Assembly: GCF_900115365.1 (NCBI RefSeq)
Contig: NZ_FOWD01000002.1
Span: forward strand, 124,001-188,000
Length of the DNA: 64,000 nt
Direction: 5' to 3'
Source of the DNA: Anaerocolumna aminovalerica
GTDB taxonomy: Bacteria > Bacillota > Clostridia > Lachnospirales > Lachnospiraceae
Part shown: piece by piece, positions 1-64,000 of the stretch
Layout of the letters: each line of letters begins with the position of its first letter
Numbering within the stretch: position 1 is the stretch's first letter
Program-made: the position numbers and the translations under genes
The notes under the pieces: generated by a model
Told to the model about the DNA's origin: nothing
Databases searched by the model: none
The model's input: only the letters and a program-made list of their open reading frames with translations

Positions 1-28
1 GATTCTCCTATCTCAACATGGATTATGC

Positions 29-934
29 TCATTTTGCACCTTTGCTAATTCCTAATACTAACTTTTTATCTACTCGATATTCGATAATTGATGTACTCTC
101 ATCAATAAACTCATTAATAAAAACAATGTACTCATTTGTATTTGTTTTATTAACATCCCACCACCAAACATAATACCTGAAAATTCTTTTAGATTACCGG
201 ATTTATCTAAATAGCATCAAAAAAATTTTATAGATAAAATCTTTAAAGCCATCTTCACCTTTTGTAAATATTTTAAAAATAATATTCATTGTTTTCATAT
301 ATATCAAAAAGGTACTTATCGCACCTCGTGCTGGTCAAGAAACATTTTTTTAGTTCAACGAGAAACGCATCAAAGTAATCTCTATAACTTGGAACACATC
401 CATAATCAGGGTTGTAGCAAGGGTAGGAGCCTTTCCCTCTATGCTGGTTTAGAGTTTCTATACGTTTTTTCATCTAATTTCTCTTTTCGAGCTATTTCAA
501 TACTTCCAGGGTGATTTGGGAAAACTGCCATATTTCCAATGGTGCAATACAATTTTCGAAACTCAATAATTTTTTTATCAGTTGTTTATCGTTTATAACT
601 AACTTCGGCTCATTTAGTTTTCCAATTTCTAATCTGTCATAGCTCTCATTAGATTGAACATTTTATTACATAAATCCCGGCTAAGTAATGTAGCAAACGT
701 ATTTATGGTATCTCCGCGAAAATAACCATTAAAAATTTATCAAATGTAAGTTCATGAAAATTATCACCCCAAACAAGACAATATATAACTCTTGCCAAAT
801 TAGTATCATCACAATCAAAATTCCTATTAGGCATCCATAGATAACGTCACCATAAAATTGCTCAAAGTTGAAATTTCAAAATCTCCATCCAAAAATTCAT
901 TCATGAATTTAATAATAAATTCTTTAATCTCCAT
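29..934 (-). pseudogene. Decayed gene of an unrecognised protein family, multiple frameshifts
   Basis: Reading the reverse strand from an ATG at 934 to a TGA at 29 gives protein-like segments that jump between frames, so the ancestral product was about 300 residues. Segments in order: MEIKEFIIKFMNEFLDGDF, then NFDCDDTNLARVIYCLVWGD, then FRGDTINTFATLLSRDL, then FRKLYCTIGNMAVFPNHPG, then GCVPSYRDYFDAFLVELKK, then FTKGEDGFKDFIYKIF, then YYVWWWDVNKTNTNEYIVF, ending ISKGAK-stop. At least six frame changes or stops interrupt it, so it cannot yield the full protein. The RGDT...IGNM arrangement reminds me of uncharacterised Firmicutes proteins, but I cannot name the family. Whether any break is a sequencing error cannot be judged here; the number of breaks favours real decay. 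Confidence 0.7.
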
Positions 935-1135
935 CAATATAAAGATTTATAAAGAGTTTTTCACTATTAAATCAAAAAAAGTATCCATTATTATAACATA
1001 TTTTACAAATATCCACAAGGAATTTTACAGTTGTAATATTTATATAGGCTATCATTTAGTATTTATATATTAATTCGTATTAACCTTGATATCTATCAAT
1101 ATTTATATAATACTCGATATAAAGAGGTGAACCAT

Positions 1136-1408
1136 ATGCCATCAATCAGACCAAGCACAGACCTACGTAATTCTTATAACCAAATATCCAAATACTTCCA
1201 CACCCATTCCGAACCTGTATACATTACCAAGAATGGAAAAGACGATCTCATTGTATTGGATATCGAAGCCTATGAAAAACTTGTGGGTCGTTTTGAAATA
1301 AGCACACTTCTAGACCAAGGCCTGGAAGATGTAAAACAAAAGAACTATAAAAATGCAGATGAAATTTTTGATGAATTTGAAGGAAGGTATAAAGATGTCA
1401 AGCTATAA
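1136..1408 (+). CDS. Phd/YefM-family antitoxin
   Basis: A 90-residue antitoxin of the Phd/YefM type. Such proteins bind their own operator through the N-terminal half and neutralise a RelE/ParE-type toxin with the C-terminal tail. The N-terminus (MPSIRPSTDLRNSYNQISKY) and the segment EPVYITKNGKDDLIVLDIEA match the family's DNA-binding fold, followed by an acidic helical tail (DEIFDEFEGRY). The start chosen is the ATG at 1136, seven bases after AGAGGTG; an in-frame GTG at 1127 lies inside that ribosome site and is unlikely. It overlaps the ATG of the adjacent toxin remnant by 14 bases, the usual operon arrangement. Because the toxin is broken, this is probably a relic antitoxin that is still intact. 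Confidence 0.85.
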   Translation: MPSIRPSTDLRNSYNQISKYFHTHSEPVYITKNGKDDLIVLDIEAYEKLVGRFEISTLLDQGLEDVKQKNYKNADEIFDEFEGRYKDVKL

Positions 1409-1659
1409 TATCGTAATTGCAGAAACCACACAGCGGGATTTGCTTGAAATCTTTGACTATATCGTATTTGAACTGCGTTAGCCGGAATCGGCAAATCATC
1501 TACTATTAAAAACTAAACTTAAGGTGAAATCCTTAGAAGAGTTTCCGGAACGGAATAATATAATTTCAGGTATCCCAGATGCAAGACCAAGTTTTCATTC
1601 TTCGTATCCTATATAAAAAAAGTAACTGGGAGCATCTGTTACCCCCAGTTAGTATCTGA
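1395..1659 (+). pseudogene. Broken ParE/RelE-family toxin
   Basis: From the ATG at 1395 the frame reads MSSYNIVIAETTQRDLLEIF, typical of the RelE/ParE plasmid-stabilisation toxin fold, then meets an in-frame TAG at 1479-1481. Beyond it the same frame continues as PESANHLLLKTKLKVKSLEEFPE, still family-like. Near 1590 the reading moves to another frame, giving VFILRILYKKSNWE, the usual final strand of these toxins, ending at 1659. The segment between the two, which should hold the catalytic loop and core strands, is largely missing. The gene therefore carries a stop, a deletion and a frameshift and should be inactive. It follows its antitoxin with a 14-base overlap. Confidence 0.8.
1612..1650 (-). 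terminator. Rho-independent terminator of the pdaB-like gene
   Basis: On the reverse strand AACTGGGGG pairs with CTCCCAGTT around an 11-base loop and is followed by ACTTTTTTTAT. It lies 20 bases past the stop of the deacetylase gene and overlaps the 3' end of the decayed toxin. Confidence 0.75.
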
Positions 1660-1669
1660 ATTAATCTAT

Positions 1670-2455
1670 TTACTTCTCAAACTGTCTTCCCTCATGATCC
1701 ATATAATATTCTCCGGTATAAATCAATTGGGAAATTGGAACAATCTCATAGCCCTTATCCTTTAGTCCTGTAATCATAGATTCTAGGGCATCTTTCGTAT
1801 ACTTCGCTCCATTATGGCAAAGTATGATAGAACCATTTCCCAGATGGCTATTATTTACTACCGTATCTACGATAGATTTCGCACCATAATCTTTCCAGTC
1901 TAAACTGTCAACATCCCATTGAATACAATGATAACCAGCCTCTCTTGTAGCCTGAATCAATGTATTATTATAATCTCCGTATGGAGGCCGGAAGAGGTTC
2001 ATATCAATACCCGTCAGCTCTTTCACCTTATTATGAGGTTTCATAATCTCTTCTATGGACTGCTCTTTAGAGAGCTGGGACATATGTTTGTGATTCTCAC
2101 TATGATTCCCAAGGTCATGACCGGCTGCTGCAATTGCTTTTACATCATCGGGATATTTTTCAACCCAGCCTCCTGTCATAAAAAAGGTAACTTTAACATT
2201 ATGTTTCTCAAGAATTTTTAATATATCCGCTGTGTCCTCATTCCCCCAAGCGGCATCAAAGCTTAGAGCAACTTTCTTCTCAGGAGAGTTTACACAATAG
2301 ATAGGAAGTTCTCTTGCATTTGCTAAGTTTGTAACGGAAAGGGCTTTAGGAATATATTTAATGCCAAAAGCACAGATAGCAAGGAATGATAACACTACAA
2401 TACCTGTTTTTATAAAAAATCTTAATTTTTCCTTATCTTCATTATCAATTTCCAT
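1670..2455 (-). CDS. pdaB: Polysaccharide deacetylase, PdaB-like (sporulation)
   Basis: A 261-residue carbohydrate esterase family 4 protein. Residues about 15-35 form one N-terminal membrane anchor (TGIVVLSFLAICAFGIKYI), so the enzyme should face the outside of the membrane. The NodB domain follows: motif 1 SFDAAWGNEDT (in place of the usual TFDDG), motif 2 GNHSENHKHM with the two metal-binding histidines, motif 3 RPPYGDYN, motif 4 DVDSLDWKD and motif 5 ILCHNG. The FDxxWG form of motif 1 is characteristic of the PdaB sporulation branch rather than of xylan or chitin deacetylases. PdaB proteins are needed for late spore stability in Bacillus; the same role here is inference. It is monocistronic, with its own terminator. 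Weak ribosome site GGTG five bases before the ATG. Confidence 0.8.
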   Translation of the reverse strand: MEIDNEDKEKLRFFIKTGIVVLSFLAICAFGIKYIPKALSVTNLANARELPIYCVNSPEKKVALSFDAAWGNEDTADILKILEKHNVKVTFFMTGGWVEKYPDDVKAIAAAGHDLGNHSENHKHMSQLSKEQSIEEIMKPHNKVKELTGIDMNLFRPPYGDYNNTLIQATREAGYHCIQWDVDSLDWKDYGAKSIVDTVVNNSHLGNGSIILCHNGAKYTKDALESMITGLKDKGYEIVPISQLIYTGEYYMDHEGRQFEK

Positions 2456-2509
2456 AGCTTCACCATATATTATTCTTCATAATAATATATGGAAAGTTTT
2501 TCGTATCTA

Positions 2510-2590
2510 TTACTGGATTTTCTCTCTCCGATACTTACCGGTTTCTAGTGCTGCCAGTCCTTCCAGTGCAGTTTCATCTAATAAGCTAAA
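2510..2590 (-). pseudogene. 3' remnant of an L-serine dehydratase alpha-subunit gene
   Basis: The reverse strand reads LDETALEGLAALETGKYRRE then KIQ-stop. This is almost the same as the C-terminus of the intact alpha subunit at 23848-24711 (LKETALGGLAATETGKCWRE, KIQ). The similarity continues past the stop codon into non-coding DNA (GTATCTATTACTGGA occurs at both loci), so it is a true duplication relic. The rest of the gene is absent; a PfkB kinase gene lies upstream instead. Confidence 0.75.
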
Positions 2591-2631
2591 ATTAAAGAGT
2601 TCAAATTTAATACTACTGCACTTGTGTAGGT

Positions 2632-3564
2632 TTAATCTACTATCTCTTTGATAAGTACATCAATTTCTTCTCTAGTTGGCATAGAAGTCGTAGTTCCTAG
2701 CCTTGTTACTGAGAGTGCAGCTAACGCATTCCCAAACTTAGCTGCTTCCCAAATGCTTTTTCCTTCAGCTAATGCAGTGCAAAATCCCCCATTAAAAGCA
2801 TCTCCTGCACCTGTAGTGTCGATAGCATTTACTTTAAATGCTGGTATAAATTTACTTTCATCTGGTGTAGCAACAAATACGCCTCTAGAACCTAATGTAA
2901 TAACAACATTCTTAACACCTTTTTCAAAGAAAATATTACATGCCTCCTGTGCCTTTGTTTCATCCGATATATGCACACCCGTTAAAATCTCAGCCTCAAC
3001 TTCATTTGGTGTAATAATATCTATCATACTAAATAATGCTTCATCAATTGGTCTTGCAGGTGCTGTGTTTAAAATAACCTTCACACCATTTTCATGTGCT
3101 ATTTTTACTACATTTTCTACAGCATCTATATTAACTTCCAATTGTACCAGTAAATAATCTGACTCTATAATCTCATTCTTTACTTTTTCAATATCCTCTT
3201 TAGAAATTGTTTCACAGGCTCCCAATGTAACGACTATTTCATTTTGACTTGTAGTTTCATCTACCATAATAAGTGCTGTAGCCGTTGATACATCTTCTGA
3301 GAACATAATATGGTCTTTCGGAATATCTAATGCAGTCATTGTATCTAATGCAACGTTGGCAAAAGTATCTCTTCCCAGCTTTGTTATCATAGTTACATTG
3401 GCACCTGCCTTTTTAGCTGCCACACATTGGTTAAATCCTTTGCCTCCTGGCCCCATTTTAAACATGGATCCTTTTACTGTCTCACCAGGTACAGGCAAAT
3501 GAGGAGTCCTTGCCATTAAATCAACAGCAAAACTTCCAAATACAGTTATTTTTTCTTTCATCAT
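2632..3564 (-). CDS. PfkB-family sugar kinase (ribokinase-like)
   Basis: A 310-residue PfkB-family kinase. The N-terminal strand ITVFGSFAVDLMARTPHLPV and the di-glycine substrate motif MGPGGKGFNQ (about residues 38-47) are ribokinase-like. The C-terminal signature IDTTGAGDAFNGGF carries the catalytic Asp and the anion hole. Ribokinase itself phosphorylates D-ribose at O5 in the cytosol; the sugar or nucleoside used here cannot be fixed from the sequence. It starts at 3564 (ATG-ATG), after AGAAAGG. A strong terminator at 3612-3641 separates it from the ATC-hydrolase-like gene upstream, so it is either a distal read-through gene or an independent unit. Ribose phosphorylation would also suit the nucleoside island at 16-24 kb. 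Confidence 0.85.
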   Translation of the reverse strand: MMKEKITVFGSFAVDLMARTPHLPVPGETVKGSMFKMGPGGKGFNQCVAAKKAGANVTMITKLGRDTFANVALDTMTALDIPKDHIMFSEDVSTATALIMVDETTSQNEIVVTLGACETISKEDIEKVKNEIIESDYLLVQLEVNIDAVENVVKIAHENGVKVILNTAPARPIDEALFSMIDIITPNEVEAEILTGVHISDETKAQEACNIFFEKGVKNVVITLGSRGVFVATPDESKFIPAFKVNAIDTTGAGDAFNGGFCTALAEGKSIWEAAKFGNALAALSVTRLGTTTSMPTREEIDVLIKEIVD

Positions 3565-3611
3565 ATTCTTACCTTTCTATAAAAAGATACTTATTCACTT
3601 AACTATTTGAG

Positions 3612-3641
3612 AAAAAAGCACTACCTATTACAAGGTAGTGC
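3612..3641 (-). terminator. Rho-independent terminator
   Basis: On the reverse strand GCACTACCT pairs with AGGTAGTGC around a six-base loop, then TTTTTT. It ends the LIV/ATC-hydrolase operon just before the PfkB kinase gene. Confidence 0.85.
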
Positions 3642-3650
3642 ACTTTTAAA

Positions 3651-4145
3651 TTATTTATGGAAGTGAAGTCTACAAACGCCATCACCTTTTGCAATTGTTT
3701 TTTCTATATCAAGTTTAAGCCCCATACCATCTGCTATACCTCTATCACCATCCATAGCGATATCACAAAGAAGCTCTAAATCTTTACCTTCATACCCCAG
3801 CTTTTCCCATGCCTGAACAAGTGGACATTGCTTAAATTCAGCAATTACATGATCTTTATCTGATTCAATAACTTCAATCTCCATATTTTTGGAACCTTGC
3901 TCATGAAAGAATGCTTTACCGAAATCTGCTGCACTTGTTGGATCTTCACATTGTGCTTTATATGTCTTGGCATGAATATGTCCGCATTTTCTAATAGCAT
4001 CTCTTCCAGCCTTTTCAAAATCTATTCCTTGTTTTTTAGCCTCATCGAGAATAAGTGCCATCCAAGTAGCCCTATGCTCTACTGCACCTCTTAACTGCAT
4101 TGTTGTAAAATCTGTGTGTTGTGGTTGATTGTGTTTAATTGACAT
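3651..4145 (-). CDS. ATC-hydrolase-family protein, copy 1
   Basis: A 164-residue cytosolic protein of the L-2-amino-thiazoline-4-carboxylate (ATC) hydrolase family (PF14196 as I recall it). The named member opens the thiazoline ring of ATC to give N-carbamoyl-L-cysteine; most relatives are untested. Visible motifs are EHRATWMALILDEAKK (about residues 23-38), RKCGHIHA, QCEDP, CPLVQAWEKLG and LCDIAMDGDRGIADGMG, ending VCRLHFHK. Five cysteines and the DGDRG segment are shared with the paralogue at 11052-11546; the two look about half identical by eye. It is the distal gene of the operon 11546 to 3651, followed by a terminator. Substrate unknown: ATC is a suggestion from the family name and the cysteine desulfidase two genes upstream. 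Confidence 0.75.
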   Translation of the reverse strand: MSIKHNQPQHTDFTTMQLRGAVEHRATWMALILDEAKKQGIDFEKAGRDAIRKCGHIHAKTYKAQCEDPTSAADFGKAFFHEQGSKNMEIEVIESDKDHVIAEFKQCPLVQAWEKLGYEGKDLELLCDIAMDGDRGIADGMGLKLDIEKTIAKGDGVCRLHFHK

Positions 4146-4187
4146 TTTAGTGTCCTCCTAAGTATTATTATTTTTATTTGTAACCAT

Positions 4188-4982
4188 TTAAATTTGATTA
4201 CTTATCTTTAAGTCATAGGAGTAGGAAGGGTTAAGTACTACGCTTCTTCCTCCTGATACTTCAAGACTTGTTGCTGTAATATAGCTTGCTTGTTGAGAGC
4301 ACAAGAAGACAATAGGCCCTGCTATTTCCTCAGGTGTAGCAACTCTTCTTAATAGGGTATTCTCTGCATTATGTAAAAGTTCATTTTCACTTATACTTTC
4401 TTCTACTTTGGGGGTGGTTGTAAATCCTGGTAATATGGAATTAACTCGGATACCATATGCAGCAAATTCACCAGCAAACATAACAGATAAGGAACATACT
4501 GCTGACTTTAATGGACCGTAAAGGGTACTTCGTCCAACCGTTCCACATCTTGCCGCTAAAGAACTTACATTTACAATGCTTCCTCCCGTGTTGACCATAT
4601 ATTTAGATGCTGCTTGGCATCCGTAAATAACCGTTTTAAAACAAACATCTACTATCCAATCAATCTCTTGATTTGTATAATATTCTCCTTGTTTTTCTAT
4701 AGTTGCTCCTACATTATTTATCCAGTAATCAATATGTCCATATTGACTATACACTTGGTCTGCAAAAATATTAATCTCTTCCATTCTAGTAGCATCTATT
4801 GGAGCTGCGTACACTTCTCCATAGGTACTTAATGTTTCTTTCGCTTTCTCTAGTTCATTTTTATTTCTGGCACAAATAGCAACTATTGCACCCTCATTCA
4901 GAAAAGCCTTTGCCGTAGCAAAACCTATTCCCTTACTAGCGCCAATGATAACAGCAACTTTCTTACTCATTTTTAAATCCAT
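4188..4982 (-). CDS. Short-chain dehydrogenase/reductase (SDR)
   Basis: A 264-residue classical SDR, an NAD(P)-dependent oxidoreductase acting on an alcohol or ketone. Features in order: the dinucleotide motif GASKGIG near residue 14, NNVGA (the NNAG equivalent), catalytic Ser in VNVSSLAARCG, the Tyr/Lys pair in STLYGPLKSA, and the post-catalytic ILPGFTTTP. Arg in ICARNKNE after the second strand suggests a preference for NADP, though this is weak evidence. The ATG at 4982 has GGAGG seven bases upstream; the internal ATG at 4970 is not needed. It lies between the desulfidase-like and ATC-hydrolase-like genes on the same strand with short gaps, so it very likely acts in the same pathway. Substrate unknown. 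Confidence 0.85.
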   Translation of the reverse strand: MDLKMSKKVAVIIGASKGIGFATAKAFLNEGAIVAICARNKNELEKAKETLSTYGEVYAAPIDATRMEEINIFADQVYSQYGHIDYWINNVGATIEKQGEYYTNQEIDWIVDVCFKTVIYGCQAASKYMVNTGGSIVNVSSLAARCGTVGRSTLYGPLKSAVCSLSVMFAGEFAAYGIRVNSILPGFTTTPKVEESISENELLHNAENTLLRRVATPEEIAGPIVFLCSQQASYITATSLEVSGGRSVVLNPSYSYDLKISNQI

Positions 4983-5016
4983 TGTAGTACCTCCGCGAAA
5001 ATGAAAGTTCTATTGT

Positions 5017-6285
5017 CTATTTTCCAATCATTATATTGAGAATTTCTACATCCGTTGAACGCATACCTTCTCTCCCCATTCTACCAAGGTTTTGAATCGT
5101 TTTTTCAACATCCTCTTCAACAAGTCCTTCGCCTGCTGCAAATACTTTATTATTAGCACTCATAAAATAGCCTAAAATTCCGGCATCCACAGCTGACGCA
5201 ATCTTAGCTGCACAAGAAGGCTTAGCTCCATCACATACCATACCGCCTATATTAGCAATTGTATTTGTAATTGTCTCAGAAATTTCTTTGTATCCACCAC
5301 CATTTAAATAGGCAATGCCACAACCAGCTCCACAGCCTGCACTTGTTGCTCCGCAGTATGCTGATAGACTACCTATATAGCGTTTTTGATGAATGGATAT
5401 TAGGTTAGCAATTGCTAATGCTCTATATAATAGCTCTTTACTTGCATTCATTTCCTTTGCATACTCAATAACAGGTACTGATACCGTAATTCCTTGGTTA
5501 CCACTTCCCGAGTTAATAACAACGGGTAATGCACATCCACTCATTCTTGCGTCAGACCCTGCTGCACTCATAGCCCTTGCTCTTGTACGCACATCTGTAC
5601 CGTAATATTCCATAATTGTTCTTCCTACTTCAGTTCCATATCCATTCTCAATACCTTCTTTTGCTATTCGTGTATTCAGTTCTACTTGTTGTTCTAATAA
5701 CTCACTTATTCTTTCAATAGGCACTGTGTTAGCAAACTCAATAATATCTTTCACATTGAGCAGTTCTTTGTTACCATTACTCTCCTCTACTTGTGGTTCG
5801 TTTCTTTCAAAAACCACTTGGTTATTTTTAATTATTTTAGTAATGTACGTATGCTTGTCTTTTACTTCTACAGATGCCATTTCATCTTTACAAATAACCT
5901 CAGCAATAATATGTAGATTTTCTGATCCATCTATAAGTTCACATTCACAAAACCCTTGACCTATGAGTTCTTTTGCTTTTTCAATATCTTTGATAGTGAT
6001 GAATTGCAATACTTCAAGTGCTTTGTCAGCTCTTCCACCTACAACACCTAAAGTCGCAGCTACATCAATACCTTTCAGTCCCCCTGAATTAGGAACCGTT
6101 ACACCTTTTACATTCTTAATAATGTTGCCACTGCAATACATTTTTATTTTTTCCGGCATATATCCTAGTACCTCTTTAGCTTTTGCAGCTGCAAAAGCTA
6201 AAGCAATAGGTTCTGTACACCCTAGTGCTGGAACTAATTCACTCTTTAGTATAGCAACATAATTGTCATAAATTTCATGTTCCAA
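5017..6285 (-). CDS. L-cysteine desulfidase family protein (CyuA/YhaM, UPF0597)
   Basis: A 422-residue member of the CyuA/YhaM family. Characterised members are Fe-S enzymes that break L-cysteine into pyruvate, sulfide and ammonia, and share the L-serine dehydratase alpha fold. The family cysteines are present: LGCTEPIALAFA near residue 22, SGCALPVVINSGSGNQG, CGATSAGCGAGCG, and VCDGAKPSC, so the cluster should be intact. The start is TTG at 6285, with GAGGAG nine bases upstream; no suitable ATG is nearby. It is downstream of the LIV transporter genes and upstream of the SDR on the same strand. Another beta-substituted amino acid cannot be excluded as substrate. It is unrelated in role to the serine dehydratase pair at 23.8-25.4 kb, although the fold is shared. 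Confidence 0.85.
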   Translation of the reverse strand: MEHEIYDNYVAILKSELVPALGCTEPIALAFAAAKAKEVLGYMPEKIKMYCSGNIIKNVKGVTVPNSGGLKGIDVAATLGVVGGRADKALEVLQFITIKDIEKAKELIGQGFCECELIDGSENLHIIAEVICKDEMASVEVKDKHTYITKIIKNNQVVFERNEPQVEESNGNKELLNVKDIIEFANTVPIERISELLEQQVELNTRIAKEGIENGYGTEVGRTIMEYYGTDVRTRARAMSAAGSDARMSGCALPVVINSGSGNQGITVSVPVIEYAKEMNASKELLYRALAIANLISIHQKRYIGSLSAYCGATSAGCGAGCGIAYLNGGGYKEISETITNTIANIGGMVCDGAKPSCAAKIASAVDAGILGYFMSANNKVFAAGEGLVEEDVEKTIQNLGRMGREGMRSTDVEILNIMIGK

Positions 6286-6331
6286 TAGTGCAATCTCCTC
6301 TTTTTTTCCTCGCTTTTATAATATGAATCTA

Positions 6332-7042
6332 TTATGCTCCTAAGTATGCTTTCTTAACTTCAGGATCAACTAATAGGTCTTTTCCTTTTCCTTGTAAAAT
6401 AATGTTACCTGTCTCTAACACATATCCTCTATCTGCTATAGATAGTGCCATCGATGCATTTTGTTCAATTAAAAGAACGGTTTTCCCTTTCTCTCTAATC
6501 TTTAGAATAAGTTCAAATATTTCCTCGACTATAATAGGTGCAAGTCCTAGAGAAGGTTCATCTAACATAATGATATCGGGATCCATCATAAGACCTCTAG
6601 CAATCGCAAGCATTTGTTGTTCTCCACCCGAAAGGCTTCCACCACCTTGTGACCATCTCTCCTTTAGTCTTGGGAAAAGAACATAATTTTCCTCTATAAG
6701 TTGTTTTATTTTATCTCTGCTTAGCTTAGGATTACCAATAGTTCCTGCAATTAAATTTTCATACACTGTTAAAGCAGGAAAAATTTTTCTTCCTTCTGGT
6801 ACGTGGCTAAGTCCCATTTTCACAATTTTATCCGGTGCCATTTTTGTAATATCTTGTTCTTTGAATGTAATCTTGCCCTCTAACTTTTCATTCAGATTAG
6901 AAATAGCCATAAGGGTTGTACTTTTACCAGCACCATTCCCACCAATCAAAGTAACAATTTCCCCTTGCTTTACTTCAATGTTAATATTCGTAAGTGCATT
7001 GATATATCCATAATTGACAGAAAGATTCTCTATTTTAAGCAT
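6332..7042 (-). CDS. livF: LIV-type ABC transporter ATP-binding protein
   Basis: A 236-residue ABC ATPase of the branched-chain amino acid (HAAT) type, LivF-like. Walker A GGNGAGKST near residue 35, Q-loop region, signature LSGGEQQ, Walker B IIMLDEPSLGL and H-loop LIEQNAS are all present. With LivG it should energise import through the LivH/LivM pore. The LivG stop and this ATG are one base apart, so translation is probably coupled. LIV-type importers are recruited for amino acids, amides, urea and other small polar compounds, so the substrate must be inferred from neighbours, here ATC-hydrolase-like proteins and a cysteine desulfidase. Confidence 0.93.
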   Translation of the reverse strand: MLKIENLSVNYGYINALTNINIEVKQGEIVTLIGGNGAGKSTTLMAISNLNEKLEGKITFKEQDITKMAPDKIVKMGLSHVPEGRKIFPALTVYENLIAGTIGNPKLSRDKIKQLIEENYVLFPRLKERWSQGGGSLSGGEQQMLAIARGLMMDPDIIMLDEPSLGLAPIIVEEIFELILKIREKGKTVLLIEQNASMALSIADRGYVLETGNIILQGKGKDLLVDPEVKKAYLGA

Positions 7043-7043
7043 C

Positions 7044-7829
7044 TTATTTTACCGCCTCTCCTGCAATAATTCCTTTACCAAAGTATGCTTCCTGAACTTG
7101 TTGATTAGACTTAACATCATCAGGTGTTCCTTCGCATATTTTCTGTCCGAAGTTTAAGACTAGTATTCTATTACAAGAATTCATTACAAACTTCATATCA
7201 TGCTCGATAACAGCAATTGTATAGCCATCTGCATTAAGTATCTTGATAAACTCCATTAATTCTTGTGTTTCTTGTGGATTCATTCCAGCTGCTGGTTCAT
7301 CAAGTAATAATATTTGTGGATCTAAAGCAAGTGCCCTTGCAATTTCAACTTTCCTTTGTATTCCATAAGCTAAGTTGCCTGCCATTGTATCTGTATATTT
7401 AGACAAGCCAACTTTATCAATAATTTCTAATCCTTTTTGTACCGTAAACTCTTCATCTTCTTTGAATGTTTTTGTATGAAGCACGGAGTCCCAAAGTTTT
7501 GTTTTTGTATGAATATGAAATCCAATCTTAACATTCTCAAGTACTGTCATATATTTAAACAACTGGATATTTTGAAATGTTCTTGCCATTCCTCTTTGCG
7601 CAATTTGTTCTGATTTCAAATGAGAAATTTTGTCTCCATTCAGTAATATTTCTCCTTTTGTAGGTGTATATATCCCAGAACAAATATTAAAAAAGGTTGT
7701 TTTACCTGCACCATTAGGCCCTATTATTCCAAAAACATCTCCTTTGTTGATATGCATGCTTACATCTTCTACAGCTTTTAAACCGCCGAAATACTTACAT
7801 ATTCCTTTAGCTTCTAACAGAGACCCCAT
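7044..7829 (-). CDS. livG: LIV-type ABC transporter ATP-binding protein
   Basis: A 261-residue LivG-type ABC ATPase. Walker A GPNGAGKTT near residue 37, the LivG-specific insert with RTFQNIQLF, the degenerate signature LAYGIQRKVEIARAL (normal for LivG, which usually has LSYG), Walker B ILLLDEPAAGMN and switch His in VIEHDM are visible. The start lies 23 bases inside the 3' end of livM and has GGAGGAGG upstream, so the two are translationally coupled. It partners LivF. Confidence 0.93.
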   Translation of the reverse strand: MGSLLEAKGICKYFGGLKAVEDVSMHINKGDVFGIIGPNGAGKTTFFNICSGIYTPTKGEILLNGDKISHLKSEQIAQRGMARTFQNIQLFKYMTVLENVKIGFHIHTKTKLWDSVLHTKTFKEDEEFTVQKGLEIIDKVGLSKYTDTMAGNLAYGIQRKVEIARALALDPQILLLDEPAAGMNPQETQELMEFIKILNADGYTIAVIEHDMKFVMNSCNRILVLNFGQKICEGTPDDVKSNQQVQEAYFGKGIIAGEAVK

Positions 7830-8844
7830 GTGCTCCTCCTCCTTTTTGTTTTGACTTTTCTAGTTTCTTACCATTGCCCTTATCCCCTGCTAAAATACTA
7901 TCTGAAGCTCCAACAAGCCCTTGTGGTCTCCACCACATCATTACAATAATCAATATAGCATATGCAACCATTCTCCATTCACCGATAGGCCTTAGTACTT
8001 CAGTCAATAAGTTAACAATTACCGATCCACAAACAGGTCCAACTAGTGTTCCTTGTCCACCTATAATAACCATGGATAGAATATTAAATCCTTCATCTAA
8101 TGTAAAGAATGTAGAATCAATAAATCTTACATAAGGTGCATAAACCGCACCAACTACACCTGCCCAAAATGCACCATACATAAAGTTAAATGCTTTATAT
8201 TTAGGAACTTCTACTCCCAATGATTTCGCTGCTAACTGATCTTCTCTAATAGCTAACCATGCTCTTCCTATTCTAGATTTCACTACCCTTTTTGTTACGA
8301 AAATAAATAAGATTGCTATTGCTAAAAAGATAAAATAATATGTTTTAGAGTTACTTATTTCAAATCCAAATAAATTAGGTGTTGGAATTCCTTTAATCCC
8401 CATCGGGCCACCTGTTACTGACTCCCAATTAAGTGCAGTGAGTCTTACAATTTCTGAAAATCCAAGTGTCACAATAGATAAGTAAATTCCTTTCATCTTC
8501 AAAGTTGGTAGGGATATACCCAATCCCACTATTGCAGTTACCAAACCTGCTAAAGGAATAATAATCCAAAAATTTATTCCAAACCGTGTTGCAAGTATTG
8601 CTTCACAATATGCTCCGATGCAAAAGAATCCCGCTTGTCCAATACACATCTGTCCACTATATCCATTGATAACGTTAAGTGATCCAGCTAGGGTTGCATA
8701 CATTAGTATACGACACATAATACCCATAAAATAACTTTTGGGTACTAAAACAGGTAAAACTAAAGTTATTATAGCCGCCAAAACCACTATAATTATTTTA
8801 TTTTTTATGTATATTTCTTTACACTTTTGTATTATATTTTTCAT
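7807..8844 (-). CDS. livM: LIV-type ABC transporter permease
   Basis: A 345-residue polytopic permease of the LivM type with many hydrophobic segments. The coupling motif region GRAWLAIREDQLAAKSLGV (about residues 193-211) contacts the ATPases, and the N-terminal part contains NVINGYSGQMCIGQAGFF, typical of LivM. The C-terminus is a charged lysine/glycine-rich tail (KGNGKKLEKSKQKGGGA). The ATG overlaps the stop of livH as TAATG, and the 3' end overlaps livG. It forms the membrane channel with LivH. Confidence 0.93.
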   Translation of the reverse strand: MKNIIQKCKEIYIKNKIIIVVLAAIITLVLPVLVPKSYFMGIMCRILMYATLAGSLNVINGYSGQMCIGQAGFFCIGAYCEAILATRFGINFWIIIPLAGLVTAIVGLGISLPTLKMKGIYLSIVTLGFSEIVRLTALNWESVTGGPMGIKGIPTPNLFGFEISNSKTYYFIFLAIAILFIFVTKRVVKSRIGRAWLAIREDQLAAKSLGVEVPKYKAFNFMYGAFWAGVVGAVYAPYVRFIDSTFFTLDEGFNILSMVIIGGQGTLVGPVCGSVIVNLLTEVLRPIGEWRMVAYAILIIVMMWWRPQGLVGASDSILAGDKGNGKKLEKSKQKGGGAHGVSVRS

Positions 8845-9719
8845 TACGGACGTACTCCCTTCTTGGAAGCGAAACCTTCCGGTTTAATGATAAGTATTAG
8901 AATTAAGAATCCAAATGCAAACACATCTCTAAAGCTTGCTGATGTAATAGTAATACCTAAGTTTTCAATAATACCGATACATAAACCACCTAATGCAGAG
9001 CAGCGAATGTCTGTTAATCCCCCAAGAACAGATGAAGAAAAGGCTTTCATTCCTAGAGAACTACCCATTGTTGCACTAAGTGTCTGATAATAGATGGCCA
9101 AAAGCATACCTGCTACTCCACCAAATCCACAACCAACACAATTTCCAATCATAGCAGTTCTTTTTACGTTAATTCCCATTAAATAAGAAGCACTTTTATC
9201 CTGACTTACCGCTCTTAAAGAAATTCCCCATCTAGTCTTATTAATAAATAAAGATAATAGTATTGCTAATACTACAACGGTTATAATAATAATAACTTGT
9301 ACCAAAGAAATTTGAATCGTTCCTAATGCGAAAAATTTGTTCTCTATCACATTTAACATAGGCTTTTGATTCGGTCCAAAAATAATTTGTGCTAAGTTTT
9401 TAATTAACATACTTACACCAATTGTACATATTAATGAAATATGTCTAGGTGCATTAAAGAACCGTTCATAACACACTTTATAAACAAACATACCTATAAG
9501 CCATGAGGCTGAAAAGCTTGCAATCAAACCTAAAAGAAGGTTATTTCCAAATGCTTGAAATATATAGAAAGCAGCAAAGGCTCCTATCATAATGACTTCA
9601 CCATGTGTAAATGTAACCATTCCAACTACACCTACAACAACAGAGTAACCAACAGCCATCAATGCATATATAGAACCTTGACACAATCCATTAATTATCT
9701 GATTGAATAAATACTCCAT
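8844..9719 (-). CDS. livH: LIV-type ABC transporter permease
   Basis: A 291-residue LivH-type permease, with the family opening LFNQIINGLCQGSIYALMA, the early signature GMVTFTHGEVIMIGAF and coupling motif LRAVSQDKSASYLMGI. The chosen ATG at 9719 has GGAGG seven bases upstream; a TTG six bases earlier is less likely. A 13-bp hairpin separates it from the binding-protein gene upstream, and it overlaps livM by the TAATG arrangement. Integral membrane protein. Confidence 0.93.
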   Translation of the reverse strand: MEYLFNQIINGLCQGSIYALMAVGYSVVVGVVGMVTFTHGEVIMIGAFAAFYIFQAFGNNLLLGLIASFSASWLIGMFVYKVCYERFFNAPRHISLICTIGVSMLIKNLAQIIFGPNQKPMLNVIENKFFALGTIQISLVQVIIIITVVVLAILLSLFINKTRWGISLRAVSQDKSASYLMGINVKRTAMIGNCVGCGFGGVAGMLLAIYYQTLSATMGSSLGMKAFSSSVLGGLTDIRCSALGGLCIGIIENLGITITSASFRDVFAFGFLILILIIKPEGFASKKGVRP

Positions 9720-9756
9720 GAACAATCCTCCCAGATCGAAACTTAATTTTATTTAT

Positions 9757-9796
9757 AAGGGTATCTCTATACAGAAACCTCTTTAGAGATACCCTT
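9757..9796 (-). terminator. Intercistronic hairpin between binding protein and permease genes
   Basis: AAGGGTATCTCTA at 9757-9769 pairs perfectly with TAGAGATACCCTT at 9784-9796; on the reverse strand it is followed by only a short AT-rich run (ATAAATAAAA). The likely role is partial termination or 3' protection of the binding-protein mRNA, giving more binding protein than permease. Confidence 0.6.
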
Positions 9797-9839
9797 GTTA
9801 TATTGCAACTTTTTTATTGCTTATCGATGAGATGATTTT

Positions 9840-11000
9840 CTATTTCTCTGAATAATCAAATCCTTCTTTAATAACATATTCTCCATTTTCCACACTACAT
9901 ATAAGATATTTTCTTGTAATATCACCATCAGGATTAAACTTAATAGGTCCTGTAACTCCTTCCATTTCAACATTAGCAAGGTTATCTCTTATTGATTGTC
10001 TTGTAACATCGCCATCACCACAAGCTTCTATTGCCTTTGCTATTAAATTAACACAATCGTAAGCACATGCCGGGTGAACAGTTGGCTCAAATCCTGACTT
10101 TTGTACAAATTCATCTTTCCATGCCATAGAATCTTGATCAGCCGGATCAAAAAAGAATGGTGTTGAAAGGTAAATACCCTCTGCATTCTCTCCACATAAA
10201 TCAATTAATTGTTCTGATGTTCCAGGTCCTAAAGTTGTAATGTTTACATCCCATCCTGATCCTCTTACTTGATTTATAATTTGAGGCACCGCACCTTGAT
10301 CCATGATACAAATTGTGTCCGGATTAGCAGCCTTTAATTTAGTAATTAAAGAGGAAAAATCTTTCTCATCTTGTACGTAGTTTACTGTTTCTACAATATT
10401 TAATCCTACTTCATCTGCGCTTTTTTTGAAGTTATCATAACAAGATTTTCCCCAGTCACTATTGATGTAAATAACGCCAACGCTTTGTGCATTTAAATAT
10501 TTTTTAAGTATGTACTTAGAAAAAAATGGTGCCTCACCATCTTGTCTACCCATAATACTAAAACAATACTTACTCATAGCAGCATAATCTGGGTTTGATG
10601 CTGTTGGAGAAAGTTGTACTAAGCCAGCCTCATCAAATATTGGAGCATTAGCCATACATGAACCGCTTGCAAAGTCTCCAATAACTGCCATTATTTCTTC
10701 ATCATCTGCAAATTTTCTTGCTAAGTCTGAACTTTCTTTTTGGTCTCCTTTTGAATCTTTCACCTCTAATTCTAATTTGTAACCATTTACTCCACCTGCA
10801 GCATTAATCCTATCTACTGCCATCTTTGTCCCGATTTCAAAACCTTTACCATACTCTGCGTTTGTGCCTGTTAATGGCGCAAGAACACCCAGTTTAATCG
10901 TACCACCTTTTTCTGCCACACTTGAAGAGCTACTCCCACATCCTGTAAGTGATGCTACACCCATTACTAAAGTTAACCCCAAAGCCACTAGTTTTTTCAT
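9840..11000 (-). CDS. livK: LIV-type ABC transporter substrate-binding lipoprotein
   Basis: A 386-residue extracellular binding protein. It starts with a lipoprotein signal (MKKLVALGLTLVMGVASLTG, then Cys, about residue 21) and a serine-rich linker, followed by a type I periplasmic-binding fold: IKLGVLAPLTGTNAEYGKGF, GGVNGYKLELEVKDSKGD, AVIGDFASGSCMANAPIFD, SPTASNPDY. This corresponds to the Leu/Ile/Val receptor family, which also includes amide, urea and other amino-acid receptors. The serine/threonine ligand segment (GDFASGSCM, SPTASNPDY) suggests a carboxylate or amino acid. It is the second gene of the operon, after ATC-hydrolase-like copy 2. Confidence 0.92.
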   Translation of the reverse strand: MKKLVALGLTLVMGVASLTGCGSSSSSVAEKGGTIKLGVLAPLTGTNAEYGKGFEIGTKMAVDRINAAGGVNGYKLELEVKDSKGDQKESSDLARKFADDEEIMAVIGDFASGSCMANAPIFDEAGLVQLSPTASNPDYAAMSKYCFSIMGRQDGEAPFFSKYILKKYLNAQSVGVIYINSDWGKSCYDNFKKSADEVGLNIVETVNYVQDEKDFSSLITKLKAANPDTICIMDQGAVPQIINQVRGSGWDVNITTLGPGTSEQLIDLCGENAEGIYLSTPFFFDPADQDSMAWKDEFVQKSGFEPTVHPACAYDCVNLIAKAIEACGDGDVTRQSIRDNLANVEMEGVTGPIKFNPDGDITRKYLICSVENGEYVIKEGFDYSEK

Positions 11001-11051
11001 AAGTAATAACCTCCTGATTTTATGATTTCATATTTTAATTTTAGCTTGTCC

Positions 11052-11546
11052 CTATTTGTGAAATCTTAATTTGCAAGATGCGCAACCTTTTGCTATTGTG
11101 TCTGTCAACTCAAGTGTAAGCCCCATAGCTTCTGCAATACCTCTGTCACCATCCATAGCAATATCACATAGTTTTGCACATCTTTCATCATCAAACCCCA
11201 ACTTTCTCCATGCATTGACTAGTGCACAGTAATGGAATTCTACCTTTACTTCATCTTCTGTTGATTCAATATGATCCATTTCAAATGTTTTTACACCCAC
11301 TTCTCCCAAGAATACTTTCCTAAAATCATTACAATCATTAGGATTATTACATTGTGATTTAAAGCCTTCTCCATGAATACATCCACATTTTTTAATTGCT
11401 CTTCTTGTAATTCCCTCAGCGTCTAATCCTGCTTTTTCAGCTTCATCAAATATTAACCCCATCCATGTTGCTCTATGCTCGATCTGAGCACGATTAATAT
11501 CAATTTTTTCCTCTTGGATTGAAGCCAAATTATTAATTTTTGCCAT
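11052..11546 (-). CDS. ATC-hydrolase-family protein, copy 2
   Basis: A 164-residue paralogue of the protein at 3651-4145, of identical length. Shared segments are EHRATWMGLIFDEAEKAGLD, KKCGCIHGEG, QCNNP, CALVNAWRKLGF, LCDIAMDGDRGIAEAMGL and CKLRFHK. Copy 2 has extra cysteines (CGCIH, NDCND, CASCK). It is the first gene of the operon, with AAGGAGG before the ATG and a good promoter at 11601-11628. One copy at each end of the operon suggests two different activities or a heteromer. The family's founding reaction is hydrolysis of 2-amino-thiazoline-4-carboxylate; nothing in the sequence proves this reaction here. Confidence 0.75.
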   Translation of the reverse strand: MAKINNLASIQEEKIDINRAQIEHRATWMGLIFDEAEKAGLDAEGITRRAIKKCGCIHGEGFKSQCNNPNDCNDFRKVFLGEVGVKTFEMDHIESTEDEVKVEFHYCALVNAWRKLGFDDERCAKLCDIAMDGDRGIAEAMGLTLELTDTIAKGCASCKLRFHK

Positions 11547-12081
11547 AATATCCTCCTTAAAATAATTATGTAGTGTTAAAAACCTATAATAATATTATTA
11601 ATCATATCAGAAAATTTAAAATTTGCAAGACTTTTTTGTAATTATGTATAGATTATATTATTTAAACATACTTTAATATACATATTAAACAGTTTTATTA
11701 TATTTTCTTACTATTTATTGACCTTCTCAAGATATTCTGATATGATTAGCAACATAATTCAACTAATAGAAATAGAGTATTGTTATGCAAGATGGAAATC
11801 TCAAATGAAACAATTTAATCCAAAATTAATTTTTTTCTAGTCATATTGATTGAGTTCCACTAGAAATGTTATAATATTAATTATGATTACTTTTCTTGCT
11901 GTTTTTGTTGAGCACATAATAAAATCTTGCATTGCATACCTTGTTTCTACTTATCATATCTTATGGTAAAATACTTAATATGCGAACAATCAGTGCATGA
12001 CATACTATATGTGCACTATATTTCCGACTTACCAAAAACAGCGAAAGCAAACGCTGTACATAAAAAACAGGGGGGTTCTTA
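11547..12081. other. Divergent regulatory region of the LIV/ATC-hydrolase island
   Basis: A 535-base gene-free spacer between the operon and its divergent GntR gene. It holds the operon promoter (11601-11628), ATGCAAGAT at 11785-11793 with its exact reverse complement ATCTTGCAT at 11924-11932, the related TTGCAAGAC at 11623-11631, an AGTGCA/TGCACT inverted repeat at 11992-12017, and a small hairpin ACAGCG/CGCTGT at 12038-12057 just before the GntR ribosome site. No ORF of note. Confidence 0.6.
11601..11628 (-). promoter_or_regulatory. Probable sigma-A promoter of the LIV/ATC-hydrolase operon
   Basis: On the reverse strand TTGCAA (11623-11628), 16-base spacer, TATGAT (11601-11606), about 55 bases before the ATG at 11546. 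TTGCAAGAC, a relative of the candidate operator, overlaps the -35 box. Confidence 0.6.
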
Positions 12082-12720
12082 ATGAAAAAATCTGAAACAT
12101 TAAAAGATAAAATATATAATGATGTATTTGATGGTATTATTAAAGGCGAGTATCTTTCTGATCAAATCCTGAGCGAAAAAAGTCTTATGGAGAAATTCAA
12201 AACAAGTAAAGCTCCTGTACGAGAAGCGCTTATAGAACTTTGTAACGAAGGAATCCTGCGTAGCATACCTCGATATGGTTATGAAATTATCAAATTAACC
12301 GATAAAGATGTAAGCGATATTCAAAAGTTTAGAATCATCTTAGAGTGTGAATGTTTATCTCGCTATTGGGATATGATTACTCCCGATCACATCGCTCAAC
12401 TTGAACAAATTATTACCGAAGACTATGCTAACTGTACAGAATATAATGCTATAGTTCATTGGGAAAATAATTCTAGATTTCATTTATTACTTATGTCTTT
12501 TTTTAAAAATCAATATATCTATAATACAATTAAATCTTCACTATCTATTCTCACTAGAGCCTATGCACAATTTTATTGGGATAAGTGGCACACAACACAA
12601 TTCAAGACTAGTGCAGAATGTCATGAAAAATTTATAAAATGCTTAAAATCTAACGACAAATATGGTGCTATCAAAGCATTAGAATGGGATCTTAGTGGAT
12701 TCCATGAAAAGACTATTTAA
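12082..12720 (+). CDS. GntR-family transcriptional regulator (FadR/FCD type)
   Basis: A 212-residue regulator. Residues about 5-70 form the GntR winged helix (LKDKIYNDVFDGIIKGEY, then SEKSLMEKFKTSKAPVREAL). The remainder is all-helical with the histidines and acids of an FCD ligand domain (ENNSRFH near residue 134, CHEKF near 190, GFHEK at the end), which often bind a metal and a carboxylate effector. A GGGGGG ribosome site lies seven bases before the ATG. It diverges from the LIV/ATC-hydrolase operon and is its probable local regulator, with the imported compound or a breakdown product as effector. That link is positional inference. Confidence 0.88.
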   Translation: MKKSETLKDKIYNDVFDGIIKGEYLSDQILSEKSLMEKFKTSKAPVREALIELCNEGILRSIPRYGYEIIKLTDKDVSDIQKFRIILECECLSRYWDMITPDHIAQLEQIITEDYANCTEYNAIVHWENNSRFHLLLMSFFKNQYIYNTIKSSLSILTRAYAQFYWDKWHTTQFKTSAECHEKFIKCLKSNDKYGAIKALEWDLSGFHEKTI

Positions 12721-13015
12721 AACAGAACGTGAGATTGCATTGCTAGTGATGAAAAAAAGTAAAGCAATTTAGTACGTATTATTTTAATATTTACTACAAA
12801 TATCCCAGTCTAGATGGTTCTAATTATCCTAAACAATTAGAACTATCTCGACATTCGTCAAAACGGCCACAAGAATGCATAAACAAAAAACAGTCCTAGA
12901 ATGGTAGATTAAATCAGATTCTTCTAACCAGAAACAAGAATAAAACCTTCTGGATTCTAGCTGTCCAGAAGGTTTCCAATATTGGCACACAGATTTTCTT
13001 TTCATATATGTTATT
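12721..13015. other. Gene-free spacer with two inverted repeats
   Basis: Between the GntR gene and yjjW. It contains an unexplained inverted repeat GTTCTAATT (12818-12826) / AATTAGAAC (12835-12843) without a T-run and a terminator hairpin at 12943-12975. No further coding signal seen. Confidence 0.5.
12943..12975 (-). terminator. Terminator of the yjjI-yjjW transcript
   Basis: AAACCTTCTGGA (12943-12954) pairs perfectly with TCCAGAAGGTTT (12964-12975). On the reverse strand the stem is followed by TATTCTTG, a weak T-tract, so termination may be partial. Confidence 0.6.
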
Positions 13016-13058
13016 CTAACTTGTCATTCTTCCCAGTGCAGTTTCTTTTAATGCCGCC
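13016..13058 (-). pseudogene. Tiny remnant resembling the serine dehydratase alpha-subunit C-terminus
   Basis: Directly after the yjjW stop the reverse strand reads AALKETALGRMTS-stop. The first nine residues match the intact sdaAA C-terminal region (IALKETALGG), and CCAGTGCAGTTTC at 13033-13045 is identical to 2563-2575 in the other remnant. Too short to be functional; chance similarity is possible. Confidence 0.4.
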
Positions 13059-13062
13059 CCTA

Positions 13063-13899
13063 TCACACAATACGTACATTGCCAAATCCATTTTCAAGTG
13101 CAATCTGTTTTAGTTTCTCCATATACTCATAAGTCGGAGATGCTGCCTCTTTTAGCTCTCCTTTTACGCCAAAATGACGAAAACGAATCAACTTAAGAAG
13201 AACATTCTCCCTTGTTTGTTCAGATACATAATCAGCAATTCCCTTAATAGTGTCCTCTGCATCTACATAGTCCTCCAGGCAGACAATGCGAAGTTCCTCT
13301 AACTTATTTCTATTAGATAGCTGGCGGAGATTTTGTTTTACTACTTCATTGTCCGCTCCGGTCAGATTACGAAAGCACTGATCAGACCAGGCCTTTACAT
13401 CCAGCATGATTCCATCACACACTTCCATCACCGGATTGTTCCACAATGGTATCGTTCCGTTACAGTCCATCAGACAGGTAATACCAATACTTTTACACTT
13501 CCCAAACAATTCCTGCAAAAAAGGAGTGTATAAGGAGCATTCTCCGCCAGATACCGTAATTCCCCGGATAAATGGCAGATTTTTAGCAATTCGATCAAAT
13601 ACTTCATCCACAGTCATTTCTGTTACTTTAGGTGAACTATCATTTGGACATACATGAATACAAGTATCACATTTGATGCAGGCCCATGAATCCCAAGCCA
13701 CCTGGCCCTCCACAACCATTAATGCACCCACCGGACACTTAGCTACACAAAACTGACAATGATTACACAATTTCTGTGTCTCTGGGTTATGACAGTATTT
13801 ACAGGAAATATTGCACCCTTGAAAAAATATAGCACTACGATTTCCAATGCCATCTACCAATGAATGATCTATGATTTTATTAATCGGCGCCTTAAGCAT
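13063..13899 (-). CDS. yjjW: Glycyl radical enzyme activase, YjjW family
   Basis: A radical SAM activating enzyme of 278 residues from the ATG at 13899. It should use S-adenosylmethionine and a [4Fe-4S] cluster to place the radical on the glycine of YjjI. The radical SAM motif is GCNISCKYCHNPE (CxxxCxxC), after which two ferredoxin-type cluster motifs are inserted, CNHCQFCVAKCP and CIKCDTCIHVCP, as in other GRE activases. SGGECSLY is the SAM-binding GGE motif. The start at MLKAPINK follows AGAAAGG; the earlier in-frame ATGs lie inside yjjI. It overlaps the yjjI stop by eight bases, so the pair is translationally coupled. Cytosolic and oxygen-sensitive. Confidence 0.88.
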   Translation of the reverse strand: MLKAPINKIIDHSLVDGIGNRSAIFFQGCNISCKYCHNPETQKLCNHCQFCVAKCPVGALMVVEGQVAWDSWACIKCDTCIHVCPNDSSPKVTEMTVDEVFDRIAKNLPFIRGITVSGGECSLYTPFLQELFGKCKSIGITCLMDCNGTIPLWNNPVMEVCDGIMLDVKAWSDQCFRNLTGADNEVVKQNLRQLSNRNKLEELRIVCLEDYVDAEDTIKGIADYVSEQTRENVLLKLIRFRHFGVKGELKEAASPTYEYMEKLKQIALENGFGNVRIV

Positions 13900-15406
13900 G
13901 GGAACGCACCTTTCTTTCATCAAGCCTATTTAATTTATAGTTGGTACTTCCATTCTGAACGGTATCCTGAAGAACCACTTCCCCATTGTCATATTTCTCA
14001 ATATCGCTTCTCTTGGCCAGATAACCGGTAATACGTACCAGATCACCGTCAGACTGATAAATAGCTATGTATTTGTCACCAATAGAAAATGCACCCTTTA
14101 TAATATCCAGTACAGCCGCCGGATTATTCTTAGCCGTCCCCTCAAATGGGAAAATATCCGAACAACCTGTAGGGAAATATTTATGAAGCCTTGCACTGTG
14201 TCTTAAATGGTCATAAATACTCTCAGGCTCATCCCCTACCACAATACGAATGCCAGAGGTAACTCCTATATCCGTTGAAAGTCCTGCCTGGGCATGGAGA
14301 TAATAATGCCCTCCGGACACTTCGCAATATTTTGCCGGATAAGTAGCAACAAAATCTGAGATAATTTTTAAAATCTGCTCAGCTAAATCATCTGCTTCCG
14401 GATCGTTTCCATAACGTTTACCACTATCACGAAGCAAATAATTAACTCCATCGCAGAGTCCTGCAATACCAAACATACCGGTGAAGTTCTCTCTCTCAAT
14501 CAAACCTTCTTTCACCAGGAAGGAGCTCTGGAAGAAACCGGATTCCTCAACCAGAAAACGGATTCTTTCATCCATATATTCCCCAAGACCCTGCAAAGCC
14601 TCAGGCAGAATTTCATTAAGAAACTGTTCGGTACTTTCCGCCATTTTAGCAAGACGAGGGATTACTACACGGGACAGAATATAGGAACCACCTCGCAAAG
14701 GTAACACATTATAACAGCTGGACACACCATAGTCCCAATAGGTGTCCTTGTGTGCCTTATGGTTTGCAATTGCAGGATTGGCACAGGTAAGGGCGCAGAG
14801 TATTGCTTTTTCCATCAAATCATCCGGTGTAACGCCCACCTCATACTTCATAGTAAAATTAGGAACCGCATTTTGTAATTCTTGCTCACATTCCAGTAAA
14901 AGGCGGGTAGCTCTTAAATCCTCTGGTCCCAGGTTAGCATGGCAATATCCATCTGCTATGGTACGATCAATATAATTAAGGAACAACTTAAATTTGGTTT
15001 TAACTGCTTCATCACTGAGTCCAACTATAAAAGGATCCAGCAATACATCTAAATTGCCCAGATATACCGGCATGGTGGTAATGGATGGCACATGATAATA
15101 CAGTGTAAGCAGAGCAAAAATAGCCTCATCCAATGTATTGGGTGGTGCAATTTTTAAAAATTCACTTCCTTGCATTAGAAAGCGCTGATAGTCCACCATG
15201 ACATAACGCGGACGATAGGGCGCATTTCCCTCATTCATATCACAAAGTGCACGGGTTTCGAAGTATTTAGAAAACTTTTCTGGTATATTTAATACATCTA
15301 AGCTATTTTCAGCCTGTTTTGCTAACTGAATTATTTTTTGTTGATAGGTTAAACGTCTTGATGTTAATATTTCATAAGTTTCCTGTGTTGTTGTCACATT
15401 CTCCAT
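13892..15406 (-). CDS. yjjI: Glycyl radical enzyme of unknown reaction, YjjI family
   Basis: A 504-residue YjjI-family (DUF3029-type) glycyl radical enzyme; E. coli YjjI is about the same length. The C-terminal radical loop reads VRITGYLAKRSDIEKY, the equivalent of the RVxGY motif of pyruvate formate-lyase, so Gly in ITGYL should carry the radical. It is much shorter than pyruvate formate-lyase or diol dehydratase. The start at 15406 (MENVTTTQ) has AGGAG nine bases upstream; the longer frame upstream lies inside the GntR gene. The reaction is not established. In E. coli yjjI-yjjW lies beside the deo genes for deoxynucleoside breakdown; here it lies beside nucleoside uptake genes and uridine phosphorylase, which supports a role in nucleoside or deoxyribose use. 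Confidence 0.85.
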   Translation of the reverse strand: MENVTTTQETYEILTSRRLTYQQKIIQLAKQAENSLDVLNIPEKFSKYFETRALCDMNEGNAPYRPRYVMVDYQRFLMQGSEFLKIAPPNTLDEAIFALLTLYYHVPSITTMPVYLGNLDVLLDPFIVGLSDEAVKTKFKLFLNYIDRTIADGYCHANLGPEDLRATRLLLECEQELQNAVPNFTMKYEVGVTPDDLMEKAILCALTCANPAIANHKAHKDTYWDYGVSSCYNVLPLRGGSYILSRVVIPRLAKMAESTEQFLNEILPEALQGLGEYMDERIRFLVEESGFFQSSFLVKEGLIERENFTGMFGIAGLCDGVNYLLRDSGKRYGNDPEADDLAEQILKIISDFVATYPAKYCEVSGGHYYLHAQAGLSTDIGVTSGIRIVVGDEPESIYDHLRHSARLHKYFPTGCSDIFPFEGTAKNNPAAVLDIIKGAFSIGDKYIAIYQSDGDLVRITGYLAKRSDIEKYDNGEVVLQDTVQNGSTNYKLNRLDERKVRSHA

Positions 15407-16103
15407 TGTCCTGATCTCCTTTCTTTTTATTTTCTTTTTTATGTGAAGATAAATTTGTAATTGATGTTTCAATTGCCATCCTTGCGTAGATGGAAGCTAC
15501 CTCCGGGTTTCGTTCTTTTATTGCTTCCAGTATTTTCCCATGATATTTGATTGCACTTTCCGGCCCGGTATTGTGATAAATCATCTTTTGATTATCTACA
15601 AATACATTCATGAATATTTCTGAAATCTGTATAATCATAGGATTTCTAGTACCATTGGCAATAATATTATGAAAAATCTGATCTAATTGGTGAAATTCCC
15701 GCATATCATCCTTTGCAGCAACCATCTCTACGTAATTGTGATCCAAAGCTTTTATGTCCTCATCCGTAGCATGTTCAATAAATAACTGCACATTATATGA
15801 ATCGAACATCTTACGGAATTCCAGGATTTTCAGGAGAAAATTATCATCAAATCCTAATATTGAACCACTCATAATAGACATGTTTTCTTTCTGTTCCACA
15901 TAGGTACCGGAACCCTGGACCTTTTTTAGTATGGACAATGCTACTAAGCTTTGAATTGCATTACGTATGGCAGCTTTACTTACTCCAACTATCTCCACCA
16001 ATTGGGATTCCGTTGCAATTTTATCCCCCGGCTTCCATTTACCTGAACGAATCTGTTCCACAATATAATCATAAGCGATATCTGATGCCTGATTAATATA
16101 CAT
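15372..16103 (-). CDS. GntR-family transcriptional regulator (FadR/FCD type)
   Basis: A 243-residue regulator with a winged helix at residues about 5-75 (AYDYIVEQIRSGKWKPGDKI, TESQLVEIVGVSKAAIRNAI, VQGSGTYV) and an FCD-like helical ligand domain (EFHQLDQIFHNIIANGTRNP, MAIETSITNL). The tail is lysine-rich and polar (SSHKKENKKKGDQ). Its stop lies 35 bases inside yjjI, so it is co-transcribed with yjjI-yjjW and probably regulates that operon or the neighbouring nucleoside genes. GAGGA precedes the ATG. A conserved-looking hairpin leader at 16119-16176 sits just before it. Confidence 0.88.
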   Translation of the reverse strand: MYINQASDIAYDYIVEQIRSGKWKPGDKIATESQLVEIVGVSKAAIRNAIQSLVALSILKKVQGSGTYVEQKENMSIMSGSILGFDDNFLLKILEFRKMFDSYNVQLFIEHATDEDIKALDHNYVEMVAAKDDMREFHQLDQIFHNIIANGTRNPMIIQISEIFMNVFVDNQKMIYHNTGPESAIKYHGKILEAIKERNPEVASIYARMAIETSITNLSSHKKENKKKGDQDNGECDNNTGNL

Positions 16104-16118
16104 ACTATCCTCGATTCT

Positions 16119-16176
16119 GGCGCTTTAGCGCCTTTTAATAACCATAGCAACTTTGTGTACCAGCACAAAATTGCCG
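16119..16176 (-). repeat. Leader element, copy 1 (before the yjjI-operon GntR gene)
   Basis: On the reverse strand this reads CGGCAATTTTGTGCTGGTA onward and ends in the hairpin GGCGC-TAAA-GCGCC, 15 bases before the ATG at 16103. It aligns over its whole length with 44336-44391 before apt. Confidence 0.5.
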
Positions 16177-16329
16177 ATACTGTCCTCCTGCATACTTTTC
16201 ATAGAGTGTTTATTTATTATACCACAGACATAAGTAATTTTTTTATACATTATCCAATTTTTTTAAATAATGTTATTTATTTCCTACCATATGGGTAATT
16301 CAATAATATATAAATATTTTCATTTGAAC

Positions 16330-17124
16330 TTATAAACTTTTCGTAACTTTTATAAATTCCTTCACACATTTGTCCCAGTATTCCCAATCATGCAGACCAT
16401 TTCCACCAAAAAACTCTGTTTCAAATCCACAACTTTTTAATTTTTCATATAACTTGTAATTCATTGAATAATTATTGGTATCATCTTTACCACATGCTAC
16501 AAATGCATAAGGTTTCTCAGAATATTCACTACATTTTTCCGCCATAACCTTTAGATCGTCTTTGCTTCCGGTAACTTTATCACTACCACCAAAAATCAAA
16601 TCATAGCGAAAAAAACCAAAACCCATCTGAACCATAAGAGGTTCCAGCTTTTGCGGATCTACGGCACCGGAAAAGTCACCAAAGGCACGGTATCTATCAG
16701 GTCTGCCAAGCCCACATTTACTAGCACCATATCCGCCCATAGAAGGTCCGGCAATATAGCGATTCTCTCTGTCACGGGATACCGGGAAGGTATATTCAAC
16801 AAATCTTGGTAATTCCTCTGTAATATAGTCAAAATAATTCAATCCACAGACTGCATTACTATAAAAACCATTCTGCCCTGAAGGCATTACCACTGCGATA
16901 CCGGCTTCTTCGGCATAACGTTCTATATTCGTATGGCGAAGCCACATAGTATAGTCATCCAAAGCCCCGTGAAGTAAATATAAAACAGGAATCTTTCTTT
17001 CCTTATATACTTCATCCAGGCTATGGAAAAAGCAATCATTATCCGGAATAGTCGGAATAAGAACGTTAACATCAACATGATTATTTAAGGTTTTAGAATA
17101 AAAATTACAATGACATAAAATCAT
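16330..17124 (-). CDS. Alpha/beta-hydrolase esterase (EstA/esterase D-like)
   Basis: A 264-residue esterase of the tributyrin esterase / esterase D type. No signal peptide, so cytosolic. Oxyanion-region LLHGALDDYTMW near residue 51, nucleophile Ser in AGPSMGGYGASK near residue 129, acid in ACGKDDTNN and His in GNGLHDWEYW are all visible. The start overlaps the stop of the second permease gene as ATGA, so it is the last gene of the nucleoside transporter operon. It may remove acyl groups from an imported conjugate; this is inference from position only. Confidence 0.82.
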   Translation of the reverse strand: MILCHCNFYSKTLNNHVDVNVLIPTIPDNDCFFHSLDEVYKERKIPVLYLLHGALDDYTMWLRHTNIERYAEEAGIAVVMPSGQNGFYSNAVCGLNYFDYITEELPRFVEYTFPVSRDRENRYIAGPSMGGYGASKCGLGRPDRYRAFGDFSGAVDPQKLEPLMVQMGFGFFRYDLIFGGSDKVTGSKDDLKVMAEKCSEYSEKPYAFVACGKDDTNNYSMNYKLYEKLKSCGFETEFFGGNGLHDWEYWDKCVKEFIKVTKSL

Positions 17125-18086
17125 GCATTTCCTCCTTCTCTCATTTTAGCAGACCCTAATACCGCTTTTGAACGCTTTCTATTGCTTACCTTTCCCACAT
17201 ATCCAAAGACACCAAGTCCAATGAGAGTAGCAACATATGGCATAGCTTGAATAATTTCAGAAGGCATGTTCAATGTCTGTAATACATTGGCCAAAGCTGT
17301 TACCGCACCGAAAGCAAGTGATGCCAGTAAGCTAGGAAGAGGAAGAGCAGCACCAAGATTCTGAGCTGCAATGGACATGAAACCACGACCAGCTATCATG
17401 TCCCTGGAGAACCAACTTAAATATCCCATTGACATATAAGCTCCGGCCAAAGAGGCAATTACTGCGCTGATTGCCAGAGTGATAAAACGAACTTTCAAAA
17501 CATTGATACCTACTGAAGCAGCTGCATTGGGGTTTTCACCCACTGTGCGAATACGTAATCCCAACGGTGTACGAAAAATAATTATATAAGTAAGAAACAC
17601 GGTAATAAAAGCTATATATGTCAGTAGATTATGTCCTGAAATAATCTCCCCCAATATAGGAATATCTTTAATAATAGGAATTGCGATATTAGGAACCGTC
17701 AGTGAAGGAAGGGAGTTTGATGTACCTTTATCCTGAACCAAAAGATATAGGGCAAAGATTGTACCCGCTGAAGCAAAGGTGTTCAATGCGATACCTGTCA
17801 GTGTCTTATCTGAATTCAACACAAGATTGAAATACCCTAACATCATTGAAATTAGTAATCCCCCTAATATCGCTCCGATAATTCCCAATAGTACATTCTG
17901 TGTCAGAGCGCTTATAAGCATTCCAAAGAAAGCTGCAGACAACATGATACCCTCAAAGGCAATATGAAGCATACCACCTCGATTACAAATCAGTGCAGCC
18001 ATGGAGCCAAGAATCAATGGGGTGGATACTCGAATTACTGAAAACAGGAACGCAGGTGTAAAAATTGCTGTTAATATTTTATCCAT
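17121..18086 (-). CDS. nupQ: Nucleoside-type ABC transporter permease (NupQ-like)
   Basis: A 321-residue polytopic permease of the BMP-dependent nucleoside importer family. Typical segments: RVSTPLILGSMAALICNRGG, LHIAFEGIMLSAAFFGM, coupling motif GLRIRTVGENPNAAASVGI, and AGAYMSMGYLSWFSRDMIAG. It should pair with the permease encoded just upstream (three-base gap) and the double ATPase. Family knowledge points to purine and pyrimidine nucleosides as substrate, and the divergent uridine phosphorylase agrees. Confidence 0.9.
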   Translation of the reverse strand: MDKILTAIFTPAFLFSVIRVSTPLILGSMAALICNRGGMLHIAFEGIMLSAAFFGMLISALTQNVLLGIIGAILGGLLISMMLGYFNLVLNSDKTLTGIALNTFASAGTIFALYLLVQDKGTSNSLPSLTVPNIAIPIIKDIPILGEIISGHNLLTYIAFITVFLTYIIIFRTPLGLRIRTVGENPNAAASVGINVLKVRFITLAISAVIASLAGAYMSMGYLSWFSRDMIAGRGFMSIAAQNLGAALPLPSLLASLAFGAVTALANVLQTLNMPSEIIQAMPYVATLIGLGVFGYVGKVSNRKRSKAVLGSAKMREGGNA

Positions 18087-18089
18087 CTA

Positions 18090-19163
18090 TTATGCCGCCT
18101 CCTTTTCTTCCAACTTTTTCTGAGCTGCTGCTACAATTCGTTTGTGTTTCATCTTATATAGAAACTTTTCTGCAACAATCATAATAACGATTACAGCTAT
18201 CATGATATTAGCCAGTTCAACCGGTACATCGCTGGTTCTCTGCATACTGTCAGCACCAGCCCGGATATATGCTAAAAACAGGGCAGCCAGGGGCAGCATT
18301 TTAGGATTATAATTTGCCATGATACCGATCATAATACCGTCAAAACCGTGATTGGTCAGAGACTGGTATTGGAATCTCTTATACATACCAAGAACCTCAA
18401 CGGCACCACCCATACCGGCTAAAATTCCACCCAACAGCTGCGCCTTTATAATAACACTGTTTACATTAATACCTGAATATCTGGCAAATTCTACATTACG
18501 GCCTACCGTACGAATCTCATAGCCAGCCTTGCTTTTATTCAGATACAAGAAAGTAATAATCAGTACAGTAATACCAATCAGTATTCCATAATGAATACCT
18601 GTTCCCGGAATCATCTCTCCGATACGGGATGTTTTAGCAAACTTATAGGAGGCTAAGAATCCAGCGGCCGGATCACGAATAAGATGGTTAATAACAAACA
18701 AAGCTACAAACAAACACATATTATTAACCATAATGGAGCTTACTACCGGTTTTGCATTAAACTTTACAAATAGAAATGCAGGAATCAAACAGGCCATTGC
18801 ACCAGCAATACCCCCTGCAATCAGACATGCTATCACATGAATGCCCGTAGGTAATTTAACACAGGTAGCAACAACACTGGCAAACATGGCACCAACAAAA
18901 AAGCCGCCTTCTACTGCCATGTTTGTCTGATTAGCGGAAAAAATCAAACATACACCAGCACCTACAAACAGCATAGGAGTAAGATTCGTTATAATGTTAC
19001 CAATTTTACGTTTGGAAGTAAGGGGCCCTAAAACGAAGCTTTTAATGGTTTCAATTGGATTATCACTAATAAAACAAATAATTGTAAATGCTACGGCAAT
19101 GGCTATAGCAACAGCAAGAAGAGTTCGTAATATCTGAAACTGTTTCTCAATATTTCTATTCAT
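18090..19163 (-). CDS. nupP: Nucleoside-type ABC transporter permease (NupP-like)
   Basis: A 357-residue permease. It contains NLTPMLFVGAGVCLIFSANQ, NMAVEGGFFVGAMFAS, the coupling segment GYEIRTVGRNVEFARYSGI and an EVLGMYKRFQYQ loop, as in NupP proteins. The ATG at 19163 is chosen, with GGAGGG nine bases upstream; the adjacent GTG at 19166 is the alternative. It overlaps the 3' end of the ATPase gene by eight bases. C-terminus is charged (RIVAAAQKKLEEKEAA). Confidence 0.9.
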   Translation of the reverse strand: MNRNIEKQFQILRTLLAVAIAIAVAFTIICFISDNPIETIKSFVLGPLTSKRKIGNIITNLTPMLFVGAGVCLIFSANQTNMAVEGGFFVGAMFASVVATCVKLPTGIHVIACLIAGGIAGAMACLIPAFLFVKFNAKPVVSSIMVNNMCLFVALFVINHLIRDPAAGFLASYKFAKTSRIGEMIPGTGIHYGILIGITVLIITFLYLNKSKAGYEIRTVGRNVEFARYSGINVNSVIIKAQLLGGILAGMGGAVEVLGMYKRFQYQSLTNHGFDGIMIGIMANYNPKMLPLAALFLAYIRAGADSMQRTSDVPVELANIMIAVIVIMIVAEKFLYKMKHKRIVAAAQKKLEEKEAA

Positions 19164-20712
19164 CACTGGATGCCCTCCTTATTTCATCTGGTGTCATTTG
19201 TTTAATTCCTAACATGTAAAGTCCCATTTCTTCCTCAGTAACCTGAGAGGCATCTTCAAAATAAGCTGATATTTTCCCCTCATTCATTACAATCAATCGG
19301 TCACTGACATCCATGACCTCACTCAAATCAGCAGAAATTAGTAAAATTGCAGCACCAGCATCTCTTAATTCAACCAGCTTGTTACGAAGGAACATACTGG
19401 CACCGATGTCAATACCACGAGTAGGCTGATTGGCAACAATTAAATCTGCTTTACTGGTAAATTCACGAGCAGCTACTACCTTCTGCATATTGCCACCGGA
19501 AAGCATACGTATGGGCTGGTCTTTTCCATCGCATTTTACATTAAATCTTCCAATCAAATCATTTACCAGGTTATCAATCTTCTTCTGATTTAATAAAACG
19601 CCCTTCTGAAACTCTTTCTTATAATAACGATCTGAAATCATATTCTCTGCGATACTTCCATCACCAACAATACCATATGTCATACGATCCTCTGATATGT
19701 GGGCCACACCATTTTCACGCAACTGACGAACGGTCATGTTTCTGGTTTCTTTTCCATTGACCATTACATTACCAACAAAGTTCTGATCCATACCTGCAAT
19801 TATTTCAGAAATTTCACTCTGTCCATTACCTTCAACACCTGCTATACCAAGTATTACTCCTCTGGGAATATGAAAAGACACATCATTTAGAACCTGCTTG
19901 CCAAGACTGTTTACCTTGTTCACATGGGAAACCTTAAGAACAGTTTCTTTCGGCACAGCCTTATTTTTATCAATATCCAAACGAACATCGCGTCCCACCA
20001 TCATTCGTGAGATGTCCTGTTCCGTTACATTCTCTATCTCTTTAGTACCTATGGTCTTACCTGCCCGAAGAACCGTAATACGATCACACAGTTCTTTCAC
20101 TTCATTTAACTTATGGGATATAAACACTACAGTATATCCTTGCTCTTTTAAATGCTTCAGCTCTACAAATAGTTCTTTGGTCTCCTGTGGAGTAAGAACA
20201 GCAGTAGGCTCATCTAAAATAAGAATTTTAGCCCCTCTTACAAGAGCTTTCAAAATCTCAACCTTTTGTTTCATACCAACAGACAAGTCTCTTACTCTCG
20301 TTTTAGAATCTACTTTAAAATTATATTTTTCTGATACCTCTCTGGCAATCTCCTCAGCCTTAGCAACATCATATAGTCCATTTTTCTTAGGTTCCATACC
20401 AATTACCAAATTGTCTGCTACTGTAAGGGATGGTACTAACATAAAATGTTGATGTACCATACCAATTCCATAATTAATAGCCACTGTAGGATTATCAATG
20501 TGTATTTCCTGACCTCGAAGAAGTATTCTCCCTTCATCCGGCTTCTCCGAACCAAAGAGAATTTTCATTAGTGTACTCTTGCCCGCCCCATTTTCACCTA
20601 CCAGGGCATGGATTTCACCTTCATGGATAGAAAAGTTTACATTTTTATTGGCTACAAAACCATTTGAATAAACCTTTGTAATATTCTCCATTACTAAGAT
20701 GTTTTGTTCCAT
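19156..20712 (-). CDS. nupO: Nucleoside-type ABC transporter ATP-binding protein (NupO-like), two ABC domains
   Basis: A 518-residue protein with two ABC ATPase domains fused in tandem. Domain 1 has Walker A GENGAGKST near residue 39, signature LSVGMKQ and Walker B ILILDEPTAVLTP. Domain 2 (from about residue 260) has a degenerate Walker A GVEGNGQSE, signature LSGGNMQK and Walker B region LIVANQPTRGIDIG. The asymmetric second site is normal for this sugar/nucleoside importer subfamily. A TGGAGG site precedes the ATG. It energises the NupP/NupQ pore. Confidence 0.92.
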   Translation of the reverse strand: MEQNILVMENITKVYSNGFVANKNVNFSIHEGEIHALVGENGAGKSTLMKILFGSEKPDEGRILLRGQEIHIDNPTVAINYGIGMVHQHFMLVPSLTVADNLVIGMEPKKNGLYDVAKAEEIAREVSEKYNFKVDSKTRVRDLSVGMKQKVEILKALVRGAKILILDEPTAVLTPQETKELFVELKHLKEQGYTVVFISHKLNEVKELCDRITVLRAGKTIGTKEIENVTEQDISRMMVGRDVRLDIDKNKAVPKETVLKVSHVNKVNSLGKQVLNDVSFHIPRGVILGIAGVEGNGQSEISEIIAGMDQNFVGNVMVNGKETRNMTVRQLRENGVAHISEDRMTYGIVGDGSIAENMISDRYYKKEFQKGVLLNQKKIDNLVNDLIGRFNVKCDGKDQPIRMLSGGNMQKVVAAREFTSKADLIVANQPTRGIDIGASMFLRNKLVELRDAGAAILLISADLSEVMDVSDRLIVMNEGKISAYFEDASQVTEEEMGLYMLGIKQMTPDEIRRASSDE

Positions 20713-20778
20713 CCTTTATTCCTCCAGTTTCTTTCTCTCCTGCCTCATTACAAAGAGGCTGTCACAAACTCAGTTTCT

Positions 20779-20818
20779 TAGGCAAAAAGGCTGCCGCAGA
20801 TTTCTTCCAACTGCGGCA
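20779..20818 (-). terminator. Terminator-like hairpin after the BMP lipoprotein gene
   Basis: On the reverse strand TGCTGCCGCAG pairs with CTGCGGCAGCC around a short loop, followed by TTTTTG. It lies between the binding-protein gene and the ATPase gene, so it probably causes partial termination, giving excess binding protein. Confidence 0.75.
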
Positions 20819-20832
20819 GCAAAAATATCGCT

Positions 20833-22053
20833 TTATTGAACGCTATCTTTTAATGCCTGAATAGAAGCATTATCTGCACCTATTGCTGTAAATACGCTTA
20901 TCTCACCAGAGGAAACTTTAGCTTCAATTTCTTTCAGCTGGGCAATCTGGTCTTCAGTAAAAATACCACGGAAGTTTTCATTATCTGCTGCACCAACTAC
21001 ACCGCTAGCCAAGCCTAACTTGTCATAGGAACCAAAAGATAAAGTACCTTCCAAAGCAGCACTTACACAGTTGTAAACAGTATTATCACACTTCTTCTGC
21101 ATGGAAGTAGCAATAGCTTCAGCTGTTATAGCATCAATATCTTTTAGAATCTCATACTGATCACCATCAACGCCAATAGAATAAACATTTTTTTCAGCAC
21201 ATCCTGCTAAAACACCCAAGCCTGCACCACCGGCTACCGCAAACACAACATCTGCTCCCTGATCAATCTGGGCCATGGCTAGCTCTTTGCCTTTTGCAGA
21301 ATCAGAGAAGCTTCCAATATAAGAAATTAAAACTTTAATTTCAGGATCTACAGCTTTCGCTCCTTCAATATAGCCTACCAGAAAATCTTCAATAGCTGTG
21401 TTCTGTCCACCACCTACAAATCCAATAATGTGTTCGTCATTTGTCTTCTCATCACCAGAAGTTGTCAACATGGCTGCTGCTGCTCCAACAATATAGGAAC
21501 CTTCATTCTGTGCATGCTCCATAGAATAAACATTTGGATAATCTTCTGCTGTAATACCTTCTTCAGCATTTGCTACCCCTGCATCATATAGAATAAATTT
21601 TTGTTCAGGATAATCAGCTGCAACTTCCATAAGGCTTTCCCGTAAGTTAGGGGTACCTGCAACAATGATATCCCACTCTGGATCCTCAGCTAAATCAATG
21701 AAGGTTGGAATCTGTTTTGTAGCATCGCCGCCTAATTCGATACATTTGATTCTTACACCATAATCTGATCTTACTCTTTGCAGTCCGGCATAAGACAAAT
21801 CACAGATGGATTTATCCCCTAGATTTGTATTAATTACCAAACAAACCCCAATATCATCATCTTCAAACTGATCAACAGCAATTTTACTAGTTGTGCTGCC
21901 ACCAACCGGGGCATTATCATCCGTTTCATTTGTTGTTTCATTTTCTGTCTCATTTTTTGTCTCGTTTTTTGTTTCTTTTTTGCCACTTGCACATCCTGTC
22001 AAGCCGGAAATCACTAGAACCAGAGCAATCCCCATAGCCAATACTTTTTTCAT
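20833..22053 (-). CDS. nupN: BMP-family nucleoside-binding lipoprotein (NupN-like)
   Basis: A 406-residue lipoprotein of the basic membrane protein (BMP/PnrA) family. The signal peptide MKKVLAMGIALVLVISGLTG ends at lipobox Cys near residue 21. A linker made of repeated Asn-Glu-Thr units (KNETKNETENETTNETDD) comes next and should act as a flexible spacer. The binding domain shows IGVCLVINTNLGDKSICDLS, PEQKFILYDAGVAN, GFVGGGQNTAIEDFLVGY and AVAGGAGLGVLAG, the last two being typical BMP nucleoside-site segments. GAGGAGG lies seven bases before the ATG. It delivers nucleosides to the NupOPQ importer. Confidence 0.9.
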   Translation of the reverse strand: MKKVLAMGIALVLVISGLTGCASGKKETKNETKNETENETTNETDDNAPVGGSTTSKIAVDQFEDDDIGVCLVINTNLGDKSICDLSYAGLQRVRSDYGVRIKCIELGGDATKQIPTFIDLAEDPEWDIIVAGTPNLRESLMEVAADYPEQKFILYDAGVANAEEGITAEDYPNVYSMEHAQNEGSYIVGAAAAMLTTSGDEKTNDEHIIGFVGGGQNTAIEDFLVGYIEGAKAVDPEIKVLISYIGSFSDSAKGKELAMAQIDQGADVVFAVAGGAGLGVLAGCAEKNVYSIGVDGDQYEILKDIDAITAEAIATSMQKKCDNTVYNCVSAALEGTLSFGSYDKLGLASGVVGAADNENFRGIFTEDQIAQLKEIEAKVSSGEISVFTAIGADNASIQALKDSVQ

Positions 22054-22116
22054 GATAAATCCTCCTCTTAATTCATTTTTTTATATCAACCATCCGGTTT
22101 GATATCTCATTAAAAA

Positions 22117-22773
22117 TTACTGCTTTTTTAATACTTTTTGAAACTTTACTATAAACACTTTCATAATCGGTCCGATGGTGATTGCTGAAATAAAGGTTCC
22201 TATTCCCCAACTTGCATGAAGCAGGATTCCTAAGGATAACAAAAGTAAATCTTGACCTATCTTTACTTTATCAAAGGAAATGCTTGTCTTGGCGCACAGA
22301 TACTTTACCAAACCCTCCAATGCCCCAAATCCTCTGTCAACTGCCACATACAAAGCCAATCCAATTCCCATCATTGTGCACCCCACAAGCATACATATAA
22401 AGCGAATAAATACATGGGCTGTTGCAATTGGAAGCAGGCCAAATACAGTGTTTCCTAAATCAACAAAGATACCTATCATAAAGACACACAACACAGTACC
22501 GATATTAATCATTCTTCTGTCACATATGAACAATACCATCAGAAATGCGAGGTTAGCTGTCATATTGGCTGTTCCATAACTAATATTCAATAAAAGATGA
22601 AGGCCATCACTAAAAGTTGCCATGGCACTGGAACCCATACCCGCTTGATAAAATAGCGCTGTGCCAAATGATGATATCATTAATCCAATACATATTATGA
22701 TTACATCTTTGATAATCTCAAATATTTTATCCGATTTTGTTAACTTTTCATCAATAATGCTGTTTTTTAACAT
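22117..22773 (-). CDS. YitT/YczE-like integral membrane protein
   Basis: A 218-residue membrane protein with about five or six hydrophobic helices. SSFGTALFYQAGMGSSAMAT and LYVAVDRGFGALEGLVKYL resemble the YczE/YitT group of Firmicutes. The group has no established function; some members are linked to antibiotic or amino-acid export by annotation only. It is the first gene of the nucleoside transporter operon, 63 bases before the binding-protein gene, with AAGGAG before its ATG and a good promoter at 22803-22830. A role tied to nucleoside products is inference. Confidence 0.75.
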   Translation of the reverse strand: MLKNSIIDEKLTKSDKIFEIIKDVIIICIGLMISSFGTALFYQAGMGSSAMATFSDGLHLLLNISYGTANMTANLAFLMVLFICDRRMINIGTVLCVFMIGIFVDLGNTVFGLLPIATAHVFIRFICMLVGCTMMGIGLALYVAVDRGFGALEGLVKYLCAKTSISFDKVKIGQDLLLLSLGILLHASWGIGTFISAITIGPIMKVFIVKFQKVLKKQ

Positions 22774-22802
22774 TTTTCTCCTTTCTGTTTGTTCATATTT
22801 AC

Positions 22803-22830
22803 ATTATACTGCTTATTTCGTCATTGTCAA
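22803..22830 (-). promoter_or_regulatory. Sigma-A promoter of the nucleoside transporter operon
   Basis: On the reverse strand TTGACA (22825-22830), 16-base spacer, TATAAT (22803-22808), about 30 bases before the ATG at 22773. Both boxes match consensus. Confidence 0.8.
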
Positions 22831-22875
22831 TAGGTCAATTTTATTTTTATTTTCAAATAAATCATATCATAATTA

Positions 22876-22904
22876 TTGTCTTTTTATTAAAATCATGTTA
22901 TAAT
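22876..22904 (+). promoter_or_regulatory. Sigma-A promoter of uridine phosphorylase
   Basis: TTGTCT (22876-22881), 17-base spacer, TATAAT (22899-22904), 37 bases before the ATG at 22942. It is back-to-back with the transporter promoter, so one regulator could control both. Confidence 0.8.
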
Positions 22905-22941
22905 TTAAAAATAACATCATAAAACAAAGGAGAAAGATATT

Positions 22942-23718
22942 ATGATTAATAAAGACCAGCTTATGCATCATATTAAATGCAAGGTGGGGGATGTTGGTAA
23001 ATATGTATTATTACCCGGAGATCCCGGACGTGTATCCAAAATTGCGGCCTATCTGGATGATGCTAAACACGTTCAGACCAATCGTGAGTATGAGATATGG
23101 ACCGGATATTTAGAAGGGGAAAAAGTAAGTGTAATGTCGACCGGAATGGGTGGGCCTTCAGCTGCCATTGGCTTAGAGGAATTAAAGATGATTGGTGCTG
23201 ATACATTTATTCGCATCGGCACTTGTGGAGGTATCGACCCCAGCCTTGAACCCGGAACCTTAATTATTCCCACCGGAGCTATCCGTAAAGATGGTACCGG
23301 CAAAGAATATGTTCCTGTTGAATTTCCGGCTGTACCCGATTTTGAACTGGTTACTGCTTTGAAGGCAGCATCTGATAAATTAGGATATACCAATGCCCTA
23401 GGTATTGTAGAATGTAAAGATTCTTACTATGGCCAGCATTCACCAGAACGCATGCCAGTAAAATATGAATTACAGCAGAAATGGGAGGCATGGAAGATGG
23501 CTGGTGCAATCGGTTCCGAAATGGAATCCTCCACCCTATTCATCGTTTCCTCTGTATTACGTGTTAGATGTGCTACTGTTCTTTTACTGTGCAGAAACCG
23601 GGAACGAGAAGACTCCATGAACACAGGATTGGTGCGGGTAACAGAAATTGCTCCTGCTATTGAAACAGCTGTCAATGCACTGAGAAATGTTATTACAAAT
23701 GATAAGAAAATAAAATAA
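22942..23718 (+). CDS. udp: Uridine phosphorylase
   Basis: A 258-residue nucleoside phosphorylase of the PNP/UDP family that splits uridine with phosphate into uracil and ribose-1-phosphate in the cytosol. Motifs: phosphate site VLLPGDPGRV near residue 22, VMSTGMGGPSAAIG, RIGTCGGI, and the nucleoside ribose site EMESSTLFI. The length and the GTCGG/EMES pattern fit the Udp branch; purine nucleoside use cannot be excluded. AAAGGAG precedes the ATG. It diverges from the nucleoside importer operon. The uracil made can be salvaged by upp at 26682, and the ribose phosphate may link to the kinase at 2632. Confidence 0.9.
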   Translation: MINKDQLMHHIKCKVGDVGKYVLLPGDPGRVSKIAAYLDDAKHVQTNREYEIWTGYLEGEKVSVMSTGMGGPSAAIGLEELKMIGADTFIRIGTCGGIDPSLEPGTLIIPTGAIRKDGTGKEYVPVEFPAVPDFELVTALKAASDKLGYTNALGIVECKDSYYGQHSPERMPVKYELQQKWEAWKMAGAIGSEMESSTLFIVSSVLRVRCATVLLLCRNREREDSMNTGLVRVTEIAPAIETAVNALRNVITNDKKIK

Positions 23719-23761
23719 TCAAGTAATCCATAGGTTTTAAAAATTTTATTTTGACACAAAT

Positions 23762-23833
23762 AAAGCCCTACAGATTAATTTTGGCAGCTACCGTCAGGTG
23801 GTACACCATTTTAATCCATAAGGGCTCTTATTT
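23762..23833. terminator. Bidirectional terminator between udp and sdaAA
   Basis: AAAGCCCTACAGATTAATTT pairs imperfectly with GGATTAAAATGG plus AGGGCTC read on the other strand, and a small inner GGTAGC/ACCACC hairpin sits at the top. T-rich runs flank both sides. It serves the convergent genes udp and sdaAA. Confidence 0.65.
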
Positions 23834-23847
23834 TTATAATGTATCTA

Positions 23848-24711
23848 TTACTGGATTTTTTCTCTCCAACACTTACCTGTTTCTGTTGCAGCCAATCCTC
23901 CCAGGGCAGTTTCTTTTAAAGCAATAGGCATGGATAGGCCAATTCGGTACATGGCACTAATTACTTCATCCCAGGGAATTCGGCTTTCTACTCCTGCAAG
24001 TGCCATCTCTGCAGCTGCAAAAGCATTAACTGCACCTGCTGCATTTCTTTTAATACAGGGAACTTCCACCAAACCTGCAACAGGATCACAGGAAAGCCCC
24101 AGCATGTTTTTTAAGGCCATTGCCATTGCATGGGCAGCCTGGGACGGCGTTCCGCCGGCCATCTCTGTTACCGCAGCAGCTGCCATAGCACTGGCAGAAC
24201 CAACTTCTGCCTGACATCCTCCTGCTGCTCCTGAAATGGAAGCATTATTTGCAATTATATAACCGATTGCCCCAGCTGTGAACAGATGGTTGATCACTAC
24301 TTCTTCCTCTGCCTGAAGTTTTTCCTGGGCTGCAAACATAACAGCAGGGAGTACCCCCGATGAACCAGCTGTAGGAGTAGCACAGATCAGTCCCATAGAA
24401 GCGTTCACTTCATTGGTTGCAACTGCGTAACAGATAGCAGATATTAAAGTATAGTCTGTCAGATAGTTACCGCTGTTTCTATACGCAGAGAGTCTCTTTG
24501 CATCTCCCCCTGTCATTCCGGATTTAGAGGTAACTCCCTGCATTCCTTTTTCTATGGCGGCTTTCATGACTGTATAATTCTCTTTCATTTTATTAATAAT
24601 TTCATCTTTACTAAGACCGGTAGCTTTCATTTCCTGTTCTAACATAATTTCATAGATTTTTTTGTTCTGTGTTTCTGCAAGATTTACTAATTCAGCGATA
24701 TTATTAAACAT
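23848..24711 (-). CDS. sdaAA: L-serine dehydratase, Fe-S dependent, alpha subunit
   Basis: A 287-residue catalytic subunit that deaminates L-serine to pyruvate and ammonia. Substrate/cluster motifs: SKSGMTGGDAKRL near residue 62, CATPTAGSSGVLPA, and the three cluster cysteines in GGCQAEVGSA, LSCDPVAGLVEVP and PCIKRNAAGA. These support an intact oxygen-sensitive [4Fe-4S] site. It follows sdaAB with 24 bases between. Its 3' end is duplicated as a remnant at 2510-2590. Confidence 0.95.
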   Translation of the reverse strand: MFNNIAELVNLAETQNKKIYEIMLEQEMKATGLSKDEIINKMKENYTVMKAAIEKGMQGVTSKSGMTGGDAKRLSAYRNSGNYLTDYTLISAICYAVATNEVNASMGLICATPTAGSSGVLPAVMFAAQEKLQAEEEVVINHLFTAGAIGYIIANNASISGAAGGCQAEVGSASAMAAAAVTEMAGGTPSQAAHAMAMALKNMLGLSCDPVAGLVEVPCIKRNAAGAVNAFAAAEMALAGVESRIPWDEVISAMYRIGLSMPIALKETALGGLAATETGKCWREKIQ

Positions 24712-24735
24712 GTCAGTCCCTCTAAAACAATGTAC

Positions 24736-25398
24736 TTAAGCACTAAGTACATACACTTTCTTCACATTGTCTTTTAATCCAATTTCTTTTAGAATCTCTT
24801 CTTGTATTGTCTGGTCAGTTTCAATAACCATTAATGCCATACTATCCCTCTCGATTCTTGATACATTCATCCGGCTGATATTTATTTTGTGGTTAGCTAG
24901 AATTACTGCAACGGATGCTACAACTCCATAGGCATCTTTATGGTATATAAGCATGGCAGGATTTTCACCGGATAGGTTTAGGGAGAATCCATTTAATTCC
25001 GAAATCTGAACAGCACCTCCCCCAACAGATATTCCGGTAAGTTCCAGGGTTTCATCTCCTTTTACTAATTTTATTTCTAGAGTATTGGGATGGGAAGGTA
25101 CTATTTCCTCTGTATAAAAATGAATTTGGATACCTTTCTTTTGGGCAATAAGTATGGCGTCCTGAATTCTTGGATCATCGGTTTCAAAATCTAGTAAACC
25201 TGCAATAACTGCAATATCTGTGGCATGCCCTTTATAGGTTTCAGCAAAGGAACCATAAAAATGAATATGGATTTCTTCCGGTTCCATGCCAAATATTCTA
25301 CGGGCAATCTGACCAATACGAACAGCTCCCGCCGTATGGGAGCTGGACGGCCCCACCATGATGGGGCCTATAATATCAAATATGCTTTTATATTTCAT
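24736..25398 (-). CDS. sdaAB: L-serine dehydratase, Fe-S dependent, beta subunit
   Basis: A 220-residue subunit. The N-terminal segment GPIMVGPSSSHTAGAVRIG is the family signature. The C-terminal 70 residues form an ACT domain (YGVVASVAVILANHKINISR, MALMVIETDQ), which in the two-subunit Bacillus/Clostridium enzymes holds a potassium- or serine-responsive site. It is the promoter-proximal gene, transcribed with sdaAA. Confidence 0.94.
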   Translation of the reverse strand: MKYKSIFDIIGPIMVGPSSSHTAGAVRIGQIARRIFGMEPEEIHIHFYGSFAETYKGHATDIAVIAGLLDFETDDPRIQDAILIAQKKGIQIHFYTEEIVPSHPNTLEIKLVKGDETLELTGISVGGGAVQISELNGFSLNLSGENPAMLIYHKDAYGVVASVAVILANHKINISRMNVSRIERDSMALMVIETDQTIQEEILKEIGLKDNVKKVYVLSA

Positions 25399-25444
25399 TT
25401 CATTTCCTCTTTTGGTTAATCCGTTTAATTTTCACTTACTGCAT

Positions 25445-25473
25445 ATTATACTTTATTCTTAGAGTATAAACAA
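25445..25473 (-). promoter_or_regulatory. Sigma-A promoter of sdaAB-sdaAA
   Basis: On the reverse strand TTGTTT (25468-25473), 17-base spacer, TATAAT (25445-25450), 46 bases before the ATG at 25398. Confidence 0.75.
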
Positions 25474-25520
25474 TACTTTTTGAATTTAAACGAAACCGTA
25501 GTACATGTGCTGAAAGTAAA

Positions 25521-25548
25521 ATGCCTTGAACCATATTGTTCAAGGCAT
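25521..25548 (-). terminator. Terminator of the membrane-protein gene
   Basis: ATGCCTTGAAC (25521-25531) pairs perfectly with GTTCAAGGCAT (25538-25548); on the reverse strand a TTTTAC tract follows. Confidence 0.75.
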
Positions 25549-25557
25549 CAATTAGCG

Positions 25558-26028
25558 TTAACTATTATTGGAAGATGAGGAATTTTCTATTTCTTTTAAT
25601 ATAACCATTCTTTCTAACACTGTCTTATAAACCAACACAATATGGGCATCAATAAAACAATACTTATTAATTAAAAATTCATAGGTTTTTGCAATAAAGC
25701 ATACGCTCATTAAGATAATACTAATAATAGTGATAATCGGATTAATATCTTTCGTGATAAGAAAGAATGCTGCACCCAGATAAAAGAGAAAAGAAAAGAA
25801 ATAAGTTTTGCTTATACGTACCGCTAAAAATAATGCATCATTTAGCCGCTCCTGCATTTTCCTTATTGCATTTCGGTCTAGCTTTTTTAAATTCTCATAT
25901 ATATCATTATAAATTTCTTTGCTGTCAAAAGATTTATCTTCCAAGCTTTTTTGGCAAACGAAAAAATATTTATTGTATTTGTTTTCACCAAATTCTTTAC
26001 TTATTAATTTTTTAAAAACACTTGCCAT
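25558..26028 (-). CDS. Uncharacterised two-helix membrane protein
   Basis: A 156-residue protein I do not recognise. Residues 1-70 are charged and helical (KEIYNDIYENLKKLDRNAIR, KMQERLNDALFLAV), then two membrane segments at about 75-92 (TYFFSFLFYLGAAFFLIT) and 97-114 (PIITIISIILMSVCFIAK), and a C-terminus ending in serines and asparagines. The ATG at 26028 is chosen, with AGAGGG upstream; an earlier ATG at 26052 lacks a good site. It stands alone with its own terminator. Confidence 0.6.
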   Translation of the reverse strand: MASVFKKLISKEFGENKYNKYFFVCQKSLEDKSFDSKEIYNDIYENLKKLDRNAIRKMQERLNDALFLAVRISKTYFFSFLFYLGAAFFLITKDINPIITIISIILMSVCFIAKTYEFLINKYCFIDAHIVLVYKTVLERMVILKEIENSSSSNNS

Positions 26029-26681
26029 ATTCCCTCTTTTCTTGCATAACATAAAGCTTATGCATAAAATCTTTCTTACTATTTATAGTTCCCATGAAAT
26101 TAACTGTTTCCTTCCTTCTCATTAAAAATAACTTATACTTAACTTTAGTATCTGTATCTTTCAAAAAAACAACCTCTGAAATTCATGTGAATATTACCTT
26201 TTAAAGTAATAAAAAAGATAAGAAACTATCCTGTTTTTTCTTTTTCTGTTTTAAATTGTAAAAAATGTCTTTGATTAAAAATTCACAAATTGTTCATAAA
26301 TCATCCACATTATAATCATATATGTCTATTATAATAAAGTCATAGTTAATAAGTTGTACACTATATTGCTAATAAGATAATTTTTTTCATAAAATAAGCC
26401 TGGTAGTTACCCTCCCCCCTCTACCGGGCTTCTCCTCTGTCTAAACGGGGAAAGAGAGTTCCATTATCTCATATATTATCATATTTCACTTTTTTCAATC
26501 TTTGCTTATCCTATTAAAATACTTCCTGCTTTTTATTTTCATATTTTATATTTTATACACGAATATATTACATTACTTTTTCAAAAAATACAATAAATAT
26601 AATTTAACACTTTTCTTAGACATTTATTTTTGTTATAATACTTCTAGCAAAAAAGTCTAAAAAACAAATGGAGGCAAGATT
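26029..26681. other. AT-rich gene-free spacer
   Basis: A 653-base spacer before upp. It is strongly AT-rich except for a GC-rich block at 26396-26462 (see separate entry). An extended -10 element TGTTATAAT near 26632-26640 probably drives upp. No ORF with a ribosome site seen. Confidence 0.5.
26385..26463 (-). ncRNA. Possible small RNA or orphan terminator
   Basis: AAGCCTGGTAG (26396-26406) pairs with CTACCGGGCTT (26421-26431), enclosing a purine-rich loop on the reverse strand (AGGGGGGAGGG); ATTTTATG follows. No reverse-strand gene lies upstream that it could terminate. A weak TTGAAA-17-TATATG promoter-like pair sits at 26470-26498, predicting a transcript of about 80 bases. Confidence 0.25.
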
Positions 26682-27311
26682 ATGTCTAAAGTAATAATTA
26701 TGAATCATCCATTGATTCAGCACAAAATTGGAATTATGAGACGCAAAACAACTTCAACAAAAGAATTCCGTGATTTGGTTTCCGAAGTTGCCATGCTTAT
26801 ATGTTATGAAGCAACAAGAGAACTTCCCCTTGCTGAAGTAGAGATAGAAACACCTCTTGTTAAAACAATTGCTCATGAAATTGAAGGCAAAAAGCTTTGT
26901 ATCGTTCCAATCTTAAGAGCTGGTTTGCATATGGCAGATGGAATATTAAACCTGATTCCCAATGCCAAGGTTGGACACATTGGTTTATATAGAGATGAAA
27001 AAACATTAGAGCCAGTTGAATATTTTTGTAAGTTACCTGCTGATGCTGATGAGAGAGAGATCTTTGTTGTTGACCCCATGTTAGCAACAGGTGGTTCCGC
27101 AGATGCTGCTATTGCCCTATTAAAGAAAAGGGGAATCACTAAAATTCACTTCTTATGTCTTATAGCAGCACCAGAAGGTGTAAAACGTCTTACATCGGCT
27201 CATCCTGACGTTGATGTATATATTGGTGCTTTAGATGAAAGATTAAACGAAAGTGGTTATATTCTACCTGGACTTGGCGATGCCGGGGACAGAATCTATG
27301 GTACTAAATAA
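26682..27311 (+). CDS. upp: Uracil phosphoribosyltransferase
   Basis: A 209-residue enzyme making UMP from uracil and PRPP. Visible: the N-terminal [31 protein letters not shown], the PRPP-binding loop [12 protein letters not shown] near residue 128, and the uracil-site C-terminus [17 protein letters not shown]. Length is standard. A GGAGGC site precedes the ATG. It would recycle the uracil released by udp. Confidence 0.97.
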
Positions 27312-27317
27312 TATATA

Positions 27318-27346
27318 TTGACTTTTTTTTTGCAAAATGATATACT
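27318..27346 (+). promoter_or_regulatory. Sigma-A promoter of the B12-controlled operon
   Basis: TTGACT (27318-27323), 17-base spacer, TATACT (27341-27346), located about 35 bases before the cobalamin aptamer. Confidence 0.8.
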
Positions 27347-27381
27347 GACAGCGTTTATACAGCAGCTTTAAAGCTGTTTCA

Positions 27382-27584
27382 TATATCAAGTGGTCACTAT
27401 CTTCAACCCACATAAATAGTGACATAATAGGGAAACAGGTTAAAATCCTGTACGGTCTCGCCGCTGTAATTGAGGAGTTTTCTTCGGTATGTACCTTATA
27501 AGGGTAATATAATATCACTGAGCGAATGCTTGGGAAGATTCGAAGAAAATAATGATTCATAAGTCAGAATACCTGCTTGATATA
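27382..27584 (+). ncRNA. Cobalamin (B12) riboswitch aptamer
   Basis: The closing stem TATATCAAG (27382-27390) / CTTGATATA (27576-27584) encloses the family's conserved blocks in order: ATAGGGAAACAGGT with its partner ATCCTGT, CGCCGCTGTAA, ATCACTG with GGGAAG, and AAGTCAGAATACCTGC. These fit the class of adenosylcobalamin-type riboswitches. It lies upstream of a terminator at 27680-27715 and the DUF4430 and ECF genes, so B12 should turn them off. Confidence 0.93.
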
Positions 27585-27679
27585 GTACCAAGTATGCCAC
27601 GAGAATATGGTAAAAGGTACAATGACTGTCAACCGGATATTCTGGTAACAAAGTTATTGTTAATAATCTAAACTATTTT

Positions 27680-27715
27680 AGGTTCCTTTACCTTTCTGGC
27701 AAAGGAACCTTTTTA
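27680..27715 (+). terminator. Riboswitch expression-platform terminator
   Basis: AGGTTCCTTT (27680-27689) pairs perfectly with AAAGGAACCT (27701-27710), followed by TTTT. GGTAAAAGG at 27609-27617 could pair with CCTTTACC at 27685-27692 as the antiterminator (one bulge); this alternative pairing is inference. Confidence 0.85.
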
Positions 27716-27798
27716 ATTCTCCCACAAAGCCTAATGGGCAATAAAATGCCTCCCTATGAATCAAGAAGGTTCCTAAATAAGAAGGAGGAGAATAAATT

Positions 27799-28203
27799 AT
27801 GGAACAAAAAAGAAATGTTAAAAAAATTGTTGTTAGTTGTATTGCTTTGGTTGCAATAATTGCTGCTATGTTTTTTGTATATAAAACATTCATGGCAAAA
27901 CCGGTAGAGGGTTCTAAAGAAATTGTTGCAGAAGTAATATTGACAGATGGTACAAGTGAGTCCTTTAAAATTACAACAGATGCCGAATTCTTAAGAGAAG
28001 CCCTAGAAGAAGAAAAACTGATTTCCGGTACTGAAACGGATTATGGTTTATATGTTACTACAGTAAATGGTATAACAGCAGATGAATCGAAACAGGAATG
28101 GTGGAACTTTTCTCAAAAGGGAGAATCTTTAATGACAGGCGTTGATGCAACTCCAATAAATGACGGTGATCATTACGAGATAACATTAATGGTTGGGTAT
28201 TAA
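27799..28203 (+). CDS. DUF4430-domain membrane-anchored protein, B12-regulated
   Basis: A 134-residue protein with an N-terminal membrane anchor (about residues 9-27, KIVVSCIALVAIIAAMFFVY) and an extracytoplasmic domain of about 100 residues resembling DUF4430 (EIVAEVILTDGTSESFKITT, FLREALEEE, DYGLYVTTVNGI, WWNFSQKGESLMTGVDATPI, DGDHYEITLMVGY). DUF4430 is related to the C-terminal domain of eukaryotic transcobalamin and intrinsic factor. GGAGGAG precedes the ATG. Its position directly behind a cobalamin riboswitch and before an ECF S-component suggests an extracellular corrinoid-binding partner of the importer. No binding data can be read from the sequence. Confidence 0.82.
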   Translation: MEQKRNVKKIVVSCIALVAIIAAMFFVYKTFMAKPVEGSKEIVAEVILTDGTSESFKITTDAEFLREALEEEKLISGTETDYGLYVTTVNGITADESKQEWWNFSQKGESLMTGVDATPINDGDHYEITLMVGY

Positions 28204-28275
28204 ATTGTAAGTTATGTAAGGGAAAAGGAGCAATTCTTCTATTCATTAAAAATATAATGAAGAAAGAGGTGTAGG

Positions 28276-28806
28276 ATGCGTATAAAAGATATTGTTTTAA
28301 TTGGTATGTTAAGTGCTCTTTTAATTGCTGTCAAAGAAGTCCTGGCCTTTCTTCCTAATATAGAATTGGTTTCCTTGCTTATTATACTGTTCGCCTTGCT
28401 GTTACACAAAAAAACCTTGCTAATTATATCAATATTTGTTTTGCTGGAATGTTTCATTTATGGTTTTGGTTTATGGCTGATAAATTATTTCTATATTTGG
28501 TTTATACTATACTTTATTGTTCGAATTTTTAAGAGAGAACAATCCTCTTTCCATTGGGCAGTTATTTCAGGTGTTTTTGGATTGACCTTTGGAGCTCTTT
28601 GCTCCATTCCTTATTTATTTATGGGATGGTTTAATGGAAGCTTCCTTACCGGTATTCAATCCGCAATAGCTTTTTGGATTACAGGTATTCCTTTTGACAT
28701 TACACATGGAATAAGTAACTTTTTTATAACTCTGTTCTTGTTTAAACCTCTTTATAAAAATTTAAATAGAGTAATAACAAAAGAAATATATATAGATAAA
28801 GACTAA
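28276..28806 (+). CDS. ECF transporter S-component, probable cobalamin or precursor uptake
   Basis: A 176-residue membrane protein with about six helices, of the ECF S-component type: DIVLIGMLSALLIAVKEVLA, FLPNIELVSLLIILFALLL, ISGVFGLTFGALCSIPYLF, GIPFDITHGISNFFITLFLF. S-components bind the vitamin and dock onto a shared EcfAA'T energising module, which is not in this window. Co-transcription with a cobalamin riboswitch suggests a corrinoid substrate (CbrT-like), although the sequence alone does not prove it. AGAGGTG lies just before the ATG. Confidence 0.82.
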   Translation: MRIKDIVLIGMLSALLIAVKEVLAFLPNIELVSLLIILFALLLHKKTLLIISIFVLLECFIYGFGLWLINYFYIWFILYFIVRIFKREQSSFHWAVISGVFGLTFGALCSIPYLFMGWFNGSFLTGIQSAIAFWITGIPFDITHGISNFFITLFLFKPLYKNLNRVITKEIYIDKD

Positions 28807-28873
28807 ATATTTAATCCAAAGCCTTAACAAAGTTTTTTCATCTTGAAACCCTTCTTTACTTATAGATAAAAGA

Positions 28874-28906
28874 AAAAGCATGCTTTACATTCAAAGCATG
28901 CTTTTT
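28874..28906. terminator. Bidirectional terminator between the ECF and RACo-like genes
   Basis: AAGCATGCTTT (28876-28886) pairs with AAAGCATGCTT (28893-28903), with A-run before and T-run after, serving both convergent genes. Confidence 0.85.
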
Positions 28907-28924
28907 TTATAACTGGTAGATAAA

Positions 28925-30556
28925 TTAGAAATTTACAGCTTTTAAAAATTCTTCCTGAAACTCTTTACATAATGCCAACTCCAGATGCTTTATCTTTTTA
29001 CTTATACTTTCTGTCTCTGCTTTTGATATTTGGCCTAATAGTACCTTAGAGGCACCATCTAAGGCGCCATTACCAATATAATTTATTCTATCCGGCTCAA
29101 TAGGAGGCAACAGTCCAATATGAACGGCTTTCTTTAAATCAATATTACTTCCAAATGCACCTGCCAGATAAATGTAATTTAATTGTGAATTAGATAATTC
29201 CGCTTCTTTTAATAGAAGCATGATTCCTGTATAAATCGCTCCTTTGGCCAGTTGGAGTTCTCTGATATCCTTCTGGGTTAAGATAACTTCTTTGTCATGA
29301 TGTTTCCATAAGGTAACATAATTATTGTCACCCTCCTGCCCTAACAAGCGGCCTGTTTCATCCATTATATGATTATTTAACAATTCAGAAATTGCTTCTA
29401 TTACTCCTGATCCACAGATACCAATGGGATAAATGTCACCTATTTCACCAACAGCTTTCCCGTTCCTATTCATACTGTAGGTTAAGGCACTGCCTTTCTC
29501 CGGTCCAATCAATTCAACTTCAATCAAGTTATTCCTGATATTTACCTTTGATATAGCTCCTTCTATTGCCCGCATACCCTGATGCAAAGAAGCACCTTCA
29601 AAGGCAGGGCCTGCTGCTGTTGAACATACCATAAGCTCCCCCTCCTTTGCAAGAACAATCTCACCGTTGGTTCCAATATCTACAAGAAGATGGTTTCCTT
29701 TTGCATGATTCAAATCTTTAGCAAGAATGCAGCCTAGTGTATCAGAACCTACATGACCTGCAATTCCAGGCATTACATATACTTGCCCGTTAGGATGCAT
29801 TTGAAAACCTACATCAGAAGCTTTTAGTTTTACACCTTCGTAAGATATCCCTTGAAAGGGTACCTTTGCCAGTTTCTCAACAGATTTTCCTAAAAACAGA
29901 TGGGACATGGTTGTATTTGCCGTGATAACAGCAGCCTCTATTTGGTTTGTATTAATATTATGCTCTGCTGACAAACGTAATAATAAGGTATTACAGCACT
30001 CCCGAATTAGATAAGCCAGCCTTCTAACATTATCACCACTGCTGTTGGCATAAGTAATTCTGGTTATTACATCTGCTCCATATAAGCTTTGAGGATTCTT
30101 AGTACTGATTTCATCAATAAACTCTTTCCGATCCAGATTCCACAATCGGACTGCTACTGATGTTGTTCCTATATCCAAAGCAATACCATAATGCTCCTTC
30201 GCTAAGGAATTTGTCAACAGATTCCCAAAGCTATCCTCTATCTTATCTTCTTTTCTGCTGACCTGGCTCTGCTTTTCTTTTTTGCCGGAAATAATAACAC
30301 AGGTATCTTCTGTAATGGTAAAACAGCAAGTTAAACGAATGCCTGAATTACGTTCCTCTTCTGTAAGGAGCTTCCGTTCTTCTTTGCTGTACTTTCTGTT
30401 GTTACCTTTTGTAATCATTGCCTTACATTTACCACAAGTTCTATTCCCGGAACAAACACCTCCAAAATCAATTCCATTCTCCATGGCTGCATGAAACAAA
30501 TTGCTGCCTGCATTGATTTGAATTTTTTTATTCATAGGTAAAAAGGTTACAAGCAT
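28925..30556 (-). CDS. RACo-like corrinoid-protein reductive activator (2Fe-2S plus ASKHA/DUF4445)
   Basis: A 543-residue protein. Residues about 1-90 are a [2Fe-2S] ferredoxin domain (FGGVCSGNRTCGKCKAMI and RLTCC give the four cysteines). After a linker, a large ASKHA-type domain follows: GIALDIGTTSVAVRLW near residue 124, ITANTTMSHLFLG, LLVDIGTNGEIVL, STAAGPAFEGASL and IYLAGAFGSNI, with nucleotide-site glycines intact. This is the architecture of RACo, which uses ATP to reduce inactive Co(II) corrinoid proteins to Co(I). The ATG at 30556 has GGGAGAGG upstream. No corrinoid protein or methyltransferase lies nearby; the only B12 context is the riboswitch operon next door. Confidence 0.85.
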   Translation of the reverse strand: MLVTFLPMNKKIQINAGSNLFHAAMENGIDFGGVCSGNRTCGKCKAMITKGNNRKYSKEERKLLTEEERNSGIRLTCCFTITEDTCVIISGKKEKQSQVSRKEDKIEDSFGNLLTNSLAKEHYGIALDIGTTSVAVRLWNLDRKEFIDEISTKNPQSLYGADVITRITYANSSGDNVRRLAYLIRECCNTLLLRLSAEHNINTNQIEAAVITANTTMSHLFLGKSVEKLAKVPFQGISYEGVKLKASDVGFQMHPNGQVYVMPGIAGHVGSDTLGCILAKDLNHAKGNHLLVDIGTNGEIVLAKEGELMVCSTAAGPAFEGASLHQGMRAIEGAISKVNIRNNLIEVELIGPEKGSALTYSMNRNGKAVGEIGDIYPIGICGSGVIEAISELLNNHIMDETGRLLGQEGDNNYVTLWKHHDKEVILTQKDIRELQLAKGAIYTGIMLLLKEAELSNSQLNYIYLAGAFGSNIDLKKAVHIGLLPPIEPDRINYIGNGALDGASKVLLGQISKAETESISKKIKHLELALCKEFQEEFLKAVNF

Positions 30557-30579
30557 AGGCCTCTCCCTCCCCGAAATTA

Positions 30580-30609
30580 AAAAAGGTTATCCATAAGGAT
30601 AACCTTTTT
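30580..30609 (-). terminator. Terminator of the cold-shock gene
   Basis: AAAAAGGTTATCC (30580-30592) pairs with GGATAACCTTTTT (30597-30609), four-base loop, T-run on the reverse strand. Confidence 0.85.
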
Positions 30610-30718
30610 AACCAATTCCGTTTTAAAACAATATATCTAATTCTTAATAAAAACTTTTAAAAATAATAATTCTTAAAATTTATATATCAGAAAAAGGCAC
30701 ATCGAAAAACTTGGTTAA

Positions 30719-30919
30719 TTATAATTTGATTACGTTTGTAGCCTGAGGTCCCTTAGCACCTTGAACAACGTCAAATTGAACTTCTTGTCCTTCTTCAAGA
30801 GACTTGAAGCCGTCCATGTTAAGACCTGAATAATGTACGAATACATCGTTTCCTTGTTCGTCGGAGATAAATCCGAAACCTTTTTGATTGTTAAACCATT
30901 TTACTGTACCTTTGTTCAT
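30719..30919 (-). CDS. csp: Cold-shock protein, CspA family
   Basis: A 66-residue single OB-fold RNA/DNA-binding protein. RNP1 (KGFGFIS) and RNP2 (DVFVHYS) are perfect, and the C-terminus [14 protein letters not shown] is standard. It melts structured mRNA and acts as an RNA chaperone. TTGGAGG precedes the ATG. A consensus promoter lies about 85 bases upstream, giving an mRNA leader of about 80 bases, common for csp genes. Confidence 0.96.
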
Positions 30920-31004
30920 GTTAATTCCTCCAAAAAAAATAATAAAATACTGCTATAAATTATAACAGTTATTGATAGTGTATGCACTTTCATGCAACAT
31001 ATTC

Positions 31005-31033
31005 ATAATATCACTCTTTGTTCAATCTGTCAA
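31005..31033 (-). promoter_or_regulatory. Sigma-A promoter of csp
   Basis: On the reverse strand TTGACA (31028-31033), 17-base spacer, TATTAT (31005-31010). Confidence 0.8.
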
Positions 31034-31339
31034 ACATTATTTTGGTAATTTTAAGGTGATTACTATGTAATATGTATAAATTTAATAAATAATTATATAT
31101 TATTTTATAACTTTTATAAAAAATTCTGGCTATTTTATGTAGTTCAAATTTGCAAGATTCTCTATTTTCTATTTTTTATTTACAATTTAAGTTCTCAGTT
31201 TACAACAAACTTCTTATTATATCCCTACCTATTACGGAAAACATACTATAAAGTATTCACAGTTTTTTAGTAAGGGGATATTCTGCTTTTCTAATAAATA
31301 TTCTAATTTATTGAACCAACTGAAATTTAATATATTATA
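31034..31339. other. AT-rich gene-free spacer
   Basis: Between the csp promoter and the DUF1294 gene. I see no ORF, hairpin or promoter of note. Confidence 0.5.
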
Positions 31340-31612
31340 TTATTTATTGAATAAAAAAATAAGCAGTATAGTTTGTACCATCAAAATCAGAGGCATACCT
31401 ATAACAAATGCTGTATGTTTTGTTTTATGGCGGAATACTTTCATTCCTAATACGGAACCTGCACTGCCGCCTATAACAGCTATAAAGAACAAGGTTTTCT
31501 CTTTTATCCTCCACTGATTGCTCTTTGCCTTCTTTTTATCCACACCCATACTAAAAAAACCAACCAAATTTATTAATATAAGATATATTACTGCTATATA
31601 TATAACTTCCAT
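31340..31612 (-). CDS. DUF1294-family small membrane protein
   Basis: A 90-residue protein with two or three hydrophobic helices. The segment NLVGFFSMGVDKKKAKSNQW followed by RIKEKTLFFIAVIGGSAGSV and GMKVFRHKTKHTAFVIGMP is the DUF1294 pattern. Function unknown; the domain is sometimes fused to cold-shock domains in other bacteria, and here a csp gene is the nearest downstream gene on the same strand. Confidence 0.85.
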   Translation of the reverse strand: MEVIYIAVIYLILINLVGFFSMGVDKKKAKSNQWRIKEKTLFFIAVIGGSAGSVLGMKVFRHKTKHTAFVIGMPLILMVQTILLIFLFNK

Positions 31613-31666
31613 GTCAGAACCTTTCTAAATAAAAGCTAAAATATTACTCACTTATAAACTAAATTA

Positions 31667-31732
31667 GCCTTCGAGAGCAAGGGGATTCCTATGAATTTCC
31701 TAAATCATATAAAACATCCCCTACTCCCGAAG
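31667..31732 (-). terminator. Terminator-like hairpin after aspS
   Basis: On the reverse strand GCCTTCGGGAGTAGGGGAT pairs imperfectly with ATCCCCTTGCTCTCGAAGGC around a 27-base AT-rich loop; a weak T-rich tract follows. Confidence 0.6.
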
Positions 31733-31772
31733 GCCTCATTTTTCATATCATTGGTAAAGGGGTTCTTATTAA

Positions 31773-33563
31773 CTATTCAGCCTCTTCAACAACCCCAATT
31801 CCAAGTTCATCAAGTTGTTTTTGATCAACAACGTTTGGTGCATCTGTCATTAAACAGGAAGCATCTTTTACTTTAGGGAAGGCAATTACATCACGAATGC
31901 TGTCTTCTTTTGCCATAAGCATAACCAGACGATCTAAGCCGTAGGCTAGTCCTGCGTGAGGCGGAACACCATATTTGAAAGCGTTTAGCAGGAACCCAAA
32001 ACGGTCATAGGCATCTTCTTTGGAAAAACCAAGTACTTCAAACATTTTTTCCTGCACATCGTTCTGATAAATTCTCACACTGCCGCCGCCGATCTCTGTT
32101 CCGTTTAATACAATGTCATAGGCTTTAGCTCTTACTTTACCCGGTTCCGTATCGATTAAATGCAAGTCTTCTTCCATTGGCATAGTGAATGGATGATGTT
32201 TTGCTGTATACCTTCCTTCTTCTTTTGAGTACTCTAATAATGGGAATTCGGTTACCCATAAGAATTTGTATTCCTCTTTATTTAATAGGTCCAGATTTCT
32301 GGCAATCTCTAATCTTAGATTTCCTAATACATCAAATACAACATCCTCTTCATCTGCTGCAAATAATAATAAGTCACCAGGTTTACCGGACATGGCAGCT
32401 ACTAAGTTTGATAATTCTTCTTCTGTCATAAACTTTGCAAAGGAGGATTTATAAGTTCCATCACTGTTTACTGCAAGGTATGCTAAGCCTTTTGCTCCAT
32501 AACCTTTTGCATATTCTACTAATGCATCGATTTTCTTTCTTGGCATTTCGCCTTGTCCTTCTGCATTAATACCGCGAACTGAACCGCCCTTTTCCAAAGC
32601 ACTTGTAAATACAGAGAAACCGCAGCCCTTTACTGTTTCAGATACATTCTTTAGTTCCATGCCAAAACGAATATCCGGTTTATCGGAACCAAAACGATCC
32701 ATTGCTTCTGCATAGGTCATTCTTTGAATAGGAAGTTGTACATCCACTCCGATAGTCTCTTTGAATAATTTCTGTAATAACCTTTCATTTACATCAATTA
32801 CGTCATCAACATCAACAAAAGATAATTCCATATCTATCTGGGTAAATTCCGGCTGTCTGTCAGCACGTAAGTCTTCATCACGGAAGCACTTAACGATTTG
32901 GAAATATCTATCGTAACCGGAGCACATAAGCAATTGTTTAAATAACTGGGGTGACTGTGGCAATGCATAGAAATTACCCGGATGAACACGGCTGGGAACT
33001 AAATAATCTCTTGCTCCTTCCGGCGTACTTTTGGTAAGCATTGGAGTCTCAATTTCTAAGAATCCTTCTTCTGCCAAAAAACTACGGGTTAAAGTAGCAA
33101 CTTTACTTCTCATAATCAGATTCTTTTGTAAGTCCGGTCTTCTTAAATCCAGATATCTATATTTTAATCTTAGATCTTCTTTTGTCTTACTATCTTCTTC
33201 AATAGGGAACGGCGGTGTCTCAGCTTCTGAAAGAATGCGAAGTTCTGTAGCTCTTACTTCTATATCGCCGGTAGCAAGATTTTCATTAACAGCACCGGAA
33301 CGAGCTTCCACCCTTCCAACTACCGCAATAACAAATTCGCTTCTTAGTTTCTCAGCTTTTGCAAATCCTTCTGCACCTATATCGTTTTCCTCAAATATAA
33401 TTTGAAGGATACCGGAACGGTCCCTTAAATCCAAGAAAATAATTCCACCTTTGTTTCTGCTTTTTTGTACCCATCCCATTACGGTAATAGTTTCACCGAT
33501 ATTGGTCTTAGACACTTCTGTACATCTATGGCTTCTGTTTAAGCCCTTCATTGATTCAGCCAT
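31773..33563 (-). CDS. aspS: Aspartyl-tRNA synthetase
   Basis: A 596-residue class II synthetase of the bacterial type. Order: N-terminal anticodon-binding OB fold (GETITVMGWVQKSRNKGGII, FLDLRDRSGILQI), motif 2 region (FQIVKCFRDEDLRADRQPEF), GAD insertion domain, and motif 3 (GLAYGLDRLVML). The ATG at 33563 follows AGGAGG by six bases; the in-frame extension upstream is untranslated. No T-box leader is seen. A probable promoter lies at 33675-33704. Confidence 0.97.
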   Translation of the reverse strand: MAESMKGLNRSHRCTEVSKTNIGETITVMGWVQKSRNKGGIIFLDLRDRSGILQIIFEENDIGAEGFAKAEKLRSEFVIAVVGRVEARSGAVNENLATGDIEVRATELRILSEAETPPFPIEEDSKTKEDLRLKYRYLDLRRPDLQKNLIMRSKVATLTRSFLAEEGFLEIETPMLTKSTPEGARDYLVPSRVHPGNFYALPQSPQLFKQLLMCSGYDRYFQIVKCFRDEDLRADRQPEFTQIDMELSFVDVDDVIDVNERLLQKLFKETIGVDVQLPIQRMTYAEAMDRFGSDKPDIRFGMELKNVSETVKGCGFSVFTSALEKGGSVRGINAEGQGEMPRKKIDALVEYAKGYGAKGLAYLAVNSDGTYKSSFAKFMTEEELSNLVAAMSGKPGDLLLFAADEEDVVFDVLGNLRLEIARNLDLLNKEEYKFLWVTEFPLLEYSKEEGRYTAKHHPFTMPMEEDLHLIDTEPGKVRAKAYDIVLNGTEIGGGSVRIYQNDVQEKMFEVLGFSKEDAYDRFGFLLNAFKYGVPPHAGLAYGLDRLVMLMAKEDSIRDVIAFPKVKDASCLMTDAPNVVDQKQLDELGIGVVEEAE

Positions 33564-33981
33564 GTTAATCCTCCTATTTCCTATTGTCAAAACAGATATA
33601 GCCATCTGCTGCTCTATTTTTCTCATAACCTTATTACTGCATGGCAAGTGTTATATTATAAAAAACTCTTATGCTATCATATCACTCATGGCTAAGAATA
33701 GTCAATATTTTTCTGGCATTTATAACTCTATTCCACCTTGCTTCCATGTATCTAATAAAATTCCGATTTTTCATATTGTTTTATTGGATTTAGTGTCCCA
33801 CCCCAGCTATTACGCCATTCTTAATTACAGGTATAAGCCAAAAAAAGAACACCCTTGCAAATATTGCTCCGTCTATGTAAAACTGCATACATAAATGTAA
33901 GGATGTTCTTTCTTATGATAAATCCTTTGTATTATAATTTTCCTAATACTTAGGATTGTTCTTATTACTTAAAACTCTCTG
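33564..33981. other. Spacer with the aspS promoter and aminopeptidase terminator
   Basis: A 418-base spacer. The reverse strand has TTGACT (33699-33704), 18-base spacer, TATGAT (33675-33680) before aspS, and a terminator at 33840-33912. No gene seen. Confidence 0.55.
33840..33912 (-). terminator. Terminator of the M18 aminopeptidase gene
   Basis: On the reverse strand AAGAACATCCTTACA pairs with TGCAAGGGTGTTCTT (two wobbles or mismatches) and is followed by TTTTT. The loop is about 35 bases long. Confidence 0.7.
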
Positions 33982-35376
33982 CTATATTTCTTTCAAAAAG
34001 GCTGTATAACCTCGCATAGTTTCATATACGTCCACTTTGCTGGTAATTTCCCATGGTGCATGCATATTTAGAACAGCTACACCACTATCGATTACTTCCA
34101 TGTTATACTGTGCCATTATATAGGCGATGGTTCCGCCGCCTCCTTCATCTACTTTACCAAGTTCTGCAGTTTGGTAAGATACATTATGTTTTTCCATAAT
34201 ACTTCTTAATTTTGCTATGTATTCCGGATTAGCATCGTTTGAACCTGATTTTCCTCTTGCTCCGGTATACTTATTGAATACCATTCCTTTACCAAAATAA
34301 GCAGAATTCTTTTTCTCCATAACAAGGGGGTAATTTGGATCAAAAGCAGCACTAACATCAGAAGATAACATATGGGAATTCTGTAAAGCACGTCTTACTC
34401 CAAGTTCTGAATATTCGCCTTTGCAATTCATAATCTCTGCTACAACATTTTCAAAGAACTTAGAATGCATTCCGGTAGCACCAACACTGCCGATTTCTTC
34501 TTTATCCACTAAGACACATGCGCAGGTTCTGTCTGTTTTCTCCACATCAAAGAAAGCTTTCATAGAAGTGTAGGCACATACTCTGTCATCCTGTCCGTAA
34601 CCCATAACCATACTTCTGTCCATACCATAATCTCTTGCTTTTCCTGCAGGTACAATCTCTAATTCTGCAGATACAAAGTCTTCTTCTTCAATATCGTATT
34701 TTTCTTTTAATATAGCTTTTATATTGGCCTTCACCGCATCTTTTTCTTCGTCATTTAATGGCATACTGCCTATAAGCAGGTTTAAATCTTCCCCTTCTAT
34801 TACTTTAGAAGCCTTTTTATCCATTTGAGCTGCGGAAAGGTGAACCAAAAGGTCTGTAATTCCAAGTACCGGATCATTATCATCTTCACCTATTACAACA
34901 TTGACTTTGGTACCATCTTTTTTTACAACAATACCATGAATTGCAAGGGGAAGAGTTACCCACTGGTATTTTTTAATTCCACCGTAATAATGTGTATCTA
35001 ATAAAGCCAGATCCGTATCTTCATATAAAGGATTCTGTTTTACATCAATTCTTGGAGAGTCAATATGAGCTCCAAGGATTTTCATTCCCTCTTCGAAAGG
35101 TTTTTCACCAATTAAAAATAAGGCTATGGCTTTGTCCATGTTGTTATAGTAAACTTTATCTCCAGCCTTAAGCTCTCCTTTATTAGCTATTACGGACTTT
35201 AAGTCCTTATATCCTTTTTCTTCTGCCTGTCTGATTACCTCAGCCACACATTCTCTTTCTGTTTTACCTTTGGAAATGAAATCTTTGTAACCTTCATTAA
35301 AGGCAAAAATCTCTTTTTTCTGGCTGTGGTCATATTTTAGCCAGGCATTCTTATCTTTCTTATTCTCCTCTTTCAT
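33982..35376 (-). CDS. M18-family aminopeptidase
   Basis: A 464-residue zinc aminopeptidase of the M18 (aspartyl aminopeptidase/aminopeptidase I) family, which removes N-terminal residues from peptides in the cytosol. The di-zinc ligands are all visible: His in GAHIDSPRID, Asp in GYGQDDRV, Glu pair in DKEEIGSVG, Asp in SSDVSAAFDP and His in LNMHAPWE. Length and the absence of a signal fit. AAGG lies about nine bases before the ATG. It has its own terminator; hisS lies upstream with another. Confidence 0.93.
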   Translation of the reverse strand: MKEENKKDKNAWLKYDHSQKKEIFAFNEGYKDFISKGKTERECVAEVIRQAEEKGYKDLKSVIANKGELKAGDKVYYNNMDKAIALFLIGEKPFEEGMKILGAHIDSPRIDVKQNPLYEDTDLALLDTHYYGGIKKYQWVTLPLAIHGIVVKKDGTKVNVVIGEDDNDPVLGITDLLVHLSAAQMDKKASKVIEGEDLNLLIGSMPLNDEEKDAVKANIKAILKEKYDIEEEDFVSAELEIVPAGKARDYGMDRSMVMGYGQDDRVCAYTSMKAFFDVEKTDRTCACVLVDKEEIGSVGATGMHSKFFENVVAEIMNCKGEYSELGVRRALQNSHMLSSDVSAAFDPNYPLVMEKKNSAYFGKGMVFNKYTGARGKSGSNDANPEYIAKLRSIMEKHNVSYQTAELGKVDEGGGGTIAYIMAQYNMEVIDSGVAVLNMHAPWEITSKVDVYETMRGYTAFLKEI

Positions 35377-35522
35377 TCCTAAAACCTTATCATATGAAAC
35401 AATTATTCATATGGCCACTATAATTGTAAAAGAATCCTATTCGTGGCATCCTTTTCTTCAAATTTTCTTTCACAATTCCTATGGGGTAATAAATAATTAT
35501 GCTTTTCCCACCATTTATTCAG

Positions 35523-35552
35523 AAAGCCAATGTCAGTACTGCCATTGGCTTT
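35523..35552 (-). terminator. Terminator of the relA-to-hisS run
   Basis: AAAGCCAATG (35523-35532) pairs with CATTGGCTTT (35543-35552). The T-run is better on the forward strand, but the only gene it can serve is hisS. Confidence 0.6.
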
Positions 35553-35621
35553 TTCCCATTATTTGTTTGATTCTTATATAATTTATAATAGTAAACCTTT
35601 GAAAATGTACTGTATTCTATG

Positions 35622-36872
35622 TTACTTATTGATAAAATATTCTGTAATTTTATCCAGGGTAACTTCTGTCTGTTCACCGGTATCCATATTTTTGATATTA
35701 GCCTTATTATTTGCCAGCTCATCTGCTCCAATAATAACCGTGTTTTTTGCACCGATTTTATTGGCATATTTCATTTGTGCTTTAACACTTCTGTCCATGT
35801 AATCTGTTTCTACTACAATATCTGCATTTCTTAAGGTATTTACTATTTTGTATGCTGCTCCTTTTGCTTCTTTGCCTAATATACCAACATATAATTCAAT
35901 GGCAGGTTCCGATTCCAACTCTACACCTTCCTGCTCCAGGAAATATATAATTCTCTCAATACCCATTCCGAATCCTACAGAAGGAATATTCTGCTTTTCA
36001 TCTATTTCATGAACCAGGTTATCATAGCGGCCGCCACCGCACAATGTAAATCCTTCTTCATTCACCAATTCAAATACTGTCTTTGTATAGTAGTCCAAAC
36101 CTCTTACAATTCCTGTATCAATTTCATATGGAATATCCAGCTCTGTTAGAAGGCTTTGTAATTCTTCAAAATGTTCCTTGCACTCCTCATCCAAATAGTC
36201 AATGGTTCTTGGAGCATCTTTAACGATTTCTTTACAGGAAGGAACTTTACAATCTAACACACGAAGAGGATTCTTCTTCATTCTTTCCCTACAGGTTGGG
36301 CATAAATGCTCTTCATGTTGTTTCAAAAATGCCAGCAATGCATCGTTGTAGATTTTGCGGCAATTGCTGCATCCAATGCTGTTAATGTGAAGTTTAGCAT
36401 CTTTTAAGCCAATTTTTTTAATAAAAGTTGTAATTAAAGTAATTAATTCCACTTCTGCTAAAGGACTGGCTGATCCTACAAATTCCACACCAAACTGGTG
36501 GTGTTGGCGAAGCCTTCCACTTTGGGGCTGTTCATAACGGAAAGCAGGAGTAACATAAAATAATTTGGTGGGCTGGCTTTCTGCATACATATTATTTTCC
36601 AGATATGCACGGATGGCACCGGCAGTTCCCTCTGGTTTTAAGGTTATGCTGCGGTTCCCTTTATCCATAAAAGTATACATTTCTTTTTGTACTACATCTG
36701 TTGTTTCTCCTACACCTCTTTGAAATAGAACCGTATGCTCAAATACAGGTGTAATCACTTCTTTTATGTTATATGCTTTGCAAAGTTTTCTGGCTAATGC
36801 TTCGATTATGGTTCTCTTGTGCATACTGCTGCCATACCAGTCCTGAGTACCTTTTGGTCTTTGTGTAATCAT
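35622..36872 (-). CDS. hisS: Histidyl-tRNA synthetase
   Basis: A 416-residue class II synthetase: N-terminal [16 protein letters not shown], motif 2 ([20 protein letters not shown]), the histidine A/B loops ([24 protein letters not shown]) and motif 3 ([10 protein letters not shown]), followed by the anticodon-binding domain. A zinc-like insertion [19 protein letters not shown] lies mid-protein, as in many Clostridia. AGGAGG precedes the ATG. It is the last gene of the operon from relA. Confidence 0.97.
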
Positions 36873-36911
36873 CTCGTTTCCTCCTGTATCTATCTTTCTA
36901 TATAAAAGAAA

Positions 36912-37565
36912 TCAACAATATAACAAAGTATCATGATTTCCCTGAAAATACCTTTTCTGATTTATAGTGCGAATATAATTCTGTATTTCACTATATTCTT
37001 CCGAATGTATCACTTGTAAAAGTGCAAGAAATACTTTCATATCAAAATTTTTTACTTCTTCAATCATTAAACTAATGGCGGTATCTAAATCATAAGCTTT
37101 CCGGTAACTTCTATCTGATACCAAAGCTGCAAATACATCACAAACCCTGAGTATTCTGGCTCCAAAGGGAATATTCTCTCCCTTTATATTTCTGGGGTAT
37201 CCGGAACCATCATAATTTTCATGATGATGATAGACAGATTCTACAATAATGTGAGAAAAGTCCTGCTCTTTCAAAATCTCCTGTCCTATTATGGGATGCA
37301 TACGAACGTATTTCATTTCTTCAACAATTAAGGAATTTTTATCCCTTCCATATAAATACTTCCCTAATTTTAATTTTCCAATATCGTGTACCATACCTGC
37401 TAAAGCCATCATATAACAATAATTTTGATCCATACCCAGCTTCTTGGATAAGGAAGCAGCTAAGTTACTGACTAATATCCCATGATCTATGGCTTCTAAT
37501 AAGTCATCTATGGCTGTTACTTCTATCTCTGACCAATCTACTTTCAGATTATCATTTAATAGCAT
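36912..37565 (-). CDS. HD-GYP-type phosphohydrolase domain protein
   Basis: A 217-residue single-domain protein. HDIGKLKLGKYLYGRD near residue 60 is the HD motif, YHHHENYDGSGYP the distal His and GYP-like motif, and FGARILRVCDVFAALVSDRSY completes the domain. HD-GYP proteins usually cleave cyclic di-GMP; the GSGYP form fits, but the protein has no sensor domain. A GGDEF/EAL protein is encoded at 56223. It sits between hemZ and hisS, 15 bases after hemZ. Confidence 0.85.
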   Translation of the reverse strand: MLLNDNLKVDWSEIEVTAIDDLLEAIDHGILVSNLAASLSKKLGMDQNYCYMMALAGMVHDIGKLKLGKYLYGRDKNSLIVEEMKYVRMHPIIGQEILKEQDFSHIIVESVYHHHENYDGSGYPRNIKGENIPFGARILRVCDVFAALVSDRSYRKAYDLDTAISLMIEEVKNFDMKVFLALLQVIHSEEYSEIQNYIRTINQKRYFQGNHDTLLYC

Positions 37566-37580
37566 CTGAATTTCCTTTCA

Positions 37581-39134
37581 TTATAATAAAGTATTGTTAT
37601 GCAGAAAGTTTTTTTTCCTTTCTATCATTTCATCAATACGTTCAATATAGTCCTTTAGGCTTTTTACATTCTCCACTCGTTCAATTCGATTTTCGTCATA
37701 GAAAACAAATTTAGATAAGCCCCCTGCACCTAAAGCAAGAATCGTTTGTTTCTCTTCCATGATTAAAATATTATAAATACCTTCTTTGCCGTATTTTGCA
37801 TAGCCTATATTCTCAAGATTATCTGCCATATTCTTTTGTCTATAGAGATAATATGGGAGATAGCCATTGCCTTTAGCAAAATCCGAGGTTAACTGAAACA
37901 TCTTTAAGGTATCCTGAGGCTTCATATCCTGATAATCTTCTTTTTTTATGTTTAATCTGGCAGCTCTTTTTACCGCCAAAGTATGCACGGTTATACTGTC
38001 AGGATTTAGCTTTTGAATTTCCTGTAGTGTATAGGCTACGTCATCCACGGTTTCTCCGGGTAATCCGATAATCATATCCATATTAATATTATCATGTCCT
38101 AGGTCTCTAGCCATATGAAAGGCTTTTACCACTTCTTCCGCCGTATGCTTTCTACCGATAATATCCAAGGTTTTTTGTCTCATTGACTGAGGATTAATGG
38201 AGATTCTGGTTACTCCGTGTTCTTTTAAAACTTTTAATTTATCTATAGTTATACTATCCGGTCTTCCAGCCTCAACTGTATATTCTACAACGTTAGAAAA
38301 ATCCAGACTATTTTCTATATGGGTCAACAAACGGTCTAACTGGTCTGCACTTAAAGTAGTGGGGGTTCCCCCTCCCAGATATACCGTAGATAATTTCTTA
38401 TTGTCCATGCAGGTTCCTGCATAGGTAATCTCTTTAAAAAGTGCTTGTAAATACTGTTCCACAATGGCCCCAAACACCTGAAAAGAGTATGAAGTAAAAG
38501 AACAATACAGACAGGTACTTGGACAGAAAGGAATACCAATATAGATACTATACCCTTTTTTATACTCCATATTATGAAGAAGGGAATATTCCCGTTCCGC
38601 CACCTGTAAACTAATATCCACCTTCTCTTTGGAGCACAGATATTGCTCTTTCATATAAGCAGCTATTTCTTCCTTGGATATGTTATTTTCCAAACGTTCA
38701 AAGGCAATTTTAGTTGGTCTTACCCCGGTTAAGGTACCCCATGGCAATTCCTTTCCTGTCATGCCGATTAAGCAGTTGTATAGTAAACGTTTCAAATAAT
38801 TTCTGTATTGGGGTTTCTCCGGTGAAAGAACAGATATGGTTTTATTAAAGTATTCCTGTTTTCCTTCAAATACAATTAATTGTATGTTATTATGTTCCAG
38901 TCTGAGATAAAAATTTAGAACATCATCTATATTGTCTTGCATAAGGTCATTCTGTATTTCCGCATATTCAGGCAAAGCTTTCACTTTGCAAAGTTCGCTG
39001 GGATCTTTAGAATGATTGTCTGAGGTAACTATCCCAGGTTTATATACCTTTATTTGCTCATCGGGATAAAATGCCTTCACTATGGCATGTATATCATATT
39101 CATATTCGTCTTTTGACAGAGTTATTTTAATCAT
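37581..39134 (-). CDS. hemZ: Oxygen-independent coproporphyrinogen III oxidase-like radical SAM protein (HemZ)
   Basis: A 517-residue radical SAM protein of the HemN/HemZ group. After an N-terminal extension of about 190 residues (typical for HemZ) comes IGIPFCPSTCLYCSFTSYSF, with the CxxxCxxC cluster motif, then YLGGGTPTTLSADQ (SAM site), EAGRPDSI and NMDMIIGLPGET. The assigned reaction is oxidative decarboxylation of coproporphyrinogen; whether this paralogue makes haem here is uncertain, as no other haem genes are in the window. It is in the relA-hisS operon with 14-base gaps. Confidence 0.88.
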   Translation of the reverse strand: MIKITLSKDEYEYDIHAIVKAFYPDEQIKVYKPGIVTSDNHSKDPSELCKVKALPEYAEIQNDLMQDNIDDVLNFYLRLEHNNIQLIVFEGKQEYFNKTISVLSPEKPQYRNYLKRLLYNCLIGMTGKELPWGTLTGVRPTKIAFERLENNISKEEIAAYMKEQYLCSKEKVDISLQVAEREYSLLHNMEYKKGYSIYIGIPFCPSTCLYCSFTSYSFQVFGAIVEQYLQALFKEITYAGTCMDNKKLSTVYLGGGTPTTLSADQLDRLLTHIENSLDFSNVVEYTVEAGRPDSITIDKLKVLKEHGVTRISINPQSMRQKTLDIIGRKHTAEEVVKAFHMARDLGHDNINMDMIIGLPGETVDDVAYTLQEIQKLNPDSITVHTLAVKRAARLNIKKEDYQDMKPQDTLKMFQLTSDFAKGNGYLPYYLYRQKNMADNLENIGYAKYGKEGIYNILIMEEKQTILALGAGGLSKFVFYDENRIERVENVKSLKDYIERIDEMIERKKNFLHNNTLL

Positions 39135-39148
39135 TTTGAATATCCATC

Positions 39149-39793
39149 CTAAGAAACATATGGGTTTGTGTTTCTTTCATGACCTACGGTAGTGCTTTCC
39201 CCATGTCCCGGGAAAACAGTAGTATCATCCGGTAAAGTCATTAATTTATGATTCACGGAATCCAATAATGTATTTAAGTTACCTGTAGGTAAGTCGGCTC
39301 TTCCAACAGTTCCTTCAAATAATGTATCTCCGCTGAATAAAATTTTACTTTCTTTAAATAAATAGCAAATTCCTCCGCTGGTATGCCCCGGTGTGTGAAT
39401 AACATTAACCTCTGTTCCTGCAAGCTTTATAATATCTTTATCATTTAATAACATAGTTGGTGTTAATGATATATTTTTCCCCAGGGAAACAGATAAATTT
39501 AAAGAAGGAGTTTCTAAAAGCTCCTTTTCTTCTTTGGAAGCATAAATAGGTATATGAAAATTAACTGCTATTTCGGAAGCTGCCAATATATGATCAAAAT
39601 GTCCATGAGTTAAAAGTACAGCAACCGGTTTTAATGTTTCCTTATTTATTTTTTGTATAAGCACTTCTGCCTTATCGGCAGGATCTATAATTATAGTTTC
39701 TTTTGTATCTTCATTAATTGCAAAGTAGCAATTTGTCATCACCGGACCTAATACATAAGTTTCAATTTTCAAAGAATAAGTCTTCCTTTCCAT
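39149..39793 (-). CDS. MBL-fold hydrolase (glyoxalase II-like)
   Basis: A 214-residue metallo-beta-lactamase fold hydrolase. Metal ligands: LLTHGHFDHILA (HxHxDH), IHTPGHTSGG, LFSGDTLFEGTVGRAD and FPGHGESTTVG. The close-packed form without the glyoxalase II C-terminal domain is common in Firmicutes next to relA. Substrate not certain; a thioester is likely. Cytosolic. Confidence 0.9.
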   Translation of the reverse strand: MERKTYSLKIETYVLGPVMTNCYFAINEDTKETIIIDPADKAEVLIQKINKETLKPVAVLLTHGHFDHILAASEIAVNFHIPIYASKEEKELLETPSLNLSVSLGKNISLTPTMLLNDKDIIKLAGTEVNVIHTPGHTSGGICYLFKESKILFSGDTLFEGTVGRADLPTGNLNTLLDSVNHKLMTLPDDTTVFPGHGESTTVGHERNTNPYVS

Positions 39794-39825
39794 ATAAAAG
39801 TTGGAGTGCTTTCAGTGTACCAGTA

Positions 39826-42132
39826 CTAGCCTGTTGTCCTTTCAATATCAAGAACACTTTCCACATTCCGTAACTTTGATACAATAAACTGTAATTGTTC
39901 TACACTATTAATTTCAAATCCTATACTAATAGTTGCGGTTCCTTGTTTGCTGGTTCGTGCTGTCATAGAGGTAACATCAATTTTGTTTTCCGTTAATATT
40001 CTGGAAATGTCAACCAATACACCATTGCGGTTATTGGCAAATATTTTTATTTCAGCAAAATATAACTCTCCTCCTTGGGCGGATCCGGCACCTGTAGCCC
40101 ACTCTGCTTCAATTAATCTTGCCCTGTCTTCTTCTGATAGGTTCATTAAATTAATACAGTCTGTTCTGTGAATGGAAACCCCTCGTCCTCTGGTAACAAA
40201 ACCTATGATTTCATCCCCTGGCACCGGATTACAGCATTTTGAAAATCGGACAGCTACATCGTGAATACCTTCTACTACAATCCCGCCTTTGGTTTTGGCC
40301 ACCGTAGCCGGTTTATTATCCTTTATTTCAGAAATAGTCTCAAGAACCTTTTCGTCAGTTAACTCTTTTTTATGCTTTTTGTCATATTCGTCTTTTAGTT
40401 TATTAATTACCTGACCTTCTTTTAATCCGCCATGTCCAACAGCTGCGTAAATGGAATCCCAGTCACGGAAGCCATATTTTGACATAACTTTATTCATAAA
40501 TTCAGATTTCAGCAGGTCACTTAAATTAATATTCTTTGTCTTACAGTAATTGATAATCATATCCTTACCGTGGGTAATATTGTCTTCTTTTAACTCCGTC
40601 TTAAACCACTGATTAATCTTATTCTTTGCCTGTGTACTCTTAACTATAGATAACCAGTCTCTGCTTGGCCCTTTGGAATTTTGGGAAGTTATGATTTCAA
40701 TTCTGTCACCGTTTTGAATAACATAATCTATATTTACCAGTTTACCATTGACTCTTGCACCAACCATTTTATTCCCAACAGCACTATGAATGCTATATGC
40801 AAAATCAATAGGTGTTGATCCATTTGGTAAATTCTTAACATCTCCTGTAGGTGTAAAGCAATAAACACTTTCTGAAAATAAATCCAGATCGCTTTTTAGA
40901 AGGCTTAGGAATTCCTTATTATCCGACATATCCCGCTGCCACTCAAGAATCTGACGAAGCCAGGTAAGCTTTGCTTCTTCCGTATCCCTAGTATTCTTAC
41001 CATCCTGACCCTCTTTGTATTTCCAGTGAGCAGCGATACCATATTCTGCCGTACGGTGCATTTCGTAGGTACGTATCTGTATCTCAAAAGGATGTCCGCT
41101 AGGTCCAATCAGGGTAGTATGAAGTGATTGGTACATGTTCGGCTTTGGCATAGCAATGTAATCCTTAAATCTTCCGGGGATAGGCTTATACATTTCATGT
41201 ATAACACCCAAAGCGGCATAACAGTCTTTCACCGTATCAACAATAATTCGAACTGCAAATAAGTCAAATATTTGATCTAAGGTTTTATTCTGGTTTACCA
41301 TCTTTTTATATATACTAAAGAAATGTTTTACCCTGCCGTCTATTTTAGCATCAACATCCATGGCTTTCACATGTTCGCTGACTTCTTTAACAATCTCATT
41401 AATAAATTCCTTACGTTCAATCATTTTGGAATCTATTTTCTCCGTTAAGTCTTTATAGACTTCCGGTTCCAGATATCGGAGAGACAAATCATCTAATTCT
41501 ATCTTAATTTTGGAAATACCAAGTCTCTGTGCAATAGGTGCATAGATGTCCATGGTTTCTCTTGCTTTTTCTTTTTGTTTGATAGGTGTTTGATATTGCA
41601 GAGTACGCATATTGTGTAATCTGTCTGCAAGCTTAATCAAGATAACGCGAATATCCTTAGCCATTGCCAAGAACATTTTTCTAAGATTTTCAGCCTGAAT
41701 CTCAACCTTATCTTTAGAATAGTTTAATTGGGTAAGTTTTGTAACACCATCTACAAGTAGTGCGATTTCTTCATTAAATACATCAGCAATTTCTTCAATC
41801 GTGTATTTAGTATCTTCTACAACATCATGAAGCAATCCTGCCACAATGGTTTCTTTATCAAGTTCCAGTTCTGCCAATATGATAGCTACACATAAGGGAT
41901 GTATAATATATGGCTCTCCGGATTTTCTGCACTGCTCTTTGTGAGCACTATCTGCAATGTGGTAAGCTTTTTCAATCATGGAAATATCAGCGGAAGGGTG
42001 ATAGCTTTCCACAACTTTAACTAGCTGCTGATATAATTCTTCCGGACTGGTAAAGTCCGCAGGAGCTTTTATATCTGCAAAATCAGGATTATCAAAATCA
42101 TTTACTTTATTTTTATTCGCTTTACTTTCCAT
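39826..42132 (-). CDS. relA: Bifunctional (p)ppGpp synthase/hydrolase
   Basis: A 768-residue RelA/SpoT homologue (Rel). The HD hydrolase domain shows HKEQCRKSGEPYIIHPLCVA and GLLHDVVEDT; the synthetase domain has GRVKHFFSIYKKM, DLFAVRIIVDTVKDCYA and KDYIAMPKPNMYQSLHTT. The TGS domain (VYCFTPTGDVKNLPNGSTPI), the conserved-cysteine domain (FSKCCNPVPGDEIIGFVTRG) and a C-terminal ACT domain follow. Both catalytic sites look intact, so it should make and degrade the alarmone. It heads the operon relA-MBL-hemZ-HD-hisS, with a consensus promoter at 42166-42194. Confidence 0.96.
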   Translation of the reverse strand: MESKANKNKVNDFDNPDFADIKAPADFTSPEELYQQLVKVVESYHPSADISMIEKAYHIADSAHKEQCRKSGEPYIIHPLCVAIILAELELDKETIVAGLLHDVVEDTKYTIEEIADVFNEEIALLVDGVTKLTQLNYSKDKVEIQAENLRKMFLAMAKDIRVILIKLADRLHNMRTLQYQTPIKQKEKARETMDIYAPIAQRLGISKIKIELDDLSLRYLEPEVYKDLTEKIDSKMIERKEFINEIVKEVSEHVKAMDVDAKIDGRVKHFFSIYKKMVNQNKTLDQIFDLFAVRIIVDTVKDCYAALGVIHEMYKPIPGRFKDYIAMPKPNMYQSLHTTLIGPSGHPFEIQIRTYEMHRTAEYGIAAHWKYKEGQDGKNTRDTEEAKLTWLRQILEWQRDMSDNKEFLSLLKSDLDLFSESVYCFTPTGDVKNLPNGSTPIDFAYSIHSAVGNKMVGARVNGKLVNIDYVIQNGDRIEIITSQNSKGPSRDWLSIVKSTQAKNKINQWFKTELKEDNITHGKDMIINYCKTKNINLSDLLKSEFMNKVMSKYGFRDWDSIYAAVGHGGLKEGQVINKLKDEYDKKHKKELTDEKVLETISEIKDNKPATVAKTKGGIVVEGIHDVAVRFSKCCNPVPGDEIIGFVTRGRGVSIHRTDCINLMNLSEEDRARLIEAEWATGAGSAQGGELYFAEIKIFANNRNGVLVDISRILTENKIDVTSMTARTSKQGTATISIGFEINSVEQLQFIVSKLRNVESVLDIERTTG

Positions 42133-42890
42133 GAAATCACCACCTTTTTTAAAGTTTATCTTCTTATTATAATCATATTTTTATAAAAAATCAATTGATT
42201 TATATAATTATGACACTTCCTGATGGGTTTTGTCTACATTTTTTTGGTCTAAAGTTGTTTTATCTGCTGGAAAGTTATGAAGTCTCCCACTATAATTTCT
42301 ATGTTAGAGGCAGTGAAACATGAGGAATCCAGGGGATGTTAACCGTTTTTTTCAGTTGCTGGGAGCATTTTACGTTTCCTTGAGTTAATAATTTTTATTA
42401 TATTTATTCTTATTTAAGTAAATTTATAAGTTATTAGTTTGGGCTATAATATTTTATTATTCTTAATTTAATAAACTTACGTTATATTGTCTTACAAATT
42501 ACTCTTTGATTTTTTTCTTTGTCTTCATATAAAAGGATCTAGTAAATTATCTATTTATTATAGATAATAATATATCTTAAAAAGCTGATTAATTAAATTG
42601 ACAGAATAAAATTAAATAAAAAAATTGATAAAAAATATAAATCCATATAATAACTTTTTAGCATTCCCTTGTAGTAATTTTATTTATACTATGATACAAT
42701 TGGATAAAGTTGTTAAATTAGTTATTAAGATTACAATATAGTTTTATAATGATAAATTAATATAAAAAAGTTCAAAGAAAAGGGTTTAGAATAATTAGAA
42801 GTGACATTGATATATTTTAATGAAATTTATACATTTTAGTTTTAGTAGTTTTTTTAAAATTTTACTAATATAATTGGATTAGGAGGCAAT
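42133..42890. other. Long AT-rich gene-free spacer
   Basis: A 758-base spacer between divergent relA and the AlkZ-related gene. It holds the relA promoter and many AT-only runs. A less AT-rich stretch at about 42290-42375 (GGCAGTGAAACATGAGG, CCAGGGGATG, GCTGGGAGC) could be structured RNA or a decayed gene; I recognise nothing in it. Confidence 0.4.
42166..42194 (-). promoter_or_regulatory. Sigma-A promoter of the relA operon
   Basis: On the reverse strand TTGATT (42189-42194), 17-base spacer, TATAAT (42166-42171), 34 bases before the relA ATG. Confidence 0.8.
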
Positions 42891-43589
42891 ATGAGTATTA
42901 CAGTTGGAGAAATTAATAATTACAATGATTTTATTAATGCATTATTAAAGGTGGGTATGAGTACCGGGGGAGAAAAGAATTCCGATGGTATATTGGCTTT
43001 ATGTGATTATTATGGGAAAAGTATTATATGGCACACGGAAGATGTTGATACCGATCCCTGGGAATGGCGGATCAGAGTATTGGACCAGCGTAATGATATT
43101 GCTTATGGAAAACTCTTTTTTAAGAAAAGCGGATATATTACTGCCGATTGGTATCCGTATTTTTATGCAGTAAGACGCGGAATAAAAAGCTTTGAAGAGG
43201 ATTATTCTGATGGAAATATTAGCTTTTATGCAAAAAGAGTTTATGAACTTATTAGCAGGGAAGGGACATTACCTTTGCACATTATCAAACAGCTTGGTAA
43301 TTTTACAAAGGAAGATAAAACAAAATTTGATAATGCAATTACTGAGTTACAAATGAAAATGTATATTACCATGTGTGGAAGAAGTAAAAAATTCTCAAAA
43401 ACCGGACAAGAATACGGCTGGTCTTCTACCACCTTCTGCAAAACCGAAGATTTTTTTGAAGAAGATATCTTTGAAAAAGCAAACTCCTTGTCCAAAGAGC
43501 AGGCTTACGAAAAACTTTATACACATATTCTTGAACTTAATCCGGGTGTTGATTCTAAGAAATTAGATAAATTCATACTTGGTAAGTAA
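42891..43589 (+). CDS. AlkZ-related winged-helix protein
   Basis: A 232-residue protein similar to a group annotated as AlkZ-related in Firmicutes: DFINALLKVGMSTGGEKNSD, IIWHTEDVDTDPWEWRIRVL, DIAYGKLFFKKSGYITADWY, and winged-helix-like helices in the second half (LISREGTLPLHIIKQLGNFT, FDNAITELQMKMYITM). AlkZ/YcaQ proteins are DNA glycosylases that act on cross-links and alkylated bases; this shorter relative has not been tested as far as I know. AGGAGG precedes the ATG. It is alone on the forward strand in a run of reverse-strand genes. Confidence 0.65.
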   Translation: MSITVGEINNYNDFINALLKVGMSTGGEKNSDGILALCDYYGKSIIWHTEDVDTDPWEWRIRVLDQRNDIAYGKLFFKKSGYITADWYPYFYAVRRGIKSFEEDYSDGNISFYAKRVYELISREGTLPLHIIKQLGNFTKEDKTKFDNAITELQMKMYITMCGRSKKFSKTGQEYGWSSTTFCKTEDFFEEDIFEKANSLSKEQAYEKLYTHILELNPGVDSKKLDKFILGK

Positions 43590-43646
43590 TAGAATTACGT
43601 ACTTAGAAAATATATATTTTAATCCTATGCTGAAAGAGGAAATCAT

Positions 43647-43799
43647 ATGAAATTATCAAAAGTTCAATATGAAAATATAAGAAATTGGATGTACCGAAAT
43701 GCAAGACCATTAGATTTAACCGGTAACCTCCTCCTGTTTGATAGCCAAAAAAACAGGTCCTGCCCATGCAGAACCTGTCGATTTTCATTGCCTAACTAG
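43647..43799 (+). pseudogene. 5' fragment of a prenyltransferase-repeat-like gene
   Basis: After AAAGAGG an ATG opens a 50-residue frame beginning MKLSKVQYENIRNWMYRNAR, then PLDL. This opening resembles uncharacterised clostridial proteins with prenyltransferase/squalene-oxidase-type repeats, which run for several hundred residues (similarity from memory). After PLDLT the frame runs into non-homologous DNA and the apt terminator, then overlaps the 3' end of apt. It is most likely a truncated start left by a deletion. Confidence 0.5.
43746..43780 (-). terminator. Terminator of apt
   Basis: On the reverse strand ACAGGTTCTGC pairs with GCAGGACCTGT (one mismatch), then TTTTTTT. Confidence 0.85.
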
Positions 43800-44320
43800 T
43801 TACCTTCATACTGAATAACAGCATCCACGTCATAGCCTTTTAGCTTTTCGCGTCCCTTAAGACCCTGTAATTCCATCAGGAAAATAATTTTTACAACTTC
43901 ACCACCAAGGCTTTCCACAAGCTTAGTGATTGCTTCAATAGTACCGCCTGTAGCAATTAAATCATCTACAATCGCTACTTTCTGTCCGGGCTGAATAGCA
44001 TCTTTGTGCATTTCAATGGTAGCAGTACCATATTCTAAAGCATATTCCATTTCGATGGTTTCGCAAGGTAACTTACCTTTCTTACGAACAGGAACAAAAG
44101 CCTTATTTAGATTATATGCAATTGGAACACCAAAAATAAAACCTCTGGATTCTGGTCCAACAATAACGTCAAAATCAACTCCATCTAATAGAGCCTGCAT
44201 TTGGTCAATAGACATTTTTAAACTGTCTTTATTTTGTAAAACTGTAGTAACATCACGGAAAACGATTCCCTCTTCCGGAAAATCCGGTATACTTCTCACA
44301 TATTCTTCTAATTTCTTCAT
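43796..44320 (-). CDS. apt: Adenine phosphoribosyltransferase
   Basis: A 174-residue enzyme forming AMP from adenine and PRPP. Motifs: IPDFPEEGIVFRDVTTVLQN, GPESRGFIFGVPIAY, RKKGKLPC and the PRPP loop VAIVDDLIATGGTIEA near residue 118. GAGG lies before the ATG. The leader carries copy 2 of a hairpin element shared with the yjjI-operon GntR gene. recJ lies 435 bases upstream on the same strand, an arrangement common in Firmicutes. Confidence 0.96.
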   Translation of the reverse strand: MKKLEEYVRSIPDFPEEGIVFRDVTTVLQNKDSLKMSIDQMQALLDGVDFDVIVGPESRGFIFGVPIAYNLNKAFVPVRKKGKLPCETIEMEYALEYGTATIEMHKDAIQPGQKVAIVDDLIATGGTIEAITKLVESLGGEVVKIIFLMELQGLKGREKLKGYDVDAVIQYEGN

Positions 44321-44754
44321 ATAAACCTCTATTCCGGTGCTTTTGCACCATTTAATAATGACAACAATTCGTGCTTTTGCGCAAATTGCCGGTTTAGAAA
44401 CTTATTTTCAGCCTGACTATCATCTGTGTGCTTAAGCACCTAAAAAAGATCTGGATATTAAAAACTTGTTTCTCAACCTACACCCATGCCTTTCAATTTA
44501 AGCCTTTTTAAATTGAACAGGCCTTGTCAATTTATTTCTCCATTCATACAAATACCATCAAAAATTATATCACTTTTCCATAAAAATAGCAATTTCTTTC
44601 TTGCATTTTAGGGAAAACAGGAAAATGAGAAATTAATTTTAGTTTCCCATATACTGTAATGCATGAAAGATATGTAAAAAATTAAGAAGTAAAGTAACTT
44701 TAATATATGTGGTCTTGTGACTGATTTTTGTCTGCATTACTAATTGAGTATAAG
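44321..44754. other. Spacer between recJ and apt
   Basis: A 434-base spacer with no gene. It contains the leader element (44336-44391) and a third short GTGC/GCAC hairpin GGTGC-TTAA-GCAC read on the reverse strand at about 44430-44442. Confidence 0.5.
44336..44391 (-). repeat. Leader element, copy 2 (before apt)
   Basis: On the reverse strand this begins CGGCAATTTGCGC and ends with the hairpin GGTGC-AAAA-GCACC, then GGAATAGAGG and the apt ATG. Copy 1 ends GGCGC-TAAA-GCGCC, then AGAATCGAGG and an ATG: same layout and the same 15-base distance. Confidence 0.5.
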
Positions 44755-46533
44755 TTATGCCTGACGGTTTTGTATTTGATAGCTCTGGATTATGATTTGC
44801 AAGGAGCGATACCCTCCATATTCATTTATGGAAGGATAATAAATAACAGATAAAGTAATTGCATTATCCCGGTTCTGAAACATTTTATCCACTTCCATCT
44901 GACCATAGTGTTCTGCCAAATCATTGATAAAGGAATCTACATCTCCAAAATACATAGCATCCATTACTCTTCCATAGGCATTTACCACTTGAAGTTTTAA
45001 TACATTGGCATTCTTACCAAGTATGGTGGCTCTTCTTACTTTTAAATTTTTCTCTGCAAAGATTGGCTTGGTATTACCTTTTCCAAAAGGCTCCAGTAAT
45101 TCTAATTCTTCTACCAGTTTTTCATTGAGATACCCTAATGGCAGTAAAACATCAATAGATACCTTAGGAATAAAATCTTCTTCCGTTAAGGTGGAATATT
45201 GATTCAATGCCCCACGAAATGATTCTACCTGACAATTCTCTAAAGATAATCCTGCTGCCATTGGATGTCCACCGAATTTCAGCAATAGCTCTTTGCATTT
45301 TGTTAGTTCTTCGTACATATTATATTGGTCTATGGAACGGCCGGAGCCCTTTACCCCATTTTCCGTATCAGTAAGTACTAAAGCCGGCTTATTATATCTT
45401 TCCCTAATTCTTCCGGCTATAATTCCTGCAAGGCTTTCATGGCATTCTTTTAAATAAACCACAAGAACCTTATCCTTATTCATGTCACTGCCTTCCAACA
45501 TTTGAATGGCTTGCTCCAGACCTTTTGCTGTCATATCTTTTCGCGTATCATTAAGTTCTTTTAACTCTTCTGCAATTCTTTTTCCTTCTTCCGGTGTATC
45601 TGCAAGTAACAGTTTAAGTCCTTTCTTGGCAGTATCCAGCCGTCCGGAGGCATTCAGACATGGACCAATGATAAATCCAAGATGATAAGCGGATAAATTA
45701 GCAAACTGTATGTCGTTGCAATCAATCAACGCCCTTAGCCCCTGATTCTTTGTAGTCTTAAGCCTTTCCAGTCCGTTCTTTACAATAATACGGTTTTCAC
45801 CCACCAGATCCATAACATCGCAAACCGTTGCAATAGCAGTCACTTCCAACAATTCGCCCAATTCTTTTCTATCAAAACCGAATTCTTGGTACAAAGCCTG
45901 AATAAGCTTAAAAGCAACCGCTGCTCCACATAGGGATTTCCAGGGATATTCACAGTCTTTTTGTTTTGGATTTATAACGGCATCCGCATTTGGAATATGG
46001 CAGACAATTTGTTCTTTTTCCATAGTAAAAGGAATATCATGGTGATCGGTGATGATTACCGTCATCCCCATCTCTTTTGCTTTTTCTACTTGTTCAATTG
46101 CTGATATGCCGTTATCACAGGTAAGAATGGTATCTACCCCATCCTCATAGGCAGCTTCAATTATATTCATATTAATGCCATAACCATCCCTTATTCTATG
46201 AGGGATTTCATAGTCCACATTTGCACCGCATCGTCTCAAACCGGTATAAAGTACAAAAGTGGAGGAAACACCATCAACGTCATAGTCTCCCACAATACGA
46301 ATCTTAGCCTGTGATTTTATTTTTTCTTTTAATATATCACAGGCTTTCTTCATATCTTTCATAAGAAGTGGATTATGTAAATGCTCTAAATCAGGATGCA
46401 AGTAGGCCTCTATGTCTTCTATTGTTTCATGATTTCGATTCACGATTAACCTGGCTAATACTTCACTTACTTTAAATTGTTCCATAATAGCCTGAAAATC
46501 AGCTTTTTTATTTTTAATAAACCACTTTTCCAT
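44755..46533 (-). CDS. recJ: Single-stranded-DNA exonuclease RecJ
   Basis: A 592-residue DHH-family 5'-3' exonuclease used in recombination and mismatch repair. Motif I RIVGDYDVDGVSSTF near residue 80, motif II LTCDNGIS, motif III ITDHHDIP, and DHHA1 with KGSGRSIDQYN and KFGGHPMAAGLSL are all present, so the manganese site is intact. Slightly longer N-terminus than the core, as usual in Firmicutes. Confidence 0.95.
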   Translation of the reverse strand: MEKWFIKNKKADFQAIMEQFKVSEVLARLIVNRNHETIEDIEAYLHPDLEHLHNPLLMKDMKKACDILKEKIKSQAKIRIVGDYDVDGVSSTFVLYTGLRRCGANVDYEIPHRIRDGYGINMNIIEAAYEDGVDTILTCDNGISAIEQVEKAKEMGMTVIITDHHDIPFTMEKEQIVCHIPNADAVINPKQKDCEYPWKSLCGAAVAFKLIQALYQEFGFDRKELGELLEVTAIATVCDVMDLVGENRIIVKNGLERLKTTKNQGLRALIDCNDIQFANLSAYHLGFIIGPCLNASGRLDTAKKGLKLLLADTPEEGKRIAEELKELNDTRKDMTAKGLEQAIQMLEGSDMNKDKVLVVYLKECHESLAGIIAGRIRERYNKPALVLTDTENGVKGSGRSIDQYNMYEELTKCKELLLKFGGHPMAAGLSLENCQVESFRGALNQYSTLTEEDFIPKVSIDVLLPLGYLNEKLVEELELLEPFGKGNTKPIFAEKNLKVRRATILGKNANVLKLQVVNAYGRVMDAMYFGDVDSFINDLAEHYGQMEVDKMFQNRDNAITLSVIYYPSINEYGGYRSLQIIIQSYQIQNRQA

Positions 46534-46646
46534 TTTTTCTCTTTCTAACTCTTTTACAGTAATTTACACAACAAATGTAATTAAATGTGGAGCCGTAAAG
46601 GCAGCATTATATTTGGAAGATTAGCAGATCTCTAACCTACTTTGGA

Positions 46647-48095
46647 TTATTCCTCACCTACAGCTTCCGCGGCCTTTAACATAATGGCACATTCCACTCT
46701 CTTTCTTTGCAGTTCGCATCCGATATCATAAGTGTCATCAATTTGTCCTTGGAACTTATAGGAGTTGGCTGCACAACCACCGCTGCAATAAAATCTTGCA
46801 AAACATTTCTTACATTTTTCTTTTGAGTATACATTACATTGTTTGAAGTCTTCTCTTAAGTCCGTTCTCTTTATTCCCTCATAAACATTTCCCATAAGGT
46901 ATTCTGTCTCACCAACAAACTGGTGGCAAGGATAAAAGTCTCCCCAAGGTGTAACAGCAAGATATTCTGTGCCTGAACCGCATCCGGACAGACGTTTTGC
47001 TACACAAGGGCCTCCTGATAAATCAATCATAAAGTGGAAGAAGTTAAAGTCTTTTCCTTCTTTCTTCTTCTTTAACATATATTTTGCCAGCTTATCATAT
47101 TCTTGGCAAATCTTTGGAATATCTTCTTCTCTGATGGAGTAAGATTCCTCCGGCAGTGAAACAACCGGTTCAACGGATATTTGCTTAAAGCCCAGTTCCG
47201 CAAAATGCTTTACATCTTCTGAAAAGTCTAGGTTATTGCGGGTAAAAGTTCCTCTTACATAATAATTGGTCTGATTACGATCTTCTGCTAATTTAATGAA
47301 TTTGGGAATAATAATATCGTAACTACCTTTTCCGTTACGGGAAGGTCTCATTAAATCATTTACTTCTTTTCGCCCGTCAATACTTAGAACCACATTGCTC
47401 ATTTCCTTATTCAGGAATTCTTCCACTTCATTATCTAATAAAATGCCGTTTGTGGTCAATGTAAAACGAAACTTCTTATTATGTAATTTTTCTTGTTCTC
47501 TACCATATTTCACAAGTTCTTTTACTACTTCAAAGTTCATTAACGGTTCACCGCCAAAGAAATCCACCTCAAGATTTCTCCGGTTTCCTGAATTAGCAAT
47601 TAAGAAATCCAAAGCCCGCTTTCCTACTTCATAACTCATTAATTCACGATGTCCGTGATATTCCCCTTCTTCTGCAAAGCAGTAACGGCATGCCAGGTTA
47701 CAATCGTGGGCAATATGCAGACATAGTGCTTTTACGACAGTTTCACGGTTTTTAAATTCATTGATATAATTCTCGTAAATATCTTCTGTAAATAAAGCGC
47801 CGTCTTTTACTAACTGTTCCACATCTAAGATGGATTCCTGAATGGCTGACTTCATTTCATCATAATTTCCCGGCTCTATTTCAAAAAGCTCCGCATATTC
47901 CGGTTTGTTGTATTTATTAAATATTTCCGCAACTATAGTCTCTTTATCTTTTTCAGAAACCATGTGTGTTTTGGTATCTCTCAATTTATCAAATAAAGCG
48001 ATGATATCATATGCAACATCATCGACTACATGGATCATTCCACTATTTACATCCAAAACTATGTTGTAACCATTATTTTTATATTGGTGAATCAA
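46647..48095 (-). CDS. scfB: SCIFF peptide radical SAM maturase (ScfB)
   Basis: A 482-residue radical SAM/SPASM protein that installs thioether bonds in the SCIFF peptide. N-terminal RiPP-recognition-like region (HQYKNNGYNIVLDVNSGMIH), radical SAM motif HDCNLACRYCFAEEGEYHG near residue 105, GGEPLMNF, then a SPASM domain with GCGSGTEYLAVTPWGDFYPC, CNVYSKEKCKKCFARFYCSG and a final cysteine. The start chosen is TTG at 48095, with GGAAGGGAG seven bases upstream; the family normally begins at this point. The scfA gene lies 229 bases upstream on the same strand. Confidence 0.93.
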   Translation of the reverse strand: MIHQYKNNGYNIVLDVNSGMIHVVDDVAYDIIALFDKLRDTKTHMVSEKDKETIVAEIFNKYNKPEYAELFEIEPGNYDEMKSAIQESILDVEQLVKDGALFTEDIYENYINEFKNRETVVKALCLHIAHDCNLACRYCFAEEGEYHGHRELMSYEVGKRALDFLIANSGNRRNLEVDFFGGEPLMNFEVVKELVKYGREQEKLHNKKFRFTLTTNGILLDNEVEEFLNKEMSNVVLSIDGRKEVNDLMRPSRNGKGSYDIIIPKFIKLAEDRNQTNYYVRGTFTRNNLDFSEDVKHFAELGFKQISVEPVVSLPEESYSIREEDIPKICQEYDKLAKYMLKKKKEGKDFNFFHFMIDLSGGPCVAKRLSGCGSGTEYLAVTPWGDFYPCHQFVGETEYLMGNVYEGIKRTDLREDFKQCNVYSKEKCKKCFARFYCSGGCAANSYKFQGQIDDTYDIGCELQRKRVECAIMLKAAEAVGEE

Positions 48096-48149
48096 CGTAT
48101 TACTCCCTTCCAAACAGGTCTTTCTATACCTGAACAGTGAATGAGGCTG

Positions 48150-48180
48150 TTGCAAAACTTATTCTGCAAAAGCCCCATTG
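48150..48180 (-). terminator. Hairpin between scfA and scfB
   Basis: On the reverse strand GGCTTTTGCA pairs imperfectly with TGCAACAGCC around a ten-base loop, with no good T-run. It may be a partial terminator that sets SCIFF peptide level above ScfB level. Confidence 0.4.
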
Positions 48181-48198
48181 TATACTTTATGTATCTTC

Positions 48199-48292
48199 TG
48201 CACATTATAATTATAATGTGCTGCATATTATAATGTGATGCATATTATAACATACTGCATATATAATATGCTCATATTATGATGTTCTGCAC
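48199..48292. repeat. AT-rich palindromic repeats between scfA and scfB
   Basis: CACATTATAA directly followed by its reverse complement TTATAATGTG at 48201-48220, then several degenerate units around TGCATATTATAATGTG to 48292. Function unknown. Confidence 0.6.
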
Positions 48293-48323
48293 ATCGTTTT
48301 TGTAGCAGCAGTTTACTGTAAAT

Positions 48324-48464
48324 CTATTTGTTTTCACAGCTTTGGTTTCCAACTGTACAAGATGTTTTACAAGCTGATTGGCAAGAAGTCTGGCATTCGC
48401 CGCATCCGCCCTTTTTCATTGTATCTTTTAAATTTCTGGTATTTAAAGTTTTGATACGTTTCAT
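48324..48464 (-). CDS. scfA: SCIFF ribosomal peptide precursor (six cysteines in forty-five residues)
   Basis: A 46-residue precursor, MKRIKTLNTRNLKDTMKKGG followed by a core with exactly six cysteines (CGEC, TSC, SAC, TSC, QSC). The sequence is nearly the family consensus found across Clostridia. The ATG at 48464 has AAGGAGG eight bases upstream. The maturase is encoded downstream. The mature thioether peptide's role is unknown even in the family. Confidence 0.95.
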   Translation of the reverse strand: MKRIKTLNTRNLKDTMKKGGCGECQTSCQSACKTSCTVGNQSCENK

Positions 48465-48598
48465 AAGGTTGCCTCCTTTAAAAATTTGTATTGCAAATTT
48501 TAGCAATAACTCCATCCACCATTATAACATAACCCTACTATTATGAAAAGAGTTTTTTTCCTTATGTTATTTTTAAAGCCCCTTACCTGTACTATCTA

Positions 48599-50617
48599 TT
48601 ATAGTTTAAATTTTGCCACCAAAGAATTTAATTTTACTGCCAGCTCGGATAGACTATCACTGGCACCTGCAATTTCTTCTACAGAGGCGGTTTGCTCCTC
48701 AGTAGCTGCAGAAGCCTGTTCCGAAGCTGCTGCATTCTCTTCTGCAATAGCTGACAGACTTTCCAGATTTTCAATAATATCCTGTCTCATCAAATCCATC
48801 TCTTCTCCGGTATCCCTTAGCTCTTTTACTGCATTAATGGATTTTTCCATGGTTCTTGCAATAGAACTATATCTATCCTTACTGTTATTTACACTATTTA
48901 CCTGTTCTGTAGATATTGTTGACACTCTTTGCATAGTATTTACAGCTTTACTAGCGTTGCTTTGCAATTCACTTACAATCTCATGAATTACTTTTGTTGA
49001 GCCGGAAGATTGTTCCGCCAGTTTTCTTATCTCTTCTGCAACTACTGCGAATCCTTTTCCTGCATCCCCTGCTCTTGCTGCCTCTATGGCAGCATTTAAA
49101 GATAATAAATTGGTTTGTGCAGCAATGGATTCTATTACATTGCTTGCTTCTCCAATTTTATCAGAACTTTCATTTGTTTGCATAATAACCTGATAAATTT
49201 CATCAATTGCAAGAGTACTTTCTTCTGTTATTTTGCTTAAAGAATCAATTTCTTTTAACCCTTCTGCTACTACATCTGTCACTCTGTTGGATGCAGAATG
49301 TACATTACCAATATAACTTTGTACTTTTTGAATTGTTGTTCCTAATTGGGATGCCTTTAAAGTACCCTGTTCCGTATGCTTTGCCTGTTCTGTAGCTCCC
49401 TGGGCTATTTCTTCTACTGTTTTTGCCACTTCCTGAGCTGCATTGGCAGTTTGTTGGGACGTTGCGGTCAGTTCCTCGGAAGCTGCTGCCATTTGGTCGG
49501 AAGAAAGATTAATTTCTCCGATGATATTTCTAAGCCCTTCCGTTATCTTTTGCAGTGCTCTTGCTAGGTTTCCCATTTCATCATTTCTGGATAAATATTT
49601 TTTATCCACATCTTCCCTTAAATCCAAATCAGTAATTTTACCTGCATATTCAACAGTTTTTATAATGGGGTTTGTAATAGAACTTCCAATTACATAAGTA
49701 AGAAGGATACTTATAGCAAGAACAATAACTGCAACCAACATGATGGATCTTTGCAATTCAGGTATTTTACTTAATAGCTCATTCTCTGCTGCAACCAGTA
49801 TAAATGTCCAGTCTGTTCCTTCAATTACTGAGTATCCAGCGTATAGCCTGTTTTCGTTAAGGGTATACGTAGTCGTACCTTCTTTTTTTGATAACATTTC
49901 TTTCACCGCTTCTGCTGTAGAAGAAACGGTTTTGTCATTCTTTACTTCATCCATTGCATTATACTGTTTGAAAACCAGATCCGTATCTGGATGTCCAATA
50001 ACAGTACCTTCTTTATTGATTATATAACTATAGCCAGTTTCGCCATATCCAATATCCTCTGCTATCTTGCTTAGTGAGGTTCCGTCACTGCGGCCTAATA
50101 ATGCAGCAACTACCTTTCCATCCCGTTTAACCGGAACTACCTGTACTAATACCAGCTCTCCTGTTTCCACACTGACCGTAAAATCAATACTGTTGGCACT
50201 TCCATTAAATACATTCATTAAATTACTTGATTTATTCAGCTGGGCTGTATTTCCGCTTGAAAATTGTATGTGTCCGTCTGAATGCAATATCCCCATTTCT
50301 TCAAATTCAGATTCTTTTAGTAATGCTGTAAGTATGGGCTGCTGCATTGTCCATTCCATACCCTTAATTTCATCCAATTTTGCCATTGCTTCTAAAACAT
50401 CAGTACCTGTTTTCAACCGGCTGCTTTCCAGTTTGGCCGAATTTTCTGCCAGAGTTGTTATGGCGTCTTTTGCTTCATTAATTACAATGTCACTGGATAT
50501 TTTCAATGCCAAATAACCTAAGGCAATTAATGATAATAATATTAAAGTAGTATAGTAAACAATTAATTTTGTTTTAATACTTTTGCTTATTCCCATATCA
50601 TTACTTTTCTTTATCAT
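48599..50617 (-). CDS. Methyl-accepting chemotaxis protein (dCache sensor)
   Basis: A 672-residue chemoreceptor. Membrane segment 1 at about 15-35 ([20 protein letters not shown]), an extracellular double-Cache sensor of about 250 residues ([20 protein letters not shown] is typical of the membrane-distal part), membrane segment 2 ([20 protein letters not shown]), HAMP, and the signalling domain with the hairpin tip [20 protein letters not shown]. The ligand is unknown; dCache receptors often sense amino acids. The ATG at 50617 follows GGGAGG. Presence implies a motile or taxis-capable cell. Confidence 0.93.
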
Positions 50618-50889
50618 TTTTATTTCCTCCCATTCCATATTACATCTTTTCCAGATGTAATCTCAAACCAAGAAATAGTACAAGGACTCCTAATTTGGTA
50701 TCCTTTTACCGCATTTTTTTAATTTGTATATTTCCTGTCTAATTACCAGGTGTTAAATTACAGGCGAAACTACCGCATTGTTCCCTCCTTGTCAATATTT
50801 GATGAAATTTGTTATATAAGCAAATTTAAGAAATATTATAAAATACTTATGTAATATTTTGTACTAATGGAAAACAAATGTCATTGACA

Positions 50890-50917
50890 TTGACATGACA
50901 AATTTCATAGTTATAAT
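50890..50917 (+). promoter_or_regulatory. Promoter of the XRE-HTH gene
   Basis: TTGACA (50890-50895), 16-base spacer, TATAAT (50912-50917); a second TTGACA starts six bases upstream. It leaves a leader of about 118 bases before the TTG start. Confidence 0.7.
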
Positions 50918-51041
50918 TGACATATACACACAAATGAATTACATTAATTCAATGATGGTCCAAACTTATATTTCTCAAAATAGAATACCGGTACGTGGTT
51001 TGATTTATATGAAATTTTTATTATTGAAAGGGAGTAATAAT

Positions 51042-52652
51042 TTGTTTAATAAAATGACGTTTGGAAAATGCCTCAAATTATTACTTGCTACTTTAAATGT
51101 ACCTATGAGTCACTTAGCCAAGGCTATCAATGTAGATAATTCTCTTGTCAGCCGTTGGGTTCATGAAAAAAGAATCCCCTCTTATGCTGCTTCTTACCTA
51201 GATAATATTGCTGAATATCTTTCCAGAAAAATCTTGAATACCTATCAGATTAAATTATTGGATGAACTTTATTACGATCTGATTGAGCATGATAATGTAA
51301 GGGAGATTACCAACAGTGAAAAAATACGTGCCTTATTATATAACTCCTTAAATTACTCCATAGAGTGTAAAAAAAAAGAAAAAACCGACGTTGCTAACAC
51401 TTCAAAAAGTAGGAATCAAATATCCGTTAATGCCGGTATAATTGATACCCCTCAAACAAATATTGCAAATTCTGTTGATTTGTCCGGCAACGATAAATTA
51501 ATTTATGGTATTTCCAATATTTTTTCTGCTGTCGTTGATTTATTGGAGATTGCAAGCAGACATAAGCGCCGGAATAATAATACTATATATTTTACTATGT
51601 GCAATTACTTTGATAATTCTTTTTTCTCTGAAAATAGAGTACTTTATATTCGAAAGCTGCTTCTAAAAGTCATTGAGAATGGTTGGAAGGTAAATTTTTT
51701 ATTTCAGTTAGACAATAATATGGATCGAATACTGCGATTTATACATTTTTTACTGCCCATGGGAGGTACAGGCAATATTTACATCTATTATTTCAATAAA
51801 TACGATATCTCTATGCCGGGTAAAGAAATGTATATTGTATCCGGAATCGGAGCTTTATCCTGTTATCCGGCCGGTCAAAGTATGGTAATCAATTGCGGAT
51901 TTTATATTAGAAACAAATCAGCAATTGATGTGTTTACAAATTACATAAACTTACTTATTCAAAATAATACTTATAGTGCTATAAAGTATTATCCGAAAGA
52001 CATGAACGAAGAATATCACCGATCTTTATCAGAAATTATAGGAAAACCCGGTAATCAATTTGATTATAATAGTGATTTTAGTATGTACTATTTATCAGAG
52101 AAATTGTATAGAAAATTTCTTTGGAAGACAGAGCTTTCTCAGCAAGAAAAATTATTGTCCTTACAATATTATAAAAAGCAATGGGGCGGTATTATTGCAA
52201 ATCTGGAGAATCATAAATATAACAGTATCTGCTTTTCCGAATCCCTTGAACTTTTAATGAATGATCAAATTCTTTGTCTCTATACTTATTCCGGAGTTGA
52301 AAAAGTAAAATTGGGTGTTCAGGATATGATTGAGTATCTGAAGCATGTGATTCATTTTATTATGACCTATGATAACTTTCATGTAGCCGTTATATTTCAG
52401 GATACTAACTTAGTGAAAAACAATGGAAGCAGTTATATAATTAAAGAAAGAAGGGCCGTTTATTTTGATTCCTTTGGTTCTTTTGAAAGTACATCAGAAG
52501 TACGCTTGTCCATTGAAGAACCTATGACTGTGAAGGCTTTTACAGAATATTTTAATATGATTTGGGATAAGATTTCCCCTGTTAATAAAGATAAAGACGA
52601 AATCGTTACATGGCTGCAGTCTTATATTACTATATTAGATAAAAAAAAATAA
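51042..52652 (+). CDS. XRE-type helix-turn-helix protein with an unrecognised C-terminal region
   Basis: A 536-residue protein. Residues about 5-70 contain an XRE-like HTH (KMTFGKCLKLLLATLNVPMS, HLAKAINVDNSLVSRWVHEK, RIPSYAASYLDNIAEYLSRK). A polar linker with Asn, Ser and Thr follows, then about 380 residues with no domain I recognise (NGWKVNFLFQLDNNMDRILR, FIHFLLPMGGTGNIYIYYFN, VSGIGALSCYPAGQSMVINC, RRAVYFDSFGSFESTSEV). The start chosen is TTG at 51042, with GGGAG seven bases upstream; the ATG at 51054 is too far from it. It has its own promoter, stands alone, and diverges from the chemoreceptor. It may be a ligand-sensing regulator; function unknown. Confidence 0.7.
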   Translation: MFNKMTFGKCLKLLLATLNVPMSHLAKAINVDNSLVSRWVHEKRIPSYAASYLDNIAEYLSRKILNTYQIKLLDELYYDLIEHDNVREITNSEKIRALLYNSLNYSIECKKKEKTDVANTSKSRNQISVNAGIIDTPQTNIANSVDLSGNDKLIYGISNIFSAVVDLLEIASRHKRRNNNTIYFTMCNYFDNSFFSENRVLYIRKLLLKVIENGWKVNFLFQLDNNMDRILRFIHFLLPMGGTGNIYIYYFNKYDISMPGKEMYIVSGIGALSCYPAGQSMVINCGFYIRNKSAIDVFTNYINLLIQNNTYSAIKYYPKDMNEEYHRSLSEIIGKPGNQFDYNSDFSMYYLSEKLYRKFLWKTELSQQEKLLSLQYYKKQWGGIIANLENHKYNSICFSESLELLMNDQILCLYTYSGVEKVKLGVQDMIEYLKHVIHFIMTYDNFHVAVIFQDTNLVKNNGSSYIIKERRAVYFDSFGSFESTSEVRLSIEEPMTVKAFTEYFNMIWDKISPVNKDKDEIVTWLQSYITILDKKK

Positions 52653-52667
52653 AAGGTTATGTTCTAA

Positions 52668-52781
52668 AACAATAAACTGTCATTCTGAGCCTTTTAGGCG
52701 GAATCTCATTATAAAATGAGATTCTTCCTGCATGAAATTCAGCAAGCTGAATTTACGGTCTCAGAATGACAGTTTATTGTT
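52668..52781. repeat. MITE-like multi-branched inverted repeat, type 1
   Basis: A perfect 21-bp outer inverted repeat (AACAATAAACTGTCATTCTG plus A at 52668-52688, complement at 52761-52781) encloses three smaller hairpins: GCC-TTTTA-GGC, GAATCTCATT/AATGAGATTC, and AAATTCAGC/GCTGAATTT. No coding capacity. The ends share AATAARCTGTCATT with 60041-60108. Confidence 0.7.
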
Positions 52782-52839
52782 TACAACCATCTCGTTATGC
52801 TAATAAAATAAAGGATTCCCTATATAAAAATCTTCCATT

Positions 52840-53214
52840 CTAGCTTATCATTCCTCCTAACATCCCGCTAAACAGGCAAATCATTAACACAGTCATGGTC
52901 CTTCCTGCCTCAATTCCGGCTAAAGTATTTCCCAGAATGGAAACAAACAATAGTATGATAAAATACAATCCACCCATTAACAATCCCCATAGAAATCTCT
53001 TTTGCTCCACATGCTTACCAAGTAAGAAGCCTCCTACAAAACAGGATAAAATATAAGTTAATATGATACCCCCACTTAATATCCCATTGGATAAGTCTAA
53101 TTTTAGCATGAGAAAGGATAATAACAGCAATAGAATTCCGGTTGCTATGTAAGAGATCACCAAATCTTTTAGTATAACAAGGGCCTTCGAATTCCGATGC
53201 AATACTTTGTCCAT
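52840..53214 (-). CDS. TIGR04086-like integral membrane protein
   Basis: A 124-residue protein with four hydrophobic helices: SYIATGILLLLLSFLMLKLD, ILTYILSCFVGGFLLGKHVE, FLWGLLMGGLYFIILLFVS, VLMICLFSGMLGGMIS. The size and GG-rich turns match the TIGR04086/YrzE-type membrane family of Firmicutes, usually found near yajC as here. Function unknown. GGAGGAG precedes the ATG. Confidence 0.75.
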   Translation of the reverse strand: MDKVLHRNSKALVILKDLVISYIATGILLLLLSFLMLKLDLSNGILSGGIILTYILSCFVGGFLLGKHVEQKRFLWGLLMGGLYFIILLFVSILGNTLAGIEAGRTMTVLMICLFSGMLGGMIS

Positions 53215-53318
53215 ATAACTCCTCCATAATGATTATATTGTAATATATTATCATAGTTGGACTAATATTCTTATCTTGACAAAGTATTATATCATATCTT
53301 CATTGTATGATTATTCAC

Positions 53319-53347
53319 TTGTCCAAAAAGGCAATTAGTGCTATACT
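53319..53347 (+). promoter_or_regulatory. Sigma-A promoter of the PHP gene
   Basis: TTGTCC (53319-53324), 17-base spacer, TATACT (53342-53347), 86 bases before the ATG. Confidence 0.7.
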
Positions 53348-53433
53348 CTACACTAATATATTTCTAATTAGAAATATAGAATAGACAATATTGTTGAGAA
53401 ACTATTCAGTACATTAGAAAAGGAAGTGATTCC

Positions 53434-54300
53434 ATGAAATATATTGATTTACATGTTCATTCCACTGCATCGGACGGAACTCTCACCCCGGAAGAAGTAG
53501 TACAATCAGCAGTTGAAAGCCAATTGTCAGCCTTTGCTTTAACCGACCATGATACCTTGGCAGGTATAAAAGCTGCACAGGCGGCAGCCAGACAAACAGC
53601 CGAAAAGGGCAATTCAATTGAAGTAATTCCCGGAACTGAGATCTCTGCGGCATATGATAAAAAAGATATTCATATTCTTGGTTTATTTGTTGATCCGGAT
53701 AATCAAGTTCTAAATAAGGAATTAAACAATGCCCGGTTAGAAAGAGATAGGAGAAATGAAAAAATGGCTTCTAATCTTCAAAGGGCGGGTATTGATATTA
53801 CAGTCGAAAAAATGCGTGAAGCTGACAGGGACGCTGTTCTTACCAGAGCACATTTTGCCAAGTACATGGTTGCCCACGGATACGTAAAAACAAATCAGGA
53901 TGCCTTTACCAAATATCTTAACTCCGACAGGCCTTACTATGTTCCCAGAGAATATCTTAAGCCGGAAGAAGCTATTGAGCTGATTCATCAGGCCGGGGGC
54001 CTTGCCATTCTGGCACACCCTCTTTTATATAAACTTTCTTTGGAAGGTGTGGAAAAACTGGTAGCTTATTTAGTGGATTTTGATCTGGATGGTTTGGAAA
54101 CTATTTATTCCGCTAATATGGGTTTTGATGAAGGACGTTTAAGACATATTGCCAATAAATATAATCTGGCCATAACCGGCGGTTCTGATTTCCACGGCGC
54201 TGCAAAACCAAATATTAAATTAGGCGTGGGAAAGGGAAATATCCGGGTACCCTACTCCATATTGGAGGATCTGAAAGAAAAACTGAATTCAAGAATATAA
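53434..54300 (+). CDS. PHP-domain phosphoesterase (RNase AM/YciV-like)
   Basis: A 288-residue PHP-family metal phosphoesterase. Metal motifs: DLHVHSTASDGTLTPEE at residue 5, FALTDHDTLAGI, PGTEISAAY, VLTRAHFAKYMV, LAILAHPLLY and GGSDFHGA; all trinuclear-site residues are visible. Relatives remove phosphate from 3',5'-bisphosphate nucleotides or trim RNA 5' ends. GGAAGTG lies before the ATG. Confidence 0.9.
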   Translation: MKYIDLHVHSTASDGTLTPEEVVQSAVESQLSAFALTDHDTLAGIKAAQAAARQTAEKGNSIEVIPGTEISAAYDKKDIHILGLFVDPDNQVLNKELNNARLERDRRNEKMASNLQRAGIDITVEKMREADRDAVLTRAHFAKYMVAHGYVKTNQDAFTKYLNSDRPYYVPREYLKPEEAIELIHQAGGLAILAHPLLYKLSLEGVEKLVAYLVDFDLDGLETIYSANMGFDEGRLRHIANKYNLAITGGSDFHGAAKPNIKLGVGKGNIRVPYSILEDLKEKLNSRI

Positions 54301-54308
54301 ATAACAAC

Positions 54309-54370
54309 AAAAAGACCTTTCATCATGAGTATACCGTAATGCACCGTTGCTCAAGTTGAAAGGTCTTTTT
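54309..54370. terminator. Bidirectional terminator between the PHP gene and yajC
   Basis: AAAAAGACCTTTCA (54309-54322) pairs with TGAAAGGTCTTTTT (54357-54370) around a 34-base loop. Confidence 0.8.
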
Positions 54371-54401
54371 CTTTACTATTTACTTTAAACTATTTTACTT
54401 T

Positions 54402-54737
54402 TTATTCCTTATCTGATTTCTCTGCTGACGCTGGTTTTTCAACTTCAACGATAGCTGCTTTTTTCATAGGAATACGGCAGTTTTTGTTATTACCAAATTC
54501 AACAATAACAACTTCATCCATAACATCAATAACTACACCGTAGAAGCCGCTTGAAGTAAGTACACTGTCGCCATCTTGAATTGTAGATAATAATGCCATA
54601 TGCTCTTTTTGCTGTTTCTTTTGGGGACGTATAGTCATAAAATAAATCAACGCACCCATAGCTATAATCCAGATTAGCATTATCCAAGGTGAACTGGCAA
54701 CTGGAGCACCCTCTGTTAAAAATAATAAATTATTCAT
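54402..54737 (-). CDS. yajC: Preprotein translocase subunit YajC
   Basis: A 111-residue single-span membrane protein. The helix at about 18-37 (WIMLIWIIAMGALIYFMTIR) is followed directly by PQKKQQKEHMALLSTIQDGD and VLTSSGFYGVVIDVMDEVVI, the family pattern. The acidic Lys/Glu tail is variable in the family. It associates with SecDF; secD and secF are not in the window. Downstream of tgt by 32 bases, the usual linkage. Confidence 0.94.
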   Translation of the reverse strand: MNNLLFLTEGAPVASSPWIMLIWIIAMGALIYFMTIRPQKKQQKEHMALLSTIQDGDSVLTSSGFYGVVIDVMDEVVIVEFGNNKNCRIPMKKAAIVEVEKPASAEKSDKE

Positions 54738-54769
54738 AAAAATAATTCCTCCTAATATTTGTGTTTATA

Positions 54770-55903
54770 TTATGCTTCACCTTCGGCAAAGCCTTCTAAC
54801 TTAGCTTTTTTATACTCTTTATATCTCTTTTCTTCGATGGCATTACGGATTTCCTCCATCATGTTATTATAAAAATACAAGTTATGCATTACAAGTAACC
54901 GTAATCCCAGCATTTCTTTTGCTTTCAGCAGATGCCTGATATAAGCTCTGCTATAATGCTTACAGGCCGGACACTGACACCCTTCTTCAATTGGTCTATC
55001 ATCTAATTCATACCTTGCATTCATTAGATTCATTTTACCATGATTAGTATATGCATGTCCATGTCTTCCATTTCTGGAAGGATATACACAGTCAAAGAAA
55101 TCTACGCCTCTATCCACTGCTTCCAGAATATTCGCAGGTGTTCCAACTCCCATTAAATAAGTTGGCTTTTCTAAAGGAAGATATGGTACTGTCTCCTCAA
55201 TAATACGGTACATTTCTTCATGGCTCTCACCTACAGCCAAACCACCAAGAGCATAACCATCCAGATCAAGGTCTGTAATCCGTTTGGCATGTTCGATTCG
55301 AATATCCTCAAAAGTTCCACCCTGATTAATACCAAATAACATCTGGTTCCTGTTAATGGTATCCTCCAAAGAATTCAGACGCTTCATCTCTTTCTTGCAA
55401 CGCTCCAGCCATCTGGTAGTTCGATCCACAGAATTCTGCATATATTCTCTGGTGGCAGGATGGGGCGGACATTCATCAAAAGCCATAGCTATGGTAGAAG
55501 CCAAATTAGATTGAATCTGCATACTTTCTTCTGGCCCCATAAAGATTTTACTTCCATCTATATGAGAATTAAAGTAAACACCTTCTTCTTTGATTTTTCT
55601 AAGGCCAGCCAAAGAAAACACTTGAAAACCACCTGAGTCCGTTAGAATAGGTTTGTCCCACACCATAAATTTATGGAGTCCCCCAAGCTTTTTAATCACT
55701 TTATCACCAGTTCTTACATGTAAATGATAGGTATTGGATAATTCCACCTGGGTTTTTAATTGTTGTAGATCTGTTGTTGAAACTGCTCCTTTAATAGCTG
55801 CTACTGTTCCAACATTCATAAATACCGGTGTCTGAATTGTGCCATGAACGGTATGGAATTCACCGCGCTTTGCATTACCGTCTCTGCATATTAATTTGTA
55901 CAT
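54770..55903 (-). CDS. tgt: Queuine tRNA-ribosyltransferase
   Basis: A 377-residue tRNA-guanine transglycosylase that swaps G34 for the queuosine precursor in GUN-anticodon tRNAs. Nucleophile region MVWDKPILTDSGGFQVFSLA, MAFDECPPHP, NQGGTFEDIR, GYALGGLAVGE, and zinc ligands CQCPACKHYSRAYIRHL are visible. The ATG at 55903 follows AGAAGG by nine bases; a TTG nine bases earlier is less likely. Confidence 0.96.
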   Translation of the reverse strand: MYKLICRDGNAKRGEFHTVHGTIQTPVFMNVGTVAAIKGAVSTTDLQQLKTQVELSNTYHLHVRTGDKVIKKLGGLHKFMVWDKPILTDSGGFQVFSLAGLRKIKEEGVYFNSHIDGSKIFMGPEESMQIQSNLASTIAMAFDECPPHPATREYMQNSVDRTTRWLERCKKEMKRLNSLEDTINRNQMLFGINQGGTFEDIRIEHAKRITDLDLDGYALGGLAVGESHEEMYRIIEETVPYLPLEKPTYLMGVGTPANILEAVDRGVDFFDCVYPSRNGRHGHAYTNHGKMNLMNARYELDDRPIEEGCQCPACKHYSRAYIRHLLKAKEMLGLRLLVMHNLYFYNNMMEEIRNAIEEKRYKEYKKAKLEGFAEGEA

Positions 55904-56222
55904 ATATCTCAACCTTCTGTTTATTAAATAATTTTTATTATATAATTTAATTTATATATTTTGATTTATATATTTTGATTATATATTTTGATTATATTTT
56001 CATTCATTATAAAAACCATATATTATAAAATTATCAATCACTAATGTTACAAGTATACCTTTATTATATTCTATTTTCAATAAGAATTTTTAAACTATTT
56101 AAAATTTCACAAAAAACCATGTTATTCTTCCATTGCTTTGTTGCAATTTCCCATTTTAGTTGGTAAAATATATAAGATGTACGGCTTAAATTATCATAAA
56201 AATTCTACGAAAGAAGATTCCT
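55904..56222. other. Spacer with AT tandem repeat and GGDEF/EAL promoter
   Basis: A 319-base spacer. TTATATATTTTGAT is repeated about three and a half times at 55951-56001. A promoter TTGCAA (56141-56146), 17-base spacer, TAAAAT (56164-56169) precedes the next gene. Confidence 0.65.
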
Positions 56223-58712
56223 ATGTCAATTAAAAATACTTTTAGAAAAACTTTAATATTGTTTTCCATAGTTCCCATTATCATTGTATCTGTTGTTGCT
56301 TATTACTTTATCACAAGAAAACTTATATCCGTAACAACAGATAATTTACAACAACTTGCTGAAACTAACAGCAATGGCTTGGATGCATTAATTGAAACAC
56401 AACGAACGGAAGTGGACCTTCTTTCTATTCAAAATGAATTATACCATTTTACTTCCCTGAGTAACACATCTTCCTTAATAAACACTTCCTTTTTTATGGA
56501 TGCTTATAAAGATGCCTATGATTTGTTGCAGCAGCGCAATAAACTAAATCCTTCCTGCGAAAGAATCACCGTCTATAATGCCGGCAAAGAAGTAGTAGCC
56601 TGCTCAAAAGAGGAATATGTAGGCCTGGATGCATCTGATAATTTAACTCTCTACTACATCGGTGCAACCGGCAGAACTGCTTATGGCGTAAGCGGTCTCA
56701 TTAAACATGTAGATAAGAATAATAAAATAGATTATTATATAGAAATTGGTTCCCCCATATTAGGAAAATCATCCGATGACCTGCCTATTATAGGTTATGT
56801 GGTGAATACCATTAGTATATCCTATTTTGATGACTTCCTTAAATCCATTGAAATGGGAGATACCGGCTTTGGCCAGATTCTTGATAAAGGCGGTAAAATA
56901 ATTTATCATCCAAATTCTGATTTAATCGGGAAAGATGTTAATTCTGAGAAACTGAGTAACATTATCAACAATTACTATTCCGGTACTATATCAAAAAGTG
57001 GAGCTTTCAATTTATATCATAATGGCTCTGAAAAGGGGTACGGTTATAGCGTAATACCAAAACTAAACTGGGTTCTTGTTGTACAGCAGGATGTTTCCGA
57101 AATGATCGATCTGGCGAACATTATTATATATGTACTTGCTTTGACTATGATTGTTTTAATGATTGTAGTAATTGCCGTAAGTTCCTCTATATCCAAAGCA
57201 TTTACTGACCCTATAATTGAATTAAAAGACGTTATGATGGCAGCTGCAGAAGGAAACCTTGAGATTCAGTCTAATATAAGATTGAAAAATGAATTAGGGG
57301 AGCTATCCAGAATATTCAATAAAATGATTCATATTATCAGAGGTAATTATAATGATTTATCTGCAATGCACGAAGAATTACTCACCAATGAGGAAGAACT
57401 TAGAGTTAATTATGAGCATATTGAATACTTGGCATACCATGATGTGCTGACTAAACTTCCTAATAAGATGTCATTTATAGAAAAAGTGAGTAAAATTCTG
57501 GATGCCTCTGCGGAAACGGAACAAATTCATGCCATTTATTTTGTGGATTTGGATAATTTTAAAACTATTAACGATACCCTTGGCCATGATTATGGCGACC
57601 AGTTATTGGAGCAAACCGCAGAACAGCTGATTAATTTAGCAGGCCCAAATGATATTGTAGCAAGGGCAGGTGGAGATGAATTCCTGCTTTTCCGCAAAAA
57701 TTTGCAATCCAGAGAAGATGCCGGGGATTTTGCTGCAAAGGTTATCAGTTCTTTTAAAGACCCCTTTAATTTAAATGGGGAAATTGCTCATATTTCTATG
57801 AGTATGGGTATAGCTTTATACCCCAATAACGGCGTTCATATTAATGCATTAATTAAAAATGCAGATATTGCAATGTATAGGTCTAAAGATACCGGAAAGA
57901 ACAAATTCACCATGTTCTGCCGTAACATGGAAGAAGAATTAAGCCGTAATGCACAGATTCTTGAAATTTTACGAAGCGCCATCAGCAGTAAGGAAGTTTA
58001 TGTAAAATATCAGCCTCAGTATAATATTAGTACCAATACAATAACCGGTTTTGAAGCATTAATGCGAATTAACAATTCTAAATTAGGCAATATTTCACCC
58101 GCTGAATTTATACCGATTGCGGAAGAAAGCGGATTAATCATCGGTTTAGGAGAATGGATCTTAAGAGAAGCCTGCACCTTTAATAAGAGTTTATTAGATC
58201 AGGGCTTTACCCCTTGTATTGTTTCAGTAAATATATCAACTGTTCAAATTAATCATCCGGATTTTGTGAGTATGGTAGACAGTGTACTGAAAGAAACCAA
58301 TTTACCTCCTCAATATTTGGAACTTGAAATAACAGAAAGCACTTTAGTTTCTTCTTTAATCGATGCCACTATTTTATTAAGTAATCTGCAGAATTTGGGT
58401 GTTCATGTATCTTTAGATGATTTCGGAACAGGATATTCCTCCCTGAATTATCTTACAACCATACCAATTAATACATTAAAGATAGATAAGTCTTTCGTAG
58501 ATAATATAAGTAAGAATGATAAGGATGCCTGTATAGCGGATGCAATTATTCAGCTTGCACATAGTATACAGGTAGATGTAATTGCTGAAGGTGTTGAACA
58601 CGAAGAACAGTTAATTGTCTTAAAGAAAAAGAATTGTGACATTGTGCAGGGCTACATATTCAGTAAACCTTTATTACCATCTGCTCTCATAAACTTATTA
58701 AAGAATACATAG
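56223..58712 (+). CDS. Cyclic di-GMP signalling protein: dCache sensor, HAMP, GGDEF, EAL
   Basis: An 829-residue membrane protein. Helix 1 at about 10-30 (TLILFSIVPIIIVSVVAYYF), extracellular dCache sensor (MGDTGFGQILDKGGKIIYHP), helix 2 near 300 (IIIYVLALTMIVLMIVVIAV), HAMP, then GGDEF with intact ARAGGDEFLLF, and EAL with FEALMRI, VSVNISTVQI, LELEITESTL, LDDFGTGYSSLNYL, LKIDKSF and AEGVEHEEQL. Both catalytic motifs look intact, so it could make and degrade c-di-GMP. The frameshift-free ATG follows AAAGAAG. Confidence 0.94.
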   Translation: MSIKNTFRKTLILFSIVPIIIVSVVAYYFITRKLISVTTDNLQQLAETNSNGLDALIETQRTEVDLLSIQNELYHFTSLSNTSSLINTSFFMDAYKDAYDLLQQRNKLNPSCERITVYNAGKEVVACSKEEYVGLDASDNLTLYYIGATGRTAYGVSGLIKHVDKNNKIDYYIEIGSPILGKSSDDLPIIGYVVNTISISYFDDFLKSIEMGDTGFGQILDKGGKIIYHPNSDLIGKDVNSEKLSNIINNYYSGTISKSGAFNLYHNGSEKGYGYSVIPKLNWVLVVQQDVSEMIDLANIIIYVLALTMIVLMIVVIAVSSSISKAFTDPIIELKDVMMAAAEGNLEIQSNIRLKNELGELSRIFNKMIHIIRGNYNDLSAMHEELLTNEEELRVNYEHIEYLAYHDVLTKLPNKMSFIEKVSKILDASAETEQIHAIYFVDLDNFKTINDTLGHDYGDQLLEQTAEQLINLAGPNDIVARAGGDEFLLFRKNLQSREDAGDFAAKVISSFKDPFNLNGEIAHISMSMGIALYPNNGVHINALIKNADIAMYRSKDTGKNKFTMFCRNMEEELSRNAQILEILRSAISSKEVYVKYQPQYNISTNTITGFEALMRINNSKLGNISPAEFIPIAEESGLIIGLGEWILREACTFNKSLLDQGFTPCIVSVNISTVQINHPDFVSMVDSVLKETNLPPQYLELEITESTLVSSLIDATILLSNLQNLGVHVSLDDFGTGYSSLNYLTTIPINTLKIDKSFVDNISKNDKDACIADAIIQLAHSIQVDVIAEGVEHEEQLIVLKKKNCDIVQGYIFSKPLLPSALINLLKNT

Positions 58713-58798
58713 ATACTAAGGTATCCTATGATAAAAGGAGAGGTATTCCTGAAACTCTTAAAGAAGCAAATATGTCAGATATGTAATATTATTCATTA

Positions 58799-58893
58799 GG
58801 GGTTATAGCAACTTGATACTGTATATGGATTGTAATATCATTATGAACTCTATTCTGTATATCTAATTCTGTTTTGCTACAGCCCCTTTTTTT
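58799..58893 (+). terminator. Terminator of the GGDEF/EAL gene
   Basis: GGGGTTATAGCAA (58799-58811) pairs with TTGCTACAGCCCC (58874-58886) with one mismatch and a wobble, followed by TTTTTTT; the loop is about 62 bases. Confidence 0.65.
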
Positions 58894-58946
58894 CAAATTA
58901 TTTTTATTGATGAATAATTAATACTAAAAAGTTTTAATTATTTTTC

Positions 58947-58975
58947 TTGACAATTCATACAATTCATTGTAATAT
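58947..58975 (+). promoter_or_regulatory. Sigma-A promoter of the tRNA gene
   Basis: TTGACA (58947-58952), 17-base spacer, TAATAT (58970-58975), 20 bases before the tRNA. Confidence 0.8.
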
Positions 58976-58995
58976 ATAAAGGCAGTTGAAATTCT

Positions 58996-59066
58996 AGGGG
59001 ATTGGTCAAATGGTATGACAAGGGTCTCCAAAACCTTTAGTGGGAGTTCGATTCTCTCATCCCCTG
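58996..59066 (+). tRNA. trnW: tRNA-Trp (anticodon CCA)
   Basis: The acceptor stem AGGGGAT/ATCCCCT is perfect, followed by discriminator G. The anticodon arm AGGGT-CTCCAAA-ACCTT gives CCA. The T arm is GGGAG-TTCGATT-CTCTC. The D stem has only three pairs (GTC/GAC), and the anticodon and T stems contain G-U pairs. CCA is not encoded. A promoter and terminator flank it. Confidence 0.85.
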
Positions 59067-59069
59067 TTT

Positions 59070-59098
59070 AACACTATCCAATTGGATAGTGTTTTTTT
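59070..59098 (+). terminator. Terminator of tRNA-Trp
   Basis: ACACTATCCA pairs directly with TTGGATAGTGT, then seven T. In the other direction it can serve the convergent rubrerythrin gene. Confidence 0.85.
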
Positions 59099-59099
59099 A

Positions 59100-59639
59100 T
59101 TAGGTATTTGGAACGAATACCTGATAATACCCTTGAGGATATCCGCAAATTGGACATATTTCCGGAGCACATAACCCTCCCATAATATTACCGCAGTTGG
59201 TACAAATCCATAGGGTTTCTTCCGGTTTACAAAATACTTGATTCTGTTCAATTAAAGTTGCAAAATACCGGAATGTCACTTCCATATTTATTTCAATATT
59301 CGCAATTCCGTCAAATAAGGCTGCAATTAGGTCATAACCTTCTTCTCTGGCTGTCTGGGCATACTCCCGATACACATTACTACCTTCATTTTCTTCCGAA
59401 GTTGAGGATTCTAACAAATTGGTTAATGTATCCGGCAGTTGAAAATTATTCATTAACCTTAAAAAAATAACAGCATGTTCCCGTTCATGATGGGTTGCAA
59501 TGTCAAATATATTTCCAATTTGTATATATTCTTCTAACCTGGCTTGCTGAGCATATATTGCATACTTCGTACTGGAAATTGCTTCTCTATCAAAAGCACT
59601 TTGTAAATTTGTATATGTCCTGCTTTGCTGAAAATCCAT
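59100..59639 (-). CDS. Rubrerythrin
   Basis: A 179-residue diiron protein with a C-terminal rubredoxin domain. Helix 1 FDREAISSTKYAIYAQQARL and helix 2 ATHHEREHAVIFLRLM carry Glu ligands and an ExxH; helix 3 is REYAQTAREEGYDLIAALFD, and helix 4 reads IANIEINMEVTFRYFATL. The rubredoxin part has CTNCGNIMGG and APEICPICGYPQGYYQ. It should reduce hydrogen peroxide. Helix 4 lacks the common HHE pattern (EINME instead), so one iron ligand may differ. The ATG is 12 bases from AAAGGAG, longer than usual. Confidence 0.9.
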   Translation of the reverse strand: MDFQQSRTYTNLQSAFDREAISSTKYAIYAQQARLEEYIQIGNIFDIATHHEREHAVIFLRLMNNFQLPDTLTNLLESSTSEENEGSNVYREYAQTAREEGYDLIAALFDGIANIEINMEVTFRYFATLIEQNQVFCKPEETLWICTNCGNIMGGLCAPEICPICGYPQGYYQVFVPNT

Positions 59640-59660
59640 AATATAACCATACTCCTTTCA

Positions 59661-59695
59661 AAGTCTGGAGACTTTGTGCCAGCACAATTCTCCGG
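59661..59695 (-). repeat. Leader element, partial copy 3 (before rubrerythrin)
   Basis: On the reverse strand CCGGAGAATTGTGCTGGCAC then AAAGTCTCC, similar to the TTTTGTGCTGGTACACAAAG part of copy 1; it ends 21 bases before the rubrerythrin ATG. The similarity is short, so it is a weaker case. Confidence 0.3.
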
Positions 59696-59870
59696 TTGAA
59701 AGAATAATATTCTTTCAACCTTTCTCCTCAAATCTATATACCTTTTATTTGTTATATCTTATGATTTTCATTTATTTTTTATGTTATAGTATTCCATAGG
59801 CCCATTTTAATTATTATTTGTGATACATGATTTGTTCTATTTTGGTTAAACTATCACTGAGGTGATAATT

Positions 59871-60032
59871 ATGTCATATGTTGCTCCTGCTTTAAGGGAA
59901 AAATTCGAGACCCTTTCAATAGATTTACAGGATGCTATCTTAGAAAGAAATGTTCAGTTATATACCATTCATGACTTAATTCATGTCTTGGAAGAAATTG
60001 TGGCCGAGGAAGAAACCCAGCCTCAGACATAA
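59871..60032 (+). CDS. Small conserved-looking protein, 53 residues
   Basis: TGAGGTG lies seven bases before an ATG opening MSYVAPALREKFETLSIDLQ, then DAILERNVQLYTIHDLIHVL, EEIVAEEETQPQT. I recall very similar short proteins in Lachnospiraceae, sometimes mislabelled as a chaperonin, with no known function. It is amphipathic and helical, without membrane segment or cysteines. A long inverted repeat follows right after the stop. Confidence 0.7.
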   Translation: MSYVAPALREKFETLSIDLQDAILERNVQLYTIHDLIHVLEEIVAEEETQPQT

Positions 60033-60040
60033 AACAAGAA

Positions 60041-60108
60041 AATAAGCTGTCATTGGGAGGGTAAATTTAGTATAACTGCTGAATTTACCCTCCCAATGAC
60101 AGCTTATT
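60041..60108. repeat. MITE-like perfect inverted repeat, type 2
   Basis: A perfect 27-bp inverted repeat at 60041-60067 and 60082-60108 around a 14-base loop. Its outer end AATAAGCTGTCATT matches the end of the repeat at 52668-52781 (AATAAACTGTCATT). Flanking A- and T-rich runs also let it act as a terminator for the small protein gene. Confidence 0.75.
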
Positions 60109-60125
60109 GTTTTCCTGCATAGGTT

Positions 60126-60473
60126 TTACTTATTAACTGCCCTATTATATTTTAATTTGCATTTGATAACATCAATTATTTCTCTCTGATTTGCTATTTC
60201 ATGCTCAATGTCTCTGGATACCTGATTAGAAATATTAGCAGCTTCTAATATAGGTTTCATTATTTCTTTTCCTTCATTGGATTGCAGAACTTCCAAAGAA
60301 TGAAAACCTTCCTTTATTATATTTAGTAACATATCCGAACTGTTTATTGCATCATAGGCTTTCATTTCTATGATAAGCTGGCTGGCCTCTAATTCTTCCA
60401 GTATTGATTTTAAGCTATGAAAATATTCTTTAGAACCTTCCTTTATTGTTTCTTTATGTAATGGTACCCCCAC
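60126..60473 (-). CDS. Uncharacterised helical protein
   Basis: A 115-residue soluble protein that is probably all helical with coiled-coil character (KEYFHSLKSILEELEASQLI, LLNIIKEGFHSLEVLQSNEG, SRDIEHEIANQREIIDVIKC). I do not recognise the family. It starts at GTG 60473, with GGAGG seven bases upstream. It is 29 bases downstream of radA on the same strand and so may be co-transcribed. Confidence 0.6.
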   Translation of the reverse strand: MGVPLHKETIKEGSKEYFHSLKSILEELEASQLIIEMKAYDAINSSDMLLNIIKEGFHSLEVLQSNEGKEIMKPILEAANISNQVSRDIEHEIANQREIIDVIKCKLKYNRAVNK

Positions 60474-60502
60474 AACTTTTCCTCCCTTGGTAATATAGAT
60501 AT

Positions 60503-61855
60503 CTATTTTAACAGGCTTAAAATCTCCCGAATGTTTCTAATACCGATTAATTTGATCTTAGGATTTTTTATAGTTTCTTTATTCACCTGAGGTAGTATAC
60601 AAGTTTCATACCCCAGCTTCGCCGCTTCTATAACCCTCTGTTCCGGCATATTTACCGCTCTTACCTCACCTGTTAAGCCTACCTCTCCAAAACATAATGT
60701 TTTGCTGTCTAACTCTTTATTTTTGTAGCTGGACAGTATGGCCAGTACAATGGCCAAATCAAGGGCAGGTTCATATATTCTCATACCACCGGCAACATTG
60801 ATATATGCATCCATACCGGACATATGAACACCTAGCCGTTTTTCTATTACTGCCATTAAAAGATTTACTCTATTGTAGTCCGTTCCTGCTGCAGTTCTTT
60901 TTGGCATATTAAAATTTGTCTGGCAGATAAGAGCTTGGACTTCCACTAAGATGGTCCTTGTGCCTTCTAAAGATGCTGCTACCACAGATCCCGGTTCTCC
61001 CTCCGGTTTTCCTTGCAGCATATATTCGGAAGGGTTACTGACTTCTGCCAATCCCTCATTCCTCATTTCAAATACACCAATTTCATTGGTGGAGCCAAAA
61101 CGATTCTTTACTGCCCGGAGGATACGGTAAGAAGCAGAATTATCCCCTTCGAAATATAATACTGTATCTACCATATGTTCCAGTACTCTGGGGCCGGCAA
61201 CTACACCTTCTTTGGTAACATGTCCAACGATAAAGATGGATATACCTAAACCTTTTCCGATTCTCATTAAGGTTCCTGTTGTCTCTCTTACCTGACTTAC
61301 GCTGCCGGGAGCTGCACCTATATCTTCTTTAAACATAGTTTGAATGGAGTCTATGATTACAATTTCGGGTGACAGTTTCTGAATGGTATCTTCGATTCGG
61401 TCTAAATTGGTTTCACTAAGTAAAAGCAATTCACCTTCAAATTTACCTAATCTTTCTGCACGCATTTTTATTTGCTTTAAGGATTCTTCACCGGAAATAT
61501 ATAATAATTTATGTCCTTTGGCTGATAATTCACGGCACATCTGTAAGAGTAAAGTAGATTTACCGATACCCGGATCCCCTCCAACCAATACTAAAGAGCC
61601 AATTACAATCCCGCCTCCCAGCACTCTGTCGAATTCTCCGATTCCGGTGTTTATTCTTTCCTCTTGTGTTGTTGTAACCTTTGATAATAATTGGGGTTCC
61701 GTATACTTCATACCAGCATTGGAATATGTTATTTTTTTCACTATCGGTTCTTCTATAAATGTATCCCACTGTTTGCACCCTGGGCATTGTCCCATCCATT
61801 TGGAGGATTCATAGCCGCATTCTTTACAGTAGAATACTGTCTTACTTTTTGCCAT
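60503..61855 (-). CDS. radA: DNA repair protein RadA
   Basis: A 450-residue branch-migration helicase. N-terminal C4 zinc motif CKECGYESSKWMGQCPGCKQ, Walker A GGDPGIGKSTLLLQM near residue 82, IIDSIQTM, the RadA-specific KNRFG, and the C-terminal Lon-like domain (NVAGGMRIYEPALDLAIVLA, FGEVGLTGEVRAV). Complete. Encoded downstream of clpC, as in many Firmicutes. Confidence 0.97.
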   Translation of the reverse strand: MAKSKTVFYCKECGYESSKWMGQCPGCKQWDTFIEEPIVKKITYSNAGMKYTEPQLLSKVTTTQEERINTGIGEFDRVLGGGIVIGSLVLVGGDPGIGKSTLLLQMCRELSAKGHKLLYISGEESLKQIKMRAERLGKFEGELLLLSETNLDRIEDTIQKLSPEIVIIDSIQTMFKEDIGAAPGSVSQVRETTGTLMRIGKGLGISIFIVGHVTKEGVVAGPRVLEHMVDTVLYFEGDNSASYRILRAVKNRFGSTNEIGVFEMRNEGLAEVSNPSEYMLQGKPEGEPGSVVAASLEGTRTILVEVQALICQTNFNMPKRTAAGTDYNRVNLLMAVIEKRLGVHMSGMDAYINVAGGMRIYEPALDLAIVLAILSSYKNKELDSKTLCFGEVGLTGEVRAVNMPEQRVIEAAKLGYETCILPQVNKETIKNPKIKLIGIRNIREILSLLK

Positions 61856-62004
61856 AGTTATCTCCTGTTTCTTAGGTTATGTATGAAAAATGCTTACACT
61901 ATGAATGGATAGTATGGAGCAAGTCTTCAAACATCCTGGTTTCCTTGGGTTTTACAAAATAATTCCATTGTTATTAATATATATCTAAAAGGCGTATTGT
62001 GTCA

Positions 62005-62049
62005 ATAAAAAAAGAACTGTTCAGGGCAAATACAGCCCCAAACAGTTCC
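62005..62049 (-). terminator. Terminator of the 137-residue protein gene
   Basis: On the reverse strand GGAACTGTTTGGGGC pairs with GCCCTGAACAGTTC (one mismatch and a bulge), followed by TTTTTTT. Confidence 0.8.
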
Positions 62050-62069
62050 AAATTCCTATACAGGATATT

Positions 62070-62483
62070 TTAAAGTTTTACTACCCTTACTTCTGAACCT
62101 TTATTTGCGCCTAATTCCACACTAAGCACCAATTTACCGCCTAGATTCGTTTTCATCTTTCCTATATTGGTGTCATCAATATACACTTTATACTCTTTCT
62201 CTGCTTCCAGCTCTAAAGTTATTTGTGTATCCTCAAAACCTTCTACAGCGAAACTAACTTCTCTATCAGTTATACTTAAGTTCTTTACTGCTGTTCCCGG
62301 AACGGACTCATAAACGAACAGACCATTCTTTTCAAGCTTAGTAATTTCCTTAAATGTTTTAACTTTGTAAAGATCTCCTGCATGTTCAAAATCAGATACT
62401 TTTGATTTTTCCTCAAGGGTGTAATTGCCAAAACTTATTGTCCCATTACCTTCTTTGCGAATTAATTCTTCGATAACTGCCAT
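62070..62483 (-). CDS. Conserved Lachnospiraceae-type protein of unknown function
   Basis: A 137-residue soluble beta-rich protein (MAVIEELIRKEGNGTISFGN, KSKVSDFEHAGDLYKVKTFK, LFVYESVPGTAVKNLSITD, YKVYIDDTNIGKMKTNLGGK). Similar short proteins occur in many Lachnospiraceae and are often labelled endosialidase, a label nothing here supports: no catalytic site or signal peptide is visible. GGAGGG precedes the ATG. It has its own terminator. Confidence 0.7.
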   Translation of the reverse strand: MAVIEELIRKEGNGTISFGNYTLEEKSKVSDFEHAGDLYKVKTFKEITKLEKNGLFVYESVPGTAVKNLSITDREVSFAVEGFEDTQITLELEAEKEYKVYIDDTNIGKMKTNLGGKLVLSVELGANKGSEVRVVKL

Positions 62484-62653
62484 CCTTAAACCCTCCTAGT
62501 TTCATTAAATACTTATTAAGTCCTCACACTTTTGAATGGAACATTTCTCATTAAGTTCGTTGAACCAGTTCTATAAACAGGCTTGTAGAACAGTTTCTAA
62601 GAACCTAATCATATTATACAATATTTTGCTGACATTATCTATAAAGAAATAAA

Positions 62654-64000
62654 TTATTTTCTTGAAATTTTAATTTCCTTGTCAACAAGTGTAACCTGGG
62701 CAGTATCACCACTTTTAATGTTTCCGTCCAATACTTCTTCTGCAAGTTTGTCTTCAATATTGTTTTGTATAGCCCTTCTAAGGGGTCTTGCACCAAATTT
62801 CTCATCAAATCCCACTTCAGCAATATGATCCATTATCTCCTCCTGAATATCCAAATGGATATTCATTTGTTGCTCAGATCTCTTGGTAATGGATTTTAAC
62901 ATAATTCTGACGATGCTCTTAATATTTTCTTTGGTTAAGGAGTGGAAAACAATTATTTCATCAATTCTATTAATGAATTCAGGTTTAAAGATCCGTTTTA
63001 CCTCATCCATAACGCTATCTTTCATTTTCTTATAATCTTCTTTTTCATCAATTACAGAGGTAAATCCTAATCGTTTTGGCGAAATAATATTCTGTGCACC
63101 TGCATTGGAGGTCATAATAATAATTGTATTTTTAAAACTTACTCTTCTTCCCTGAGCATCTGTAATATGCCCATCGTCTAAAACTTGAAGTAAAATATTG
63201 AATACATCTGGATGAGCTTTTTCTACCTCATCAAACAGAATCACAGAATAAGGGTTTTGTCTTACTTTTTCACTAAGCTGTCCCCCTTCATCATAGCCTA
63301 CATATCCCGGAGGTGATCCAATTAGCTTTGAAACACTATGTTTTTCCATATATTCTGACATATCTACACGAATCATGGAATTCTCACTTCCAAACATAGC
63401 CTCTGCCAATGCTTTGGAAAGTTCTGTTTTACCCACACCGGTTGGTCCAAGGAATAAGAAAGAACCAATTGGTCTGTTAGGATCTTTTAACCCTACACGT
63501 CCTCTGCGGATAGCTTTGGACACTGCAGTGACAGCTTCTTCCTGTCCTATTACTCTTTCATGTAAGATATTCTCTAAGTTTCTTAATCTTTCTGTCTCTT
63601 CTTCTGCTAATTTCTTAACCGGTATCTTAGTCCAGCTGGAAATAATATCTGCAATTTCATTTTCACCAACTACCAATTCACTTGCCTGTTTTTCTTTCTC
63701 AGTCTGTACCTTTAACATGTTAATTTTATTCGTGATTTCTTCCTGCTGTTTTTTAATCTCACCGGCTTTTTCATAAGCTTCTGCTTTGATTGCTTCTTCT
63801 TTTTCTTCATCCAGCTTTTCTAATTCCTGTTCTAATTCTTTCACCTCAGGAGAAGTTATAAAACTGCTTAGACGTACTTTAGAAGCAGCTTCATCCATCA
63901 AATCAATGGCTTTGTCAGGAAGATAACGGTCATTAATATATCTGCTGGACATTTTAACGGCTGCTGTTAAGGCTTCATCGGTAATTTTTACTTTATGATG
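62654..64000 (-). CDS. clpC: ATP-dependent Clp protease ATP-binding subunit ClpC (partial)
   Basis: The 3' part (about 449 codons) of a Hsp100 gene; the frame is open to the window edge. Visible: the end of AAA domain 1 (YINDRYLPDKAIDLMDEAAS), the UVR-like middle region (KAEAYEKAGEIKKQQEEITN), AAA domain 2 with Walker A GPTGVGKTELS, GSPPGYVGYDEGG, Walker B VILFDEVEKAHPDV, and sensor 2 FGARPLRRAI. The UVR-type middle and the short C-terminus point to ClpC. It unfolds substrates for ClpP. Confidence 0.93.
   Translation of the reverse strand, partial: HHKVKITDEALTAAVKMSSRYINDRYLPDKAIDLMDEAASKVRLSSFITSPEVKELEQELEKLDEEKEEAIKAEAYEKAGEIKKQQEEITNKINMLKVQTEKEKQASELVVGENEIADIISSWTKIPVKKLAEEETERLRNLENILHERVIGQEEAVTAVSKAIRRGRVGLKDPNRPIGSFLFLGPTGVGKTELSKALAEAMFGSENSMIRVDMSEYMEKHSVSKLIGSPPGYVGYDEGGQLSEKVRQNPYSVILFDEVEKAHPDVFNILLQVLDDGHITDAQGRRVSFKNTIIIMTSNAGAQNIISPKRLGFTSVIDEKEDYKKMKDSVMDEVKRIFKPEFINRIDEIIVFHSLTKENIKSIVRIMLKSITKRSEQQMNIHLDIQEEIMDHIAEVGFDEKFGARPLRRAIQNNIEDKLAEEVLDGNIKSGDTAQVTLVDKEIKISRK

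Follow-up and report, generated by a model that had tools for sequence, protein, structure and literature searches.

A repeatedly reassembled gene set that probably imports and degrades a conjugate of cysteine with a sugar-like compound

Introduction

Several described systems resemble parts of the locus reported here. In Pseudomonas, a route from 2-amino-thiazoline-4-carboxylate to cysteine has been described, and cysteine is then degraded to pyruvate, sulfide, and ammonia (PMC10821248, available part). The protein family PF14196 is named after the thiazoline-ring-cleaving enzyme, and the membership of the Pseudomonas enzyme is taken here from this name and from the available part of PMC5847659. 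For CyuA, catalysis has been described on free cysteine, whose thiol is bound to the cluster (PMC12647591, available part). Cysteine also undergoes spontaneous reactions with sugars and other carbonyl compounds, and in human and mouse material it has been reported to form triose conjugates and thiazolidines with sugar metabolites (PMC13121033, available part). A bacterial route for such products was not found described among the matches listed in the open literature searched. Here, we analyze an operon within a stretch of 64,000 nucleotides from Anaerocolumna aminovalerica (the window), together with its relatives in other genomes. It represents a repeatedly reassembled gene set which probably imports a conjugate of cysteine with a sugar-like compound and degrades it to sulfide, pyruvate, and a sugar phosphate.

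Organization of the Operon

The first-pass annotation had described an operon running from 11546 to 3651 with a divergent GntR regulator. Profile scans recovered the named genes at their positions and in their families (Table 1), and the layout bears the operon out: all the genes are on the same strand and their spacing ranges from a 23-base overlap up to 114 bases, which is consistent with one operon.

Table 1. Features of the operon and its surroundings in the window.
Feature	Position	Strand	Evidence
Ribokinase, possibly accessory	2632–3564	-	TIGR02152, 346.7 bits (cut-off 299.65)
Terminator-like stem-loop past ATC2 (9 pairs, T run)	3618–3641	-	Consensus match only
ATC2, the other PF14196 protein, at the operon end	3651–4145	-	Pfam, 75.1 bits (cut-off 28.1)
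Short-chain dehydrogenase/reductase (SDR); carbonyl/alcohol part is the proposed target	4188–4982	-	PF13561/PF00106
CyuA-type [4Fe-4S] L-cysteine desulfidase	5017–6285	-	PF03313; closest solved relative is Methanococcus maripaludis CyuA
LivF-type ATPase	6332–7042	-	PF00005; top NCBIfam match LivF, under cut-off
LivG-type ATPase	7044–7829	-	PF00005 and PF12399
LivM-type permease	7807–8844	-	PF02653
LivH-type permease	8844–9725	-	PF02653
LIV/HAAT-type receptor (substrate-binding protein)	9840–11000	-	PF13458; 3hut_A as nearest solved chain (E 1.9e-45)
ATC1, a PF14196 protein, at the operon start; proposed to be a ring-opening or C–S hydrolase	11052–11546	-	Pfam, 82.7 bits (cut-off 28.1)
Divergent GntR/FCD regulator	12082–12720	+	PF00392 and PF07729

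Related loci were compared in a set of 79, obtained from the best 80 of 151 confirmed ATC matches. The ribokinase, although included in the coordinates of the first-pass annotation, is probably a separate transcription unit, because the terminator-like stem lies between it and the operon; since ribokinase-like matches occur in only 6 of the 79 loci, it was dropped as a core member. Terminator-like sites are not in excess in this region (four found, against a mean of 4.3 in shuffles). GntR-type matches are present in 28/79 loci of this set and a related SDR in 12/79. A search for a GntR operator in the gap between 11546 and 12082 returned just short A+T-rich palindromes, and no operator is claimed.

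The Importer and the Desulfidase

The receptor, two PF02653 permeases, and two ATPases make up a complete LIV/HAAT-type importer. Four of these parts were scanned against the NCBIfam models of the true Leu/Ile/Val system (LivM was scanned with Pfam alone) and all of them scored under the cut-offs: 258.4/441, 283.9/362, 146.4/379, and 145.7/477 bits for LivF, LivG, LivH, and the receptor, respectively. Gly258 of the window receptor aligns with an Asp of the receptor 3ip5, which we take to be a ligand-contacting residue; of the 38 locus receptors with a suitable length, 26 entered the receptor alignment, along with two from the same genome, and a third receptor clade was left out of it.

The window CyuA is 36% identical to that of Escherichia coli and shares with it all eight positions compared (C23, E25, R247, N263, C311, C351, C358, and K361). 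The three cluster cysteines, the catalytic Cys23/Glu25 pair, and the Arg, Asn, and Lys are therefore all kept, the roles of these residues being transferred from the available part of PMC12647591 through an alignment with M. maripaludis CyuA. With its active-site residues conserved, the protein is a predicted L-cysteine desulfidase. The sulfur amino-acid theme first proposed for this island is supported. The CyuA tree contained 59 rows. Length filtering left 38 of the 44 rows from the loci and the same genome; to these were added L120, E. coli, and 19 unlinked rows drawn only from genomes also having PF14196.

The PF14196 Proteins

Both ATC proteins score well over the Pfam gathering cut-off and belong to PF14196. 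They are 54% identical across 146 residues, and ATC2 falls on a branch separate from ATC1 in the tree (84 of 87 rows included). Searches of solved structures with the ATC1 sequence or the ATC alignment gave no match. The AlphaFold model of ATC1 (pLDDT 97.4) has a Bet3/V4R-like fold, with a structural match along most of the chain, and three ATC cysteines align with V4R. The ATC alignment used for structural comparison comprised 67 of the 80 ATC rows of suitable length and three rows from the same genome. The fold is also found in non-enzymatic ligand binders, which counts against the conjugate reading developed below. In a different reading, ATC1 and ATC2 would be small ligand- or metal-binding helpers and the operon would serve cysteine import and fermentation. 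We regard this as unlikely, since the family is named after a ring-cleaving enzyme (PMC5847659, available part) and plain cysteine import leaves the DhaK–DhaL (DhaKL), SDR, AKR, and Fe-ADH partners found in the operon or its relatives unexplained.

Conservation of the Linkage

Among the 79 loci (from the best 80 of 151 matches), CyuA is present in 41, at least three Liv genes in 36, DhaK in 31, and DhaL in 29; of these 36 Liv-bearing loci, 34 carry CyuA (19) and/or DhaK (28) as well. The 41 loci with CyuA, in 1.27 Mb, compare with about 0.16 expected from the CyuA density (based on a genome total of about 205 Mb, a rounded sum), the loci being related and not independent. The ATC–CyuA linkage is far above chance. 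The first-pass annotation had itself named a lack of conserved PF14196–CyuA–LIV linkage as the outcome that would speak against it; that test was run on the 79 loci and the linkage was upheld, although for one part of the family. In an order sample of 62 genomes, only 9 of 99 PF14196 places are within 10 kb of CyuA, so that the linkage was rejected as a trait of all PF14196 proteins and belongs to their ATC1-like subset.

The surroundings are variable. Twenty of these 79 best-match loci, several of them short contigs, show neither CyuA nor DhaK and fewer than three Liv genes, and the setting differs in two loci from Bacteroidota, which counts against the conjugate reading developed below. ATC–CyuA pairs without LIV genes are also seen, beside transporters of other types, for example MFS, sugar-type ABC, or Gate; and Fe-ADH and AKR carbonyl enzymes adjoin ATC in a few loci. 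URO-D proteins lie near some ATC genes (scanned in L026, L035, L039, and L073, with more by similarity) and might hint at a methyl-transfer step, but none is claimed. As transporters and accessory genes differ among loci, the linkage might reflect a general island for scavenging amino acids and sugars, with no common substrate. This explanation is very improbable: identical functions are found together again with receptors from different clades and with two subfamilies of DhaK, mostly on one strand, CyuA having the same orientation as its closest ATC gene in 38 of the 41 CyuA-bearing loci of the best 80 of 151 matches.

Where a Liv or DhaK locus has no CyuA in the stretch examined, 15 of 19 genomes have it elsewhere. 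Three CyuA-less cassettes (L027, L039, and L068) have one PLP enzyme each, of the SufS-like, CysK-like, or Cys/Met-lyase type. In L027 and L068, however, a distant CyuA (34% identical) is encoded at another place in the genome, so that replacement of CyuA by the PLP enzyme is not proven in these two.

The Sister Cassette and DhaK–DhaL

The same genome contains a paralogous cassette with CyuA2, a receptor 32% identical to that of the window, LivHMGF, DhaK, DhaL, and ATC3. Six sigma-54 promoter matches were found upstream of it against 7.5 expected, and none is claimed. The window operon has no DhaK–DhaL pair, which belongs to the dihydroxyacetone-kinase family; the ketose part of the substrate is therefore argued from relatives and from the sister cassette, where DhaK (TIGR02363, 478.2/406.25 bits) and DhaL (TIGR02365, 180.8/138.3) are both over their NCBIfam cut-offs. 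In the common linked subfamily, scanned in L008 alone, they are under them (371.9/406.25 and 133.5/138.3). Both DhaK subfamilies retain the GIHGE histidine motif in 30/30 covered rows. In 28/28 rows of the divergent one, GHLP replaces GHEP and G replaces K before NY/SY, the histidine motif being kept where covered. This recurrent partner points to a ketose or other carbonyl product.

Such alterations would also suit an S-ketosyl thioether route, with a substrate such as S-(1-deoxy-dihydroxyacetonyl)-cysteine, CyuA as a C–S lyase on the conjugate, the divergent DhaK phosphorylating a mercapto-ketose, and ATC assisting. Conjugates of this kind exist (PMC13121033, available part), but the CyuA catalysis described in the available part of PMC12647591 is on free cysteine, and ATC is left without a clear role. 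We consider this route improbable.

Substrate and Proposed Pathway

The first-pass annotation took 2-amino-thiazoline-4-carboxylate, converted to N-carbamoyl-L-cysteine, as the starting chemistry. In a true salvage of this compound, it would be imported and opened by ATC1 and ATC2, a carbamoylase encoded elsewhere would release cysteine, and CyuA would act on it. The name of PF14196 and the Pseudomonas precedent (PMC10821248, available part) are in its favor, as is a carbamoylase-family gene on contig C59 (388.6 bits, cut-off 204). M20 genes also lie near ATC in L029, L031, L057, and L078. This family includes carbamoylases, and these neighbors would agree with a carbamoyl or acyl route at those four loci. 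In the known Pseudomonas cluster, the carbamoyl-cysteine amidohydrolase is beside the hydrolase. No carbamoylase was found among the genes of 2632–15472 (LivM being scanned with Pfam only); the first-pass annotation had likewise noted the decarbamoylating step as missing. Besides, the DhaK (31/79) and DhaL (29/79) of the best-match loci have no place in the route, which would fit the window operon and not the DhaKL cassettes. As a general route it is unsupported, the recurrent partner being DhaK–DhaL, and we judge it quite unlikely. The comparison favors instead the fallback of the same annotation, another heterocycle or cysteine conjugate.

With moderate confidence, we read the operon as a cassette under regulation that serves the catabolism of a conjugate containing cysteine, the substrate being inferred as cysteine plus a small carbonyl or ketose part. 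The LIV-type importer would take up this amino-acid-like compound, which could be a thiazolidine/thiazoline-4-carboxylate or an S-ketosyl derivative; ATC1 and ATC2 would open it to the carbonyl part and cysteine, or a readily cleaved derivative; and CyuA would yield pyruvate, ammonia, and sulfide from the cysteine. Before entering glycolysis, the carbonyl part may undergo reduction or oxidation, by the SDR in the window operon and by the Fe-ADH or AKR of some relatives, or phosphorylation, by DhaK–DhaL in the sister cassette. The sequences themselves show which genes are present, their families and conserved linkage, the active-site residues of CyuA, the histidine motif of DhaK, and the modeled ATC fold; the order of the steps, the ATC chemistry, and the SDR role are putative. 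The 79-locus linkage, the second cassette with a different receptor, the ATC–CyuA pairs beside other transporters, the CyuA genes found elsewhere in 15 of 19 genomes, the PLP enzymes in CyuA-less cassettes, the histidine motif kept in both DhaK subfamilies, the Fe-ADH and AKR neighbors, and the cysteine–triose conjugates and thiazolidines of human and mouse material (PMC13121033, available part) count in favor of the conjugate reading. SDR and DhaK proteins can use many substrates, which counts against it, as do the lack of DhaKL in the window operon, the small share of PF14196 places near CyuA in the order sample, the distant CyuA in the genomes of L027 and L068, and the M20 neighbors of ATC.

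Much more tentatively, this could be the first dedicated bacterial pathway for sugar–cysteine conjugates, that is, triose- or ketose-cysteine thiazolidines or thioethers like those of human and mouse cells and tumors, combining LIV-type import, ring opening by a Bet3/V4R-fold hydrolase, sulfide release by CyuA, and a divergent DhaK–DhaL leading to glycolysis. If true, glycated cysteine would be turned into sulfide in anaerobic communities, and such a route to hydrogen sulfide, if widespread among anaerobes, would bear on gut sulfide production and on what becomes of glycation products. Part of PF14196, the divergent subfamily of DhaK, and several receptors of the LIV type now named by resemblance only would likewise gain a function.

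Comparison with Known Systems

The locus shares with the Pseudomonas pathway a PF14196 protein and the degradation of cysteine to pyruvate, sulfide, and ammonia (PMC10821248, available part). It differs in its LIV importer, its desulfidase of the [4Fe-4S] type, its SDR, the DhaKL of its relatives, and the lack of a carbamoylase in the operon. The CyuP–CyuA system for cysteine import and fermentation of E. coli resembles it in the desulfidase and its eight active-site residues; in the window, however, the importer is a LIV-type ABC system, and ATC and carbonyl enzymes are added. All five parts of a LIV/HAAT branched-chain amino-acid importer are present, although the four scanned are under the NCBIfam cut-offs and Gly258 stands in place of the Asp of 3ip5. 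The dihydroxyacetone kinase DhaKLM is matched over the cut-offs by the sister-cassette DhaK and DhaL, while the form commonly linked belongs to a divergent subfamily whose scanned member, L008, is under them. Finally, the ATC1 model shares its fold, and three aligned cysteines in the case of V4R, with V4R, Bet3 (TRAPP), and H-NOX proteins; in contrast to these, ATC1 is solitary beside catabolic genes and not part of a regulator or trafficking complex.

The window operon and its boundaries

An ATC-hydrolase/LIV importer/desulfidase island had been proposed at 2632-12720 in the first-pass annotation, and of this proposal the operon and its divergent GntR-type gene have been recovered, whereas the ribokinase gene probably forms its own transcription unit outside it, since a terminator-like stem stands between ATC2 and this gene (sites of such type are no commoner than in shuffled sequences). 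The two PF14196 (ATC-hydrolase-family) proteins, ATC1 and ATC2, score 82.7 and 75.1 bits, respectively (Pfam cut-off 28.1), and share 54% identity across a 146-residue alignment. The receptor is a type-6 binding protein in which Gly258 aligns (pairwise alignment, read by eye) with an Asp of 3ip5, presumably the residue that binds the ligand amino group. The LGPG motif is common to window-like receptors, and E49 is invariant across 28 aligned receptors, a third clade left out of that alignment having Q. The receptor sequence gives a hint, and only a hint, that its ligand may differ from plain Leu/Ile/Val. Near the GntR gene, the glycyl radical enzyme YjjI is encoded together with the activase YjjW, each scoring above its NCBIfam cut-off; further along, an importer permease and ATPase resemble putative B6/sugar-type systems below cut-offs, and a receptor of a related type is found near ATC-CyuA in locus L029.

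Features of the window, the sister cassette and a divergent DhaK
Feature	Coordinates	Strand	Basis
Operon ATC1-receptor-LivH-LivM-LivG-LivF-CyuA-SDR-ATC2	11546-3651	-	gene order and family matches
GntR/FCD gene, divergent from operon	12082-12720	+	family match
CyuA-type protein	5017-6285	-	similarity to solved CyuA
Terminator-like stem, directly 3' of ATC2	3641-3618	-	
Ribokinase	2632-3564	-	TIGR02152, above cut-off
YjjW-YjjI pair	13063-15472	-	NCBIfam
ABC importer permease and ATPase	17121-20712	-	resemblance, below cut-offs
Sister cassette CyuA2, receptor, LivH, LivM, LivG, LivF, DhaK, DhaL, ATC3, then sigma-54 activator (L083, same genome)	C28:12000-31000	all one	
Divergent DhaK (example)	L008:17394-18401		

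Conserved linkage across genomes

A search with ATC1, restricted to one genome per species, gave 79 related loci (from the best 80 of 151 confirmed matches), which were read in six frames with score floors for CyuA, DhaK and Liv genes. The proposed co-occurrence of PF14196, CyuA and LIV genes is borne out in this set: CyuA reaches its floor (at least 120 bits) in 41 loci (42 at any score), 13 times within 100 bases of an ATC frame and in 38 of the 41 reading in the same direction as the closest ATC gene, against about 0.16 CyuA genes expected by chance in the 1.27 Mb read (the genome total being an approximate sum). At least three Liv genes are present in 36 loci, accompanied by CyuA in 19, DhaK in 28, both in 13 and neither in two (L041 and L054). 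The same reading found DhaK in 31 loci, DhaL in 29, a GntR-type gene in 28, a related SDR in 12 and a ribokinase-like gene in six; 20 loci, some of them short contigs, have none of CyuA, DhaK or at least three Liv genes at the floors used. On the ATC tree, 24 changes are needed for CyuA, 17 for DhaK and 20 for Liv, so that parts of the cassette appear to have been gained and lost repeatedly; the association of Liv with DhaK gave a median p of 0.125 in an independent-pairs test, with too few pairs for significance. The loci belong to Bacillota, Spirochaetota, Chloroflexota, Bacteroidota and Methylomirabilota, and no partner genes were seen in six frames in the last two phyla. In the Bacteroidota locus L048, judged from the first part of its sequences, the ATC gene precedes genes for a small carrier-like protein and a ligase-like one, and gene lengths suggest the same arrangement in L033, also from Bacteroidota; this setting differs from catabolism.

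The association with CyuA is a property of a subset of PF14196. In a sample of the order, PF14196 is present in 62 of 295 genomes, 19 of which also have CyuA; of the 99 PF14196 places, nine have a CyuA no more than 10 kb away. ATC1 is unevenly distributed within the genus, occurring in 3 of 14 other genomes.

The proposed cysteine side

The nearest solved protein to the window desulfidase is the CyuA of Methanococcus maripaludis (E 1.3e-26), and Cys23, Glu25, Arg247, Asn263, Cys311, Cys351, Cys358 and Lys361 are identical to the E. coli K-12 CyuA residues at the same alignment positions. By reading of the alignment with the M. maripaludis protein, these eight would match the residues to which PMC12647591 assigns cluster binding and active-site roles. 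All of 59 CyuA-type sequences retain the three cluster cysteines together with the Arg and Lys; Cys23 is kept in 58, Asn263 in 57 and Glu25 in 56 (Asp in the other three). Such conservation makes desulfidase activity likely. The CyuA tree places the window protein in a set of 18 (support 84, not starred), every member of which is linked to ATC.

Three Liv-ATC-DhaKL loci without CyuA in the stretch read encode a PLP enzyme whose family is connected with cysteine. In L027 this enzyme is SufS-like and its gene shares 4 bases with DhaL; in L039 it is CysK-like and lies 48 bases 3' of DhaL; in L068 it belongs to the Cys/Met-metabolism family and is placed between the ATC and receptor genes. All are above Pfam and below NCBIfam cut-offs, and the family match does not fix the exact reaction. 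Elsewhere in the L027 and L068 genomes there is a distant CyuA (34% identical), and none was found in the genome of L039. More broadly, CyuA occurs elsewhere in 15 of the 19 genomes whose loci (20) have Liv or DhaK and no CyuA in the stretch read, and in 7 of 18 genomes (18 loci) without CyuA, DhaK or Liv at the floors, three of the seven being partial or interrupted. These PLP enzymes in CyuA-less cassettes, and CyuA elsewhere in the genomes, argue for cysteine as one part of a conjugate.

The proposed carbonyl side

The gene set of the first-pass annotation lacked a recurrent ATC partner, a 335 and 207 aa pair identified as DhaK-DhaL (dihydroxyacetone-kinase family), which is absent from the window operon and carried by the sister cassette on contig 28. 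The sister receptor and CyuA are 32% and 54% identical to those of the window. DhaM is encoded on contig 43 of the same genome, adjoining another DhaK, so phosphotransfer in trans is possible. Among 33 DhaK sequences, five have the canonical GHEP and 28 have GHLP with G for K before NY or SY, motifs which we take to be those of the substrate pocket; the GIHGE histidine motif is kept in all 30 with coverage. These 28 form a divergent, ATC-linked subfamily (GHLP...GNYGGD...GIHGE), and the member scanned falls below the DhaK cut-off.

An Fe-ADH adjoins ATC in L078, L079 and L073, and an AKR in L029 and L031; together with DhaKL and SDR, these neighbors argue for a carbonyl partner of cysteine. 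Relatives of Xaa-Pro peptidases, of M24 and amidohydrolase type, in L025, L078 and L071 (below NCBIfam cut-offs) might, weakly, suit a proline-like thiazolidine. M20 genes near ATC (L029, L031, L057 and L078) would be compatible with a route through an acyl or carbamoyl group as well. URO-D/MtaA-like proteins were seen near ATC in L026, L035, L039 and L073 (Pfam) and in L040 and L075 (similarity). In PMC13121033, cysteine and carbonyls are described as giving thiazolidine or hemithioacetal products in cells and tumours, and DHAP and glyceraldehyde 3-phosphate as giving cysteine-sugar thioethers there; on that account such substrates exist.

Proposed pathway and known systems

In the best reading, the importer would bring in the substrate, the ATC proteins would open a ring or cleave a C-S bond, the cysteine would pass to CyuA and the carbonyl part to DhaKL/SDR; a thioether version and a non-enzymatic ATC protein are kept as rivals. 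No paper describing such a cluster was among the matches listed in the open-licence literature (family name, ATC chemistry, CyuA, and DhaK/desulfidase/thiazolidine/glycation combinations), and by that listing two papers, PMC8401325 and PMC9674144, mention the PF14196 family. Among known routes, salvage of 2-amino-thiazoline-4-carboxylate via N-carbamoyl-cysteine may apply to the window operon, since contig 59 of the same genome carries a gene of the carbamoylase family, but it gives no account of DhaKL, to which the preferred scheme would assign the carbonyl part.
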